Source of the DNA: Georgenia faecalis
Lineage (GTDB): Bacteria > Actinomycetota > Actinomycetes > Actinomycetales > Actinomycetaceae
Reading direction: 5' to 3'
Length of the DNA: 64,000 bases
NCBI RefSeq assembly: GCF_003710105.1
Contig: NZ_CP033325.1
Span: forward strand, 310,001 to 374,000
The notes under the pieces are model-generated. The model saw only the letters and a list, made by a program, of their open reading frames with translations, made no database searches and was not told the origin of the DNA. The translations under genes and the position numbers were made by a program. Below are positions 1-64,000 of this stretch, piece after piece. Positions within the stretch are counted from its first letter, which is position 1; each line of letters begins with the position of its first letter.

Positions 1-1350
1 ACCACCGGCCACCGCTGGGCGGCCGGCGAGCGCGCGACGTTCCACGCGCACCTGCACCCCCTGCCCGCCGACCGCCATGCCTACGCCCCCATCCTCCGCG
101 CCGTCGCGGAGCGCGCCCGGCGCACCGACCCGGTCGAGCCGTGGGTGGGCGTCGCCGAGGCCGCCGACGTCGCCGCCGAGGGCCTGCTGCGCTGGCACTA
201 CGACCCGGACCCCGGTGTCCTCCTCGAGACCGTCGGCTTCGACCGTGGCATCAGCGGCCAGGACGGCCGACCCGTCGACCGGCAGGCGATGCACGTCGCC
301 TGGGTGAGCGGCGTCCCGTGGGCGTACGCCCTCCTCGTGCACGGGCAGCGCACCGGTCACGAGGGCGCGGTCACGGCCGCGCACCGGGTCATCGACACGG
401 TCTGCGCCGGGCTCGCGCCGTCGGGCACCTTCTGGGGCGTCTGGTACCGCGACCGCGGGTGGCGCGGGAGCTGGAGCCCGCACCCGGACGGCCTGCACGC
501 CCGCACCCTCGGCGAGGCGACCCTCTTCCTGCTGCGGGCGCTGGCCCTGCCGGGCGGCGCGGCCGGCCAGCGGCGCGCACGCTGGCTGGCCGTCGCCCGC
601 TCGAACCTCGACGCGCTCGCGGCCCGCCAGCGCCCCGACGGCAACCTCGGCGCGGTCCACGACGCGCGCACCGGGGAGGTCCTGTCCTGGGCGGGCTCCG
701 CCGGCCTCACCTGGGTGGCGGCGTTCGCCGAGGCCGGGGCCCTCGACGACGACGGCCGGTACCTCGCCGCCGCGGTCCGGGCGGGGGAGTACTACGCCCG
801 GTTCGTCGACGCCGAGCTCATCCACGGCGCACCGGAGGACGTCGGCCTGGCGCCGACGTCGGAGGACGGGTACGCCGCCGTCCTCGCCTACGTCGCGCTC
901 CACCGCCGGACCGGCGAGGCGCGCTGGCTCGACCTCGCGCGCCGGGCGGCCGAGTGGATGCTCACGTTCCGCTACACGTACAACGTCGCCTTCGCCCCGC
1001 GCACCCCGCTCGGGGTCTACGGCTTCGCCACCCGCGGGGCCGACCAGGCCTCGCCGTCCAACCAGCACCTGCACGCCTACGGCCTCGTGTGCACCGCCGA
1101 GCTCCTCGAGCTCTCGGCCGCCCTGGGCGACCCGCACTTCGCCGGGCGCGCCGAGGAGACCCTCGCGTGCTTCCGCCAGCTCCTGCCCGTCCACGACGGC
1201 GACGTCAACGCCTACCGCGGGATGATCACCGAGCGGTACTACCAGACCGAGTGCTTCCAGCCGAAGGGGATGGTGCTCACGCTCTCCCACGCGTGGAGCG
1301 TCGGGGTGCTCCTCCTCGCCTGCGAGCAGGTCCTCGCCCCGGGGGCGTGA
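1..1350 (+). CDS. Six-hairpin glycosidase-like protein, 5' end cut by window edge
   Basis: The reading frame is open from base 1, so the true start lies outside the window; about 449 residues are visible to the TGA at 1348-1350. The visible protein is rich in aromatic and charged residues, with helical repeats such as YAALLAYVALHRRTG-type segments and a late NQHLHAYG motif. This resembles the (alpha/alpha)6 six-hairpin fold of unsaturated glucuronyl/rhamnogalacturonyl hydrolases (GH88/GH105) and similar polysaccharide-processing enzymes. There is no signal peptide in the visible part. It sits 59 bp upstream of ribokinase on the same strand, which suits a sugar catabolic operon. The exact family and substrate cannot be fixed from sequence alone; the fold-level call is moderately sure. 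Confidence 0.55.
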   Translation, partial: TTGHRWAAGERATFHAHLHPLPADRHAYAPILRAVAERARRTDPVEPWVGVAEAADVAAEGLLRWHYDPDPGVLLETVGFDRGISGQDGRPVDRQAMHVAWVSGVPWAYALLVHGQRTGHEGAVTAAHRVIDTVCAGLAPSGTFWGVWYRDRGWRGSWSPHPDGLHARTLGEATLFLLRALALPGGAAGQRRARWLAVARSNLDALAARQRPDGNLGAVHDARTGEVLSWAGSAGLTWVAAFAEAGALDDDGRYLAAAVRAGEYYARFVDAELIHGAPEDVGLAPTSEDGYAAVLAYVALHRRTGEARWLDLARRAAEWMLTFRYTYNVAFAPRTPLGVYGFATRGADQASPSNQHLHAYGLVCTAELLELSAALGDPHFAGRAEETLACFRQLLPVHDGDVNAYRGMITERYYQTECFQPKGMVLTLSHAWSVGVLLLACEQVLAPGA

Positions 1351-1409
1351 GCGTCGTCGCCCGGCCGCGCCGCGTGACCGACCGGGCGCCAGGCGGTGAT
1401 GATGGCGGG

Positions 1410-2345
1410 ATGAGCAGCGCAGCAGCGGGGGCCGTCGTCGTCGTGGGGAGCGCGAACCTCGACCTCGTCGTCGACGTGCCCCGTCATCCCGGCGCGGGGG
1501 AGACGATCCTGGGCGGGGACCTGCGCCGCAGCCCGGGCGGCAAGGGCGCCAACCAGGCGGTCGCCGCCGCGCGGGCCGGCGGGGCGAGCACGACCTTTCT
1601 CGGTTCGCTCGGGAACGACGACGGCGCCGAGATCCTCCTCGCCTCCCTCGAGCGCGCCGGCGTGCGCACCGACCTCGTCCAGCGCAGCGCGGCGGCCACC
1701 GGCACGGCCCTCATCAGCGTCACCGCCGACGGCGAGAACACGATCATCGTCGCGCCCGGCGCCAACGGCGACCTGCGGATCGACGCGGCCGCGCGGGCCC
1801 GGCTGGCCGAGGCGGACGTCGTCCTCGCCCAGCTCGAGATCCCGCTGGAGACGGTCCTCGCCGCCGCCGCGGCACGCCGCCCGGGCGCCGTCCTCGCCCT
1901 CAACGCGGCCCCCTCCCGCGACCTGCCCGCGCCGGTCTGGGACGCGCTCGACCTCCTCGTCGTCAACGAGCACGAAGCCCTCGACCTCACCGGCGCGCCG
2001 GACCAGGACGCGGCGCTGGCCGCCCTGCTCGCCCGCGTGCCCGCCGTCGTCATCACGCTCGGGTCCGCCGGGTGCCTCGTCGCCGAGCGCGGACGCCCGA
2101 GCGTCGAGGTGCCCTCGCCGCGGGTGCCGGCCGTCGACACCACCGGCGCCGGGGACACGTTCTGCGGGGTGCTCGCCGCGGCACTGGCCGCCGGTGAGCC
2201 GCTGGTGGCCGCCGCCCGCCGGGCCGCCGCCGCGGGGGCGCTGGCCGTCACCCGCCCCGGTGCCCAGGAGGCCGTGCCCACCGCGGCCGAGACCGCGGAG
2301 CTCGTACGGGCCGGCTACCCGGACGTCGCGGCGGGGCCCTCGTGA
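1410..2345 (+). CDS. rbsK: Ribokinase (PfkB family)
   Basis: Predicted to phosphorylate ribose or a related free sugar with ATP in the cytosol. The 311-residue length is typical of the family. The N-terminus has VVVVGSANLDLV, followed by the sugar-binding GGKGANQAVAAARAG signature. Near the C-terminus is DTTGAGDTFCG, the anion-hole and catalytic-Asp motif of PfkB kinases. The ATG at 1410 is chosen because the conserved N-terminal strand starts a few residues later; the same frame is open far upstream but only as a shadow of the preceding gene. It follows the glycosidase-like gene and its stop overlaps the next start (GTGA at 2342-2345), which implies translational coupling. Ribose is the default substrate; another pentose or deoxysugar is possible. 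Confidence 0.9.
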   Translation: MSSAAAGAVVVVGSANLDLVVDVPRHPGAGETILGGDLRRSPGGKGANQAVAAARAGGASTTFLGSLGNDDGAEILLASLERAGVRTDLVQRSAAATGTALISVTADGENTIIVAPGANGDLRIDAAARARLAEADVVLAQLEIPLETVLAAAAARRPGAVLALNAAPSRDLPAPVWDALDLLVVNEHEALDLTGAPDQDAALAALLARVPAVVITLGSAGCLVAERGRPSVEVPSPRVPAVDTTGAGDTFCGVLAAALAAGEPLVAAARRAAAAGALAVTRPGAQEAVPTAAETAELVRAGYPDVAAGPS

Positions 2346-3196
2346 CCGGCGGGCGCGCCCCGGAGGTCCCGGCGCCGGGTGGTCCCGCCGGGAGCGGCCG
2401 GGTCATCAGCGAGATCCCCACCTCCCCGGTCGACGTCCCCGCCGCTGTCTCCGTCCTCGCCGGAGACGAGCCCGCGCGCCCCGTGTGGCGCAACCAGCTC
2501 GGGGGGCTGACCTTCGAGCTCGGTGGCGGCGCGCGGCGTCGGTTCGTCAAGTGGGCGCCCGCGGGCAGCGGCCTCGACCTCGCCGCCGAGGCCCGGCGCC
2601 TCGCGTGGGTCCAGGACCGCACGCCCGTCCCGCAGGTGCTCGACGCGGGCGAGGACGACGACGGCGCGTGGCTCCTCACCCGCGCCCTGCCGGGACGCAG
2701 CGCCGTGGAGTGGGCCACCGACCCGCGCCAGGCCGTCGTCGCCGTCGGCGAGGGGCTGCGCGCGTTCCACGAGGCGCTGCCGGTGGCGGGCTGCCCGTTC
2801 AGCTGGGCGGCCGAGGAGCGGCTGGCCCGCGCCGAGGCGCACCGCCGCGCCGGCGGGACCGACCCCGCCCGGTGGGAGCCGGAGCACCGCGCGCTGGGGG
2901 TCGAGCGTGCCTTCTCACTCGCCGCGCAGATCCCCCCGGTCGAGCACCTGGTGGTGTGCCACGGGGACGCGTGCGTGCCCAACACCCTCGTCGGTGACGA
3001 CGGGCGCTGGTCCGGGCACGTCGACCTCGGCGCCCTGGGCCTGGCCGACCGGTGGGCGGACCTGGCGGCGGCGACCTGGAGCACCCGGTGGAACTACGGC
3101 CCCGGGTGGGAGCGGCTGCTCCTCGACGCCTACGGCGTCGCGCCGGACGAGGAGCGCACCCGCTACTACCGGCTGCTGTGGGACCTCGGCCCCTGA
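2342..3196 (+). CDS. APH(3')-like aminoglycoside phosphotransferase family protein
   Basis: A 284-residue kinase of the APH/choline kinase superfamily. It shows the catalytic-loop Brenner motif HGDACVPNTL and the metal-binding segment HVDLGALGLADRWADLA, and ends in an FYRLL-like stretch (YYRLLWDLGP). This whole C-terminal layout closely follows APH(3') aminoglycoside kinases. In the usual GFID metal motif the second residues differ but the Asp is kept. The GTG start at 2342 overlaps the ribokinase stop by 4 bp, so the two are co-translated. Being in a sugar operon, it may phosphorylate an endogenous sugar-like compound; aminoglycoside resistance is possible but not shown by sequence. The first 45 residues, which precede the kinase core, are low complexity. 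Confidence 0.75.
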   Translation: MTGGRAPEVPAPGGPAGSGRVISEIPTSPVDVPAAVSVLAGDEPARPVWRNQLGGLTFELGGGARRRFVKWAPAGSGLDLAAEARRLAWVQDRTPVPQVLDAGEDDDGAWLLTRALPGRSAVEWATDPRQAVVAVGEGLRAFHEALPVAGCPFSWAAEERLARAEAHRRAGGTDPARWEPEHRALGVERAFSLAAQIPPVEHLVVCHGDACVPNTLVGDDGRWSGHVDLGALGLADRWADLAAATWSTRWNYGPGWERLLLDAYGVAPDEERTRYYRLLWDLGP

Positions 3197-3207
3197 CGCA
3201 CGACGGC

Positions 3208-3235
3208 GCCGGGGCGCCCCACAGGGCACCCCGGC
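3208..3235. terminator. Bidirectional hairpin between convergent genes
   Basis: GCCGGGGCGCCC at 3208-3219 pairs with GGGCACCCCGGC at 3224-3235, with one internal mismatch and a 4-nt loop. It lies between the convergent APH-like gene and xylB and probably ends both transcripts. There is no T-run, as is common in GC-rich actinobacteria. Confidence 0.55.
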
Positions 3236-3244
3236 ACCGACGAG

Positions 3245-4705
3245 CTACTCGACCCGGTCGACGACGTGGCCGCGCCGGGCGCCGTAGCGCTCGCGGACGA
3301 CGGGGGTCGGCTCGGCCTCGACCGTGCGCACGCGCGAGGTCGTCCACGTCGGCGGCTCGTCCCCGCCGTCGAGCACCCACGCGGCCTGGCGGCCGGCGCC
3401 GTCGGCGACGTACTCACCGGGCTCGGGGACCTGCACGGTGCGCCCGAGGACGGCGGGCGCGATCTCCCGCACCGCCGCCGAGCGGGCGCCCCCACCGATG
3501 AGGGTGACCCGCTCGACCGGCACGCCCTGCTCGCGCAGCGCGTCCATGCCGTCGGCGAGGCCGCAGAGGAGGCCCTCGACGGCGGCGCGGGCGAGGTTCT
3601 CCCGGGTCGTCGACCCCAGGGTCATCCCCAGCAGGGACCCGGAGGCGTGCGGGAGGTTGGGGGTGCGCTCGCCCTCGAGGTAGGGGACGAACGTGAGCCC
3701 GTCGGCCCCGGGGGCCGCGGCGAGCGCCAGCTCGGCGAGCCCGCGGTGGTCCACCCCGAGCAGCGCCGCGGTGGCGTTGAGCACCCGGGCGGCGTTGAGC
3801 GTCACGGTGAGCGGCAGGAAGGCCCCTGCCGCGTCGGCGAACCCGGTGACCGCCCCGCTCGGGTCCTGCACCGGTCGGGCGGAGACTGCCGAGACGACGC
3901 CGGAGGTCCCGATGGACAGCGCGACGTCCCCCGGCCCCATGGCCAGGCCCAGCGCGGCGGCGGCGTTGTCCCCGGCGCCCGGGCCCAGGACGAGGTGCCC
4001 CAGGCCGGCCGCCGCGTCCCCCGTGCCGGCGCGCTCCGCGGGCCCGAGGACCCGGGGCAGGACGATGTCGTCGGCGTCGTCCCGGCGCAGGGCCAGGGCG
4101 AGGAGGTCACGGCGGTAGCGGCCGCTGGCCCCGTCCCAGTAGCCCGTCCCCGAGGCCTCGGACCGGTCCGTGACGAGCGCCGCGAGGTCGCCGCCCCCGG
4201 CGAGCCGCCAGGTGAGCCAGTCGTGCGGCAGGGCGACGGCGGCCACGCGGGCCGCCGCCTCCGGCTCGTGGTCGGCCAGCCACCGCAGCTTGGTGACGGT
4301 GAGCGAGGCCACCGGGACCGTGCCGGTGGCCTGCGCCCACGCCCGCGGGCCGTCGTCGGCGCTCGAGCCGGCGATGTGGCCCAGCTCGCCGACGAGGTCG
4401 GCCGCCGCCCCGGCGCTGCGCGTGTCGTTCCACAGCAGCGCCGGGCGGATGACCTCGCCGTCGGCGTCGAGGACCACCATGCCGTGCTGCTGGCCCCCGA
4501 CGGAGACGGCGGCGACGTCGTCCAGGCCGCCGGCCGTGGCGACCGCCACCTGGAGGGCGTCCCACCAGGCGTGCGGGTCCACCTCGGTGCCGTCGGGGTG
4601 CGGGGCCTGCCCGAACCGGCGTAGCCGGCCCGTGCGGGCCTCCCGGATGACGACCTTGCAGGACTGGGTGGAGGAGTCGATCCCGGCGACCAGCGGCTCG
4701 CTCAT
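3245..4705 (-). CDS. xylB: Xylulokinase
   Basis: FGGY-family kinase of 486 residues, predicted to convert D-xylulose to D-xylulose 5-phosphate in the cytosol, the second step of the isomerase pathway of xylose use. Visible motifs are the N-terminal phosphate-binding [13 protein letters not shown], the substrate-binding [17 protein letters not shown], the catalytic-Asp segment [11 protein letters not shown], and the C-terminal adenine-binding [13 protein letters not shown]. The ATG at 4705 is only 5 bp after the xylA stop, so the two form an operon read from the promoter upstream of xylA. Length and motif order match the family fully. The gene is complete, with a short acidic/basic C-terminal tail. 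Confidence 0.93.
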
Positions 4706-4710
4706 GCCGC

Positions 4711-5898
4711 TCAGCCGATGAGGTGGGCGAGCGCGAGCTGGTTGAGGCGCACGAAGCCGAACTCGCGCTCGGCCGCGGCGTCGGCGTCGAAGTCCTCGAA
4801 CGCGCTGCGGTCGGCGAGGAGGTCGGCCACGCTCTCGCCCTCGTTGAGCGTCGGGCGGCCGAGCTCGAAGACGCCGGACTGCTCGAAGGCGGCCTGGACC
4901 TCGGGGTCGGCGCGGTAGGCGCGGGCCTTCTCGGCGAGCATGAGGTAGGTCTCCATGTTCGCCCGCGCGGACTCCCACACGCCGTCGAAGCCCTCGGTGC
5001 GCGACGGCTTGTAGTCGAAGTGCCGGGGCCCGGTGTAGCGGCGGGTCTCGGGCGAGTTCGGGAAGCCGTTCTCGACGAGGTCGACGGTGAAGAACGCCGA
5101 GAGCAGGTCGCCGTGACCGAAGACGAGGTCCTGGTCGAACTTGATGGACCGCTGGCCGTTGAGGTCGATGTGGAAGAGCTTGTCCGACCACAGGGCCTGC
5201 GCGAGCGCGTGCGTGTAGTTCAGGCCCGCCATCTGCTCGTGGCCGGTCTCGGGGTTGAGGCCGACGATGTCGCCGTGCTCGAGCTGGGCGATGAAGCCGA
5301 GCGCGTGGCCGACGGTGGGCAGGAAGATGTCGCCGCGGGGCTCGTTGGGCTTGGGCTCGAGGGCGATGCGCAGGTCGTAGCCGCGGTCCTTGATGTAGGC
5401 CGCGACGGTGTCGACGCCCTCGCGGTAGCGGTCGAGGGCGGAGCCGACGTCCTTGGCGCCGTCGTACTCCGAGCCCTCGCGACCGCCCCACATGACGAAG
5501 GTGTTCGCGCCGACCTCGGCGGCGAGGTCGACGTTGCGCAGGGCCTTGCGCAGCGCGAAACGGCGCACGGAGCGGTCGTTGGAGGTGAGGGCGCCGTCCT
5601 TGAAGACGGGGTGCCCGAAGGTGTTGGTGGTGACCATCTCGATGACGAGGCCGGCGTCGTCGGTGGCCTGGCGGAAGCGGCGCAGGATCGCCTCGCGCTC
5701 CTCGTCGGGCGTGCCGAAGGGGACGACGTCGTCGTCGTGGAAGGTGACGCCCCAGGCGCCGAGCTCGGCGAGCTTGGTCGCGTACTCCCACGGGTCGAGG
5801 GCGGGGCGGGAGGCGTCGCCGAACTGGTCGCGGCCGGTCCAGCCGACGGTCCAGAGGCCGAACGAGAAGCGGTCTTCGGGGGTGGGGGTCCGAACCAT
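4711..5898 (-). CDS. xylA: Xylose isomerase
   Basis: TIM-barrel enzyme of 395 residues, the length of the short class I enzymes of Streptomyces. It interconverts D-xylose and D-xylulose (and glucose/fructose). Metal and catalytic motifs are visible in order: [13 protein letters not shown] (catalytic His and Asp), [23 protein letters not shown] (Glu and Lys), [15 protein letters not shown], and [16 protein letters not shown] (metal Asp cluster). The ATG at 5898 is preferred over an in-frame ATG five codons upstream, because AGGAG lies 7 nt before it while the upstream one would overlap that ribosome binding site. It is first gene of the xylAB operon, divergent from the ROK repressor, which presumably controls it. 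Confidence 0.96.
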
Positions 5899-5921
5899 GG
5901 TGTCTCTCCTCATCGAGATTT

Positions 5922-5963
5922 GTTGTTCGTTACAACTTAACGGGTGTGGGGCGCTAAGGTCAA
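5922..5963 (-). promoter_or_regulatory. xylA promoter with ROK-type operator
   Basis: Reading the minus strand, TTGACC (5963-5958) and TTAAGT (5940-5935) are separated by 17 bp, a good sigma-A-type promoter. Immediately overlapping the -10 is the inverted repeat GTTGT-N5-ACAAC (5922-5936), likely the operator of the divergent ROK repressor. Binding there would block the -10 and transcription start of xylA. Sequence elements are seen; repressor binding is inferred. Confidence 0.7.
5955..5960 (+). promoter_or_regulatory. -10 element of leaderless xylR transcript
   Basis: TAAGGT ends 7 nt before the GTG at 5968, the arrangement expected when transcription starts at the start codon itself. It overlaps the -35 of the divergent xylA promoter (5958-5963), so the two polymerase sites are mutually exclusive. 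Confidence 0.6.
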
Positions 5964-5967
5964 CCCC

Positions 5968-7206
5968 GTGAGCCAGATGTCGCGCACGGACGCGCTCAAG
6001 CCTCCCACCACCTCGGGGGTCAGTCAGGCGTCCCTGCGTACCCAGAACCTCGCCCTGCTCGCCGCCCGGGCCTTCGCCAGCGACACGCCACTGTCCCGCG
6101 CCGACCTCGCGGAGGCCACCGGCCTCACCCGCTCCACCGTCTCCCGACTCGTCAGCGAGCTCGTCAGCGGCGGCATCCTCGAGGAGCTCGCGCCGCACGA
6201 GGGGCGCCGCGGCCGGCCGGCGATCCCGCTGGCCCCAGCGGCACGCTCGGTCGTCGCCATCGGGCTCGAGGTCGGCGCCCGCTCCCTCGCCGGCCGCCTC
6301 ATCGACCTCACCGGCACCGTCCTGGCCGAGGAGGTGGTGAGCGGGCGGTTCGAGCACTCCGAGCCGGCGCCGGTCCTCGCTCGCCTCGGGGAGCTGACCC
6401 GCGCCCTGGTGGCGAGCGCCCCCTGCGCCGGTGCCGTCGTCGTCGGCGCCACCCTCGCGCTCCCCGGCCTCGTCGACCACGTCGACGGGCGGCTCCTCCG
6501 CGCGCCCAACCTCGAGTGGAGCGAGGTCCGCCCGGCGGACCTCATCGGCCCCGGCGCCCTGCCGGAGGGGATCCGGCTCGGCGTGCGCAACGAGGCGGAC
6601 CTCGCGGCGCTCGCCCACTCGCGTCTCGCCCCCGCCCGCCCGGCGCCGACGGCGACGTTCTTCTACGTCTCCGGGGACATCGGCGTCGGCGCGGCCACCG
6701 TCGTCGACGGCGTGATCTCGGCGGGGATGCGGGGCTGGGCCGGGGAGATCGGGCACACACTCGTCGACCCCGCCGGCCCGCGGTGCGGCTGCGGCGCCCG
6801 CGGCTGCCTCGAGCAGTACGCCGGCCGCGACGCGCTCCTCGAACGCGCGGGCCTGCCGCCCGGCACGACGGCGCGCCGCCTGGCGGAGGACGCCGACGGC
6901 GGCAACGACCGGGCCCGCGACGCCATCGAGCGCGCCGGCTGGGCGCTGGGCATCGCCCTCGCCAACGTCGTCAACATCCTCGACGTCGACGAGATCGTCC
7001 TCGGCGGCGACCTCGTGGCGCTGTTCGACCTGCTGCGCGGCCCGGTCGAGGACCAGCTGCGCACCCGCGTCCTCGCCTCGCCCTGGTCGCAGGTGACCCT
7101 GCGCGCCGCGGGCACCGACCCCTACCCGGCCGTCACCGGGGGGGCGTTCGCCGCCCTGGAGACCGTCGTCGCCTCGCCGGCCGACTGGATCGCTGCCCCG
7201 GCCTGA
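5968..7206 (+). CDS. xylR: ROK-family xylose-operon repressor (XylR type)
   Basis: A 412-residue regulator with an N-terminal winged helix-turn-helix (about residues 20-75; [24 protein letters not shown] is the recognition region) and a C-terminal ROK sugar-kinase-like domain. The ROK zinc site is seen as [14 protein letters not shown], following [10 protein letters not shown]. It is predicted to repress xylAB until xylose or a derivative binds. GTG 5968 is chosen because a -10 TAAGGT sits 7 nt upstream (leaderless); ATG 5977 is an alternative. It is transcribed divergently from xylA across a 69-bp region containing an inverted repeat. The regulatory target is inferred from position; a wider sugar role is possible. 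Confidence 0.85.
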
Positions 7207-7302
7207 CCGCCGCTCTCCGTCCGGCCCCGCCGCGCACTCCCCGCGGTCCGGACCGACCGCCGCGCGAGGTGGTGACAACGCGGGGCGAGCGGCGGCCCGG
7301 CG

Positions 7303-8130
7303 CTACGGCTCCTCGGTGACCGGCGCCGCGTCCGGCTGCTTCGGCTGTCGCGTGTCACCGGAGGAGGTGCGCCGCAGCCGCCGGCGCGCCCACGGGTAGG
7401 CGTGCGAGCGCAGCCACGCGGCGTCGCCGCGCCAGCGGACGGTGCGCGCCACGGCCGGCAGCGGGGCCAGCGGGTCGTCCCAGGCGGCGTCGTCCGGCGG
7501 GAGCCCGAGGGCGACGAGGGCGGCCTGGGCGGTGCGCGCGTGCCCCTCGGGGGTGAGGTGGATGCGGTCCTCCGCCCACATCCGCCAGTCCCGGAGGGCG
7601 CGCATGCCCCACAGGTCGAGGACGTGGGCACCGTGACGGTGCGCGATCGACCAGACGGCCGAGTTGTAGATCGCGACGCGGGGGCGGGTGAAGCGGATGA
7701 GGGGCGTCTCGGCCGGGTCGATGCCCGTGGACAGCAGCACGTCGATGCCGGCCTCGCGCAACCGGACCACGCCGGCCTCGAGCTCGCGGGCGAGGGCGTC
7801 CGGGTCCGCGCCCGGCCGGAGGATGTCGTTGCCGCCGCCGGCCAGCGAGACGAGGTCCGGCCGCAGGTCCAGGGCGGTGGGGAGCTGGTCGCGCAGGATG
7901 GAGCCGAGCAGCCGGCCGCGGATGGCGAGGTTGGCGTACTCCAGCGGCGCGGCTCCGCCGGCCACGCGGCGGGCGGACAGGGTGCCGGCGAGGCGGTCCG
8001 CCCAGCCCACCTGGCGCCCCGCGTCGCGGGGGTGGGGGTCCCACAGCCCCTCGGTGAAGGAGTCGCCGATGGCGACGTAGCGCCCCCAGGGGGGCAGGGT
8101 GCGGTCCTGTGCGGGTCGGGTCTCGTCCAC
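7303..8130 (-). CDS. SGNH/GDSL-type hydrolase
   Basis: A 275-residue esterase/lipase-like enzyme. Block I YVAIGDSFTEGL carries the nucleophile Ser, block III contains GGGNDIL, and the catalytic Asp/His pair is in DRIHLTPEGHARTAQAAL. It has no signal peptide, so it probably acts inside the cell on an acylated substrate that cannot be named. The C-terminal 50 residues are basic and then polar (RRRLRRTSSGD). It converges with xylR and lies 42 bp downstream of ung on the same strand, possibly read together. Start at 8130 gives the conserved block I at residue 18, as expected. Confidence 0.85.
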   Translation of the reverse strand: MDETRPAQDRTLPPWGRYVAIGDSFTEGLWDPHPRDAGRQVGWADRLAGTLSARRVAGGAAPLEYANLAIRGRLLGSILRDQLPTALDLRPDLVSLAGGGNDILRPGADPDALARELEAGVVRLREAGIDVLLSTGIDPAETPLIRFTRPRVAIYNSAVWSIAHRHGAHVLDLWGMRALRDWRMWAEDRIHLTPEGHARTAQAALVALGLPPDDAAWDDPLAPLPAVARTVRWRGDAAWLRSHAYPWARRRLRRTSSGDTRQPKQPDAAPVTEEP

Positions 8131-8172
8131 GGCACCGATCCTGCCGGTCGGGGGCGCCCGCGCGCGACCCCC

Positions 8173-8850
8173 TTACGGCAGCGTCCAGTCGACGGGGTCC
8201 GCGCCGAGGCCGACGAGGAGCTCGTTGACCCGGGAGAACGGGCGCGAGCCGAAGAACCCGCGTCGGGCGGAGAGCGGACTGGGGTGCGCGGACTCGACCA
8301 CGGGCGTGTCGCCGAGCGCCGGGCGCAGCGTCTGCGCGTCTCGCCCCCACAGCACCGCGACCAGCGGTTCCTCCCGTGCGACGAGCGTGGCGATGGCGAG
8401 GTCGGTGACCGCCTCCCAGCCACGCCCGCGGTGGGAGGCCGGTGCCCCGGGCCGCACGGTGAGGACGCGGTTGAGGAGCATGACGCCGCGGTCCGCCCAC
8501 GGCGTGAGGTCACCGGTGCTCGGCGGGGGTGCGCCGACGTCGGTGCCCAGCTCGGTGAAGAGGTTGACGAGGCTGCGGGGGAGCGGGCGCACGTCGGGCT
8601 GGACGGAGAAGGACAGCCCCATGGCGTGCCCGGGGGTGGGGTACGGGTCCTGCCCGACGATGAGGACCCGGACGTCCGCGAGCGGGCGGGTGAAGGCCCG
8701 CAGGACGTCGCCACCGGCGGGGAGGTAGCCGCGACCGGCGGCGACCTCGGCGCGCAGGAAGTCGCCCATGGCATGGATGTCGTCCTCGACCGGGGCCAGG
8801 GCGTCGGCCCAGCCGGGGTCGACGAGGTCGCGGAGCGGGGTGAAGGTCAC
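8173..8850 (-). CDS. ung: Uracil-DNA glycosylase (family 1)
   Basis: Removes uracil from DNA at the start of base excision repair. The 225-residue length is normal. Motifs: [17 protein letters not shown] (catalytic Asp and water-activating loop), [11 protein letters not shown], and [18 protein letters not shown] (uracil-contact His and the DNA-minor-groove loop). The GTG at 8850 is selected because the protein family starts a few residues before the [10 protein letters not shown] segment, and because TACGCT (8858-8863, minus strand) sits 7 nt upstream, consistent with a leaderless mRNA. A longer in-frame extension to 9315 lies antisense to the DUF3263 gene and is rejected. Confidence 0.95.
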
Positions 8851-8946
8851 GACGGCGAGCGTAGGTGAATGACACCGATGTCGTTCGGCGCCTAGCATGG
8901 GGTGTCCGGGACGAACACCCGGCGCGCCGAGCAGGGGGAGGCCACG

Positions 8947-9243
8947 ATGGACGCCGCAGCACCCGCGGGGGAGACCCTCGCGCAGCGGTCCGACGCCCTG
9001 GGCGACACCGAGCGCGAGATCCTCGCCTTCGAGCGTCAGTGGTGGAAGTACGCCGGCGCCAAGGAGACGGCCGTGCGCGAGCTCTTCGGCATGAGCGCCA
9101 CCCGGTACTACCAGGTCCTCAACACCCTCATCGACTCCGAGGCCGCGCTCGCGGCCGACCCCATGCTCGTCAAGCGGCTGCGGCGGATGCGGGACGCGCG
9201 CCAGCGCGAGCGCTCCGCCCGGCGCCTCGGCCCGACGCTGTAG
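8947..9243 (+). CDS. DUF3263 family protein
   Basis: A small 98-residue protein of an actinobacterial family of unknown function. The conserved core is [42 protein letters not shown], which looks like a sigma/HTH-type DNA-binding helix pair. The C-terminus is very basic ([15 protein letters not shown]). ATG 8947 is chosen for the strong GGGGGAGG ribosome binding site 4-12 nt upstream; an upstream ATG at 8902 lacks one. It is divergent from ung and followed 100 bp later by the LytR_C gene. A nucleic-acid-binding role is suggested only by its shape and charge. Confidence 0.8.
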
Positions 9244-9343
9244 CGCCGGTCGACCCGACGCCGTAGCGCCGGTCGGGCTCGCCCCCCGCACTCCGTGGGC
9301 CGACCCGCCTAGCACGCGGGGGGACAGCGGCTAGCCTGCTGGG

Positions 9344-9934
9344 GTGAGCACCGAGTACCCCGAGGACGAGTTCGACATCGACGGCCGTCAGCGCACCCCC
9401 CAGGGCGTCCACCGCAGGGCGCGGTCGCGGCTGGCCGCGGTGCTGCCCTTCGTCGCGGTGCTCGTCATCGTCCCGCTCCTGGCGTGGGCCGCCGTCACGG
9501 CGCTGTCCCGCGACCCGGGCACCCCCGAGCCCGCGGCGGGGCCCACCCCCACCGCGACCGAGGCCCCGGCCGATCCCACGGCGACCCCGACCGGGACCGA
9601 GGCCCCGAGCGGGGAGCCGAGCGAGGAACCCACGGAGGAGCCCGCCGGCGACGTCGAGCGCGGGGTGTCGATCTCGGTCCTCAACGGCGCGGGGATCGGC
9701 GGCCTCGCCGCCGACGCCGCGGGCGAGCTCATCGACGACGGATTCACCAACGCCGTCGCGGCGGACTACACCGCCGGCAGCCCGGAGACGACGACGCTGT
9801 ACTACCGCAACGCCGAGCTGCGGGCGACGGCGGAGGCGATCGGTGAGCTCCTCGGCATCGACACCCTCGTCGAGGCGCCGAGCGCCACCCAGAACGTCGA
9901 GATCGCCATCGTCCTGCGCGCGGACTACGCATGA
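9344..9934 (+). CDS. Membrane-anchored LytR_C-domain protein
   Basis: A 196-residue protein with a basic cytoplasmic N-terminus, one membrane helix at about residues 31-53 (AAVLPFVAVLVIVPLLAWAA), an extended Pro/Thr/Glu-rich linker (about 55-105), and a C-terminal LytR_C domain beginning VSISVLNGAGIGGLA. LytR_C domains occur at the end of LytR-CpsA-Psr cell-wall ligases and as stand-alone anchored proteins; function is unclear. The GTG at 9344 has TAGCCT 6 nt upstream (leaderless pattern). Its stop overlaps the ATG of the FAD oxidoreductase (ATGA, 9931-9934), implying co-translation, though no functional link is known. Confidence 0.8.
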   Translation: MSTEYPEDEFDIDGRQRTPQGVHRRARSRLAAVLPFVAVLVIVPLLAWAAVTALSRDPGTPEPAAGPTPTATEAPADPTATPTGTEAPSGEPSEEPTEEPAGDVERGVSISVLNGAGIGGLAADAAGELIDDGFTNAVAADYTAGSPETTTLYYRNAELRATAEAIGELLGIDTLVEAPSATQNVEIAIVLRADYA

Positions 9935-11460
9935 CGCCCGCCCGGCGTGACGGTGCCCGCGGCGGGCTCGTCGTCGCGCCGGGCGCGCGCGAGGTGCAGG
10001 ACGTCGTCGTCGTGGGGTCGGGACCGAACGGCCTGGCCGCCGCGGTCACCATGGCGCGGGCCGGGCTGGACGTCCTGCTCCTCGAGGCGGAGGACACCCT
10101 CGGCGGCGGCGCGCGTACCCGTGACCTCGGGCTGGCCCCCGGGGTCGTCCACGACATCTGCTCGGCCGTCCACCCGATGGCGCTCGCCAGCCCGTTCCTG
10201 CGCGCCTTCGACCTCCCGGCCCGCGGGGTCGAGCTGCGGGTCCCGGAGGTCTCCTACGCCCAGCCGCTCGACGGCGGCCGGGCCGCGCTCGCGTACCGCG
10301 ACCTCGAGCGCACCGTCGACGCGCTGGGCGCGGACGGTCCCGCGTGGCGCTCACTCATGGCGCCGCTGGCCGCGGCGCCGGAGGTGGTCACGGCCCTCGC
10401 GCTCGGCGACAAGCGCTCCCTGCCGCGCGAGGTGCTGTCCGGCGAGGGGGTGCGTACCGCCGTGGCGTTCGGGCTGCGCGTCCTCGAGCAGGGCACGCCG
10501 GCGTGGGGCGCGCGCTTCCGGGGCGAGGAGGCCCCGGCGCTGCTCACCGGGGTGGCGAGCCACGCCATCACTCCCATGCCCAGCCTCGCCTCGGCCGGCG
10601 TCGCTCTCCTCCTCGGCTCCCTCGCGCACGGGCCCGGCTGGCCGCTCCCGGTCGGCGGCTCCCAGGCCATCGTCGACGCGCTCGTCGCCGACCTGCACGC
10701 GCACGGCGGGCAGACGCGGACCGGGACACGGGTGAGGAGCTGGCGCGAGCTGCCGCGGGCGCGGGCCTACCTCTTCGACACCACGCCGCGTGCCCTCGCC
10801 GCCATCTGGGGCGCACGGATGCCGTCGCGCGTGCGGGAGTCCTTCGCCCGGGCCCGGTACGGCAACGCCGCCGCCAAGGTCGACTTCGTGCTCTCCGGGC
10901 CGGTGCCGTGGGCGCACCCCGAGGTCGGCCGCGCCGGCACCGTCCACCTCGGCGGCACGCGCGCCCAGACGGCCGCCGCGGAGGCCGCCGTCAACGCCGG
11001 CCGGCACGCCGAGCACCCCGTCGTGCTGGTGAGCGACCCGACCCTCACCTCGCCCGAGCGCGCGGTCGGGGGGCTGCGGCCGCTGTGGACCTACGCGCAC
11101 GTGCCCGCCGGCTCCCCGCGGGACGTCACGGAGGACATCACCGCGGAGATCGAACGCTTCGCCCCGGGGTTCCGCGACGTCGTCGTCGCCTCCCGCTGCG
11201 TGCCCGCCGCGCGGATGAGCGAGGAGAACGCCAACTACGTCGGCGGGGACATCGCGGCGGGGGAGATCACCTTCTGGCGGATGTTCGCCCGGCCCCGCGC
11301 CGCGCTCGACCCGTTCGCCACCGGGATCCCCGGGGTGTACCTCAGCTCGTCGTCGGCGCCGCCCGGCCCGGGCGTGCACGGCCTCAGCGGCTGGTACGCC
11401 GCCGCGCGCGCCCTCCGTTCCCGGTTCGGGATCGACACCCTGCCCGACCTCGCCCCCTGA
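9931..11460 (+). CDS. FAD-dependent oxidoreductase, phytoene-desaturase-like
   Basis: A 509-residue flavoprotein. The N-terminal Rossmann motif VVVVGSGPNGLAAAVTMARAG (about residues 25-45), with the acidic strand end LLLEAED and GGGARTRDL, marks it as an NAD(P)/FAD amine-oxidase/phytoene-dehydrogenase-fold protein. The C-terminal FAD-contact region is GVYLSSSSAPPGPGVHGLSGW. The substrate is unknown; there is no carotenoid gene nearby. It is translationally coupled to the preceding LytR_C gene through a 4-bp overlap. Such two-gene pairing is worth noting but gives no clear function. The gene is complete and of usual length for the family. Confidence 0.8.
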   Translation: MTPARRDGARGGLVVAPGAREVQDVVVVGSGPNGLAAAVTMARAGLDVLLLEAEDTLGGGARTRDLGLAPGVVHDICSAVHPMALASPFLRAFDLPARGVELRVPEVSYAQPLDGGRAALAYRDLERTVDALGADGPAWRSLMAPLAAAPEVVTALALGDKRSLPREVLSGEGVRTAVAFGLRVLEQGTPAWGARFRGEEAPALLTGVASHAITPMPSLASAGVALLLGSLAHGPGWPLPVGGSQAIVDALVADLHAHGGQTRTGTRVRSWRELPRARAYLFDTTPRALAAIWGARMPSRVRESFARARYGNAAAKVDFVLSGPVPWAHPEVGRAGTVHLGGTRAQTAAAEAAVNAGRHAEHPVVLVSDPTLTSPERAVGGLRPLWTYAHVPAGSPRDVTEDITAEIERFAPGFRDVVVASRCVPAARMSEENANYVGGDIAAGEITFWRMFARPRAALDPFATGIPGVYLSSSSAPPGPGVHGLSGWYAAARALRSRFGIDTLPDLAP

Positions 11461-11572
11461 CCCACCGGGCTGGGGCCGCCCCGTCCTGACCGTCCCGTCC
11501 GACCGCCGCCTCGCCGGCCGCGACGGCCCGCCGCCAGGGAACGTCCGGGCCCGCCTGGGAGCGGGCTGGAAA

Positions 11573-11601
11573 TTGACTGTGAACGGCCTCACACCTAGTG
11601 T
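11573..11601 (+). promoter_or_regulatory. GH3 gene promoter with embedded Crp/GlxR-like site
   Basis: TTGACT (11573-11578), a 17-bp spacer and TAGTGT (11596-11601) form a promoter. Inside the spacer is TGTGA-N6-TCACA (11578-11593), the classic half-sites of Crp-family regulators such as actinobacterial GlxR. A protein bound between -35 and -10 would repress, suggesting carbon-source control of the beta-glucosidase. The element is seen; regulation is inferred. Confidence 0.65.
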
Positions 11602-11727
11602 TCGCGACACAGGTCCACAGCGTCGTGGGGTGTCTTGGGCCCGCGGCCGGCAGCGACCGCCGGTCCGGCCATTCTCCCGCCCGCCACCGGAGGCGGTCGG
11701 GGACGCATGTCCGTCGGAGGTTACCCC

Positions 11728-14700
11728 GTGTCCCCAGCCGTCCCCGTGCGCCGGAGCAGTCTCGCCGTCGCCGTGCTCGCCGTCGTGGCGCTCCTCGCCT
11801 CGATGTTCTCCGGGCTCCTCGCAGCCCCCGCCGGTGCCGCGGTGCGGCCCGGCGACCTCGCCGCCGCCCGGCCGGCGACGGCGTCCGCCTCACAGGTGAC
11901 GCCGGCCCCCAACAACACCGCGGACGACGACTGCCTCGGCGACGGCTGCCAGCCGGCCGCCGCCGTCGACGGCGACGACGCGACCCGGTGGGCCAGCGGC
12001 AACGGCCCGGACGCCGACGTCGAGCACACCGCCTGGCTGGCGGTGGACCTCGGCGCGCCGAGCACCGTGCGCCACATCGAGGTCCTCTGGGAGGCCGCGC
12101 ACGCCGTGCGGTACACCGTCGACATCTCGGCCGACGGCCAGGCGTGGACGACCGTGAGCACGCAGGACCGCCCCACCACCTCCCCCTCGCAGGGCGACCG
12201 CCGCGACGTCATCACGCTGGCGGAGCCGGTCCAGGCGACCCACGTCCGCATCACCGCGCTCGAGCGCCGCTCCGCGTGGTCCTGGGCGGGCGAGACCCCC
12301 CACTGGTTCGGCTACTCGGTCCGTTCCCTCGAGGTGTTCGCGGACGTCCCGGCCCCCGCGCCGGAGCAGCCCGAGGAGCCCGAGGTCCCCGAGGGCCCGG
12401 CCAACCCGGTCCCGGACACCGGCGAGGGCGCGAGCGAGGTCCTCCTCGACTTCGACGGCGACACCCTCCCGCAGCACCTCTTCGCGTGGGGCGACGGCCC
12501 GGCAAACACCCCCGGCCTCAGCCTCGTCGCTGACGCCGACCGTCCCGGCGCCGAGCCCGGCAACTCCGCGCTGCGGGCGCAGCTCGCGGCCCACACCAGC
12601 TGGGGCGGGTTCTCCTACGACCTGCCCGCCGCCCAGGACTGGAGCGACCACGGCGGGTTCGCCTTCTGGTTCCGCGGTGCGGGCAGCGGCGAGGAGCTGC
12701 AGTTCGAGGTGAAGTTCGGCGGCACGAGCGCCGGGTCGGCCGGCATGTACGAGGCCTTCTTCGTCGACGACTCCACCCAGTGGCAGCGCATCGCCGTGCC
12801 CTTCTCCGCCCTCGAGCTCAAGGGCTCCGGCGGCGCCGGCGAGGCGCCCGACACCTCGGTCGCGTGGGGCTTCGCCGTCACCCTCAACGACGCCCCGGCC
12901 ACCTACGACTACGCCTTCGACGACGTCGCCCTGTTCGAGCAGGTCGCCCTGCTCGAGGACTTCGAGGGCGACAGCCCCCTCACCGAGGCCGGCCCCACCG
13001 GGATCTACCCGTGGAACTACCAGGGCCAGAACCCCGAGCTCAGCGTCGCCGAGATCGCGGGCGGCAACCACGTCCTGCGCGGCGACTACGCCTCCGTCGG
13101 CGGGCGCGGCTACAACCACATCGTCGACGCGGCGCAGGACTGGTCCGGCTTCGAGGGCATCCGCTTCCTCTGGGACAGCGCCGGCGCGAGCGGCAACTCG
13201 CCGACGGCGCCCCCGACCTTCGCCATCGAGCTCAAGCTCGGCGGGGTCACCGCGGACAGCTCGGGCCTGTGGACCACGACGATCACCCCGCCCTCGGGCG
13301 GTGGGCTCCAGCAGGTCGTCATCCCCTTCTCCCAGCTCGTCTGGCGCGCCGACTACCAGCCGCCGGGCGCCGTCCCCAGCGACGAGCCGCCGCTCTACCA
13401 CGCGTGGGGCTACGCCGTCACGCTGCCCGTCGGCGTGTCGGGTTCCTTCTACGCCGACGACGTCGAGCTCTACGGCAGCGCCCGCACCACCACGGGCGTC
13501 GACGTGACGGCCACCCCGGTGGTCGCGGTCGACGGTGGCCAGACCGCCGAGGTCGTCTTCACCCTCACCACCCCGGACGGGGAGGCCCTCGTCGACGACG
13601 TCACGGTCGCCTACTCCACCGTCGGTGGGACCGCCGAGGCCGGCACGCACTACACGCCGCTGGACGGCGCGACGCTGACGTTCGCGGCGGGCACCGCGTC
13701 GGGGGCCACCCAGACCGTCCCGGTGACGACGCTCGCGGGCACGGAGGCGGGCGGCGACGTCGCCCGCACGATCGAGGGCACCGTCGAGGTCGAGGGGGCC
13801 GAGCTCGCGGGCGCGGCACCCGTGGTCGCCATCAACGCCTACGGGATGGCCTACCTCGACGACAGCCTGTCGGCCGAGGAGCGTGCCGCCGACCTCGTGG
13901 CCCGGATGGACCTCGCCGAGAAGGTCGGCCAGATGGCCCAGGCGGAGCGGGCCTCCATCGTCGGCGACCCCTCGCAGATCGCCGACCTCGCCCTCGGCTC
14001 GATCCTCTCCGGCGGTGGCTCCACGCCGACGCCGAACACCCCCGAGGCGTGGGCCGACATGATCGACGGCTTCCAGCGCTGGACCCGGGCGACGCCGCAC
14101 CAGATCCCGCTCATCTACGGCGTCGACGCCGTCCACGGGCACAACAACCTGCCCGACGCGACGATCTTCCCGCACAACATCGGTCTGGGTGCCGGCCGCG
14201 ACCCGGAGATCGCCCGTCAGGCCGCCGAGGCGACGGCCACGGAGGTCCGGGCCACCGGCGTCCCGTGGACGTTCGCCCCGTGCCTGTGCGTCACCCGCGA
14301 CGAGCGGTGGGGCCGCAGCTACGAGTCCTTCGGTGAGGACCCGGGCCTGGTGTCGTCGATGACCACCGTCGTCGACGGCCTGCAGGGCACGGACGCGGAC
14401 ATGACCGCGCCGAACGAGGTGCTCGCCACCATCAAGCACTGGGTCGGCGACGGCGCCACGAGCTACGTCCCCAGCCCCGGCAACGGGTACAAGATCGACC
14501 AGGGCGTCGCCGAGATCACCGAAGCCGAGCTGCGCGAGATCCACATCGCGCCGTACATCCCGGCGATCGAGCGCGGGGCAGGATCGGTCATGCCGTCCTA
14601 CTCGAGCGTCGACTTCCCCGACGACGACGAGGGGCCGATCAAGATGCACGGCCACGACTACCTCAACAACGAGGTGCTCCGTGGCGAGCTCGGCTTCGAC

Positions 14701-16560
14701 GGCTTCACCATCAGCGACTACAACGGCATCGACCAGCTGCCCGGCTCCTACGCCGACCAGGTGCGCGAGTCGGTCAACGCCAGCGTCGACATGGCGATGG
14801 AGCCCGGGGACTACGCCGCGTTCATCTCCACGCTCACCGACGAGGTCGAGGCCGAGCGCGTGACGGCCGAGCGCATCGACGAGGCCGTGACGCGGATCCT
14901 CGAGGCCAAGTTCCGCCTCGGGCTCTTCGAGGACCCCTACGCCGACCGGACGAACATCGACACCGTCGGCTCCGCGGAGCACCGGGCGGTCGCCCGCGAG
15001 GCGGCCGCGAAGTCCCAGGTGCTCCTCGCCAACGACGGCCTCCTCCCGCTCGCCCCCGAGGGGTCGATCTACGTCGCCGGCAGCAACGCCGACGACGTCG
15101 GCAACCAGGCCGGCGGCTGGACCGTCTCGTGGCAGGGCATGTCCGGGGACATCCTCGCCGGCGCCACGTCGATCCTCGACGGCATCACGGAGGTCGCCCC
15201 CGAGGCGGCCGTGACGTTCAGCGAGGACGCCTCGGCCCCCACGGCCGGGCACGACGTCGGCATCGTCGTCGTCGGCGAGACGCCGTACGCCGAGGGGCAG
15301 GGCGACGTCGGCGTCGGCGGGAACGACCTCGAGCTCAGCGCCGCGGACCGCGCCGCCGTGGAGAACGTCTGCGCCGCGATGGAGTGCGTCGTTCTCGTCG
15401 TCTCCGGCCGGCCGCAGATCGTCACCGACCTCGTCGACGACGTCGACGCCCTCGTCGCCTCCTGGCTGCCCGGCAGCGAGGGCGGCGGCGTGGCCGACGT
15501 CCTGTTCGGCGAGCGGCCCTTCACCGGCCGCCTGCCGGTGAGCTGGCCGACCGCCGCGGACGCCGTCCCGGTCAACGTCGGGGACGAGGACTACGCCCCC
15601 CTCTACGGGTTCGGGTGGGGCCTGCGCACCGACTCCCCGCAGGAGCGGCTCGTCAGCCTGCTCGAGAGCATGCCGGTCGACCACCCGGCGGCCTCCGCCG
15701 TCGCCGCGCTCGCCCTGGCACCGGTGTGGGCCGAGGACGGGACGCCCACCGGCGACCCGGCGCTCGCCTTCGACCTCCTGCTCACGGCGGCCGAGGACCT
15801 CACCGGGACCGACGACGCCACCCGGGCCATGGCCGACACGCTGGTGTCGCTGGCCCGTGACCTCGCCCAGGTGGCGATGGCGGGCGGCGACGGCGTGCCG
15901 GCGGACGCGGTGGACATCGCCGCCGACGCCGAGCACGAGCTCCACGCCGGCAACCCCGACACCGCGGTGGTCCTGCTCGCGAGCATCCTCGGGCTCAGCC
16001 CGACGGCGCTCGACGTGCCGGCCGCGCCCACGGACGTCGTCGCCGTTGCCGGTGACGGCCAGGTGACGCTCAGCTGGACCGCGCCGACCGACGATGGCGG
16101 CTCCGAGATCCTCGGGTACGCGGTCGTCCCGTGGGTCGACGGGGTCGCGCAGGCCCCGGTGCTCAGTGAGGGCCCGGCGACCGAGCTGGTCGTCCCGGGC
16201 CTGGAGAACGGCACGACGTACCGGTTCACGGTCGCCGCGGTGAACCTCCTGGGCATCGGCGCGGAGTCGGAGCCGTCCGAGGCCGTGACGCCGCAGGGCG
16301 ACGGTGCGCCGACCGACCCGCCGGGCGAGCCGACGGACCCGCCGGGCGGCGAGCCCACCGACCCGCCGGGCGAGCCGACGGACCCGCCGTCGGGGCCGGG
16401 GGCGACGCCGCCGGGTAACCCGGGTGCGCCGGGTGCGCCGGGCGGGCCGGGGGGCGACCTGCCGGCGACCGGTGCCACGGGTGGTGCGCTGCTCGCGCTC
16501 CTCGCCGCCGGGCTCCTCGGCGCGGGGCTGCTCGCCCGGAGGCGGGCGACCTCCCGCTGA
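11728..16560 (+). CDS. Secreted, cell-wall-anchored multidomain GH3 beta-glucosidase
   Basis: A 1610-residue exported enzyme predicted to release glucose or xylose from the end of beta-glycans at the cell surface. Order: signal peptide (1-38), discoidin F5/8C (about 47-206), two CBM11-like beta-sandwiches (236-406, 409-584), a Calx-beta-like segment (591-703), GH3 N-terminal barrel (708-1075, with GVDAVHGHNN and nucleophile Asp997 in TISDYNG), GH3 C-terminal domain (1088-1305), an unassigned helical segment, FN3 (1432-1523), a Pro/Gly linker, and the sorting signal LPATG (1578-1582), membrane helix and RRR tail. GTG 11728 is chosen over the upstream ATG 11707 because CGGAGG lies 7 nt before it and the signal peptide then begins correctly. 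It is transcribed alone, from the promoter at 11573. Confidence 0.9.
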   Translation: MSPAVPVRRSSLAVAVLAVVALLASMFSGLLAAPAGAAVRPGDLAAARPATASASQVTPAPNNTADDDCLGDGCQPAAAVDGDDATRWASGNGPDADVEHTAWLAVDLGAPSTVRHIEVLWEAAHAVRYTVDISADGQAWTTVSTQDRPTTSPSQGDRRDVITLAEPVQATHVRITALERRSAWSWAGETPHWFGYSVRSLEVFADVPAPAPEQPEEPEVPEGPANPVPDTGEGASEVLLDFDGDTLPQHLFAWGDGPANTPGLSLVADADRPGAEPGNSALRAQLAAHTSWGGFSYDLPAAQDWSDHGGFAFWFRGAGSGEELQFEVKFGGTSAGSAGMYEAFFVDDSTQWQRIAVPFSALELKGSGGAGEAPDTSVAWGFAVTLNDAPATYDYAFDDVALFEQVALLEDFEGDSPLTEAGPTGIYPWNYQGQNPELSVAEIAGGNHVLRGDYASVGGRGYNHIVDAAQDWSGFEGIRFLWDSAGASGNSPTAPPTFAIELKLGGVTADSSGLWTTTITPPSGGGLQQVVIPFSQLVWRADYQPPGAVPSDEPPLYHAWGYAVTLPVGVSGSFYADDVELYGSARTTTGVDVTATPVVAVDGGQTAEVVFTLTTPDGEALVDDVTVAYSTVGGTAEAGTHYTPLDGATLTFAAGTASGATQTVPVTTLAGTEAGGDVARTIEGTVEVEGAELAGAAPVVAINAYGMAYLDDSLSAEERAADLVARMDLAEKVGQMAQAERASIVGDPSQIADLALGSILSGGGSTPTPNTPEAWADMIDGFQRWTRATPHQIPLIYGVDAVHGHNNLPDATIFPHNIGLGAGRDPEIARQAAEATATEVRATGVPWTFAPCLCVTRDERWGRSYESFGEDPGLVSSMTTVVDGLQGTDADMTAPNEVLATIKHWVGDGATSYVPSPGNGYKIDQGVAEITEAELREIHIAPYIPAIERGAGSVMPSYSSVDFPDDDEGPIKMHGHDYLNNEVLRGELGFDGFTISDYNGIDQLPGSYADQVRESVNASVDMAMEPGDYAAFISTLTDEVEAERVTAERIDEAVTRILEAKFRLGLFEDPYADRTNIDTVGSAEHRAVAREAAAKSQVLLANDGLLPLAPEGSIYVAGSNADDVGNQAGGWTVSWQGMSGDILAGATSILDGITEVAPEAAVTFSEDASAPTAGHDVGIVVVGETPYAEGQGDVGVGGNDLELSAADRAAVENVCAAMECVVLVVSGRPQIVTDLVDDVDALVASWLPGSEGGGVADVLFGERPFTGRLPVSWPTAADAVPVNVGDEDYAPLYGFGWGLRTDSPQERLVSLLESMPVDHPAASAVAALALAPVWAEDGTPTGDPALAFDLLLTAAEDLTGTDDATRAMADTLVSLARDLAQVAMAGGDGVPADAVDIAADAEHELHAGNPDTAVVLLASILGLSPTALDVPAAPTDVVAVAGDGQVTLSWTAPTDDGGSEILGYAVVPWVDGVAQAPVLSEGPATELVVPGLENGTTYRFTVAAVNLLGIGAESEPSEAVTPQGDGAPTDPPGEPTDPPGGEPTDPPGEPTDPPSGPGATPPGNPGAPGAPGGPGGDLPATGATGGALLALLAAGLLGAGLLARRRATSR

Positions 16561-16606
16561 GCCGGGCCGGGACGCGCCCCGCGGGCGCTCCTGGGGCTGG
16601 ACCATG

Positions 16607-16648
16607 ACGACGCCGGGCGGCGGGGGAGGCCCCGCCGCCCGGCGTCGT
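16607..16648 (+). terminator. Strong hairpin after the GH3 gene
   Basis: A perfect 19-bp stem: 16607-16625 pairs with 16630-16648 around a 4-nt loop. It is 46 bp after the GH3 stop and very GC-rich, without a T-run. Confidence 0.75.
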
Positions 16649-16741
16649 TCGCGTCCCGGGGTCCGGTCGCTCGCGGCCGCGGTACCCCGTGCGGCCTCGC
16701 GCCGGAGGTCGTCGTGGAGGTCCCGCCGCGCCCCTCGCGGC

Positions 16742-16768
16742 CTTGCACTCGGCACCCGAGAGTGCCAA
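16742..16768 (+). promoter_or_regulatory. CIRCE operator 1
   Basis: CTTGCACTC, a 9-bp spacer, then GAGTGCCAA. This fits the HrcA-binding CIRCE element (TTAGCACTC-N9-GAGTGCTAA) with small deviations in the outer bases. It is the distal of two copies before groEL. Confidence 0.85.
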
Positions 16769-16776
16769 TATCGGAG

Positions 16777-16803
16777 TTAGCACTCTCGGTCTGAGAGTGA
16801 CAA
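16777..16803 (+). promoter_or_regulatory. CIRCE operator 2
   Basis: TTAGCACTC, a 9-bp spacer, then GAGTGACAA: the left arm is exact consensus and the right arm has one mismatch. It is 9 bp downstream of CIRCE 1 and 115 bp before groEL. HrcA bound here represses groEL until heat shock. Confidence 0.92.
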
Positions 16804-16848
16804 GAAGTACGAGCCAGTCAGTGAGGCTCGGGTACCGGCGGGACGTGA

Positions 16849-18546
<1,698 letters not shown>

Positions 18547-18574
18547 CCCAGCCTCACCCGCACGTCTGACCCGA

Positions 18575-18612
18575 CCGAAGGGCGGTACCCCACCAGGGGT
18601 GCCGCCCTTCGG
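18575..18612 (+). terminator. groEL terminator
   Basis: A 17-bp stem, CCGAAGGGCGGTACCCC with a near-perfect complement (one G-T wobble) around a 4-nt loop, 28 bp after the groEL stop. It can also serve the converging ykoC end. Confidence 0.85.
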
Positions 18613-18651
18613 CGTCCCCGGTGTCCCCGGCGCGGCCTGGCGCGCGGCACG

Positions 18652-19479
18652 TCAGCCGAAGACCCCGAGGGCCTCCCACCCGACGAGCCATCCCGCGCGC
18701 CAGGCCACGACGATGACGGCGCCGACGACGCCAAGGGTCCCCACCGCGAAGAGCGCGTCGCGGTGATCGAGCGGGACGGGTCGGAAGACGGTGCGTCCGC
18801 CCGCGCCGAGCCCTCGCGTCTCGAGCGCGATCGACATGCGTTCGCCCCGCCGCAGGGTGGTGACGAGCGTCGTGAAGGCGGCCCGCCGCAGCGCGCGCAC
18901 CGAGCGGGGCAGCCGGCGCGCCCCGCCCGCGCGGTGCGGCTCGCGCGCCGCCTGCGCCAGGCGGATCGTCTGCCACTGCTCCGGCAGCTGCTCGAGCAGG
19001 CGGTAGCCGGCGAGGACGGCGTACGTCAGCTGGGGACTCAGTCGCACGTGCTGGTGCAGGCTCGCCATGAGGCGGGCGCCGTCCGTGCTGAGCACGAACG
19101 CGACCGAGAGCGTGCCGACGAGGAGAGTCCGGACGGCGAGAGAGCTACCGACGCTCATGCCTTCAGCGCTGACGTCGAACGGCCCGACCCACGCGATGGG
19201 CGTCCCCGGCCGGGTCACGGCGTTGACCAGGAACAGGCTCAGGGCGAAGAACCCGAACGGCAGCTGGGCCAGGACGACCGTGCGCCAGGGCACCTTGCCC
19301 GCGTACCGCACGGCGGGCAGTGCGGCGAGGTAGAGGACGGTGGGCGTCCAGGGGTCGAAGATCCCCATGAGCAGCGCCGAGATCACGAGCAGCACACCGA
19401 ACTTCACGCTGGGGTTGCGCCGGTGCAGGTAGGAGTCGACGGCCAGCGGCCGACCGAACACCGGGATCAGCTCGTTCAC
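18652..19479 (-). CDS. ykoC: ECF transporter T component (YkoC-like)
   Basis: The transmembrane coupling subunit (EcfT, 275 residues) of an energy-coupling-factor importer. It begins with RRNPSVKFGVLLVISALLMG, has about five hydrophobic helices, and carries the long cytoplasmic helix pair ending ALETRGLGAGG, where EcfT proteins dock on the ATPases. The GTG at 19479 overlaps the stop of the ATPase gene (GTGA). It is the last gene of a ykoFEDC-type operon under a TPP riboswitch, so the substrate is probably thiamine or its pyrimidine precursor HMP. The gene is complete. Confidence 0.88.
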   Translation of the reverse strand: MNELIPVFGRPLAVDSYLHRRNPSVKFGVLLVISALLMGIFDPWTPTVLYLAALPAVRYAGKVPWRTVVLAQLPFGFFALSLFLVNAVTRPGTPIAWVGPFDVSAEGMSVGSSLAVRTLLVGTLSVAFVLSTDGARLMASLHQHVRLSPQLTYAVLAGYRLLEQLPEQWQTIRLAQAAREPHRAGGARRLPRSVRALRRAAFTTLVTTLRRGERMSIALETRGLGAGGRTVFRPVPLDHRDALFAVGTLGVVGAVIVVAWRAGWLVGWEALGVFG

Positions 19480-21155
19480 CGGACCTGCGCCCCGGGATCG
19501 GGGGCGGGCAGCGCCGCGTCGAGGGCGTCGAGGACTGCGCGCAGGTCGAGCCCCGAGCCCTGCCAGGCCCGCAACGACGGCGGCAGGCGGAGCCCGGCAC
19601 GGGCGAGGAGCGCCGGGTCCGACAGGACGAGCCCGGTCGGGCCCTGGCCCGCGACCGTGCCGCCGTCCATGACGAGGAGGTCGTCGGCGATGCCCGCGAC
19701 GAGGCGCAGGTCGTGGCTGACGAGTACCACCCCGCGGCCCTCCGCGGCGAGACCGCGCAGCGCCTGCGCGACGGCGCGGGTCGTGGCCCGGTCCTGCCCG
19801 AAGGTGGGCTCGTCGGCGAGGAGGACGTCGTCGTCGAGCACTGCCATGGCCGCCAACGACAGCCGGCGCTGCTGGCCGCCGGAAAGCCGGAACGGGTCCC
19901 GCTCCGCCAGGCCCCGGAGCTCGAACCGGTCGAGCGCCTCGTCCACGAGGGCGGGCCCCGCGGTGGGCGGTCGGCCGTAACCGATCTCCTCGCGCACGGA
20001 GCGGGTGAGGAACTGGTGCTCGGGCTCCTGGAACACCATGCCGACGCGCCCGCCCGTGAGCCGGCCGCTGACCGGGACGAGCCCGGCCAGCCCGAGCAGG
20101 AGCGAGCTCTTCCCGGAGCCGTTGCGCCCGACGACGGCGGTGATCCGCCCGCGCCGCACGGCCAGGTCCGCCCCTGTCACGACCGCGTGCCCACCGCGGC
20201 GCACCCCGAGGCCGGCGGCGTGCAGCACCACGTCGCCTCCGCTCACCACGGGGCGGTAGGACGCGCCGCCGCGCGCGACCTCCCGGACGGCGGTGCGTGC
20301 CGCCTGCCCGCCGGGTCCGATGGTCCGCCCGAGCGCGACCGACAGCTCCGCGCGCAGCGGCAGCCACGAGCCCTGCGCCGCGAGCCGGGCGCCGTCCTCG
20401 AGCAGCACCTGCTCGGTGGACCCGCGCGCCCCGACCGTCCCGTCCGCGTCGAGGACGACGACGCGCGCGGGGAGCCAGGGGAGCTCGTCGAGGCGGTGCT
20501 CGATGAGCACCGAGGAGCGGGCGCCGTCGTCCCCGCGGGTGTGGCCGGCCGCGAGGGCCCGGCCGACCTGCTCCACCCCGGCCGGGTCGAGCAGGGCCGT
20601 CGGCTCGTCGAGCAGGAGCACCCGCGGATCGGCCACGAGGGCCGCAGCGAGAGCGACCCGCTGGCCCTCGCCGCCGGAGAGCTCGCTGGTCCGGCGGTCG
20701 ACGAGGTGCGCCGCGCCCACCGTCTGCAGCGCCCGGGTGACCCGCGCGCCGATCTCGGCGCGGTCCACGCCTCGGTTCTCGCACGCGAAGGCGACCTCGT
20801 CCAGGACGGTCGGCAGGCACAGCTGGTCGGCGGGGTTCTGGGTCAGCGTCGCGACCTCACCGGCGAGGACCGGGACGGGGGTCTCGCGCGGGTCCAGGCC
20901 GGAGACGGCCAGCTCCCCGGTGACCTCGGCGTCGACCGTCTGTGGCACGATGCCGGCGAGCACGCGCAGGAGGGTGCTCTTGCCGGAGCCGGAGGCGCCC
21001 ATGAGGAGGAGCTGCTCGCCCGGCGCCAGGTCGAGGTCCACGTGGTGGAGCACGGGGTCCGCGAAGTGCGGGTAGCGCACGCTCAGCCCACGTGCGTGCA
21101 GACCGCCCGCGGGCGAGCCCGGCGCGACCCGTCCCCGGTCGCCGGGGCTCGTCAT
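19476..21155 (-). CDS. ykoD: ECF transporter double ATPase (YkoD-like)
   Basis: A 559-residue protein with two ABC ATPase domains in tandem. Domain 1 has GASGSGKST, LSGGEGQR and LLLDEPTALLD (about residues 50-215). Domain 2 has GRNGSGKSS, LSGGQQRR and LLADEPTFGQD (about 325-490). This fused form of EcfA1/EcfA2 is characteristic of YkoD. It powers uptake through the T and S subunits encoded on each side. The ATG overlaps the ykoE stop (ATGA) and its own stop overlaps the ykoC start, so all are tightly coupled. Start choice leaves a short flexible N-terminus before LHARGLSVRYP. Confidence 0.92.
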   Translation of the reverse strand: MTSPGDRGRVAPGSPAGGLHARGLSVRYPHFADPVLHHVDLDLAPGEQLLLMGASGSGKSTLLRVLAGIVPQTVDAEVTGELAVSGLDPRETPVPVLAGEVATLTQNPADQLCLPTVLDEVAFACENRGVDRAEIGARVTRALQTVGAAHLVDRRTSELSGGEGQRVALAAALVADPRVLLLDEPTALLDPAGVEQVGRALAAGHTRGDDGARSSVLIEHRLDELPWLPARVVVLDADGTVGARGSTEQVLLEDGARLAAQGSWLPLRAELSVALGRTIGPGGQAARTAVREVARGGASYRPVVSGGDVVLHAAGLGVRRGGHAVVTGADLAVRRGRITAVVGRNGSGKSSLLLGLAGLVPVSGRLTGGRVGMVFQEPEHQFLTRSVREEIGYGRPPTAGPALVDEALDRFELRGLAERDPFRLSGGQQRRLSLAAMAVLDDDVLLADEPTFGQDRATTRAVAQALRGLAAEGRGVVLVSHDLRLVAGIADDLLVMDGGTVAGQGPTGLVLSDPALLARAGLRLPPSLRAWQGSGLDLRAVLDALDAALPAPDPGAQVR

Positions 21156-21775
21156 CGGGACCCGGCCCCCGCCGCCCGTCGCGCCCGGCCGATGGCGTAG
21201 TTGTCGAGGACGCCGGTGCGCAGCAGCGCGTCACCGATGACCTTGGCGAGGAGCCCGCACAGGACGATCCCGCTCACCGCCTGCAGGCCCACCCGGAGGG
21301 CGAAGTAGTCCTGCCCGAGCCAGCCGAAGCGGACCATCCCGAGGGCGAGGTTGAAGGCGGCGGCGCTGATGCCGGACACGACGAACACGGTCCAGCCGTA
21401 GCGGCGGTAGCGGGTGAGGGCGAAGGGCAGCTCCGCCCCGGCGCCCTGGACGAGCCCGACGAGCAGCAGCATCGGCCCGACCGGTGAGGCGAGGAAGACC
21501 ACCTCGACGACGGAGGCGATGATCTCCACGACGATGCCGACGCCTGGCTTGCGCACGATGTACAGCGCGAGCGGTGCCACCACCATCCAGCCGCCGATGA
21601 GGACGTTCTGCGCGAGGTCGCCGAACGGGCCCATCGCGACCTGCAGCGGGCCCCACGCCTGGACGAGCACCCAGTAGAGGAAGCCGAAGACGACGGCGAG
21701 GGCGGCGAGGAGGACGAGGTCGTGCAGGCTCAGGCCGCGCCGTCCCGGACGCGGGTCGGTCCGCGCGCCCATCAC
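21152..21775 (-). CDS. ykoE: ECF substrate-binding membrane subunit (YkoE-like)
   Basis: The S component, 207 residues with about six membrane helices (for example LVLLAALAVVFGFLYWVLVQ and GPMLLLVGLVQGAGAELPF). The latter GAGAELPFALTRYRRYGW segment is typical of YkoE, the integral subunit that recognises thiamine or HMP. The start may be GTG 21775, which overlaps the ykoF stop as GTGA, or the ATG directly after it at 21772. The order ykoF-ykoE-ykoD-ykoC matches the Bacillus operon. Substrate assignment rests on this order and on the TPP riboswitch in front. Confidence 0.88.
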   Translation of the reverse strand: MMGARTDPRPGRRGLSLHDLVLLAALAVVFGFLYWVLVQAWGPLQVAMGPFGDLAQNVLIGGWMVVAPLALYIVRKPGVGIVVEIIASVVEVVFLASPVGPMLLLVGLVQGAGAELPFALTRYRRYGWTVFVVSGISAAAFNLALGMVRFGWLGQDYFALRVGLQAVSGIVLCGLLAKVIGDALLRTGVLDNYAIGRARRAAGAGSR

Positions 21776-22434
21776 GCACCCGCCGCGGGGCTCGGGGAGT
21801 TCAGAGAGATGGTGGCGTGGCTGGTCACGTGCCGGACCACCCGGCCCGCCGCGAGCCAGCCCTCGCCCACGGTGGTGAGGACGTCGGCGAGGTCTCCGTC
21901 GAGCCGGGTGGCGAAGTGCTCCGAGCGGGTGAACGTGCCCCGCTCCTTCGCGCGCTCGATGACGGCGTAGATGGCGGCCATGTGGTCCCCCCGCCCGGTC
22001 GCGGCGTCACCGTCGTCGAGCGGGTAGAGCGACCAGTGCGCGGCGGCGCGCAGCCCGGTGGGCGCGAGGGCAGGCAGGTCCGTCGGCGCGTACGGATCGC
22101 CGTCGCGCAGCTCGCAGGCCACCTCGCCGGGGCAGCCGCGGGAGAGCAGGACGTGCGCCACCGTGTGCACGCCGGTGGCCGCCGCGGCGGCGATGACGTC
22201 CCGCAGGTAGGTCAGCACGTCGCTCTCGGTTCCCTGCACGAACGTGGACACGTCGTCGGTGACGACCTCTAGCGCCGAGGCGTCGGCGGCAGTGAGTGCG
22301 TCGAGGATGACCGGGACGAAGTCTGTGGTCATGGGGTGGAGGGAGAACCGGGCCCCGACCCCGTAGGAGCGTGGGTCGGGGGGCGCGGTGCTCGGGGTGG
22401 CGAGCGTGTGCAGCGGTCGGATGGTCTCGGGCAT
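21772..22434 (-). CDS. ykoF: YkoF-like thiamine/HMP-binding protein
   Basis: A 220-residue soluble protein built of two repeated ferredoxin-like halves, the YkoF fold. Repeat 1 begins GARFSLHPMTTDFVPVILDAL and repeat 2 begins GLRAAAHWSLYPLDDG. YkoF in Bacillus binds thiamine and its pyrimidine moiety, and probably assists the YkoEDC importer. It has no signal peptide. ATG 22434 has GAGAGGA about 8 nt upstream; that site is the 3' arm of a leader hairpin. It is the first gene of the operon, directly after the TPP riboswitch, and its stop overlaps the ykoE start. Confidence 0.9.
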   Translation of the reverse strand: MPETIRPLHTLATPSTAPPDPRSYGVGARFSLHPMTTDFVPVILDALTAADASALEVVTDDVSTFVQGTESDVLTYLRDVIAAAAATGVHTVAHVLLSRGCPGEVACELRDGDPYAPTDLPALAPTGLRAAAHWSLYPLDDGDAATGRGDHMAAIYAVIERAKERGTFTRSEHFATRLDGDLADVLTTVGEGWLAAGRVVRHVTSHATISLNSPSPAAGA

Positions 22435-22437
22435 GTC

Positions 22438-22460
22438 GGGGTCCTCTCTGTGCGGACCCC
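22438..22460 (-). promoter_or_regulatory. Ribosome-binding-site sequestering hairpin of ykoF
   Basis: On the minus strand GGGGTCC-N9-GGACCCC forms a perfect 7-bp stem just before the ykoF ATG. The Shine-Dalgarno AGAGAGGA lies in the loop and 3' arm. With the upstream TPP aptamer this looks like a translational expression platform. Confidence 0.7.
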
Positions 22461-22486
22461 GGTGAGTGCACGACGTCGTCCGTGCT

Positions 22487-22519
22487 CCCCGCATCGCGCG
22501 CGGGTGCACGGATGCGGGG
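22487..22519 (-). promoter_or_regulatory. Leader hairpin between aptamer and start
   Basis: CCCCGCATC pairs with GATGCGGGG (9 bp perfect) around a GC-rich 15-nt loop, between the TPP aptamer and the sequestering hairpin. It may be a switching element of the riboswitch or a transcription pause; no T-run follows. Confidence 0.5.
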
Positions 22520-22534
22520 TGTACGGCGACAGAT

Positions 22535-22636
22535 GCCCTACTCCCTACGCTGGTACTAACCAGTTCAGGTTCCTCGGGTCTGCGGGTAGGACGGGTGTCC
22601 ATCCGCACTCTCAGCGCCAGCGCGCTCCCCGGGGGC
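22535..22636 (-). ncRNA. TPP (thiamine pyrophosphate) riboswitch aptamer
   Basis: On the minus strand the conserved blocks occur in the right order: GGGGAGC, CTGAGAG (pyrimidine-sensing J3/2), GACCC, GAACCTGA, CTGGTTAGTACCAGCG and TAGGGA. A terminal GCCC/GGGC closes P1. The aptamer is about 100 nt before ykoF, whose operon encodes a thiamine/HMP importer. Rising TPP would shut uptake. A TACGCT -10-like box lies at 22648-22653, just upstream. Confidence 0.96.
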
Positions 22637-22840
22637 TGTCGTGGTCGAGCGTAGCCTCCTGGCGGGTGGAACGGGAGGCCAGGGGGCCGTCGGATCGGCG
22701 TCGTCGTCGAGGGCCCGTGCCGGGCGAACGGCATCCGTGCCAGGGGCAGGGCTGACGCCGTTGGTGGCCACGGCGCGGCCCATCGGTCACCGTGCGGCCG
22801 ATCCGCCACGGCGCACCGACCGCCGGGCGAGAATGGCGAG

Positions 22841-23335
22841 ATGATCACGGGCGACCCCACGACCCGCGGCCGCGGGCTGGTCGCCGCCCAGATGGCACTC
22901 ATCGCCGCGCTCGTGCTCCGGCCACGACGTGACCGGTGGCGTCGGCGCCCCCGGGGCCTCCTGCGGGTCGCCGGAGGAGTCCTCCTCGCGGCGGGCGCCG
23001 TCGTCGGCGGCCTGGGGGCGAGACGGCTGGGTCCGGCGCTGACCCCGATGCCGCAGCCGCGGCCGGGCGCCACGCTGCGGACCGACGGGGTCTACGGCGT
23101 CGTCCGTCACCCCATCTACGCCGGCCTCGTGCTCGGAGCCGTCGGGCGAGCGGCGACCACTGGGCTCGGGCGTCACGTCGTCGCTGCCGGAGCGCTCGTC
23201 GGCGTGCTGACCCTCAAGGTCCGCGACGAGGAGGTGCTGCTGCGGGAGCGGTTCCCGGACTACGACGCCTACGCCGAGCGCACCCCGCGGCTGCTGCCAG
23301 GGGTCGGGGCGCGGCGGCGACCGCCTCCCGCGTAG
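22841..23335 (+). CDS. Isoprenylcysteine methyltransferase/PEMT-like membrane protein
   Basis: A 164-residue integral membrane protein. The C-terminal half has the conserved pattern of the ICMT/PEMT phospholipid methyltransferase superfamily: LRTDGVYGVVRHPIYAGLVLG, followed by KVRDEEVLLRERFPDYDAYAERTPRLLPG. The RHPIYAG segment and the two acidic Glu residues form the S-adenosylmethionine site in homologues. The N-terminus holds two hydrophobic helices broken by an Arg-rich loop. The acceptor (lipid or small molecule) is unknown. It is divergent from the thiamine operon; ribosome binding is weak (GGCGAG). Confidence 0.75.
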   Translation: MITGDPTTRGRGLVAAQMALIAALVLRPRRDRWRRRPRGLLRVAGGVLLAAGAVVGGLGARRLGPALTPMPQPRPGATLRTDGVYGVVRHPIYAGLVLGAVGRAATTGLGRHVVAAGALVGVLTLKVRDEEVLLRERFPDYDAYAERTPRLLPGVGARRRPPPA

Positions 23336-23356
23336 CGGCCGACGCCGGGCCCGGCC

Positions 23357-23376
23357 GGCGTTTCTGCATGATCACG
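23357..23376 (+). repeat. Dispersed 20-bp repeat, copy A
   Basis: GGCGTTTCTGCATGATCACG, located between genes. The same 18-20-mer core recurs at 30422-30439, 30474-30491 and 30599-30618, in both orientations. Confidence 0.7.
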
Positions 23377-23435
23377 ACAGGGGGCGGGGGCGGGCGGCGC
23401 GCTCGAGCGCCGCGCCCGGCACGTAACCTCGGGGC

Positions 23436-24323
23436 GTGGCCATCCTCATCGACGAGCCGCGCTGGCCGGCGCACGGCACGCTCTGGGCGCACGTTGTCTC
23501 CGACGCGAGCGAGGCCGAGCTGCACGCCTTCGCCCGGGCGGTCGGGCTGCCGGAGCGCTCCTTCGACCTCGACCACTACGACGTCCCCGCCGCCCGCCAC
23601 GCCGAGCTCGTCGCCGCCGGCGCGCTCCCGGTCGACCGCCGCTCCCTCATCACCCGGCTGCGGGCCAGCGGTCTGCGGGTCGCGGCCGCGGACCGTGCCG
23701 ACCGCCGCCGCGACCGCCTCCAGGACGAGTGGGACGCCACCCTGCCCGGCGGCCCGGACATCGGCGCCGAGCTCCTGCGCCGCTGGCAGGAGCCGCACCG
23801 CGCGTACCACTCGGTCGCCCACTTGCGCGCCGTGCTCGACCAGCTCCGCACGCTCGCCGCGGCGGGCACACCGGTGAGCCGCGCCGTCGTCCTCGCCGCC
23901 TGGTTCCACGACGCGGTGCACGACGGCGCGACCCCCGCCGACGAGGACGCCTCGGCCCGCCTCGCCGCCGACCTCCTGCCCGCCGCCGGCGTGCCGTCGT
24001 CGGAGGTGGCGGAGGTCGCCCGCCTCGTGCGGCTCACCGCCACCCACACTCCGGAGCCCGGCGACGACGCCGGCGCCGCCCTGTGCGACGCCGACCTCGC
24101 CGTGCTGGGCGCGCCGGAGGGCGTCTACCGCCGGTACGCCGCCGCGGTCCGCGCGGAGTACCGGCACCTGCCCGACGACGTCTTCCGCGCCGGCCGGGCG
24201 ACCGTCCTCAGGCGGCTCCTCGATCGTCCGGCGCTGTTCGCGACGGCGCCGGGACGGGCCCGGTGGGAGCAGCAGGCGCGGGCCAATGTGGCGGCCGAGC
24301 TCGCCGAGCTGACCGGACGCTGA
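23436..24323 (+). CDS. DUF4031 domain fused to an HD-superfamily domain
   Basis: A 295-residue protein of two parts. Residues 1-85 (MAILIDEPRWPAHGTLWAHV) match the DUF4031 family. From about residue 105, RRWQEPHRAYHSVAHLRAVLDQL and AAWFHDAVHDG show a predicted metal-dependent HD phosphohydrolase-like domain with the His-Asp doublet intact; CDADLAVLG and EYRHLP follow. The substrate is unknown. GTG 23436 has TAACCT 6 nt upstream, a leaderless pattern. A paralogous HD domain occurs 500 bp away at 24690-25889 on the other strand, where the Asp of the doublet is lost. Confidence 0.78.
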   Translation: MAILIDEPRWPAHGTLWAHVVSDASEAELHAFARAVGLPERSFDLDHYDVPAARHAELVAAGALPVDRRSLITRLRASGLRVAAADRADRRRDRLQDEWDATLPGGPDIGAELLRRWQEPHRAYHSVAHLRAVLDQLRTLAAAGTPVSRAVVLAAWFHDAVHDGATPADEDASARLAADLLPAAGVPSSEVAEVARLVRLTATHTPEPGDDAGAALCDADLAVLGAPEGVYRRYAAAVRAEYRHLPDDVFRAGRATVLRRLLDRPALFATAPGRARWEQQARANVAAELAELTGR

Positions 24324-24351
24324 CGCCCGGCCCGGCCCGGCCGGTCAGCGT
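24317..24351. terminator. Bidirectional hairpin spanning two converging stops
   Basis: ACGCTGAC (24317-24324) pairs with GTCAGCGT (24344-24351) across a GC-rich loop. Both stop codons, of the DUF4031-HD gene and of the WXG100 gene, lie within it. Confidence 0.55.
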
Positions 24352-24635
24352 GCGAAGAGCCCGTGCGCGCTGGACTCGGCGTCGGCGTACGTCTGGGCCG
24401 CCGCATCGAGGGCTTCAGTGATCTGTGCCAGCGACGCCTCGACCAGCTGCTGCGTGTGGCGCCAGTCCTCGGCGACCGCCGCAAAGCTGCTCGCCGCCGC
24501 ACCCGACCACGTCCCCTGGAGGGTGGTGAGCTGCGCCATCATCGACGCCACCTCGGCGTGGATGAGGGCGGCACTCTGGCGCGCCAACGCCGCCGAGTGC
24601 GCCACCTCCGCGCTGTCGACCTGGTATCGGCTCAT
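24345..24635 (-). CDS. WXG100-family (ESAT-6-like) protein
   Basis: A 96-residue helical hairpin protein. The central WxG turn is TWSGAAASS at residues 42-50, and the two flanking helices are Ala/Gln-rich. WXG100 proteins are exported by the type VII (ESX) pathway. No ESX ATPase or partner gene is seen in the window, so its exporter must lie elsewhere. ATG 24635 gives the usual 96-100 residue length and a start 42 residues before the WxG. It lies 54 bp after the HD-domain gene on the same strand. Confidence 0.85.
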   Translation of the reverse strand: MSRYQVDSAEVAHSAALARQSAALIHAEVASMMAQLTTLQGTWSGAAASSFAAVAEDWRHTQQLVEASLAQITEALDAAAQTYADAESSAHGLFAR

Positions 24636-24689
24636 GTCGGACCCTTCCCCTCGTGCCCGCACCCCGGCGGCGCGGCGATGGGCCAGACG

Positions 24690-25889
24690 CTAGGACCGGG
24701 GGAGCGACGGCGGGGGGCGGAAGAGCGAGCCGGTGGAGAGATCGTCGTCCCGGGCCGGTGTGGGGGACTCGTCCGGCTCCTCGGTGCGGCGCTCCTTGCG
24801 GCGGCCGCGCCGTTCCTTGTCCCGCCCCCGGCGCGCCCGGACGTAGTCGGGGTCCCGCTCGATCCCCATGCGGGGGCCGCGGTCCTCGTCCTCTGCGGCG
24901 GCGTCGGGCGACCTCGCGGCGTCCGACGACGCAGCGCCGTCCGACGATGCAGCGGCGTCCGGCGACGCTGCGGCGTCGGGAGACGCTGCGGTCTCGGGCG
25001 ACCCGGCGGTGTCCGGCGACGCGGCGCTGCCGGGTGCGCCTCCGCCCGCCACCCGGTCGGGCGCGGGCGTGACCGCGGCCCGGCTGGACAGCCCCGCCGT
25101 GGGCTCCCATCGTCGCCCGCTCGCCGCGGCCGTGCTGGGGGAGCGAGGCTCCGCCGGCGCCACGCTGACCAGGGAGGCCGCGACCGGCCGCGTGTCCTCA
25201 CCCAGGGCGGCGAGCTCGGTCTTGAGGCGCTGCAGCTCGGCGCTGAGGTTCTCCCGGGCGGGGTCCTCCCAGGCGGCGCTGAACGGGCTCACGAAGAGCC
25301 GGCGACGGCCGAGGAGCTTGGTGATGATCTTGATGCGGGCCTCGAGGTAGTCCCGCAACGGCAGGTGCGCGTACTCCTGCCGCACCGCCTTGCGGTAGGC
25401 GGCGTACCGCTGCGGCTCCGCGGCGAGGACCGCGAGGTCGGCGTCGCACAGGGCGAGGGCGTCGATGTCCTTGGGGTCGGCATCGTGCCGCCGGAGGTTG
25501 CAGATGAGGCCGCACACCCGCTCGACGACCCGCTCAGGCACGCCGAGGGCGCTCAGCTCGGTGCGGGCGACCTCGGCGCTGGCGGTCTCGTCCTCACCAC
25601 CGCGGCCGGCGTAGGCCGTCTGGGCGGCGGCGCTGAAGACGGCGCCGTGGTACCAGGCGGCGAGGCGGACGACGTCGGGGTCGTGGGTCTCCTGGGCGAG
25701 CTCGTCCACCCGGGCGAGGACGTCGATGACGTGCCGGACGTTGTGGAAGGAACGCTCCGGCTCCTGCCACCGCTGCGCGACGCGCTCGCCGTATCGCTCG
25801 ATCTCTGCGCGTGGCGCGGTCGCCCCGGCGGCGAGTGCGCTGCGGACGAAGGCGGACAACAACCACGACGGTGCGTCGGTGACGCCCAT
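24690..25889 (-). CDS. Degenerate HD-superfamily protein with disordered C-terminus
   Basis: A 399-residue protein. Residues about 1-180 resemble the HD domain of the gene at 23436: RWQEPERSFHNVRHVIDVLARV and ALCDADLAVLAAEPQRYAAYRKAVRQEYAHLP are shared. The His-Asp doublet of that paralogue, however, is HG here (AAWYHGAVFS), so catalysis may be lost. After a short helix pair, residues about 240-340 are repeats of the type ASPDA/ASSD, then a highly basic stretch (RARRGRDKERRGRRKERR). Start ATG 25889 has GAGAGAG just upstream and TACGAT (25927-25932) as a likely -10; a longer start at 25928 would overlap that box. It is 49 bp after the sensor kinase gene. Confidence 0.7.
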   Translation of the reverse strand: MGVTDAPSWLLSAFVRSALAAGATAPRAEIERYGERVAQRWQEPERSFHNVRHVIDVLARVDELAQETHDPDVVRLAAWYHGAVFSAAAQTAYAGRGGEDETASAEVARTELSALGVPERVVERVCGLICNLRRHDADPKDIDALALCDADLAVLAAEPQRYAAYRKAVRQEYAHLPLRDYLEARIKIITKLLGRRRLFVSPFSAAWEDPARENLSAELQRLKTELAALGEDTRPVAASLVSVAPAEPRSPSTAAASGRRWEPTAGLSSRAAVTPAPDRVAGGGAPGSAASPDTAGSPETAASPDAAASPDAAASSDGAASSDAARSPDAAAEDEDRGPRMGIERDPDYVRARRGRDKERRGRRKERRTEEPDESPTPARDDDLSTGSLFRPPPSLPRS

Positions 25890-25938
25890 GCTCTCTCGGT
25901 CCCTGGTCTCGACGTACTGACGCGCCATCGTAGACCCG

Positions 25939-27423
25939 TCAGTGCGTCGTGTCGGCGCCAGGCGGAAGCTCGATGTGGACGGTGGTCCCGCCCCCGGGCG
26001 TGGGCAGGACGCGGACCGTCCCGCCGTGCGCGGCGACGACCGCCGCGACGATCGCGAGGCCGAGCCCGGTCCCGCCGGAGGTGCGAGCACGCGAGTCGTC
26101 CAGGCGGTAGAACCGCTCGAAGACCCGTTCGGCGTGCTCGTCCGGGATCCCCGGGCCGTGGTCGCGCACCTCGACGACGACGGCGACGGGGGCGCCGTGG
26201 GCATCGCGGGCGGCGCCCAGCGCGAGCTCGACGGGGGTCCCCGCCGGCGTGTGCTGGACGACGTTGCCGAGGAGGTTGGCGAGCACCTGGCGCAGCGCGT
26301 TCTCGTCCCCGAGGACGACGGCGGAGCGTGCGTCGTCGTCGACGGCACCCGGCTCGAGCGGGACCACCCGCGCCGTCCGGGAGGCGTCCCGGGCCCGCAG
26401 GTCGGCGACGGCGTCGTGCGCGAGGACGCGCAGGTCCACCGGCCGGCGCTCGAGCGGGCGGTCCTCGTCCATGCGGGCGAGCTGGAGCAGGTCCGCCACG
26501 AGCGCCCCCATCCGCGTGGCCTCGCTCTCGATGCGGCCCATCGCGGCGGGCAGCTCGTCGGGCGGGATCGCGCCCATGCGGTACAGCTCGCCGTACCCAC
26601 GCACGGTCGCGAGCGGGGTGCGCAGCTCGTGGCTCGCGTCGGCGACGAAGCGGCGCATCCGCCCCTCGGACGCCGCCTGGGCGGCGAAGGCGCGCTCGAT
26701 CTGGGCCAGCATGGCGTTGAGCGAGGCGGCGAGGCTGCCGACCTCGGTCGTGGGCGGGGACGGCGGCACCCGCCGGGAGAGGTCCCCGGCGGCGATGGCG
26801 CCCGCCGTCGTCTCGATCTCGGCGAGCGGGCGCAGCGCGCCGCGCACCCCGACCCACGCGGCGATCGAGCCGAGCACCACGATGGCCAGCCCCGACCCGA
26901 CGATGAAGCGGGTGACCCCGTCCATCGTCTCGTCGACCGCCGCGAGCGGCAGCGCGACGGTGACGGTGCCGACCTCCTCGTCGAAGGCGACGGCGCGGAA
27001 GCTCTGCGCCCGCCAGAGGGACCCGCGCACGTCCGCGCGCACGGTCACCGGTTCCGTCGACCCGTGCGCGAGCGCGGACGGCGGTGGGGTGACCACCTCC
27101 GGCGTGCCGAACCGGGCGGTGGTGGACTCGCTGACGAGCTCGAGCTGCTGGCCGGCGTCGAGGGAGATGCGCACGTAGTAGTCGCTGGGGACGCCGACGG
27201 CGTCACCCGCCCCGGCGGCGAGGCCCTGCAGGGTACGGGCGTCGAGCCCGGCGGCGCTCGTGGCGAGACGCTCGTCGATCTGCGCGAGGAGGACGGACCG
27301 CAGCACCGTCACGGTGATCGCGCCGGCCGCGGCCAGGCCGACGAGGAGGAGGGCGGCGGTGAGGGCGACGAGCCTGGTCCGCAGCGGGACCCCGCGCCAG
27401 TCCGCGCGCCAGCGCTCCCGCAT
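25939..27423 (-). CDS. Sensor histidine kinase
   Basis: A 494-residue membrane kinase of the OmpR/EnvZ group. It has a first membrane helix at about 15-40, an extracytoplasmic sensor region (about 45-170), a second helix (about 173-198), HAMP, and then the phospho-acceptor box [21 protein letters not shown]. The ATP-binding boxes [18 protein letters not shown] and [10 protein letters not shown] are intact. It starts at 27423, sharing one base with the response-regulator stop (TGATG), so they are a coupled pair similar to TrcRS/TcrXY of mycobacteria. The signal is unknown. Confidence 0.92.
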
Positions 27424-28139
27424 CAGGAGCCCGGGGGCAGGCGAAGCATGTACCCCACGCCGCGCTTGGTGTGGATGAGCGGGACGGGTTTCTCGCCGTC
27501 GGCGCCCCGCTGGTCGATCTTGCGGCGCAGGTAGGAGATGTAGGACTCGACGATGGCGCCGTCGCCGCCCCAGTCGTAGTCCCAGACGTGGTCGAGGATC
27601 TGGGCCTTGGACAGGACCCGGCCGGCGTTGATCATGAGGTAGCGCAGGAGCTTGTACTCCGTCGGCGACAGGTCGACGGGGCGGCCGGCGCGGCGGACCT
27701 CGTGGGTGTCCTCGTCGAGCTCGAGGTCGGCGTAGCGCAGGACGGCGTCCGAGTCGTCCTGCGCCGAGGTGCGCCGCAGGATCGCGCGGATCCGGGCGAC
27801 GACCTCCTCCAGGCTGAACGGCTTGGTGACGTAGTCGTCGCCGCCCACGGTGAGGCCGGTGACCTTGTCCGCCATGTCGTCGCGCGCGGTGAGGAACAGC
27901 ACCGGGGTGTGCTCCCCCTTCTCCCGCAGGCGCCGGGTGACGGTGAACCCGTCCATGTCGGGGAGCATCACGTCGAGGATGACGAGGTCGGGCGGGTTGT
28001 CCAGGGCGGCGCGCAGGGCGCTGGCGCCGTCGGCGGCGACCTCGACGTCGAAGCCCGCGAAGCGCAGGCTCGTCGACAGGAGCTCACGGATGTTGGGCTC
28101 GTCGTCGACGACGAGGAGCCGGGCGCGTCCCTCGTTCAT
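27423..28139 (-). CDS. OmpR-family response regulator
   Basis: A 238-residue regulator. The receiver domain has the acidic pair [11 protein letters not shown], phospho-acceptor Asp in [14 protein letters not shown], Thr in FLTARDD and Lys in [10 protein letters not shown]. The C-terminal winged helix runs from about residue 135, with [30 protein letters not shown] and [10 protein letters not shown]. It precedes the kinase in one transcript. The upstream region (28140-28190) contains TTCCAGGAAACTTTC, a repeat-like stretch that may be an autoregulatory site; this is a weak guess. Confidence 0.95.
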
Positions 28140-28193
28140 GCGACCAGTGTGCGCGCCTCGTCTGAAAGTTTCCTGGAAGTGGGATGGGACCGC

Positions 28194-29786
28194 TCAGAGA
28201 GCCCGGTGGACGAGGCGCCCCGCGACGACCGTGGCGGCGACCGGCATGGTCCGCAGCCGGGCACCGGCCTGCGCCGTGGTCGCGTCCGGGGCGAGCGGGT
28301 CGACGTCGACCACGGCGAGGTCGCCGGGGTGCCCGGGGGCGAGGGTGCCCCAGCCGTCGGTGCTCGCGGCGAGCGCCTCGGCGGGGCTCACCGCCTGCTC
28401 GTCGTGCCAGGGCGGGCGCTCGTCCGCGCTGCGGTGGACGGCGGCCGACATCGCCAGCCACGGGTCGAGCAGGGCGACCGGCGCGTCGGAGCCGAGGGCG
28501 AGGAACGCCCCCGCGTCGAGGAGGTCGCGCAACGGGTACGCGCGGCCGGTGCGCCCCGGCCACAGGGCCTCGGCGACGTCGCGGTCGTCGAGCAGGTGCG
28601 CCGGCTGGACGCTCGCGACGACGCCCAGGTCGGCGAACCGCCGGATGTCCTCGCTCCGGAGGAGCTGGGCGTGCTCGATGCTCCCGCGCGCCCCGGTGGC
28701 GGCGAAGACGTCGAGGGCGGTGGTGTTGGCGCGGTCGCCGATGGCGTGGATGGCCGCGTGCAGCCCGCCGGCGGTGGCGCGGCCGAGGAGCGCGGTGAGC
28801 TCGGCGGCCGGGACGGTCTGCTCGCCGTGCGTGGCGAGGGCGAGGGCCGGGTCGGGGACCTCGCCCGGGGCGCCGTAGGGGTCGTGGCACGCGGCGGTGC
28901 GCGTGTTGAGCGACCCGTCGGAGATGATCTTCAGCGGTCCGAGCGTGAGGAGGCCGCGACCGTCGTCGAGCACGGAACCGGTGCGCAGGCCCGCGAGCAG
29001 GACGTCGTCGAGGTGCTCGGGGTAGACCCCGGCGCGCACCCGCAGCGTGTCGAGGCCGGCGGCCATGCGTTCCGGCCACACGCGGTGGTTCGGCGCCCAC
29101 TCGAGGTCGACGATCCCGACGACGCCGCGCGCGGCGGCCTGCGCGAGGGCGCGCCCGACGTCGGGGGTGCGGACGAGGGAGGCGAGGCGCGCCACGGCGT
29201 CGAACCACGGGTGCTCGCGGACGAGGTCGTCACCGGCCGGGACCGCCAGCGCCCGCGCGGCCGCCGTGCTCACCCAGCCTGAGTGGCAGTCGCCGGAGAC
29301 GAGGACGACGGCGGCGCCCCGGCCGGCGGCGTCGAGCATCGTCCGGGTGGGGACGTCCGGCCAGAGCGCGTCGCGGAAGCCGAAGCCCTCGACGACGTCG
29401 CCCGGGGCCGGCGGGTGCGCCGCGACGTGCGCGGCCACGAGGTCGGCGGCCTGCGCCGCGGACTCGGCGCGGGAGACGTCGAGCCGGGAGGTCGACGACG
29501 CCCACTGGGTGAGGTGGACGTGCTGGTCCCACAGGCCCGGCAGCGCCCAGCGCCCGTCGACGTCGAGGACGTCCTCCCCGGGCAGCCGGTCCAGGCGCGG
29601 GGCGACGTCGGTGACGACGCCGCCGACGATGCGGAGGTCGACCGGGCCGGGTTGCGCCGTCGGGCCGGGCTGCGGCGTCGTGCCGCGACGGGGGACGCGG
29701 GTGCGGGCACGCCAGGCGTAGGCGGCACCGACGCGCGGTGCCACCGGGACCAGCCGGGCGCGGCGCAGGAGGAGGGTCGCCGCCAT
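28194..29786 (-). CDS. Amidohydrolase family 3 protein (YtcJ-like)
   Basis: A 530-residue metal-dependent hydrolase. The metal-ligand motif WDQHVHLTQW follows the N-terminal beta-sandwich, then KIISDGSLNTRTA, HAIGDRANTTALD, SIEHAQLL and the late catalytic Asp in LGSDAPVALLDPW. The organisation matches the YtcJ-type subgroup; the substrate is unknown. It has no signal peptide. The start at 29786 is 6 bp after the NYN gene stop, so the two are probably one operon. An odd Arg/Pro-rich insertion of about 25 residues (around residues 25-50) separates the first strands and may be an unstructured loop. Confidence 0.85.
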   Translation of the reverse strand: MAATLLLRRARLVPVAPRVGAAYAWRARTRVPRRGTTPQPGPTAQPGPVDLRIVGGVVTDVAPRLDRLPGEDVLDVDGRWALPGLWDQHVHLTQWASSTSRLDVSRAESAAQAADLVAAHVAAHPPAPGDVVEGFGFRDALWPDVPTRTMLDAAGRGAAVVLVSGDCHSGWVSTAAARALAVPAGDDLVREHPWFDAVARLASLVRTPDVGRALAQAAARGVVGIVDLEWAPNHRVWPERMAAGLDTLRVRAGVYPEHLDDVLLAGLRTGSVLDDGRGLLTLGPLKIISDGSLNTRTAACHDPYGAPGEVPDPALALATHGEQTVPAAELTALLGRATAGGLHAAIHAIGDRANTTALDVFAATGARGSIEHAQLLRSEDIRRFADLGVVASVQPAHLLDDRDVAEALWPGRTGRAYPLRDLLDAGAFLALGSDAPVALLDPWLAMSAAVHRSADERPPWHDEQAVSPAEALAASTDGWGTLAPGHPGDLAVVDVDPLAPDATTAQAGARLRTMPVAATVVAGRLVHRAL

Positions 29787-29792
29787 TCGTGC

Positions 29793-30362
29793 CTACAGGT
29801 AGCGCGTGGGGTCGAAGCTGGCGAGGGGGATGATCCGCACGCGCGGCAGCACGCTCTGGAAGGCGTTGATGTCGTCCTCGAGGTCGAAGATCCGCAGACC
29901 ACGCGAGGTGAGCTCGGTGAGGTGGGAGTTGACGAACTCGCGGAAGCCGAGGATGCCGACACGGCGCCCGTCGTCGAGCAGCTGCTCCACCTGGGGAAGG
30001 AAGTCGCCGTCGTGGCTGACGAGGAGGACGTCGCCGTCGCGGTCGCGGATCGCCTCGAGGGTCCGCTGGATACCGATGTCGACGACCTTCTCCGCCGCGC
30101 TCCCCGACAGGGGGATCGGCTGGAAGTCCATGGCGAGGAGCGCCTGGACGAAGGACATCGGCATCTGGCCCGACGACGCGTTGAGGAAGAACAGGCCGCG
30201 AGCGGGCTGGTCCCAGAGCGTCTGGGCGAAGCTGAGGATGCGGTCCCAGCGCGGGCGCTCCTCGGGCGCCGGCCGACGGCCGAGCACGCTCATCCCGAGC
30301 GTGGCGTCGATGTTCTCGCCGTCGATGAGGAGATAGGTGCTGCGCTGGGGCTGTTCCAACAT
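29793..30362 (-). CDS. NYN-domain (PIN-like) protein
   Basis: A 189-residue protein of the NYN superfamily, a PIN-like nuclease fold. The acidic active-site residues are visible in LLIDGENIDA, EKVVDIGIQRTLE and GDVLLVSHDGDFLPQVEQLL. Such proteins are thought to cleave RNA, but many of the stand-alone bacterial ones are uncharacterised. ATG 30362 has TAGTCT 7 nt upstream, the pattern for a leaderless mRNA. It leads a two-gene unit with the amidohydrolase, 6 bp apart. A roughly 400-bp repeat-rich region precedes it. Confidence 0.85.
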   Translation of the reverse strand: MLEQPQRSTYLLIDGENIDATLGMSVLGRRPAPEERPRWDRILSFAQTLWDQPARGLFFLNASSGQMPMSFVQALLAMDFQPIPLSGSAAEKVVDIGIQRTLEAIRDRDGDVLLVSHDGDFLPQVEQLLDDGRRVGILGFREFVNSHLTELTSRGLRIFDLEDDINAFQSVLPRVRIIPLASFDPTRYL

Positions 30363-30407
30363 GAGGCCAAGACTAGGGCCACCGGGGAGCGGTTCATGCG
30401 GCGCCCC

Positions 30408-30505
30408 GGCCAGCCCACGTGGTGATCATGCAGAAACGCTGGGTGCGGGCCCCCTGGCCGGCCAGCCCACGTCGTGCTCATGCAGAGACGCCAGGTGCGG
30501 GCCCC
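30408..30505. repeat. Direct repeat pair, 46 bp (dispersed repeat copies B and C inside)
   Basis: 30408-30453 and 30460-30505 match at 41 of 46 positions; both begin GGCCAGCCCACGT and end GTGCGGGCCCC. Each contains the dispersed core in the opposite sense to copy A: GTGATCATGCAGAAACGC (30422-30439) and GTGCTCATGCAGAGACGC (30474-30491). Confidence 0.75.
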
Positions 30506-30598
30506 GATCCGGGGCCAATGGGTGAGATCGCCGCGCTCTAGGCACAGTGATGTCACCCGTTGACGGTGCAGCGGTCCCTCGGGCGGGCGGGGACGGCC

Positions 30599-30618
30599 GG
30601 CGTTTCTGCAAGATCACG
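30599..30618 (+). repeat. Dispersed 20-bp repeat, copy D
   Basis: GGCGTTTCTGCAAGATCACG, one base different from copy A at 23357. Like copy A it is flanked by GGCC upstream and a G-run downstream. The surrounding 30363-30767 region (405 bp) holds no gene, only these repeats and the tandem array at 30714. Confidence 0.7.
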
Positions 30619-30713
30619 GGGCGTGGGGGCGTGGGGGCCTGGGGGTCCAGCAACGCCCTCCAGCGCGCGGCGCGGGCCGCGTGCTGGAGGGCGCGGAGGA
30701 TCAGCTGATCTCC

Positions 30714-30780
30714 GGCTCAGCAGATCGGCCGGCTCAGCAGATCGGCCGGCTCAGTAGATCGGCCGGCTCAGTAGATCGAC
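30714..30780. repeat. Four 17-bp tandem repeats at the pspA 3' end
   Basis: The unit GGCTCAGCAGATCGGCC, or a variant with GTAG, occurs four times head to tail. The copy nearest the gene (30765-30780) contains the pspA stop codon and last codons. The other copies repeat the same stop-codon context outside the gene, so the array probably grew by duplication of the gene end. Confidence 0.8.
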
Positions 30781-31562
30781 TGGCCCTGCTGCTGCTCCTG
30801 GCCCGGCTCGGTGGACAGGCCACCGGCCTCGAGGTGCTTCGGCGCGTCGCCGCCGCTCTTGAGTGCGGCGAGACGCGCCTCGACCTCGGCGTTCTTGCTG
30901 TAGTCCTCGAGCTCGGCGAACTGCGCCTCGAGCGACGTCGCCTGGATCTCGGCCTGGCCGGCGACGCGCGCCTCCTCGCGGCGCACCTGCTCCTCGAAGC
31001 GCGAGATCTCGGTGGTCGGGTCGAGGACGTTGATCGAGGAGATCGCGCCCTGGACCTTGGACTGGGCCTCCGCGGTCTTCGAGCGGGCGACGAGCTGGTC
31101 ACGACGGGACTTGAGGTCGTCCAGCTTGGTGCGCATCTGCGTGAGCCCGGTCTTGAGCTGCTCGACGACCTGGCGCTGCGAGGTGATCATCGGCTCGGCG
31201 GACCGGGCCTGGCCCTCGTGGTCGATCTGCTTGCCGATGGCGATCTTGGCGAGGTTGTCGAACCGGGCCGCCTTGGTGTCGTCGCCCTGGGTGCGCGCCT
31301 GCTCCGCGGTCTGCGAGGCGGCGATCGCCTTCTGCCCCCAGTCACGCGCGTCGCGGACGTCCTCGGCGTAGTCCTGCTCGGCGAGGCGCAGGTTGCCGAT
31401 CGTCACGGCGACGGCGTCCTCCGCCTCGACGATCGAGTTCGTGAAGTCGCGCACGAGCTGGTCGAGCATCTTCTGCGGGTCCTCGGCGCGGTCGATGAGC
31501 GCATTGAGGTTCGCCCGGGTGAGCTGGGCGATGCGGCCAAGGATGCTCTGCTTCTCCGTCAT
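30768..31562 (-). CDS. pspA: PspA/IM30 family protein
   Basis: A 264-residue coiled-coil protein of the membrane-stress PspA/Vipp1 family, which assembles on damaged membranes. The N-terminus QSILGRIAQLTRANLNALIDRAEDPQKMLDQLVRDF is the membrane-binding and first-helix region, followed by long heptad helices and an acidic/Gln-rich tail (EQQQGQSIY). AAGGACG precedes the ATG. It is 92 bp downstream of the TPM-domain gene on the same strand, and that pairing suggests a shared envelope-stress role. Its last codons are part of a tandem 17-bp repeat. Confidence 0.92.
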   Translation of the reverse strand: MTEKQSILGRIAQLTRANLNALIDRAEDPQKMLDQLVRDFTNSIVEAEDAVAVTIGNLRLAEQDYAEDVRDARDWGQKAIAASQTAEQARTQGDDTKAARFDNLAKIAIGKQIDHEGQARSAEPMITSQRQVVEQLKTGLTQMRTKLDDLKSRRDQLVARSKTAEAQSKVQGAISSINVLDPTTEISRFEEQVRREEARVAGQAEIQATSLEAQFAELEDYSKNAEVEARLAALKSGGDAPKHLEAGGLSTEPGQEQQQGQSIY

Positions 31563-31654
31563 GGTTCGTCCTTCGTGTCGGGGTCTCGGTCTGGGTCACA
31601 CCTTGGTGCTGGTCGGGCGGGCCCGCGAGCGGGGGCCGACGGCGGGGGCTCGGC

Positions 31655-33715
31655 TCAGAAGTTGCCGCCGCCGCCGCCGAAGCCGCCGCCGCCGCCGCCG
31701 CCGAAGCCGCCACCTCCGCCGCCGAAGCCGCCACCGCCGCCACCGCCGCCCCAGCCACCGCCGAAGCCGCCGCCGCCGCCGCCGCCGAGGAGGATGCCGC
31801 CGAGGACGAGGGAGCCGAGGTCGACGCCGCCGCGGCGGCCGCCATAGCCGCCGCCGAAGCCCCCTCCGCCGAAGCCCCCTCCACCGAACGGGTCCTGGAA
31901 GGAGTTGGCGTCACGCTCGGCGAGCTGCTGGGCCGCCTGGGCGAGGTGCTCGGCCTGGTCGACGAGGTCGAGGGCGGCGCTGGGGTCGGACACCGCGAGG
32001 GCGTGCGCCTCCTGGGCCAGGCGCGAGGCCTCGGAGAGCCGCGTGCGGGCCTCCGTGCCGACGGCGCCCCGGCGGGTGTCGATGAAGTCGGACACCGCGC
32101 GGATCCGGGCGCTGAGCGTCGCCATGCGCTGCTTGAGCTGGACGCGGTCACGCCGTTCCCGCTCGTCGGCGTCGCGCGCCGGCGCGAGCGCGACGTCGAG
32201 CGCGTGCTCGGCCGCCCCGAGCTGGGCCAGCGCGGCGAGGGGGTCGCCGCCGCGGCGGGCCTGCTGGCCCTGGTCGAAGGCGGCGCGTGCCTCGATGGCC
32301 CGCGCCCGGACGTTGGGGTCGCTCGGCGAGAGCCGCTCGACGTCCTGGAGGTCGGCGCTGATGGAGGCGAGCGCCTCGTCGAGGCGCGTGCCCGCCTCGG
32401 CGAGGTCGTCCCCGGCGCGCTCGACCGCCTGGAGCAGGAGGACCGCCTGGGCGATGGCCTCCTCGGCCGTCTGGGCCATGGTGACGGCGCCCGCCCGGTC
32501 GTTAGCGGCGAGCTTGTCGCGACCCTCGGCCACGGTCTCGCGGGCTGCCCCGAGCAGCGCGACCGCCTGGTCCGGGTTGCGGGAGATCGAGGTGAGGGTC
32601 TCCGGCGGGTACCGGCGGGCGAGGGCGTTGACCGCCGCCCGGGCGCCGTCGATGCGCTGGGCGACCTCATCCGCGCGCTGCTCCATCTCGGCGAGGACCT
32701 CGGGCGCGCGGGACTGCATGTCGCGCAGCTGGGAGAAGTGGGTGGCGTGCTGGTTGAGCTCGGCGGCGACCTCGTCGCAGAGGGTGAGGATCTCCGCCAT
32801 CATCTGGCGGGCCTGGGGCTCGGTCTCGGGCTGGTCGTCGTCGAGGAGCTGCCGCACGGTGAAGGCCCGCGACGCCTTGGCCTTGGCGGTCTCGAGCGCC
32901 GCGGTGAACGCGTCGGTGGCCTGGAGGCCGAACTGCGCCTTGGCGAACCCGAGCTCGGTCTCGGAGCTGCGCAGGGCGTCGTCGACCGCGACGAGCGCGG
33001 AGCCCGCCCGCTTGTTGAGCTCCTCGGTGGGGAGGTTGAGCGGGTGGTTCGGCGGGAGCTGGTTGACGGGCTCCTCGGCCTGGCGCTCGGCGATGACCCG
33101 CTTGCTCTTGCGGCTGGCCGCAACGAACGCGATGAGGCCGATGACGAGCAGGCCCGCGAGGATGAAGAGGAAGAACCCCATGAAGCCCGAGCCGCCCCCG
33201 CCCCCGCCGGTGGTGGCGCCTCCGCCCTGCGCGTCGACCTCCGCCAGGCCCTCGGCGGTGGCGATCGCAGCGCCGGCCCAGTTGTCGCCCCGTAGCTCGG
33301 GTTCGGTCCAGCTGGCGGCCACCTGGTTCGCGGCGGCTTGCGACACGACGGCAGTGTCCCCGCCCAGGTAGTAGTTCCGGTCCTCCACGGCGACTGCGAG
33401 GAGCACGTCGTTGCCGCCCATGTTGGAGGCCTGGTACGTCTGCTCCGCCCACGCCTCCTGGGACAGGCCGTTGAACGTGTCGACGTAGACGACGAAGAGC
33501 TGCAGGTTGGCGTCCTCGGCGAGCTCGTCGATGGCGGCCTGCACCTCGGTGGCGTCGGCGTCGAGGACGCCCACCTCGTCGGTGATGTCGTCCTGGAGCG
33601 CGACCGGCGGCGCGGCGGCCGCGGGCGTCGCGAGCCCCCCGAGCACCACCGCCAGGCAGGCGACCAGAGGCAGGAGGAGGACGAGCGCGCGTCGGCGCGC
33701 GGTTGCGAGGCTCAC
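31655..33715 (-). CDS. Secreted TPM-domain membrane protein with Gly-rich tail
   Basis: A 686-residue protein. It has a signal peptide (1-35, ending ATPAAAA), then a TPM_phosphatase domain (about 40-155: DDITDEVGVLDADATEVQAAIDELAEDANLQLFVVYVDTF), one membrane helix (about 177-200) and a long coiled-coil cytoplasmic region. The last 75 residues are almost only Gly, Phe and Tyr (FGGGGFGGG type). The GTG at 33715 puts the signal peptide in register; an antisense-free extension upstream is open but lacks one. Together with the following pspA it probably forms an envelope unit. The Gly-rich tail is common in this family but its role is unclear. Confidence 0.85.
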   Translation of the reverse strand: MSLATARRRALVLLLPLVACLAVVLGGLATPAAAAPPVALQDDITDEVGVLDADATEVQAAIDELAEDANLQLFVVYVDTFNGLSQEAWAEQTYQASNMGGNDVLLAVAVEDRNYYLGGDTAVVSQAAANQVAASWTEPELRGDNWAGAAIATAEGLAEVDAQGGGATTGGGGGGSGFMGFFLFILAGLLVIGLIAFVAASRKSKRVIAERQAEEPVNQLPPNHPLNLPTEELNKRAGSALVAVDDALRSSETELGFAKAQFGLQATDAFTAALETAKAKASRAFTVRQLLDDDQPETEPQARQMMAEILTLCDEVAAELNQHATHFSQLRDMQSRAPEVLAEMEQRADEVAQRIDGARAAVNALARRYPPETLTSISRNPDQAVALLGAARETVAEGRDKLAANDRAGAVTMAQTAEEAIAQAVLLLQAVERAGDDLAEAGTRLDEALASISADLQDVERLSPSDPNVRARAIEARAAFDQGQQARRGGDPLAALAQLGAAEHALDVALAPARDADERERRDRVQLKQRMATLSARIRAVSDFIDTRRGAVGTEARTRLSEASRLAQEAHALAVSDPSAALDLVDQAEHLAQAAQQLAERDANSFQDPFGGGGFGGGGFGGGYGGRRGGVDLGSLVLGGILLGGGGGGGFGGGWGGGGGGGGFGGGGGGFGGGGGGGFGGGGGNF

Positions 33716-33934
33716 CCTGCGATCTTCGTCTCCGCGGGGCTCGGGCGCAATCACGCGCCGGGATAGCGGACGGACGTCGGGGACGGCTCGGTGCGCAGCC
33801 GGGAACGGGGTGGTCGGCCGCAGGGCCTCGCCGCGGCGCCGGTCGCCGGCCCAGGCGCACGCGAGGGACCTCAGGCTTCTACACCTGTGGACGATCGCTT
33901 TCCCTCCGCCGACTCCCTTTACTACGGTGCGGAC

Positions 33935-34672
33935 ATGAGCAGCGCGACCGACGATCGCCCGACCCTCACGGTCATCCAGCACGGCCCCGACGTGCCGCTG
34001 GGCCGCTTCGAGAACTGGCTCGACGGCGTGGACCTGCGCGTCGTGGAGGCGTGGACCGGCGCGGCCGTCCCCAGCATCGAGGAGGCGGGCGCGGGCGTGC
34101 TCGTCCTCGGAGGGCGCATGAGCGCCTACGACGACGCCGTCGCCCCGTGGTTGCCCGCGACCCGCCGGCTCATGGCCGACGCCGTGGAGCGCGACGTCCC
34201 CGTCCTGGGCATCTGCCTCGGGCACCAGCTCCTCGCCGCAGCGACCGGAGGCCTCGTCGAGGTCGCGCCGCCGCCGGGGGAGGAGGCCGGCGTCATCCGC
34301 GTGACGTGGCGGGACGAGGCCGCCGCTGATCCCGTGCTGGGCGCGGCCGTGCGCGCCGGCGCCGAGGGGGGCGGGACCGCCGTCGCCGTGCTCCAGCCAT
34401 CGATGCACGCCGATGCCGTCGTCACGCTGCCGCCGGGGGCGACGTGGCTCGCCTACGCCGAGACGTACCCGTTCCAGGCGTTCCGCCTGGGCTCGGCCCT
34501 CGGGGTGCAGTTCCACCCGGAGGCCTCGCCGGACCTGCTCGAGGCCTGGCTGCGAGAACGAGACGGCGACGACGCTGACGCTCTCGTTGCTGCGGCGCGA
34601 GCGAGCGACGGGCATGTGGTGGCGGTCGGCCGCGCCGTCGCGCAGGCGTTCGCCGCCGTCGTGCGGGCCTGA
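33935..34672 (+). CDS. Class I glutamine amidotransferase domain protein
   Basis: A 245-residue stand-alone GATase1 protein. The nucleophile Cys lies in LGICLGHQLLAAAT, and the His/Glu pair in LGVQFHPEAS. Such proteins hydrolyse Gln to feed a synthase, or act as gamma-glutamyl hydrolases; the acceptor here is unknown. ATG 33935 has TACGGT 6 nt upstream, consistent with leaderless transcription. No partner synthase gene lies nearby. It is divergent from the TPM gene and followed by a near-perfect palindrome. Confidence 0.88.
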   Translation: MSSATDDRPTLTVIQHGPDVPLGRFENWLDGVDLRVVEAWTGAAVPSIEEAGAGVLVLGGRMSAYDDAVAPWLPATRRLMADAVERDVPVLGICLGHQLLAAATGGLVEVAPPPGEEAGVIRVTWRDEAAADPVLGAAVRAGAEGGGTAVAVLQPSMHADAVVTLPPGATWLAYAETYPFQAFRLGSALGVQFHPEASPDLLEAWLRERDGDDADALVAAARASDGHVVAVGRAVAQAFAAVVRA

Positions 34673-34715
34673 GGGCGCCGCGGCAGGTCATGGCACCCCG
34701 AGGGCTGGCCGAGCC

Positions 34716-34741
34716 GCGGCCGCCATACGTATCGCGGCCGC
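34716..34741. repeat. 26-bp near-perfect palindrome
   Basis: GCGGCCGC arms (34716-34723, 34734-34741) enclose the palindrome ATACGTAT (34725-34732). Read as a whole, 24 of 26 positions are symmetric. It lies 44 bp after the GATase stop and about 70 bp before the promoter of the next gene, so it could be a terminator, an operator or both. The flanking 349-bp gap otherwise holds only that promoter. Confidence 0.6.
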
Positions 34742-34807
34742 TGTCGTTCCATGGGCCGGACACGCTCGACCTATCGCTACTTCTTTTCATTGTGGTGCGA
34801 CTTTTGT

Positions 34808-34837
34808 TTGACCTCCGATAGAAGCCCTGCTTATGGT
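34808..34837 (+). promoter_or_regulatory. Promoter of the surface sugar oxidase/isomerase gene
   Basis: TTGACC (34808-34813), 18 bp, TATGGT (34832-34837), in an unusually AT-rich patch for this genome. It would give a leader of about 180 nt before the GTG at 35022. A short inverted repeat CACTCGC/GCGAGTG lies in that leader at 34893-34908. Confidence 0.6.
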
Positions 34838-35021
34838 CAGGTGTCGACGATCGTGACGCAAGGCACCGTCGTCGGCTCTGGTACTACCCGGGCACTCGCA
34901 GGCGAGTGTCCAGAACCCGTTCGGAGCGGACCGGTGTAGGCGAGGTGCTCGCCCCATCGTGGCCGATGGCGTCGTCGTGGAGGACGAGCGTCGGATCGCG
35001 CGAACATGTCAAGGAGGAATT

Positions 35022-38000
35022 GTGGTCAGACGTTCAGGGGTCGGCCGATGGTCGACCCGGGGTGCGGCGGCAGTGCTGTCTGCCGCGCTGGTGCTGCCGA
35101 TGACGATGAGTGGGGCGTATGCACACCCCGGTCACGCCGCGGAACCCGCCCAGGCGGCGCCGCAGGCTGATGTGTCGGCTGCCGAGGCGGCAACCGACTG
35201 GAACAACTACGAGAAGATCCTGCTCACCAAGAACACCGGTGAGCCGATCGACCTCGCGGTCATGCCGGACTCCACCGTCCTGCACACCGCGCGCAACGGC
35301 ATCGTCCGGCTGACGGACCCGACCACCGGCCAGACGAGCCAGGTGGCACAGCTCGACGTCTACGCCAACTCCGAGGACGGGCTCCAGGGCGTCGCGCTCG
35401 ACCCGGACTTCGAGGAGAATGGCTGGGTCTACCTGGTCTACGCCCCCCGCGTCATGTCCGGAACCTCGCCCACCGGCGTGGCCTACCCCGAGACGACGCC
35501 GGCAGGCGCTGCCCCGGAGCGGCTCCCCGAGGGTGCCGACCCCGCGACCTACTGGAACCAGTGGCTGGGGTACAACGTCCTCTCCCGTTTCCAGTGGGAC
35601 GACGAGACGAGCACCCTCGACCTGGCGTCCGAGCAGCAGATCATCAAGGTCGACGCCCAGCGCGGCCAGTGCTGCCACGTCGGTGCCGACATGGCCTTCG
35701 ACGGCGACGGCAACCTCTACCTCTCCTCCGGTGACAACACCCCGGCGGGAACCCCCGGTGCCAACGGCTACGCGCCGAACAACAACGCGCCCGGGATGAA
35801 CCCCGGCCTCGACTCGCGTCGTGGCGCCGGTAACACCAACGACCTGCGCGGAAAGATCCTCCGGATCAACGTCCTCGACGAGATCGCGCCCGACGCCGAG
35901 CCCGGCCCCGGGAGCACGTACACGATCCCCGCCGGCAACCTCTTCGACTCCGACGAGTACGACCCCGAGCTCGTCCGCGAAGAGGTCTACGCCATGGGCC
36001 TGCGCAACCCGTTCCGCATCGACTATGACGTCGAGAGCGGCGCGCTGGTGTGGGGCGACTACGGCCCCGACGCCGGTGCGGCTGACCCCCAGCGCGGCCC
36101 CATGGGCTACGTCGAGTGGCAGCTGACCACCGAGCCGATGAACGGCGGGTGGCCGTTCTGCCACGGGCCGAACGACGGTGGCGCCTACAACGAGTGGGAC
36201 TTCGCCAACGGCACCGCCGGCGAGTTCTTCGACTGCGCCGCCGGCCCGGTCAACAACTCCACGTGGAACACCGGCCTCGACCAGCTCCCGCCGGTCACCG
36301 AGCCGCAGGTCTACTACGGCGACGCGGTCGGCGAGCAGCCGCACGACGAGTTCATCGAGTTCAGCACCTCCCGCGGCCAGGCGCCGATGGGTGGCCCGAT
36401 CTTCCGTTACGACGCCGAGAACGACTCCGAGGCGCAGTTCCCCGAGCACTGGGACGGCAAGGCGTTCTTCGCCGAGTTCTCCATGGACTACGTCGCCGCG
36501 ATCTCGCTCGACGAGCTGAGCTCGGACGGCGTCGTCACCGAGGTCGAGAACTTCCTGCCGAACGAGCACCTCGAGACGGTCTCCCAGCCCATCTGGGACA
36601 ACGTCATGGACATGGAGTTCGGGCCGGACGGCTCGCTCTACGTCCTCGAGTACGGCGACGGCTTCTTCCGGCAGAACCCGGACGCCGGGCTCTACCGCGT
36701 GGACTACGCCGAGGGGAACAAGACCCCGCAGGGGTACGTCACCGCGAACCCCATCTCGAGCAGCGACGCGCCGCTCGAGGTCGAGTTCGACGCCTCCGCC
36801 TCCCGCGACCCGGAGGGCGAGGCCCTCACCTACGAGTGGGACTTCGAGGGCACCGGTGAGTTCGTCGCGGGTGGGGCCACCGCGTCCTACACCTACGACG
36901 CGCTCGGCCAGTACAACGTCACCCTCCGGGTGACCGACGCTGCCGGGAAGTTCGGCCTCGCCACCGTCCGGGTCACGGTCGGCAACACCGCCCCCGAGAT
37001 CAGCGTGGACGTGCCGAACGGCGCCTTCTTCAGCTGGGGCGACGCCATCCCCGTCACCGTCTCGGTGGCCGACGCGGAGGACGGCAACGAGCCGGTCTGC
37101 AACCGCATCAACTGGACCTTCGGCCTGGGCCACAACGAGCACGCGCACCCGGAGGTCTCCGGGCGTGGCTGCGAGTTCACCATCCAGACCAACGAGAGCG
37201 CCCAGGAGCACGGCGAGGGCGAGAAGCTCTACGGCACGCTCGTGGTGACCTACGCCGACGAGCCGCAGGGCGACGTCCCCGCCACGACCGGCGAGGCCAC
37301 GCTCATCCTCAAGCCCGCCGAGCAGCAGGCGGAGTGGTTCGACAGCGCCGAGGGCATCGAGGTCGTGGCCGACGAGTCGGCCCAGGCTCAGGGCAAGGTG
37401 GCCTCGTTCGACGCCGGCGACTGGTTCGCCTTCACGCCGATGAGCTTCCACGACGCTGCCACGGACGAGGCGGTCAACACCGTCACGGCTCGCGCCAGCG
37501 GCGAGGGAACCCTCTCGCTCCGCTGGGACGACCCCGCGGCCGAGCCTTTCGCCGAGGCTGTCTTCGGTGCGGGTGACGGCTGGCAGGACGTCGAGGCTGC
37601 GTTCAGCTCCGTCCCAGAGGGCTCCGGGACGGTCTACGTGACCTCGACCGGAGGCCTTGAGGTCGACGCCCTCACGTTCAGCGCCACCGACGTCACCGTG
37701 CCCAGCGAGCCGATCCACGTCCCGGTGGAGCAGGTCTCCATCGGGATGTTCTCCCTCATCAACTGGGTGGGGGAGGCCGGCCTGCCGGATGTGTTCGCAC
37801 GCCTGGCGGAGATCGGGTTCGAGAACGTCGAGCCCTTCGGCAGCAACTTCACGGGTTACACCGCGGAGGAGTTCCGGGCGATGACCGACGATCTGGGCCT
37901 GCGCGTCCCGTCGTCGCACTACAACACCGACGAGGCGACCTTCGACGAGACGCTCGCGTTCGTGGAGACCCTCGGCCAGGAGTACGTCGGTTCGGGTGGG

Positions 38001-38936
38001 TTCGCCTCCCCGGGCATCGGCTCCTACGAGGACACCCTCGCGACCGCGGCGGCGATGAACCGCCTCGGTCAGGCTTCGGTGGAGGCCGGGTTCGAGAAGT
38101 TCTTCGGCCACAACCACGCCGTCGAGTTCACCACCATGTACGACCACATGGGTGAGCACGGCAGTGAGCGGCTGTCGGCGTGGGAGATCCTCGTCGAGGA
38201 GACCGACCCGGAGTTCGTGACCTTCCAGCTGGACGTGGCCTGGGCCGCGGACGCCGGTGTCGACGTGCCCGCTCTGATCGAGGAGTACGGGGACCGGATC
38301 GAGCTGCTCCACGTCAAGGACGCCACGAACCTCGGTGGTGAGGGCAACCCCGTCTTCACCAACCTCGGTGAGGGTGATGTCGACCTGCAGGGCATCCTGG
38401 CCGCGGCGCAGGAGCACGCCGAGATCGCGTACTACGTCCTCGAGCTCGACCGCGCCGCCAACGGCGAGGAGTTCGTGACGACCGGCTTCGAGTACCTCAC
38501 CGGCCTGGAGGCCGGCGAGCCCGGTACGCCTGGTGAGCCCGGCGAGCCTGGTACGCCTGGCGAGCCCGGTACGCCTGGCGAGCCCGGCCAGCCCGGTACG
38601 CCTGGTGAGCCCGGCGAGCCTAGTACGCCTGGCGAGCCCGGTACGCCTGGCGAGCCCGGCCAGCCCGGTACGCCTGGCGAGCCCGGTCAGCCGGGTGCGC
38701 CTGGTGAGCCCGGCGAGCCTGGTACGCCTGGTGAGCCCGGTGCGCCTGGTGGCCCGGACGACGGCCGCGGTGACGTGGACGAGCGTGACGACACCCCGCC
38801 TGCGGGTGGGTCCGGTCGCCCCGGCGGCACGCTGCCCGACACCGGTGTGGAGCTCGGTCTCCTCGCCGGGGCCCTGCTCCTGGCGGTGGCCGGCGGCCTC
38901 ACGCTGCGGATGCGTCGGGTGACGCTCGGTAGCTGA
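35022..38936 (+). CDS. Surface-anchored sugar dehydrogenase-PKD-isomerase fusion
   Basis: A 1304-residue exported protein. Order: signal peptide (1-34), glucose/sorbosone-dehydrogenase-like propeller (about 60-563; [11 protein letters not shown] and [23 protein letters not shown]), PKD (568-656), an unassigned beta domain (657-768), CBM6-like domain (769-887), sugar isomerase/epimerase TIM barrel (901-1164), collagen-like G-x-x repeats (1167-1247), LPDTG (1271-1275), membrane helix and basic tail. The barrel keeps likely metal ligands: Glu in GHNHAVEF, Asp in QLDVAW, His in LLHVKD, Glu in YVLELD. GTG 35022 is used because AAGGAGG precedes it and the signal peptide starts there. Unlike its two paralogues it lacks ThuA. 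It likely oxidises and rearranges sugars on the cell surface (inference). Confidence 0.85.
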
Positions 38937-38949
38937 CGGGCATGACACG

Positions 38950-38987
38950 AGGGCCCCTGGTCCGGCTCCGGCCGGACCAGGGGCCCT
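38950..38987 (+). terminator. Intrinsic terminator, copy 1
   Basis: A 16-bp perfect stem (AGGGCCCCTGGTCCGG and complement) with a TTT run after it. An almost identical terminator follows the paralogous gene at 52416-52453. From 38988 to 39233 no gene is seen. Confidence 0.9.
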
Positions 38988-39233
38988 TTCTCGTCCGCGC
39001 CGTACGGCCGCTGGGAGTGCCGTCCACGGCGTGGGTCCCCTGTCGACCGGAGTCCTCCGGGCGTGCGTCGTTGAGCCAGCGCCGCGTGCCGAGACGTGGC
39101 TCGGTGGGGCCGGCGCGGCCGACGGTGCGGCGCCACCCTGACGGAGGGGTGGTCTCCGCTCCGACGGGGGCGTGCTCGAGGCCTGTCTCTCCCAGCTGCG
39201 CCGGAGGGAGCGGCTCCCCGCCCCGGGCCATGC

Positions 39234-40433
39234 TCAGGCGAGCATGGCCTCGACGGCGTCCGGGGACAGGACGTGCTCGATGGCCATGGTGCTCGCACCC
39301 AGCACGGCGGCGCGGCCGGCGGTGCGGGAGTCGACGATCTTGAGGTGCTGCGTCGCCAGGGGCAGGGAGTCCTGGTAGACGACCTCACGGATGCCGGCGA
39401 TGAGCTGCTCGCCGGCGTCGGCGAGCATGCCGCCGACGACGATGATCGAGGGGTTGAGGAGGTTGACGCACCCCGCGAGCACGCCACCGATGTCGCGGCC
39501 GGCCTGGCGCACCGCCCGAGTGGCCTGGAGGTCGCCGGTGCGCACGAGGTCGACGACGTCGCGCGTCGAGTGGGCCTCGACGCCGTGCACCTGAAGGGCC
39601 GCCGCAACGGCGCTGCCGCTGGCGACCGCCTCGAGGCAGCCGATGTTGCCGCACCGGCAGGGCAGGCGGGGGCCTTCGCGCACGGCGATGTGACCGAGGT
39701 CGCCGGCGGCGCCGCGGGACCCGCGGCGCAGGGCGCCGTCGCTGATGATCCCGGACCCGATCCCCGTGGCGACCTTGACGAAGAGGAGGTCCATCTCCTC
39801 CGGCCAGACCGCGGCGCGTTCGCCGAGTGCCATGAGGTTGACGTCGTTGTCGACGAGGACGGGGGCGTCGAGGGCACACCCTAGGTGGCCGGGGACGTCG
39901 TAGCCGTCCCACCCCGGCATGATCGGCGGGTTCACGGGCCGCCCGGTCCGGTGCTCGACCGGGCCGGGCACGCCGACGCCGACGCCCGCGAGGTCCTCGA
40001 TCTGGCGGCCCGTCTCGGCGAGCAGGGCGCGGCCCCACGCCACGACGGCGGGGAGGACGACGTCGGGGCCGTCGGCGATGACGAGGGGCTCATCGCTCTC
40101 CGCGAGCACCGTCCCGGAGAGATCGGTGACCGCCATGCGCGCGTGGACGGCGCCGAGGTCGACGGCGAGCACCACCTTGGCGGAGGGGTTGAACACGAAG
40201 GTCGCCGGGGGGCGCCCGCCCGTGGACAGCGCGGAGCCGCCGGGGGAGACGAGGTCCGTGGCGAGCAGCTGCTCCAGCCGAACGGTGATGGTGGAGCGGG
40301 CCTGGCCGGTGTGTGCGGCGATGTCGGACTTGGTGCGCGGCAGGCCGTCCCGCAGCAGCTGCAGCACCTCGCCTGCCCCGGCACGCTCTCGCAGAGACGT
40401 TGTCACTCCCACGGGGCACATTAAACGCCTCAT
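39234..40433 (-). CDS. ROK-family transcriptional repressor
   Basis: A 399-residue regulator with an N-terminal winged helix (about 20-75; TKSDIAAHTGQARSTITVRLEQL) and a ROK domain. The zinc motif is CRCGNIGCLEAVASG, after DLGHIAVREG; AVDLGAVHARMAV is the ATP-site-like strand. It is divergent from the ABC importer operon across a roughly 100-bp gap and very likely controls it and perhaps the nearby surface-protein genes. The start at 40433 has a poor ribosome binding site; ATG 40421 is an alternative. The effector is unknown but is presumably a sugar or sugar acid handled by this locus. Confidence 0.88.
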   Translation of the reverse strand: MRRLMCPVGVTTSLRERAGAGEVLQLLRDGLPRTKSDIAAHTGQARSTITVRLEQLLATDLVSPGGSALSTGGRPPATFVFNPSAKVVLAVDLGAVHARMAVTDLSGTVLAESDEPLVIADGPDVVLPAVVAWGRALLAETGRQIEDLAGVGVGVPGPVEHRTGRPVNPPIMPGWDGYDVPGHLGCALDAPVLVDNDVNLMALGERAAVWPEEMDLLFVKVATGIGSGIISDGALRRGSRGAAGDLGHIAVREGPRLPCRCGNIGCLEAVASGSAVAAALQVHGVEAHSTRDVVDLVRTGDLQATRAVRQAGRDIGGVLAGCVNLLNPSIIVVGGMLADAGEQLIAGIREVVYQDSLPLATQHLKIVDSRTAGRAAVLGASTMAIEHVLSPDAVEAMLA

Positions 40434-40532
40434 TCCAGGTCTCTCTGCGCCGGTTGAGGCCGATCAGGACCATCGTATCGATCTTCGACATACTTCTTGC
40501 CGAAAGTCGACAAAAGGTGGTTTGATGGCGTC
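40434..40532. promoter_or_regulatory. Divergent control region, ROK repressor and ABC importer
   Basis: It contains two direct copies of TCGACA (40485-40490 and 40507-40512), with TACTTCTTGCCGAAAGT between them. The 8-mer TACTTCTT is also found at 34778-34785, upstream of the gene at 35022. The ROK operator is probably here, but no clean inverted repeat was identified. Confidence 0.4.
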
Positions 40533-42053
40533 ATGGTTGATGGAGACCCTGGAGCGGTGCTGCTCCAGATGAAACAGATCGTCAAGGTGTTCCCCGGAGC
40601 GCGGGCGCTCGACGGCGTGGACCTCGATGTGCGCGCCGGAGAGGTGCACTGCCTCCTCGGGCAGAACGGCGCGGGCAAGTCCACCCTGATCAAGGTTCTC
40701 GCCGGTGCCCACCAGCCCGACGAGGGCGAGATCCTGTGGGACGGCACCGCCGTGACGATCGCGAACCCGGTCGCCGCGCTCAAGATCGGCGTCGCGACGA
40801 TGTACCAGGAGCTCGACGTCGTCGACGGGCTCAGCGTCGCGGAGAACGTCTACCTGGGCCACGAGCTCGCCACCGGCGGGCTGCTCCAGCGCCGCGAGGC
40901 GCACCGCCGGACGCGGGAGATCCTCGGCCGGCTCGGTCACCCCGAGATCTCGCCCAGCCGCGAGGTGGGCCGGCTCTCCGCCGCCGGCAAGCAGGTGGTG
41001 AGCATGGCGCGCGCGCTGTCCCACGACGCCAAGGTCATCGTCATGGACGAGCCCTCCGCCGTCCTCGACTCCGAGGAGGTCGCCAACCTCTTCCGGGTGG
41101 TCCGCGCGCTCACCGCCGAGGGCGTGGCCATCGTCTACATCTCCCACCGCCTCGAGGAGATCCGCGAGATCGGCGACCGGATCACCGTCCTCAAGGACGG
41201 GCGCACCGTCGCCTCGGGGCTGCCGGTGGCCGACACCCCCACCAGCGAGCTCATCCGCCTCATGACCGGCCGTGCGGTGGACACCGGCCTCGGGGGCGAG
41301 CGCGCGCCCATCCAGGACGCCGAGCCGGTGCTCGAGGTCGAGAACCTCTCCCTCGCCGGTGTCTTCTCCGACGTCTCCTTCGTCGTGCGTCCGGGCGAGG
41401 TGGTCGGCCTCGCCGGCCTCGTCGGCGCCGGGCGCTCGGAGATCCTCGAGACCGTCTACGGCGCCCGCAAGGCGAGCGCCGGCACGGTCCGGGTCCAGGG
41501 CAAGCACCTGCGCCCCGGCTCGGTCCCTGCGGCCGTCGGCGCCGGTATCGGGCTCGCCCCCGAGGAGCGCAAGAGCCAGGGACTGCTCCTGGAGGAGCCC
41601 GTCTACCGCAACATCACGCTGTCGACCTTCGCGCGGTTCGCGCGGTCCGGCTTCCTCCAGGAGCGCGCGGAGCGGCAGGCCGCCGACGAGCAGATCGCCG
41701 CCCTGCACCTCGTCCCCGCCAACAGCGAGCGCCAGGTGCGCACGCTGTCCGGCGGCAACCAGCAGAAGGCGATGCTCGCCCGCTGGCTCGTCCATGGCTG
41801 CTCGGTCCTCCTCCTCGACGAGCCCACCCGCGGTGTGGACGTCGGGGCCCGGGCCGAGATCTACGCCCTCATCCGGCAGCTCGCCGCCCAGGGGGCGGCC
41901 ATCGTCGTCGTGTCCAGCGAGATCGAGGAGGTCCTCGGGCTGTCCGACGAGGTCCTCGTCATCGCCGAAGGACGCGTGGTCCACCGCGGACCCGCCCAGC
42001 AGATCGACGAGCACGGCGTGCTCGACCTCGTCATGGAAGGAACCCTCGCATGA
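40533..42053 (+). CDS. Ribose-type sugar ABC importer, ATPase (system 1)
   Basis: A 506-residue double-ATPase of the RbsA/XylG/MglA class. The first domain has Walker A GQNGAGKST, a weakened signature (LSAAGKQ) and VIVMDEPSAVLD. The second has a degenerate Walker A (GLVGAGRSE), signature LSGGNQQK and LLLDEPTRGVD, the normal asymmetry of this class. It drives import of a sugar through the next gene's permease. ATG 40533 is chosen; the AAAAGGTGG ribosome site is 12 nt upstream, a little far. The stop overlaps the permease start (ATGA). Start of the operon 40533-46535. Confidence 0.93.
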   Translation: MVDGDPGAVLLQMKQIVKVFPGARALDGVDLDVRAGEVHCLLGQNGAGKSTLIKVLAGAHQPDEGEILWDGTAVTIANPVAALKIGVATMYQELDVVDGLSVAENVYLGHELATGGLLQRREAHRRTREILGRLGHPEISPSREVGRLSAAGKQVVSMARALSHDAKVIVMDEPSAVLDSEEVANLFRVVRALTAEGVAIVYISHRLEEIREIGDRITVLKDGRTVASGLPVADTPTSELIRLMTGRAVDTGLGGERAPIQDAEPVLEVENLSLAGVFSDVSFVVRPGEVVGLAGLVGAGRSEILETVYGARKASAGTVRVQGKHLRPGSVPAAVGAGIGLAPEERKSQGLLLEEPVYRNITLSTFARFARSGFLQERAERQAADEQIAALHLVPANSERQVRTLSGGNQQKAMLARWLVHGCSVLLLDEPTRGVDVGARAEIYALIRQLAAQGAAIVVVSSEIEEVLGLSDEVLVIAEGRVVHRGPAQQIDEHGVLDLVMEGTLA

Positions 42054-43168
42054 GTGAGAACACCGTGGGCGGCACCGCTGCCGCGGGGCCGGCCGACCCC
42101 GCGCTGCCGCCCACCAACCGGGACGTCATGCCCGGTTCGCACACCCGTGGACCCGACAACGAGGGGTCGGGGAAGAAGAGCGCGTCCGCGCCGTCCGCCC
42201 TCCGGCGGCTCGGCGGCGGCACGGGAGTGGCGCGCAACGCCGGGCTCGTCATCGCGCTCGTGCTCCTGTGCATCGTCGGCTTCGTCACGGCGGGGGACCG
42301 GTTCCTCAGCACGGACAACATCACGACGATCCTCGCCTCTGCCGCGACGCTGGGCATCATCAGCATCGGGATGACCTTCGTCATCACCGGCGGTGGGATC
42401 GACCTCTCGGTCGGCTCCGTCCTCGGCCTGGCAACGGTGTGGGCGACCACCTTGGCCACCCAGACCATGGCCGCGGACACGCACTGGATCATCATGGTCT
42501 TCACCGCGATGGCGGTCGGCGCCGTCGCCGGCCTCATCAACGGCGCGATCGTCGCCTACGGCCGCGTGGTCTCCTTCATCGCGACCCTCGCCATGCTCAT
42601 CGGCGCGCGCGGCCTCGCGGAGATCATCTCGAACCGGCAGACCCAGCTCGTCACCGTCCAGCCGTTCCTCGACACGTTCCGCGCCGACATCCTCGGCCTG
42701 CCCGTCACCGTCTGGATGTTCATCATCGTGGCCATCGCCGGCTGGGTGCTGCTCAACCGGACGACGTTCGGCCGCCGCACCATCGCCGTCGGCGGCAACC
42801 CCGAGGCCGCCCGCCTGGCCGGCATCAAGGTCAAGCGCCACATGATGTACCTCTTCACGCTCGCCGGCCTCACGGTCGGCATCGCGGCCGTGACGATGAT
42901 GGCCCGCACGCGTTCCGGATCCTCGACCAACGGCACGCTCTACGAGCTCGACGCGATCGCGGCGGTCGTCGTGGGCGGGACGCTCCTCATCGGCGGCCGG
43001 GGCACCATCCTCGGCACCGTCTTCGGTGTTCTCATCTTTCAGACGCTCACCAACATCTTCGTCCTCAACAACCTCTCCACCTCGGCGCAGGCGATCACCA
43101 AGGGCGTCATCCTCGTGGCCGCGGTGCTCCTGCAGCAGCGCTTCGCCTCGCGCGCCCGAAGCAGTTAG
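42050..43168 (+). CDS. Ribose-type sugar ABC importer, permease (system 1)
   Basis: A 372-residue membrane protein of the RbsC family (BPD_transp_2). An extended hydrophilic N-terminus of about 60 residues precedes roughly nine membrane helices. The family signature GGGIDLSVGSVLGLATV is present, as are GGNPEAARLAGIKV and VVGGTLLIGGRGTILGTVFG. Only one permease gene exists in this operon, so it presumably works as a homodimer, in contrast to the second importer with two. The start overlaps the ATPase stop. It is followed by a hairpin at 43174 and then the binding protein. Confidence 0.92.
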   Translation: MSENTVGGTAAAGPADPALPPTNRDVMPGSHTRGPDNEGSGKKSASAPSALRRLGGGTGVARNAGLVIALVLLCIVGFVTAGDRFLSTDNITTILASAATLGIISIGMTFVITGGGIDLSVGSVLGLATVWATTLATQTMAADTHWIIMVFTAMAVGAVAGLINGAIVAYGRVVSFIATLAMLIGARGLAEIISNRQTQLVTVQPFLDTFRADILGLPVTVWMFIIVAIAGWVLLNRTTFGRRTIAVGGNPEAARLAGIKVKRHMMYLFTLAGLTVGIAAVTMMARTRSGSSTNGTLYELDAIAAVVVGGTLLIGGRGTILGTVFGVLIFQTLTNIFVLNNLSTSAQAITKGVILVAAVLLQQRFASRARSS

Positions 43169-43173
43169 CCGTC

Positions 43174-43205
43174 CCGGGCGTCCGGCGCCGACGTCGGACG
43201 CCCGG
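43174..43205 (+). terminator. Intra-operon hairpin between permease and binding protein
   Basis: CCGGGCGTCCG pairs with CGGACGCCCGG (11 bp) around a 10-nt loop. No T-run; it may stabilise the downstream mRNA so that more binding protein is made, or partly terminate. Confidence 0.45.
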
Positions 43206-43279
43206 TAGACGGCACCACCCCTAGACCGCACCACCCGCACCACCGCCGCACCCCCCACCCCGTTCAAGGAGGAACACCC

Positions 43280-44335
43280 ATGACCGCGAGCACCATGCGT
43301 CGCCGGTTCACCGTCGCCGCCGGCATCAGCGTCGCCGCCCTCACCCTGGCCGCCTGCACCGGCAACACCCCGGAGGAGGTGGCGACGGACAGCGACATGC
43401 AGAGCGCCGCCCCCGCCGCGGGCGGGAACGACGAGGAGGGGGAGACCGTCACCATCGGGTTCTCCGCCCCCGCCGCCGACCACGGCTGGATGGGCGCGAT
43501 GACCACGCAGGCGGTGGACGAGGCCGCCGAGTACGGCGACGTCGAGCTCCTCGTCGCCGAGGGCACCAACGACGTCAACCTCCAGATCAGCCAGATGGAG
43601 ACGTTCATCAACGACGGCGTCGACGCCATCGTCGTCGTTCCCTTCGACGGCGCGGCGCTCACCGGCGTGGCCCTCGAGGCCATGGAGGCGGGGATACCCG
43701 TCATCAACGTCGACCGCGAGTTCTCCGACCCCAACGCCGCCCGCGTCACCATCCTCGGTGACAACTACGGCATGGGCGTCAGCGCCGGCGAGTTCATCTG
43801 CGAGCAGCTCGGCGACCAGCCCGACGCCGTCGTCGCCGAGATCGCCGGCATCGACAACCTGCCCCTCACGCAGGACCGCAGCCAGGGCTTCGCGGACGCG
43901 CTGTCCGAGTGCGGCCTCGACGTCGACAACCGCGTCGCCGCCGACTTCACCGTCCAGGGCGGGGAGTCGGCCACGGCCAACCTCCTCCAGGCCGCGCCCG
44001 AGATCCATGCCATCTGGAACCACGACGACGACCAGGGCGTCGGCGTCCTGTCGGCCATCGACAACGCCGGCCGCGACGAGTTCATCCTCGTCGGCGGCGC
44101 CGGCTCGGCGAACATGATGCGCGAGATCGAGTCCGGCGAGTCCGTCGTCCAGGCGACGGTCGTCTACCCGGCCACCCAGGCGGCCGACGGTATCCGCATC
44201 GCCCGCCTGCTCGCCCAGGGCAACGCGATGAGCGACCTCGTCGAGGTCGAGGTGCCCCGCACCATCCAGCTGTTCGCCCCCGTGGTCACCGCCGACAACG
44301 TCGAGCAGTACCTCCCGCACGCCTTCGAGTCCTGA
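43280..44335 (+). CDS. Sugar-binding lipoprotein (system 1)
   Basis: A 351-residue periplasmic-type binding protein. The lipobox is LAAC (Cys at about residue 26), after a short signal sequence; a Gly/Glu-rich linker follows. The type I sugar-binding fold is recognised from VTIGFSAPAADHGWMGAM, ISQMETFINDGVDAIVVVPFDG and GIPVINVDREFSD. It captures a sugar outside the cell and delivers it to the permease. AAGGAGG precedes the ATG. The ligand is unknown; the context suggests an oxidised or rare sugar rather than ribose itself. Confidence 0.92.
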   Translation: MTASTMRRRFTVAAGISVAALTLAACTGNTPEEVATDSDMQSAAPAAGGNDEEGETVTIGFSAPAADHGWMGAMTTQAVDEAAEYGDVELLVAEGTNDVNLQISQMETFINDGVDAIVVVPFDGAALTGVALEAMEAGIPVINVDREFSDPNAARVTILGDNYGMGVSAGEFICEQLGDQPDAVVAEIAGIDNLPLTQDRSQGFADALSECGLDVDNRVAADFTVQGGESATANLLQAAPEIHAIWNHDDDQGVGVLSAIDNAGRDEFILVGGAGSANMMREIESGESVVQATVVYPATQAADGIRIARLLAQGNAMSDLVEVEVPRTIQLFAPVVTADNVEQYLPHAFES

Positions 44336-44348
44336 GCCGGGGAGCACG

Positions 44349-45527
44349 ATGACTGGCACGAACGCGCCGCTGCGCGTGGCGATGATCGGGTACGCCTTCA
44401 TGGGGCGGGCCCACTCCCAGGCGTGGCACACCGCGCCGCGCTTCTTCGACCTGGCACGCCGGCCTGAGACGGCCGTGCTCGTCGGGCGGAGCAGCGCGAG
44501 CGTCACCGAGGCGGCCCACCGACTGGGGTGGGCCGAGGCCGCGACCGACTGGCGGGAGGTGGTCGCCCGGGACGACATCGACCTCGTCGACATCTGCACG
44601 CCGGGGGACACCCACGCGGAGATCGCCATCGCAGCGCTGGCGGCCGGTAAGCACGTCCTCGTCGAGAAGCCGATGGCCAACACGTTGGCCGAGGCCGAGT
44701 CGATGGCCGCGGCGGCCCGGGCCGCCGCGGCCGCCCGCGTGCGCGCGATGGTCGGCTTCACCTACCGTCGGGTCCCCGCCGTCCGGCTCGCCCGCGAGCT
44801 CGTGGCGGAGGGCCGGATCGGGGAGGTCCGGCAGGTGCGCGCCCAGTACCTGCAGGACTGGCTGGCCGACGCCGAGGCCCCGCTGTCCTGGCGGCTCGAC
44901 AAGGAGAAGGCGGGGTCGGGGGCGCTCGGCGACATCGGCGCCCACATCGTCGACCTCACCCACTTCATCACCGGCGAGACGGTCACCGGGGTCAGCGGGA
45001 CGCTCGACACGTTCGTCAACGAGCGCCCGGTCGCGGAGAGCTTCTCCGGCCTGCACGGCAGCGGGGGCACCGAGCGTGGCCCCGTGACTGTCGACGACGC
45101 CGCGGTGTTCTTCGGCCGCCTCACCGGCGGCGCCCCGGCCGTCTTCGAGGCCTCCCGCGTGGCGTGGGGCCGCAAGAACGCCATGCGGATCGAGATCTCC
45201 GGTTCGCTCGGGTCGCTGGCCTTCGACTTCGAGGAGATGAACGTCCTCCACCTCTTCGACGCGACGGAGGAGTCCCGCACCGCCGGGTTCCGGCGGATCC
45301 TCGTCACGGAGCCGGACCACCCGTACATCGAGCACTGGTGGCCCGCCGGTCACGGGCTGGGCTACGAGCACGGGTTCACCCACCAGGTCGTCGACCTCGT
45401 CACGGCGATCGCCGACGGCACCCAGCCCGAGCCCTCGTTCGACGACGGCCTGGCCGTCCAGCGCGTCCTCGACGCCGTCGAGCGTTCGGCGGCCAACCAC
45501 AGCACGTACACCCCGTTGGGAGACTGA
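44349..45527 (+). CDS. Gfo/Idh/MocA-family oxidoreductase
   Basis: A 392-residue NAD(P)-dependent sugar dehydrogenase. The Rossmann N-terminus is VAMIGYAFMGRAHSQAW, the family Lys lies in HVLVEKPMANTLAEA, and the C-terminal alpha/beta domain holds GALGDIGAHIVDLTHFITGE. Members oxidise or reduce carbon 3 or other positions of sugars, including steps in 3-keto-sugar pathways. It lies 13 bp after the binding-protein gene and 3 bp before the isomerase gene, clearly in one operon. Cytosolic. The direction of reaction and substrate are not known; context favours handling an imported keto-sugar. Confidence 0.93.
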   Translation: MTGTNAPLRVAMIGYAFMGRAHSQAWHTAPRFFDLARRPETAVLVGRSSASVTEAAHRLGWAEAATDWREVVARDDIDLVDICTPGDTHAEIAIAALAAGKHVLVEKPMANTLAEAESMAAAARAAAAARVRAMVGFTYRRVPAVRLARELVAEGRIGEVRQVRAQYLQDWLADAEAPLSWRLDKEKAGSGALGDIGAHIVDLTHFITGETVTGVSGTLDTFVNERPVAESFSGLHGSGGTERGPVTVDDAAVFFGRLTGGAPAVFEASRVAWGRKNAMRIEISGSLGSLAFDFEEMNVLHLFDATEESRTAGFRRILVTEPDHPYIEHWWPAGHGLGYEHGFTHQVVDLVTAIADGTQPEPSFDDGLAVQRVLDAVERSAANHSTYTPLGD

Positions 45528-45530
45528 CAG

Positions 45531-46535
45531 ATGGCACGACCCGTCACCCTGTTCACCGGCCAGTGGGCCGACCTGCCGCTCGAGGAGGTGGCCCGCCTCG
45601 CCTCCGGGTGGGGCTACGACGGCCTGGAGATCGCCTGCTGGGGCGACCACCTCGACCCCTGGCGGGGCGCCGAGGACGACGCCTACATCCAGGGCAAGCT
45701 CGACCTGCTCGAGCGGTACGGGCTCCAGGTCCACGCCATCTCCAACCACCTCAAGGGGCAGGCGGTCTGCGACGACCCGATCGACGAGCGGCATCACGCG
45801 ATGCTCTCCGACCGGGTGTGGGGCGATGGCGACGCCGAGGGCGTGCGCCAGCGCGCGGCCGAGGAGATGAAGCTGACGGCCCGCACGGCCGCGCGGCTCG
45901 GGGTGAAGACCGTCGTCGGTTTCACCGGGTCGGCCATCTGGAAGTACGTCGCGATGTTCCCGCCGGTCTCGGAGGAGCTCGTCGAGGCCGGGTACCGGGA
46001 CTTCGCCGACCGGTGGAACCCCATCCTCGACGTCTTCGACGAGGTGGGCGTGCGGTTCGCCCACGAGGTGCACCCCAGCGAGATCGCCTACGACTACTGG
46101 ACCACCGTGCGCACCCTCGAGGCGATCGGGCACCGGGAGGCCTTCGGCCTCAACTGGGACCCGTCGCACTTCGTGTGGCAGGACCTCGACCCCGTGGGGT
46201 TCATGTGGGACTTCAAGGACCGGATCTACCACGTGGACTGCAAGGACGCGAAGCGCCGGGTGGGCAACGGCCGCAACGGCCGGATGGGCTCGCACCTGCC
46301 GTGGGCCGACCCCCGCCGCGGCTGGGACTTCGTCTCCACCGGGCACGGCGACGTCCCGTGGGAGGACTCCTTCCGGATGCTCAACACCATCGGCTACGAG
46401 GGCCCCATCTCCATCGAGTGGGAGGACGCCGGCATGGACCGCCTCGTCGGGGCGCCCCAGGCCCTGGAGTTCGTGCGCTCGCTGGCGTTCGACCCGCCGT
46501 CGGCGGCCTTCGACGCCGCGTTCGCCAGCCGGTGA
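45531..46535 (+). CDS. Sugar phosphate isomerase/epimerase family protein
   Basis: A 334-residue TIM-barrel protein of the AP-endonuclease-2/xylose-isomerase-like superfamily, without signal peptide. Predicted metal ligands are Glu in [12 protein letters not shown], Asp/His in [10 protein letters not shown], His in [10 protein letters not shown] and Glu in SIEWEDAG. Related proteins act with Gfo/Idh/MocA partners in breaking down inositols, keto-sugars or C-glycosides. It starts 3 bp after the oxidoreductase stop. It is the last gene of the operon; a terminator follows. Confidence 0.88.
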
Positions 46536-46556
46536 CCACCGCACAGTGACCCCCGC

Positions 46557-46601
46557 CCCGTGACGGTCGCCGGCGCTCCGGCCCGGTGACCGTCACGGGG
46601 T
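46557..46601 (+). terminator. Terminator of ABC importer operon 1
   Basis: CCCCGTGACGGTC pairs perfectly with GACCGTCACGGGG (13 bp) around a GC-rich loop, 21 bp after the last stop. Confidence 0.75.
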
Positions 46602-46720
46602 ACCGCTGACTTCCCCACCCGCCCATCCCGCGGCCGGCACCCACCGGCCGCCGCACCGAGAGAGGAGAACGAGAGAACCAACCGGTGCTCCACCTTGTTC
46701 ACGAATCAAAGGAGATCTTC

Positions 46721-52402
<5,682 letters not shown>

Positions 52403-52415
52403 CCCTGCACGCACG

Positions 52416-52453
52416 AGGGCCCCTGGTCCGGCTCCGGCCGGACCGGGGGCCCT
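52416..52453 (+). terminator. Intrinsic terminator, copy 2
   Basis: Almost the same 16-bp stem as at 38950-38987 (one wobble pair), here extendable by GCACGA/TTGTGC. Its likeness shows that the duplicated unit of the two surface genes included the terminator. Confidence 0.88.
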
Positions 52454-52482
52454 TGTGCGCCGGGGCACCTGGCGGCGTGCGC

Positions 52483-52533
52483 GTCGCCGGAAGTAGCCAG
52501 TCGCCGGAAGTAGCCAGTCGCCGAAAGTAGCCA
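52483..52533. repeat. Three 17-bp tandem repeats upstream of ABC operon 2
   Basis: GTCGCCGGAAGTAGCCA twice, then a copy with GAAAG instead of GGAAG. The array lies between a terminator and the promoter at 52568, where a regulator could bind several times. The rest of the 514-bp gap (52403-52916) holds the promoter and a short open frame. Confidence 0.8.
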
Positions 52534-52567
52534 AGAGTCGCGAACGCAGGCAGGACGCGCGCATTCC

Positions 52568-52597
52568 TTGACGGCGCTCACTGCCCGACTGTTACCT
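52568..52597 (+). promoter_or_regulatory. Promoter of ABC operon 2
   Basis: TTGACG (52568-52573), 18-bp spacer, TTACCT (52592-52597). It is about 35 bp after the triple repeat and gives a roughly 300-nt leader before the ATPase GTG. Confidence 0.6.
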
Positions 52598-52815
52598 TCG
52601 TCACATACATCATCACCGGCCTGGGGCAGCGCTGCGCCAGGTGGCGGAAGCCACTGTCCTGCCGGGATCGCGACTGCTCGCCAGCCCTCATCACGGGCGC
52701 CCGGGCGGTCGAGGTGCCCTTCCCACCTCGCTGGGCGCCGCGGCTTCGTAGAACCAGCAGAGACGGTGAACCGCAGGTCCACCGGCCCGCGTCACGTTGT
52801 CGAAGGAGATGTCTC

Positions 52816-52920
52816 GTGGCACGTCAACCAGGACCGGCCCTCGGGCGGCGAGCGTGCGGAGCGGCCGGCGCCGTGACGGTGCGGCCGTCGGCCGCCACCG
52901 GGGCCGGAGGCCCGCGGTGA
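52816..52920 (+). CDS. Possible 34-residue leader peptide
   Basis: A GTG at 52816 follows the good ribosome site GAAGGAG. The frame encodes 34 residues, VARQPGPALGRR then Ala/Gly-rich, and ends TGA, overlapping the next gene's GTG (GTGA at 52917-52920). The start resembles that of the protein at 46721 (VARRPAP). It could be a translational coupler, or a remnant of an N-terminus. Coding is not proven. Confidence 0.35.
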   Translation: MARQPGPALGRRACGAAGAVTVRPSAATGAGGPR

Positions 52921-54419
52921 CCACGCCGCCCCCGCTGCTGCGGATGCGGGGGATCACCAAGTCGTTCTTCGGGGTGCAGGTCCTCAACGGGATCGACATG
53001 GAGGTGCGCGCCGGGGAGGTGCACGCCGTCGTCGGAGAGAACGGGGCGGGCAAGTCGACGCTCATGAAGATCCTCGCCGGGGTGCACCCCGCCGACGGGG
53101 GCTCCATCGAGCTCGACGGCCGGGCCGTGAGCTTCACCCACCCCCTCGAGGCGCAGGCCGCCGGGGTGACCACGGTGTTCCAGGAGTTCAACCTCCTGCC
53201 CGAGCGGACGGTCGCCGAGAACGTCTACCTCGGCCGCGAGCCGCGCAGGTTCGCCCTGGTCGACGGCGCACGCATGGTGCGCGACACCGCCGCTCTCCTC
53301 GACGACCTCGGCATCGAGACCATCGCTCCGGACGTCAAGGTGCGGGCCCTCTCGGTCGCCGAGCAGCAGGTCGTCGAGATCGTCAAGGCGATGTCATTCG
53401 ACGCCCGGATCATCTCGATGGACGAGCCCACCGCGGCGCTCGCCGACCACGAGGTCGAGCTGCTCTACCGCCTTGTGCGCCGTCTCCAGGAACGCGGCGT
53501 CGCCGTGCTGTACGTCTCGCACCGGCTCAAGGAGATCTTCCACCTGTGCGACCGCATCACCATCCTCAAGGACGGCAGCCTCGTCGACACGGTCGACGCC
53601 GCGAGCATCACCTCCGACGAGCTCGTGCGGAAGATGGTCGGCCGGTCGATCAGCGCCCTGTTCCCTCAGCCCCGGGAGGGCACCCGCACCGGTGACGTCC
53701 GGCTCTCCGTCCGGGGGGCCGGCAACCTCATGGTCCGCGACATCAGCTTCGACGTCCGGGCGGGGGAGATCGTCGCGCTCGCCGGGCTCCAGGGCAGCGG
53801 GCGGTCCGAGATCGCGCACGCGCTCTTCGGCGTCGAGCGGTTCCGCACCGGCGAGATCCACCTCGACGGCACGCGCATCGACCCGCGCTCACCGCGGCAG
53901 GCGGTGCGCTGCGGCCTCGCGCTCGTCACCGAGGACCGCAAGGCCGAGGGGCTCGCCCTCAACCAGTCGGTCATGGCGAACGCCCGCCTCGTCCTCGACG
54001 CCGTCGTGCCTCGACGCGCGAACCAGGCGGCGCGGCGCATCCCGGAGATCCTCTCCTCGCTCGAGCTCGCCGCGCGCAGCGGCAGCCACGAGGTGCGCTT
54101 CCTCTCCGGCGGCAACCAGCAGAAGGTCGTCCTGGCGAAGTGGCTCGTCACCGACCCGGCCGTCATCGTCATGGACGAGCCCACCCGCGGCATCGACGTC
54201 GGCGCGAAGCGCGCGGTCTACGAGCTCATGCGGGACCTCGCGGCCCAGGGCGTCGCCATCGTCCTCATCTCCTCCGAGCTGCCGGAGGTCATCGGGATGG
54301 CTGACCGGATCATCGTCCTGCACGACGGCGAGATCAGCGGCGAGCTGCCCGGAGGCTGCGACGAGGAGGCCGTCATGGCGTTGGCCACCCGGCACGAGTC
54401 GGTGGAGGAGATCGCATGA
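52917..54419 (+). CDS. Ribose-type sugar ABC importer, ATPase (system 2)
   Basis: A 500-residue double ATPase of the RbsA/XylG class. Domain 1: GENGAGKST, LSVAEQQ, IISMDEPTAALAD. Domain 2: degenerate Walker A (GLQGSGRSE), LSGGNQQK and VIVMDEPTRGID. GTG 52917 is preferred: GGAGG lies 6 nt upstream and the conserved LLRMRGITKSFFGV begins soon after. A longer frame from 52797 adds a basic, non-conserved stretch and is rejected. First gene of an operon of two permeases, binding protein, isomerase and probably the third surface protein. Confidence 0.93.
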   Translation: MTTPPPLLRMRGITKSFFGVQVLNGIDMEVRAGEVHAVVGENGAGKSTLMKILAGVHPADGGSIELDGRAVSFTHPLEAQAAGVTTVFQEFNLLPERTVAENVYLGREPRRFALVDGARMVRDTAALLDDLGIETIAPDVKVRALSVAEQQVVEIVKAMSFDARIISMDEPTAALADHEVELLYRLVRRLQERGVAVLYVSHRLKEIFHLCDRITILKDGSLVDTVDAASITSDELVRKMVGRSISALFPQPREGTRTGDVRLSVRGAGNLMVRDISFDVRAGEIVALAGLQGSGRSEIAHALFGVERFRTGEIHLDGTRIDPRSPRQAVRCGLALVTEDRKAEGLALNQSVMANARLVLDAVVPRRANQAARRIPEILSSLELAARSGSHEVRFLSGGNQQKVVLAKWLVTDPAVIVMDEPTRGIDVGAKRAVYELMRDLAAQGVAIVLISSELPEVIGMADRIIVLHDGEISGELPGGCDEEAVMALATRHESVEEIA

Positions 54420-55504
54420 GCACGACGTCGACGGTGGCCCCGGCGTCCGCCGGGCGCGCGACCCCGCGCGCGCCCCGCCGGAACCCGCTGCGGTCGGTCC
54501 CGCTCATCTCCGTGGCGCTGCTCGTGCTGCTCGTCGTCGCCGGCATCCTGCTGGCCTCCCGGGGCGAGAACCTCCTCAGCGCCGGCTCGATCGTCGACAT
54601 CCTCACGCGTTCCAGCCTCCTCGGCTTCATCGCGATCGGGCAGACGCTCGTGATCCTGTGCCGGTCCCTCGACCTCTCGGTCGGTTACGTGGCGGCCCTG
54701 AGCAGCCTGGTCGCCGCCGTCGTCATGGACGGGGAGCCGTCGCGCATCCTCCTCGGCGTCGCCGCGGCGCTCGGGATCGCGGCCGCCGTCGGGCTGTTCA
54801 ACGGGATCGTCACGACCAAGCTCGGCGTCCACGCCTTCATCACCACGCTCGGGTCGGGCCTCATCATCAAGGGCTTCCTCGACACCCGGTACCCCGGCCC
54901 GTCCGGGTCGGTGCCCTCGGCGTTCCAGGGCTTCGGCTACACGCGCATCGGCGTGCTGCCGGTCTCCGCGATCATCATGCTCGTCATCGCCGCGGCCGGC
55001 GCCCTCATGCTCCACCGCACCCGGCTGGGGCACAGCATGTTCGCCGTCGGCGGCAACATCGACGTCGCGCGCCTGTCCGGCATCCGCACCGACCGCACGC
55101 TCATCCTCGCGCACGTCATGTGCTCGACGATGGCCGGCCTCGCCGGCCTGCTCCTCGCGGCCCGGTTCAGCACCGGCGTCGGGGCGCAGATCTACGGGGC
55201 GGGCTACGACCTCGACTCCATCGCCGCCGTCGTCCTCGGCGGGACGCTGCTCCTCGGCGGACGCGGCGGCATCGGCGGCACGATCGCCGCGGTCCTCATC
55301 CTCGGCGTCCTCGACAGCCTCTTCAACCAGCTGCAGATCAACCCGTTCTTCCGGGACGTCCTGCGGGGCGTCATCATCATCGCCGCCGTCGCCCTGTACG
55401 CCCGGCGGCAGATCGACCCGAAGAAGGCCCGGGTGCGGTTCCGGGACACGACCTCACCGAGCGCCGCGGAACCACCGCCCGCGACCGAGGGAGGCCGCTC
55501 ATGA
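54416..55504 (+). CDS. Ribose-type sugar ABC importer, permease A (system 2)
   Basis: A 362-residue RbsC-family membrane protein with about nine helices. Signature segments are LCRSLDLSVGYVAALSSLVA, GGNIDVARLSGIRTDRTL and VVLGGTLLLGGRGGIGGTIAAV. It starts in a 4-bp overlap with the ATPase stop (ATGA). Its partner permease follows with a similar overlap, so the system probably has a heterodimeric channel. A hydrophilic C-terminal extension of about 30 residues (KKARVRFRDTTSPSAAE) is unusual for the family. Confidence 0.92.
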   Translation: MSTTSTVAPASAGRATPRAPRRNPLRSVPLISVALLVLLVVAGILLASRGENLLSAGSIVDILTRSSLLGFIAIGQTLVILCRSLDLSVGYVAALSSLVAAVVMDGEPSRILLGVAAALGIAAAVGLFNGIVTTKLGVHAFITTLGSGLIIKGFLDTRYPGPSGSVPSAFQGFGYTRIGVLPVSAIIMLVIAAAGALMLHRTRLGHSMFAVGGNIDVARLSGIRTDRTLILAHVMCSTMAGLAGLLLAARFSTGVGAQIYGAGYDLDSIAAVVLGGTLLLGGRGGIGGTIAAVLILGVLDSLFNQLQINPFFRDVLRGVIIIAAVALYARRQIDPKKARVRFRDTTSPSAAEPPPATEGGRS

Positions 55505-56544
55505 GCACCCGCACCGGCGCGGCACCGGGCGGGCCGCCGTCCTTCCTCGCGCAGCTCAAGCAGAACGGCAGCGGGCCGGTGCTCGTCGTGCTGGCGGTGC
55601 TCGTCGCCGTCATGGCCGTGCTCAACCCCGGGTTCTACGAGCCGCCGTCCCTCATGGCGTTCCTGCGCAACGCCGCGCCGCTCGTCATCCTCGCGATCGG
55701 CCAGTACTTCGTCATCGTGGCGGGCGAGTTCGACCTCTCGGTCGGCAGTCTCGTCGGCGCGCAGGTGGTCATCGCGGCGCGGCTCATCAACGGCGAGGAG
55801 GACCGCACGTGGCCCGTCATCGCCCTCATGGTGGGCTTCGGGCTGCTCGTGGGGCTCGTCAACGGCCTCATCACCACCCTCCTGCGGGTGCCGTCGTTCA
55901 TCACCACGCTCGGCACGATGCTCGTGCTCTACGGCGCGATCCGGATGTGGACCGGGGGGTCGCCCACGGGCGCCCTCTCCGAGGGCTTCCGCCAGTGGGG
56001 GCGCCTGGGTATCGACATGCCCGTCCTGCGTCAGCTGCCCTACGCGCTGCTCATCATGATCGCCCTCGCCGTCGTCGGGATCCTCGTCATGCGCTCCTCC
56101 TACGGGCGGGTGCTCATGGCGACCGGTGACAACGACACCGCTGCCACCTTCGCCGGGGGCCGGGTCTGGCTCGTCCGGACCGGGGCGTTCGTGCTCTCCT
56201 CCCTCTTCGCCACCGTCGCCGGCATCCTCGTCGGCGGCTTCGCCGGGGTCACCGCCCAGGTCGGCCAGGGCATGGAGTTCACCGCCATCACCGCCGTCGT
56301 GCTCGGCGGGGTCCTCCTCGGCGGCGGGCGCGGGTGGGTCGTCGGGGCGATGGCGGGCGCGTTGACCTACCAGCTCCTCGAGCGCCTCCTCGTCCAGCTC
56401 GACATGCCCTCGACGCTCAACCCGACGATCCAGGGCGTCATCATCATCGCCGCCGTCGCCTTCGCGGCGGACCGGTGGCGCACCCGACGAGGGCGGACCG
56501 CCCCGCAGACGCCCGCCGAGCCCGAGCCCGTGGGAGTCGCATGA
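55501..56544 (+). CDS. Ribose-type sugar ABC importer, permease B (system 2)
   Basis: A 347-residue RbsC-family permease, paralogous to the preceding one but clearly diverged. Motifs: VAGEFDLSVGSLVGAQVV, TGDNDTAATFAGGRV and VVLGGVLLGGGRGWVVGAMAG. The conserved GGNPxAA loop of the family is changed to TGDNDTAA. It starts at 55501 within ATGA, overlapping the previous stop. It is likely the second half of the translocation pore. A larger open frame runs into it from the preceding genes, but only this ATG restores the family start. Confidence 0.92.
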   Translation: MSTRTGAAPGGPPSFLAQLKQNGSGPVLVVLAVLVAVMAVLNPGFYEPPSLMAFLRNAAPLVILAIGQYFVIVAGEFDLSVGSLVGAQVVIAARLINGEEDRTWPVIALMVGFGLLVGLVNGLITTLLRVPSFITTLGTMLVLYGAIRMWTGGSPTGALSEGFRQWGRLGIDMPVLRQLPYALLIMIALAVVGILVMRSSYGRVLMATGDNDTAATFAGGRVWLVRTGAFVLSSLFATVAGILVGGFAGVTAQVGQGMEFTAITAVVLGGVLLGGGRGWVVGAMAGALTYQLLERLLVQLDMPSTLNPTIQGVIIIAAVAFAADRWRTRRGRTAPQTPAEPEPVGVA

Positions 56545-56617
56545 GCTGACCCTCGAGCAACGCCCGTCCCGCACTCACGCACGTCCCGACTTCTCATCGC
56601 TACCAAGGAGGGTATTG

Positions 56618-57862
56618 ATGCAGCGAAAGCTCCGCGTGACCGCCGGCATCCTCGGTCTCGGGCTCGCCCTGACCGCCTGCACGACCGACGCACCGACGGA
56701 CACCGAGGACCCCACCACCACCGCCGCGCCCACCACGGAGAGCGGCACCGACGCCGCCACCGCCGCCGAGGGCGGCACCGAGGAAGGGGAGTTCTTCGTC
56801 CGCGCCGACTACGAGACCGAGCTCGCCCAGCGGGACATGACCCCGGAGGGGGACCCCGAGACGCCCTGGCTGCAGATGATCGAACCCATCGAGATGGCCG
56901 ACACCGCCGAGTTCGCCGCGGAGGGGCCGCAGACGCTGTGCTTCTCCAACGCCTCGATCTCCAACCCGTGGCGCGTCACGGGCTGGACCACCATGCAGCA
57001 GCAGGTGGAGGTCCTCCAGGCCGAGGGGGTCATCGGCGAGTTCCGCGTCGCGGACGCCGGCGACGACGACAACAAGCAGATCTCCGACATCGAGTCCTTC
57101 ATCTCCGACGGCGACTGCGGCGCCCTCATCATCTCGCCGTCGACGACGGCGACCCTCACGCCCGCCGTCGAGGCGGCCTGCGAGAGCGGCGTGCCGGTCA
57201 TCGTCTTCGACCGCGGGGTCAACACCGACTGCGCCGTCACCTTCATCCACCCCATCGGGGGGTACGCCTACGGCGCGAGCGGCGCGGAGTTCCTCGTGGA
57301 GAACCTCGAGCCGGGCTCGACGGTGCTGGCGCTGCGGATCCTGCCCGGCGTGGACGTCCTCGAGCACCGCTGGGGCGCCGCGAACGACATCTTCTCGCAG
57401 AGCGACCTCGAGGTCGTCGGCGTGGAGTTCACCGGTGGGGACGGCGCCCAGATCAAGGACATCGTCACCCAGTACCTGCAGCGCGGGGACGTCGATGGCA
57501 TCTGGATGGACGCCGGTGACGGCGCCGTCGCCGCCGTCGAGGCCTTCGAGGACGCGGGCGCGGACTACCCGGTCTTCGTCGGGGAGGACGAGCTGAGCTT
57601 CCTGCGCAAGTGGGAGGACACGGGCATGACGGCAATCGGCCTCAGCTACTCGAACTTCCAGTGGCGCACGCCCGTCCTGGCCGCCCAGATGATCTGGAAC
57701 GGCGAGGAGGTGCCCGCGGAGTGGGTCCTGCCCCAGGCGCCCATCACCGAGGACGACCTGGCCGACTACCTCGAGCGCAACGTCGACATGCCGTCGTTGC
57801 ACTACGCCAAGTTCGGCGGCGAGGACCTGCCCGGGTTCCCGGACGCCTGGCAGGGCCGCTAG
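56618..57862 (+). CDS. Sugar-binding lipoprotein (system 2)
   Basis: A 414-residue binding protein. Signal peptide and lipobox LTAC (Cys at about residue 21), then a Thr/Glu-rich linker and a long N-terminal extension (about residues 55-100) not usual in RbsB. The core has TLCFSNASISNPWRVTGWTTMQQQVEV and CGALIISPSTTATLTPAVEAAC, with GVPVIVFDRGVNTDC. AAGGAGGG lies 5 nt before the ATG at 56618; a TTG three bases earlier is rejected. The ligand is unknown. Several Cys residues in the core could form a disulfide outside the cell. Confidence 0.9.
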   Translation: MQRKLRVTAGILGLGLALTACTTDAPTDTEDPTTTAAPTTESGTDAATAAEGGTEEGEFFVRADYETELAQRDMTPEGDPETPWLQMIEPIEMADTAEFAAEGPQTLCFSNASISNPWRVTGWTTMQQQVEVLQAEGVIGEFRVADAGDDDNKQISDIESFISDGDCGALIISPSTTATLTPAVEAACESGVPVIVFDRGVNTDCAVTFIHPIGGYAYGASGAEFLVENLEPGSTVLALRILPGVDVLEHRWGAANDIFSQSDLEVVGVEFTGGDGAQIKDIVTQYLQRGDVDGIWMDAGDGAVAAVEAFEDAGADYPVFVGEDELSFLRKWEDTGMTAIGLSYSNFQWRTPVLAAQMIWNGEEVPAEWVLPQAPITEDDLADYLERNVDMPSLHYAKFGGEDLPGFPDAWQGR

Positions 57863-57885
57863 CGCCCGACGTCAGCACGCCGTGG

Positions 57886-57919
57886 GGGGCGCGTGCCGGC
57901 CGGTCCCGGCACGCGCCCC
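57886..57919 (+). terminator. Hairpin after binding protein 2
   Basis: GGGGCGCGTGCCGG pairs perfectly with CCGGCACGCGCCCC (14 bp). It may partly end the transporter message before the isomerase gene, or protect it from decay. No T-run. Confidence 0.6.
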
Positions 57920-57973
57920 GCACACCCCGCGCCGAGCCCCGACGCCCGGCACCGACGATGAAGTGGACGGACG

Positions 57974-58831
57974 ATGACGTCTCGCCAGATCGGCGTGAAC
58001 ACCTGGGTGTGGACCTCCCCGCTCACCGACGACTCGCTGCGCCGGCTCGCCCCCACGATCAAGGACTGGGGCTTCGACCTCGTGGAGCTGCCGGTCGAGA
58101 ACCTCGGCGACTGGGACCCGGTCGCCGCCGCGGCGCTGCTGGGCGACCTCGGGCTCGGGGCCACGGTCACGCTCGTCATGGGTGCGGGCAGCGAGCTCGT
58201 CGCCACCGATGCCGCCACCGTCCGCAGGACCCAGGACTACCTCCGCGGCGTCATCGACGCCGCCCGCACGGTCGGGTCCCCGGTGATCGCCGGGCCGGCG
58301 TACGCCTCCGTCGGCCGGACCTGGCGGATGGACCCGGGCGAGCGCCGCCGCTGCTACGGCGAACTCGCCGAGCACCTGGCGCCCGTCGCCGAGCACGGCC
58401 GGGCCGCGGGCGTGACGCTCGCCGTCGAGCCGCTCAACCGCTACGAGACCTCGCTCCTCAACACCGTCGACCAGGCGCTCGAGGCCCTGGCGCCGCTGCC
58501 GGACGTCGGCCTGCTGCTCGACGTCTACCACATGAACATCGAGGAGACGGATGTGCCGGCGGCGATCCGGCGCGCCGGCGCCCGCATCGCCCACGTCCAG
58601 GTCTGCGCGAACGACCGCGGCGCGCCCGGGGCCGACCACCTGCCCTGGGCGCAGATCCTTGCGGCGCTCGACGACGCCGGTTACGTGGGCCCGCTGTGCA
58701 TCGAGTCCTTCACCGCCGAGAACGCGACCATCGCGACCGCGGCGTCGATCTGGCGGCCGCTCGCCGTCACCCAGGACGCGATCGCCGTCGACGGCCTCGC
58801 CCACCTCAAGGAGCTGATGCCCAGCAGCTGA
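57974..58831 (+). CDS. Sugar epimerase of the D-psicose/D-tagatose 3-epimerase type
   Basis: A 285-residue cytosolic TIM barrel, the size of the ketose 3-epimerases. The four metal ligands of that family can be placed: Glu in AVEPLNRYETSLLNT, Asp in LLLDVYHMNIEE, His in IAHVQVCANDR and Glu in LCIESFTAEN. It would interconvert ketohexoses at carbon 3 or act on a related sugar. It lies downstream of ABC system 2, after a hairpin, and 91 bp before the third surface gene, so it probably acts on what that transporter brings in. Confidence 0.85.
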   Translation: MTSRQIGVNTWVWTSPLTDDSLRRLAPTIKDWGFDLVELPVENLGDWDPVAAAALLGDLGLGATVTLVMGAGSELVATDAATVRRTQDYLRGVIDAARTVGSPVIAGPAYASVGRTWRMDPGERRRCYGELAEHLAPVAEHGRAAGVTLAVEPLNRYETSLLNTVDQALEALAPLPDVGLLLDVYHMNIEETDVPAAIRRAGARIAHVQVCANDRGAPGADHLPWAQILAALDDAGYVGPLCIESFTAENATIATAASIWRPLAVTQDAIAVDGLAHLKELMPSS

Positions 58832-58922
58832 CGCGCGGGGGGTCGCCTGTCGGCGGCTGGAACTCGCCGGTGGCGCCTGGTCGCCGCCGGCACCGGATCG
58901 ACTCCATGTGGAAGGACACGAC

Positions 58923-61900
58923 ATGACACCCGAGTTCAGACGGGGGGCGAGGCGGACACTGACGTCGGCGTTCGCCGGCGTGCTGGCCCTGTCCCTGCTG
59001 ACCGCGATACCCGCGGCCGCGCAGACGGCGCCCCCACCGGCCGAGGACGACGCACCCCGCGTCCTCATCTTCACGAAGACCACCCAGTACCGGCACGAGG
59101 ACGCGATCGCCGAGGGCACGCCGGTGCTCATCGACGCCTTCGAGGACGCGGGCATCGACTCCGTGCACACGGAGGACTCGACGATCTTCAACGACGAGGA
59201 CCTGGCGGAGTTCGACGCCCTGGTGATGTTCCAGGCGTCGGGCGACCCGTGGAACGCCGAGCAGAAGGCGGCGCTCGAGCGCTACCAGCAGGCCGGCGGC
59301 GGCATCGTCGCCATCCACAACGCCACCGACATGCGCGGCAACTACGCCTGGTGGGACACCATGATCGGGGCGCTCATGCCCGGTCACGCCGCCACCGGCA
59401 CCGACCCGGGCCTGCCGGGCACCGTCCGGGTGGAGGACCAGCACCACCCCTCCACCGAGCACCTCCCGCAACGGTGGGAGCGCGCCGACGAGTGGTACAA
59501 CTACTCCGCGAACGTCCGCGGCCAGGCGCACGTGCTCGCCACGATGGACGAGACGACCTACGCGCCCGGCGGCAACGCCATGGGCTACGACCACCCGATC
59601 TCCTGGTGCAAGCCCTACGACGGCGGCCGCTCCTGGATGACCGGCATGGGCCACTTCGGCTCCCACTTCACCGACGAGCCGGACCTCGTCCAGCACATCG
59701 TCGGCGGCGTGCAGTGGGCCGCGGGCCTGGTCGACGGCGACTGCGGCGGCACGGTCTGGGGCCAGTACGAGCGGGTGGCCCTCGACCAGAACACCTCCGC
59801 GCCCTTCGGCATGGACGTGGCCGACGACGGCCGCGTCTTCTTCACCGAGCTGGTGCGCGGTCAGGTCCGCGTCTACGACCCCGCGTCGCGCACGACGACG
59901 ACCGCGCTCGAGCTCGACGTCTACTCCGGCGGCGAGGACGGCCTGCTCGGCATCGCCCTCGACCCCGACTTCACCGAGAACGGGCACCTGTACCTCTACT
60001 ACTCGCCGGCGAGCGAGGACGACACCGACCCGGCGAACTTCTTCAGCCACCTGTCGCGGTTCACCATGGACCACGAGACCGGCATCATCGAGCCGGACAC
60101 CGAGCGCGTCCTGCTCGAGGTGCCGGCGCGGCGCCTGCCCGACGAGCCGGGGCACACCGGTGGCGTCGTCGAGATCGACTCCGAGGGCGTCCTCTACCTC
60201 GGCGTGGGCGACGACGTGAACCCGCACTCGGAGCCGTCCGGCGGCTACGCCCCGCTCTCCGAGCGGGACGGCACGTTCCACGACGCCCGCGCGACGTCGG
60301 CGAACAGCAACGACCTGCGCGGGAAGCTGCTGCGGATCGACCCGATCGACGACATCCCGGCGGACGCGGAGCCCGGCGAGGGGAGCACGTACACGATCCC
60401 CGAGGGCAACATGTTCGACGAGGCGGCGGACACCGCGGACAAGACGCTGCCCGAGATCTACGCCATGGGCTTCCGCAACCCGTTCCAGTTCGCCATCGAC
60501 GAGGAGACCGGCCACATCAGCCTGGCCGACTACTCGCCGGACAACAGCAACGACAACCCGGCCACCCGCGGCCCCGCGGGAATCGCCGAGTGGATGCTCA
60601 TCACCGAGCCCGGCTTCTACGGCTGGCCGCTGTGCATGGGCAACAACGAGCCCTTCCGCGACGTCGACTACCGGACCAACCCGGTCACCGTGGGGGACTA
60701 CTTCGACTGCGCGAACCCGGTCAACGACTCCATCCGCAACACGGGCCTGACCGAGCTGCCCGCCGCCGTCGCCCCCGACATGTGGTACGGCTACCGGCGC
60801 AGCTCCCACGGCGCCATCCCCCAGGGGGGCGGCCTGGCGCCGATGGGTGGCCCGTTCTACCACTTCGACGAGAGCCTCGAGTCCGACACGAAGTTCCCGC
60901 CGGCCTTCGACGGCCAGCCGTTCTTCTTCGAGTGGGCCCGCAACAAGATGTACTCCCTCATCCTCAGCGAGGACGGGCAGGGGCTGGAGAAGGTCAACCC
61001 CTTCCTCCCCTCGGAGCCGTTCATGGCACCGATCGAGGCGAAGTTCGGCCCCGACGGCTCGATGTACGTCCTCGACTGGGGCGGCGGCTTCGGCCGGCAC
61101 AACCCCGAGTCCGGGCTGCACCGCATCGACTACGTCTCCGGCTCGCGCTCCCCGTCCGCGGTGGCCACGGCCACCCCGGACAGCGGCCAGGCCCCGCTCG
61201 AGGTCACCTTCGACGGCTCTGGGAGCACCGACCCCGAGGGCGAGGAGCTCACCTACGCGTGGGACTTCGACGGTGACGGCGAGACCGACTCCACCGAGGT
61301 CCGCCCCACGACGACGTACACCGAGAACGGCGTGTACGACGCCCGGCTGACCGTCACCGACCCGCACGGCAAGACCGGCACGACGAGCGTGCCCGTCACC
61401 GTGGGGAACACCCGCCCGGAGCTGAGCTTCGTCCTCCCGCCGACCGGCGCGTTCTTCGACTTCGGAGACGTGCTCTCGTGGGAGATCGAGGCGACGGACG
61501 CCGAGGAGGAGATCGCGGACGAGGACATCATCGTCCAGGTCGCTCTCGGCCACGACGCGCACTCGCACCCGGCCGAGCCGCTCTCCGGCCGCACCGGGTC
61601 CGTCCAGACCAGCCTGGGCGGGGGGCACAGCGACGACATGAACGTCTTCTACGTGCTCGACGCCCGGTACACGGACTCCGGCAGCGAGGGGGTGCCCAGC
61701 CTCACCGGGCAGGACACCTCGCTGCTGTTCGGCAAGGTCCGCGAGGCGGAGTTCTTCACCGACTCCACCGGCGTGACGGCGGCCGCGTCCCGCGACATCG
61801 AGGGCCACGGCACCTCGATCAGCGGGCAGGACGGCGCGTGGGCCTCCTACGACCCGGTCAACCTCCTCAACATCGACCGGCTGCACCTGCGCGTCGCGTC

Positions 61901-64000
61901 CGCGACGGGCGGGGTGATCGAGCTGCGGCGCGACGCCGTCGACGGCGAGCTCCTCGGCACCGCCGAGATCCCCTCGACCGGCGGCCTCGCGCAGTACACC
62001 GACGTGGCCGTCGACGTCGTCGACCCGGGGGAGTCCTTCACCCTGTACGTCACCTTCCCCGGTGCGGGCGAGCGCAGGCTCAACTTCATCGAGGCCGAGG
62101 GCAAGGGGGTCTCGCCCACGACGACACCGCGCGTGGCCATCACCGCACCGACGGCGGACCAGACCCTCGAGCCGGGTGAGATCACCGTGACCGCCGAGGC
62201 AACGGACGCGGAGAACGAGATCGTCGAGGTCGAGTTCTTCGTCGACGGCGAGTCCATCGGCGTCGACGACGAGGCACCCTACAGCGTCACGTGGGAGGCG
62301 ACGGAGGAGTCGGTGTTCCAGCTGACCGCCGTCGCGACCAACGACAACGGCGCCTCGACCACGTCGCGGATCGTGCCCGTCACGGTCGGTGACCCGCTCG
62401 GCGGCTTCAGCCAGTTCACCAACGCCGGCGGCGAGTTCTCACGGGGTGAGGACGGGTCCTTCGTCATCACCTCCGGCGGCGCGAACATGTGGAACGCGAC
62501 CGACCAGTACAGCTCCCTGTACCTGCCCGCGGGTGCCGACGAGAACTGGTCGGCCACGGTCAAGGTCAACAGCCAGACCAACACCCACGGCAGCGCCAAG
62601 GCCGGCCTCATCGTCCGCAACGACATCACCGCACCGGGAGCGTCCCCGGGCTACGCAGCCCTCGGCATCCGTCCGAGCGGTGGGTTCGAGTGGCTGAGGT
62701 CGACCAACACCTCCGGCCAGCTCAACGCGTCGACCGCGGCGGGCGCCACGACCTACCCGGCGTGGACGCGCATCGTGCGGGACGGCGACGAGTACACCGC
62801 CTTCTGGAGCACGAACGGCGAGGACTTCACCCAGATCGGTGAGCCCGTGACGCTGCCCGGGGCGGCGTCCGTGCAGGACATCGGCCTGTTCGTCACCGCC
62901 CACCACGCCTCGGCGCGGAGCACGGTCGAGTTCACCGACTTCGTCTTCGACGACGACCCCGGAGCCGACCCCGACCCGGACCCCGATCCCGACCCGGGGC
63001 CGGTGTGCACCACGACGCTCAGCGACGAGTTCGACGGCGAGGAGCTCGACGCCCAGCGCTGGCCGACGGTCCGCTCCGCCGAGGGCTCGCCGGTCACGCT
63101 CGCCGACGGTGCCCTGCAGCTGCCGGTCACCGGTGCCGACATCGACGGCGCCAACACGGGGCCGATCAGCTTCGTCGGGCAGCCCGTGCCGTCCGGCGCG
63201 TGGCAGGTCGACACCCAGGTCTCCGTCGAGCACGAGCGTCACTGGCAGTACAGCGGCCTCATGCTGCACTCCAGCGACGACGACTACACCAAGCTGACGT
63301 TCACCAAGCACGAGAACGGCAGCCGTTTCCTCGAGTTCTGGACCGAGGCCGGCGGGTCGCGGACCCAGCACGCGCCCAACGTCACGCTCCCGACCGACGC
63401 GTCGGCCTCCGTCCACCTGCGGCTGAGCAGCGACGGGTCGGCCGTCACGGCGGCGTACTCGTTCGACGGCGTGACGTTCACCGCGCTGAGCGGATCGGCG
63501 GTCCTCGACCCCGAGGCCACCATGGGCGTCGTCGCCGCCGGGGACACCGGGGAGCCGGACGCCGTCGCCGTGGTGAACCACTTCCGCGTCACCCCGGACT
63601 CCGACGACGACGGCGAGCGTGAGCCGAGCGACGAGTTCGACGGCGACGCCCTGGACGGGTGCCGCTGGGACCGCACGGTGCGGTACACGGCCGAGAACGT
63701 CTCGGTCGCGGACGGGGAGCTGCGCATCCGCACTGCGCTCGGGGACATCAATAACGACAACCCGATCTCGCCGGAGAACTTCATCCTGCAGACGGCGCCC
63801 GAGGGCGACTGGACCGTCGAGACGCGGTTCCACGCTCCCTTCGTGCACCGGTGGCAGTACGCCGGCCTGCTCGCCTACGGCAGCGACGACGAGTACGTCA
63901 AGCTCGACGTCGTCGCCCGCAACGCACCGGGGGCGGCGCTCAGCCTCGGCGCCGAGCTCGTCTCCGAGGTCGGCGGCGCCTTCGGTGCCGGCGGCAACGT
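58923..64000 (+). CDS. ThuA-dehydrogenase-PKD giant secreted protein, 3' end cut by window
   Basis: Open from ATG 58923 to the window edge: at least 1692 residues. Order: signal peptide (1-33), ThuA (about 46-273; variant motif GIVAIHNATDMRGNYAWW), glucose/sorbosone-dehydrogenase-like propeller (278-736; GFRNPFQFAID), PKD (741-830), beta domain (831-940), CBM6-like (941-1061), Ig-like domain (1067-1157), LamG-type concanavalin-like (1160-1346), then two DUF1349-type domains (1361-1560, and 1568 onward, truncated). No isomerase barrel or wall anchor is visible yet. AAGGACACGAC precedes the ATG. Vicinal cysteines present in the two paralogues are missing here. It probably belongs to the system-2 operon. 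Confidence 0.85.
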   Translation, partial: MTPEFRRGARRTLTSAFAGVLALSLLTAIPAAAQTAPPPAEDDAPRVLIFTKTTQYRHEDAIAEGTPVLIDAFEDAGIDSVHTEDSTIFNDEDLAEFDALVMFQASGDPWNAEQKAALERYQQAGGGIVAIHNATDMRGNYAWWDTMIGALMPGHAATGTDPGLPGTVRVEDQHHPSTEHLPQRWERADEWYNYSANVRGQAHVLATMDETTYAPGGNAMGYDHPISWCKPYDGGRSWMTGMGHFGSHFTDEPDLVQHIVGGVQWAAGLVDGDCGGTVWGQYERVALDQNTSAPFGMDVADDGRVFFTELVRGQVRVYDPASRTTTTALELDVYSGGEDGLLGIALDPDFTENGHLYLYYSPASEDDTDPANFFSHLSRFTMDHETGIIEPDTERVLLEVPARRLPDEPGHTGGVVEIDSEGVLYLGVGDDVNPHSEPSGGYAPLSERDGTFHDARATSANSNDLRGKLLRIDPIDDIPADAEPGEGSTYTIPEGNMFDEAADTADKTLPEIYAMGFRNPFQFAIDEETGHISLADYSPDNSNDNPATRGPAGIAEWMLITEPGFYGWPLCMGNNEPFRDVDYRTNPVTVGDYFDCANPVNDSIRNTGLTELPAAVAPDMWYGYRRSSHGAIPQGGGLAPMGGPFYHFDESLESDTKFPPAFDGQPFFFEWARNKMYSLILSEDGQGLEKVNPFLPSEPFMAPIEAKFGPDGSMYVLDWGGGFGRHNPESGLHRIDYVSGSRSPSAVATATPDSGQAPLEVTFDGSGSTDPEGEELTYAWDFDGDGETDSTEVRPTTTYTENGVYDARLTVTDPHGKTGTTSVPVTVGNTRPELSFVLPPTGAFFDFGDVLSWEIEATDAEEEIADEDIIVQVALGHDAHSHPAEPLSGRTGSVQTSLGGGHSDDMNVFYVLDARYTDSGSEGVPSLTGQDTSLLFGKVREAEFFTDSTGVTAAASRDIEGHGTSISGQDGAWASYDPVNLLNIDRLHLRVASATGGVIELRRDAVDGELLGTAEIPSTGGLAQYTDVAVDVVDPGESFTLYVTFPGAGERRLNFIEAEGKGVSPTTTPRVAITAPTADQTLEPGEITVTAEATDAENEIVEVEFFVDGESIGVDDEAPYSVTWEATEESVFQLTAVATNDNGASTTSRIVPVTVGDPLGGFSQFTNAGGEFSRGEDGSFVITSGGANMWNATDQYSSLYLPAGADENWSATVKVNSQTNTHGSAKAGLIVRNDITAPGASPGYAALGIRPSGGFEWLRSTNTSGQLNASTAAGATTYPAWTRIVRDGDEYTAFWSTNGEDFTQIGEPVTLPGAASVQDIGLFVTAHHASARSTVEFTDFVFDDDPGADPDPDPDPDPGPVCTTTLSDEFDGEELDAQRWPTVRSAEGSPVTLADGALQLPVTGADIDGANTGPISFVGQPVPSGAWQVDTQVSVEHERHWQYSGLMLHSSDDDYTKLTFTKHENGSRFLEFWTEAGGSRTQHAPNVTLPTDASASVHLRLSSDGSAVTAAYSFDGVTFTALSGSAVLDPEATMGVVAAGDTGEPDAVAVVNHFRVTPDSDDDGEREPSDEFDGDALDGCRWDRTVRYTAENVSVADGELRIRTALGDINNDNPISPENFILQTAPEGDWTVETRFHAPFVHRWQYAGLLAYGSDDEYVKLDVVARNAPGAALSLGAELVSEVGGAFGAGGN

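Follow-up and report, generated by a model that had tools for sequence, protein, structure and literature searches.

The TIM barrel of a wall-anchored protein of Georgenia faecalis is predicted to be an active Mn2+-dependent 3-keto-glycoside 1,2-lyase (a beta-eliminase) that acts outside the cell wall and feeds an import-and-reduce pathway. The reaction chemistry, its substrate and the sequence of pathway steps are inferred, and we put the probability of this reading at roughly three in four. The domain, its residues, its neighboring genes, and the export signal and anchor of the barrel protein are read from the sequence of the window, the whole 64,000-nucleotide stretch analyzed (contig NZ_CP033325.1, positions 310,001 to 374,000); coordinates are window positions on the plus strand unless otherwise noted. 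Besides ordinary digestion, glycans can be taken apart by cutting sugar bonds after oxidation, an alternative that was discovered recently; redox-assisted glycoside cleavage via 3-keto intermediates is a young field. The kind of enzyme is known; its architecture and location are new. To judge from this locus, some actinobacteria may expose the cleaving step at the wall, in multiple copies, fused to binding modules and with genes for hydration and reduction adjacent. A literature search turned up no report of a 3-keto-glycoside lyase that is wall-anchored or fused to GSDH, a weak result given that subscription journals lay mostly outside its scope.

Architecture of the Surface Proteins

The barrel protein P0001 (34959-38936) is a 1325-residue surface protein. 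From the N terminus to the C terminus it comprises a signal sequence (recognized by eye), a GSDH beta-propeller that is a candidate oxidase (PF07995, 35241-36077, modeled over 35196-36722; 88.7 bits), a PKD domain (36744-36980, by profile match), a CBM6-like domain (37326-37682; 44.2 bits), the TIM barrel (37719-38507), collagen-like G-X-Y repeats (PF01391, 38511-38684, by profile match), and an LPDTG sortase motif (38832-38846) followed by a hydrophobic stretch and a basic tail, the anchor again being recognized by eye. The barrel is an intact PF01261 domain (residues 921-1183; 44.4 bits against a cut-off of 31.1), and the isomerase-like barrel that the initial annotation had placed at 37722-38515 agrees with it to within a few bases. 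Four sortase genes are present in the genome. By these signals, the protein is exported and anchored by sortase, with the barrel as its C-terminal catalytic domain.

A 33-kb stretch of the genome holds four barrels of this kind, in P0001, P0002, P0003 and P4. P0002 (46685-52402; 1905 residues) carries a ThuA domain (46904-47539; 267 bits), GSDH, PKD, CBM6 and ConA-like domains, a second barrel with the same residue set as that of P0001 (50657-51433; PF01261, 54.7 bits), a 3-keto-disaccharide hydrolase domain (PF06439, 51485-52021; 135.7 bits against a cut-off of 26.8), collagen-like repeats, and an LPNTG sortase motif (52298-52312, by eye). A second copy had been announced at 50656-51440; the copy is real, but that interval is one base out of frame. 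P0003 (58908-64000; 2366 residues) extends beyond the end of the window, with its barrel at genome positions 374911-375687, and has a similar architecture. The sortase anchoring signals (LPXTG, hydrophobic stretch and basic tail), judged by eye, are present in P0001, P0002 and P4 and absent from P0003, and PF06439 is fused in P0002 and P4 and absent from P0001 and P0003. Some homologues elsewhere carry a tandem pair of barrels with the full residue set in both.

The Metal Site of the Barrel

Alignment of the P0001 barrel to AtOGE, a Mn O-glycoside beta-eliminase (PDB 8BVK), places all five AtOGE functional residues in it, a His-Asp-His-Glu ligand set and a catalytic histidine. The beta5 metal ligand His1051 (AtOGE His132), Asn1052 and the catalytic His1053 (AtOGE His134) are encoded at 38109-38117, the beta6 ligand Asp1092 (AtOGE Asp163) at 38232-38234, the beta7 ligand His1118 (AtOGE His189) at 38310-38312, and the weak beta8 ligand Glu1162 (AtOGE Glu233) at 38442-38444. 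Of the Glu, Asp, His and Glu ligands originally named, without residue numbers, the last three thus stand as Asp1092, His1118 and Glu1162, but the first ligand is His1051; Glu1056 was presumably meant, which aligns with AtOGE Glu137, a residue not listed as a metal ligand in the available part of the AtOGE paper (PMC10628242). In that same part, the AtOGE variant H134A is inactive and H189A retains less than 0.1% activity (PMC10628242).

The five functional residues are among the few invariant positions of the family. A divergent alignment of 22 rows, collected by similarity and therefore biased toward conserved positions, has 16 of 263 positions invariant, all five functional residues among them (p about 4e-7 under random placement). 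Across 58 distinct barrels, His131, His133, Asp172 and His198 (barrel numbering) are present in every one, and Glu242 in 57, the odd row being truncated there. This table covers matches with a locus given in the family and phylum searches; its 60 rows represent 58 distinct sequences, with own-genome duplicates (L010, L020, L028, L034) and truncated rows (L038, L039) left out. In 25 distinct rows of less than 45% identity the five residues are strictly kept, and just 15 of the 263 positions, these five included, are invariant. In the fold model the residues lie at or beside the C-terminal ends of strands E128-131, E167-172, E194-199 and E238-241, as would be expected for the single site on which they had been proposed to converge. 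Because the metal site is conserved, the barrel is very probably an enzyme active outside the cell, and the earlier proposal of extracellular activity is supported as probable.

Fold and Nearest Relatives

The fold model of the P0001 barrel is confident (pLDDT 94.5). At E<=0.1 the barrel has seven PDB sequence matches: 8TCD/8TCR (AL1), 8TCS (its residues identical to 8TCD in the printed alignments), 8TCT (BT1), 8BVK (AtOGE), the structural-genomics entries 3OBE and 3L23 (function unassigned), and a marginal endonuclease 4. Neither a ketose 3-epimerase nor the 2-hydroxy-3-keto-glucal hydratase AtHYD (8RO4) is among these seven. The best fold matches of named function are the 3-keto-beta-glucopyranoside-1,2-lyases AL1 (VIA Z 28.4) and BT1 (27.8), followed by Art22 isomerase (24.1), AtOGE (23.4), IolE/IolI (22.6-23.2), and ketose 3-epimerases (about 20-21); the last had been suggested as the structural template, a suggestion that is not supported. 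Identity to the characterized lyases is about 24-30%. In the midpoint-rooted tree the surface barrels form one group (100/100), nested with stand-alone barrels downstream of signal-like sequences (100/99), and a branch (95/88) parts the surface barrels, the stand-alone barrels and three known-lyase rows from the epimerase and hydratase types.

The window contains a cytosolic barrel of the ketose-3-epimerase type (57974-58831) that serves as a contrast, with Glu instead of His on beta5 by sequence matches and the residue table. In ketose 3-epimerases (DTE/DPE/LRE) the beta5 Glu is both metal ligand and acid-base; the surface barrel has His there in 58 of 58 distinct homologues. The cytosolic barrel matches ketose 3-epimerases in the PDB (E down to 2.9e-38) and the psicose epimerase model NF051856 (127.6 bits, under the cut-off of 300), a model listed for neither the P0001 nor the P0002 barrel.

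Alternative Functions

Similar sites also occur in PF01261 proteins that are dehydratases, hydratases or epimerases, so several other activities have to be weighed. The initial annotation had favored a free sugar as substrate, which would make the barrel an extracellular ketose 3-epimerase. The superfamily and fold are the same, the structural matches reach Z of about 20-21, three of four ligands are held in common, and in NCBIfam the P0002 barrel matches fructoselysine 3-epimerase (E 0.023) and the P0001 barrel L-ribulose-5-phosphate 3-epimerase (E 0.046), both very weakly. The invariant, lyase-type beta5 His, the lack of an epimerase among the seven PDB matches or of a psicose epimerase model match (the cytosolic control has both), and the lyases at the top of the structural ranking nevertheless disfavor a free-ketose epimerase, which we consider quite improbable. 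Sugar phosphates, set aside from the start as not expected outside the cell, are indeed unlikely substrates there. Of the alternatives, the one that deserves most weight, though still unlikely, is that the barrel hydrates 2-hydroxy-3-keto-glucal, or is a bifunctional lyase/hydratase. There is a precedent in LgdB2, suggested in the available part of its description to catalyze both reactions (PMC7676230). AtHYD is among the Foldseek matches (rank 22, E 7.6e-11), tandem barrels in relatives both carry the complete residue set, and P0001 and P0003 lack PF06439, so that one barrel might do both steps. Yet the lyases rank above AtHYD by fold, and 8RO4, outside the sequence matches of the surface barrel, is the second match of the cytosolic barrel at 45531-46535.

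A different outcome at a similar site, as in an IolE-like dehydratase or a YcjR-like enzyme (YcjR is reportedly an epimerase of 3-keto-glycosides), seems very improbable, a shade more so than the free-ketose epimerase. IolE (TIGR04379) is the strongest NCBIfam match of the barrels (42.0 and 35.6 bits) and IolE structures reach Z 22.6-23.2, but the cut-off is 290 bits, the lyases score higher in structure, and inositol catabolism is ill-suited to an extracellular location. The YcjR structure (6WN6, 3-keto-D-glucoside 4-epimerase) matches the cytosolic barrel at 57974-58831, not the P0001 barrel. Least credible of all is a catalytically idle barrel that serves as a binding or spacer module: its low Pfam score and its place among binding modules would suit such a role, but the strict conservation of five functional residues among so few invariant positions argues against it. 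The preferred reading is the 3-keto-glycoside 1,2-lyase.

Source of the 3-Keto Group

The GSDH propeller is a candidate extracellular oxidase with incomplete PQQ-site motifs. PF07995 matches P0001, P0002 and P0003 at 88.7, 112.9 and 80.5 bits (cut-off 25), and TIGR03606 at 30.8, 34.8 and 38.3 bits, below its cut-off of 434.55. The PQQ-site residues of this domain are presumably the catalytic His, Arg-Asn and Arg-x-Arg. In all 13 GSDH rows aligned, the His and the RNP are kept and the Arg-x-Arg before GPDG, present in 2ISM, is missing. The propeller model is weak (pLDDT 66.6), and its fold matches include human hedgehog-interacting protein, whose propeller is not known to be an oxidase; the domain is accordingly not accepted as a proven oxidase. 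The genome has only sub-cut-off matches to PqqE and no match to PqqC, negatives that say little because none of the control genomes (0/14 for PqqE) passed the cut-off for either. No GMC oxidase or GMC-type 3-dehydrogenase was found in the genome, with a positive control in 5 of 14 genomes. Taken over GSDH motifs, GMC and PqqE, the search found no clear extracellular C3 oxidase.

Neighboring Genes and Co-occurrence

Downstream of P0001 lie genes for a ROK-family regulator (39234-40433, minus strand; 173 bits), an ABC transporter ATPase with two ABC domains (40497-42053), a permease (BPD_transp_2, 42050-43168, start approximate), and a sugar-binding-type lipoprotein (Peripla_BP_4, 43280-44335). 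They are followed by a Gfo/Idh/MocA oxidoreductase of the levoglucosan-dehydrogenase kind (44349-45527; 370 bits to NF052479, short of its cut-off of 650; 4H3V at 8e-178 and 6A3F at 1e-82) and by a cytosolic TIM barrel homologous to AtHYD (45531-46535), for which 8RO4 is the second match (3.8e-37) after 2ZDS, whose function is unassigned.

In a family survey of 151 genomes, an AtHYD-type gene is present in nine of the ten barrel-bearing genomes (1.2 expected) and in 18 overall, counts that ignore kinship, eight of the nine co-occurring genomes being from two genera. The two genes lie within 0.4 kb of each other in one genome (G125). Nine genomes without the barrel also have the hydratase-type gene, which may therefore serve another pathway. 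Across the phylum the barrel is found in at least 24 of 396 genomes, a lower bound since at most six candidates were scored per genome. A search by short peptide patterns gave seven related loci, which are not a census. Two scans of viral contigs yielded no relatives that would indicate phage or viral carriage.

Proposed Reaction Sequence

The likely substrate is a C3-oxidized glycoside. It would bind the metal held by His1051, Asp1092, His1118 and, weakly, Glu1162; His1053 would act as the catalytic residue and help to take the hydrogen off C2, and the C1 substituent (the aglycone or the remaining glycan) would depart to leave 2-hydroxy-3-keto-glucal, or its counterpart if the sugar is a different one. 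The CBM6 and PKD modules would bring the barrel to its substrate, and sortase would attach the protein. Where PF06439 is fused, in P0002 and P4, that domain may hydrate the product to the 3-keto-sugar; otherwise the neighboring ABC transporter would take the product up, the AtHYD-type barrel would hydrate it and the Gfo/Idh/MocA enzyme would then reduce it. More tentatively, and with a good deal of doubt, P0002-like proteins might be self-contained extracellular redox-glycosidases that combine glycan binding, C3 oxidation (GSDH), beta-elimination (TIM barrel) and hydration (PF06439) on one wall-attached polypeptide, leaving import and reduction to the cell. If so, the oxidize-eliminate-hydrate route known from separate enzymes would run on the actinobacterial cell surface.

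Comparison with Known Systems

The levoglucosan pathway (LgdA, LgdB1, LgdB2 and LgdC) likewise combines a Gfo/Idh/MocA enzyme, PF01261 enzymes and an ABC importer; in contrast to the surface barrels here, no extracellular enzyme is described in the available parts of its reports (PMC7676230, PMC10066097). AL1 (Alistipes; 8TCD, 8TCR) and BT1 (Bacteroides thetaiotaomicron; 8TCT), named from their PDB titles, are the best sequence matches of the barrel among chains with a named function. They share its fold (Z about 28), the HNH and HxKD motifs and the beta6 Asp, but their solved chains are of 270-290 residues with 24-26% identity in the structural alignment, whereas the barrel is one module of a wall-anchored protein. 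The PF06439 domain of P0002 and P4 is that of known 3-keto-disaccharide hydrolases (DUF1080), here joined to a lyase-type barrel at the cell surface. AtOGE (8BVK) has every ligand and the catalytic His in common with the barrel, as well as an operon logic of oxidation, elimination, hydration and reduction; according to the available part of its description its gene belongs to an operon whose enzymes are separate proteins, a glycoside dehydrogenase among them (PMC10628242), whereas in Georgenia the barrel is exported and fused.

Metal site and enzyme class

The PF01261 barrel of the surface protein P0001 (37719-38507; residues 921-1183) is predicted to be an exported 3-keto-glycoside 1,2-lyase. 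It aligns over barrel residues 28-261 with AtOGE, the Mn-dependent O-glycoside beta-eliminase of 8BVK (E 2.8e-10). In the AtOGE study, the ligands are His132, Asp163, and His189, with Glu233 a weak one, and His134 is catalytic; H134A is inactive and H189A retains <0.1% activity (PMC10628242). Because these functional residues (His132, Asp163, His189, Glu233, and His134) align with P0001 His1051, Asp1092, His1118, Glu1162, and His1053, the metal site is kept and its beta5 member is a histidine. The initial annotation, which listed Glu, Asp, His, and Glu, was thus right in substance about the site but wrong about one ligand, since beta5 contributes His1051 in the His132 column. Glu1056, three residues past His1053, is also conserved; its AtOGE counterpart, Glu137, is not named among the ligands in the portions of the source available (PMC10628242). 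At the columns of the surface-barrel His-Asn-His, the cytosolic barrel at 57974-58831 has Glu-Pro-Leu in the same alignment, and this protein matches ketose 3-epimerases.

Conservation was assessed in 60 homologous barrels (58 distinct) from the genome itself and from family, phylum, and named genomes. These rows were collected by similarity, so the figures are somewhat inflated, and all 60 share (in barrel numbering) His131, His133, Asp172, Trp175, His198, Lys200, and Asp201; Glu242 is present in every row but one, which is truncated there. Where identity drops below 45% (25 distinct rows), just 15 of 263 positions stay invariant, all five functional residues included. Barrel position 170 (P0001 residue 1090) is Gln in 35 of the 60 barrels, as is typical of the surface group, and Glu in 25. 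It falls in the column of AtOGE Glu161, which binds metal in an unproductive second site of that enzyme (PMC10628242).

An AlphaFold2 model of the P0001 barrel with 17 relatives (pLDDT 94.5, pTM 0.90) places the ligands at or beside strand ends in the second half of the barrel. The top Foldseek match is 3OBE, which has no assigned function (8.6e-18), followed by the 3-keto-beta-glucopyranoside-1,2-lyases AL1 (3.4e-17) and BT1 (8.6e-16) and by AtOGE (1.2e-12). VIA-align Z scores are 28.4 for AL1, 28.2 for 3OBE, 27.8 for BT1, 24.1 for the isomerase Art22, and 23.4 for AtOGE, with IolE (22.6-23.2) and the ketose 3-epimerases (about 20-21) lower. A common fold by itself is no proof of function; the lyase assignment is made because residues, sequence, and fold agree. 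An active exported enzyme, as first proposed, is likely given the conserved site, but the proposal of a free sugar as substrate is probably wrong.

Surface proteins and origin of the fusion

The window spans positions 310001-374000 of its source, one contig of 3.43 Mb, and has a G+C content of 73%. P0001 (1325 residues; 34959-38936, plus strand) comprises a signal-like N-terminus, a GSDH propeller, PKD, CBM6, the barrel, collagen-like repeats, LPDTG, a hydrophobic stretch, and a basic tail. P0002 (46685-52402, plus strand) is arranged as ThuA-GSDH-PKD-CBM6-ConA-like-barrel-PF06439-collagen-LPNTG. P0003 starts at 58908 on the plus strand and runs out of the window; it contains ThuA, GSDH, PKD, CBM6, ConA-like domains, and a barrel, and reading its sequence by eye found no sortase motif. 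After it, P4 (genome 376306-380967) carries PA14, a long stretch without a Pfam match, CBM35, PF06439, a lyase-type barrel, collagen repeats, and LPDTG; PF06439 thus lies ahead of the barrel in P4 and behind it in P0002. The four barrels lie within contig 347719-380430, the other three being 80-82% identical to that of P0001, and the genome has four sortase genes. Collagen-like G-X-Y repeats at 38511-38684 and 52031-52204, which separate the sortase motif from the last catalytic domain, are perhaps wall-spanning stalks. Two further PF01261 matches lie shortly past P4 (contig 382897-386011, minus strand), and another exported GSDH and PF06439 protein is encoded at genome 821209-825216 (minus strand), with no PF01261 match listed there.

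In a midpoint-rooted tree of 28 rows, with partial reference rows and a long hydratase row, the eight fused surface barrels (four from this genome, Georgenia, two Cellulosimicrobium, and one other family genome) cluster together (support 100/100). This cluster is nested in a 100/99 group with four barrels (L017, L018, L040, and L042) that, read by eye, stand directly behind signal-like sequences, and a 95/88 branch separates three known-lyase rows and the surface and signal-linked barrels from the epimerase and hydratase types. This grouping suggests a single fusion event, between an exported stand-alone barrel and a GSDH-PKD-CBM protein. Named relatives were found at seven loci, which belong to Georgenia, Oceanitalea, Cellulosimicrobium, and Oerskovia; in six proteins scanned, each from a different one of these loci, GSDH, PKD, and barrel were always present, with two barrels in two and ThuA in one. 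Among relatives in Georgenia, Oceanitalea, and Cellulosimicrobium (L003-L007), two lyase-type barrels occur in tandem within the same polypeptide, and both retain the complete residue set. The barrel was detected at 1e-10 in 10 of 151 sampled family genomes, and a match at 1e-15 in at least 24 of 396 phylum genomes.

Source of the 3-keto group

Of the presumed PQQ-site motifs, the GSDH domain retains the catalytic His and RNP but has no Arg-x-Arg ahead of GPDG. Its structural model is weak, and fold matches are PQQ dehydrogenases but also hedgehog-interacting protein. A search of the genome for a GMC oxidase found none. Searches for PQQ-synthesis genes gave PqqE matches below the cut-off and no PqqC match, and none of the control genomes exceeded the cut-off in either. 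Should the propeller be a PQQ enzyme, its cofactor may need to be supplied from outside; alternatively, 3-keto-glycosides could come from other organisms or from another enzyme. A Cys-Cys pair stands right ahead of the presumed catalytic His (CCHVGAD) in 12 of 13 copies (P0001 residues 232-262), P0003 being the one without. Vicinal disulfides beside PQQ occur in other quinoproteins.

Import genes and proposed pathway

Between P0001 and P0002 lie genes for a ROK regulator, an ABC ATPase, a permease, a binding lipoprotein, a Gfo/Idh/MocA enzyme, and another barrel, this one cytosolic. Against the NCBIfam levoglucosan dehydrogenase model, the Gfo/Idh/MocA enzyme reaches 370 bits, under the cut-off of 650; in the PDB it matches 4H3V, which has no assigned function (8e-178), and 6A3F (1e-82), a levoglucosan dehydrogenase entered as a putative dehydrogenase. 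For the barrel at 45531-46535, the first match is 2ZDS, likewise of unassigned function (1e-173), and the next is the 2-hydroxy-3-keto-glucal hydratase AtHYD (8RO4, 3.8e-37). An AtHYD-type gene occurs in 18 of 151 family genomes and in nine of the ten with the barrel (Fisher 5e-9, uncorrected for kinship, eight of the nine coming from two genera); a distance of 0.4 kb separates the two genes in one family genome (G125). Ahead of P0003, a second ABC cluster (52797-58831) has two permeases and the ketose-3-epimerase-type cytosolic barrel.

From the parts and residues observed, we infer each reaction of the most probable pathway, in which a glycan or glycoside would be oxidized at C3 and the barrel, outside the cell, would eliminate the C1 substituent. 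Hydration of the enone would take place outside through PF06439 (P0002, P4) or inside through the AtHYD type, and the 3-keto sugar would be reduced inside the cell. This kind of enzyme is already known from work of 2020-2024; no wall-anchored, module-fused form beside an import pathway was found in the literature searched. Oxidation, elimination, hydration, and reduction are the steps described for levoglucosan (PMC7676230, PMC10066097) and for glucosides in Agrobacterium (PMC10628242), and it is the inner half of these pathways that the genes between P0001 and P0002 resemble.
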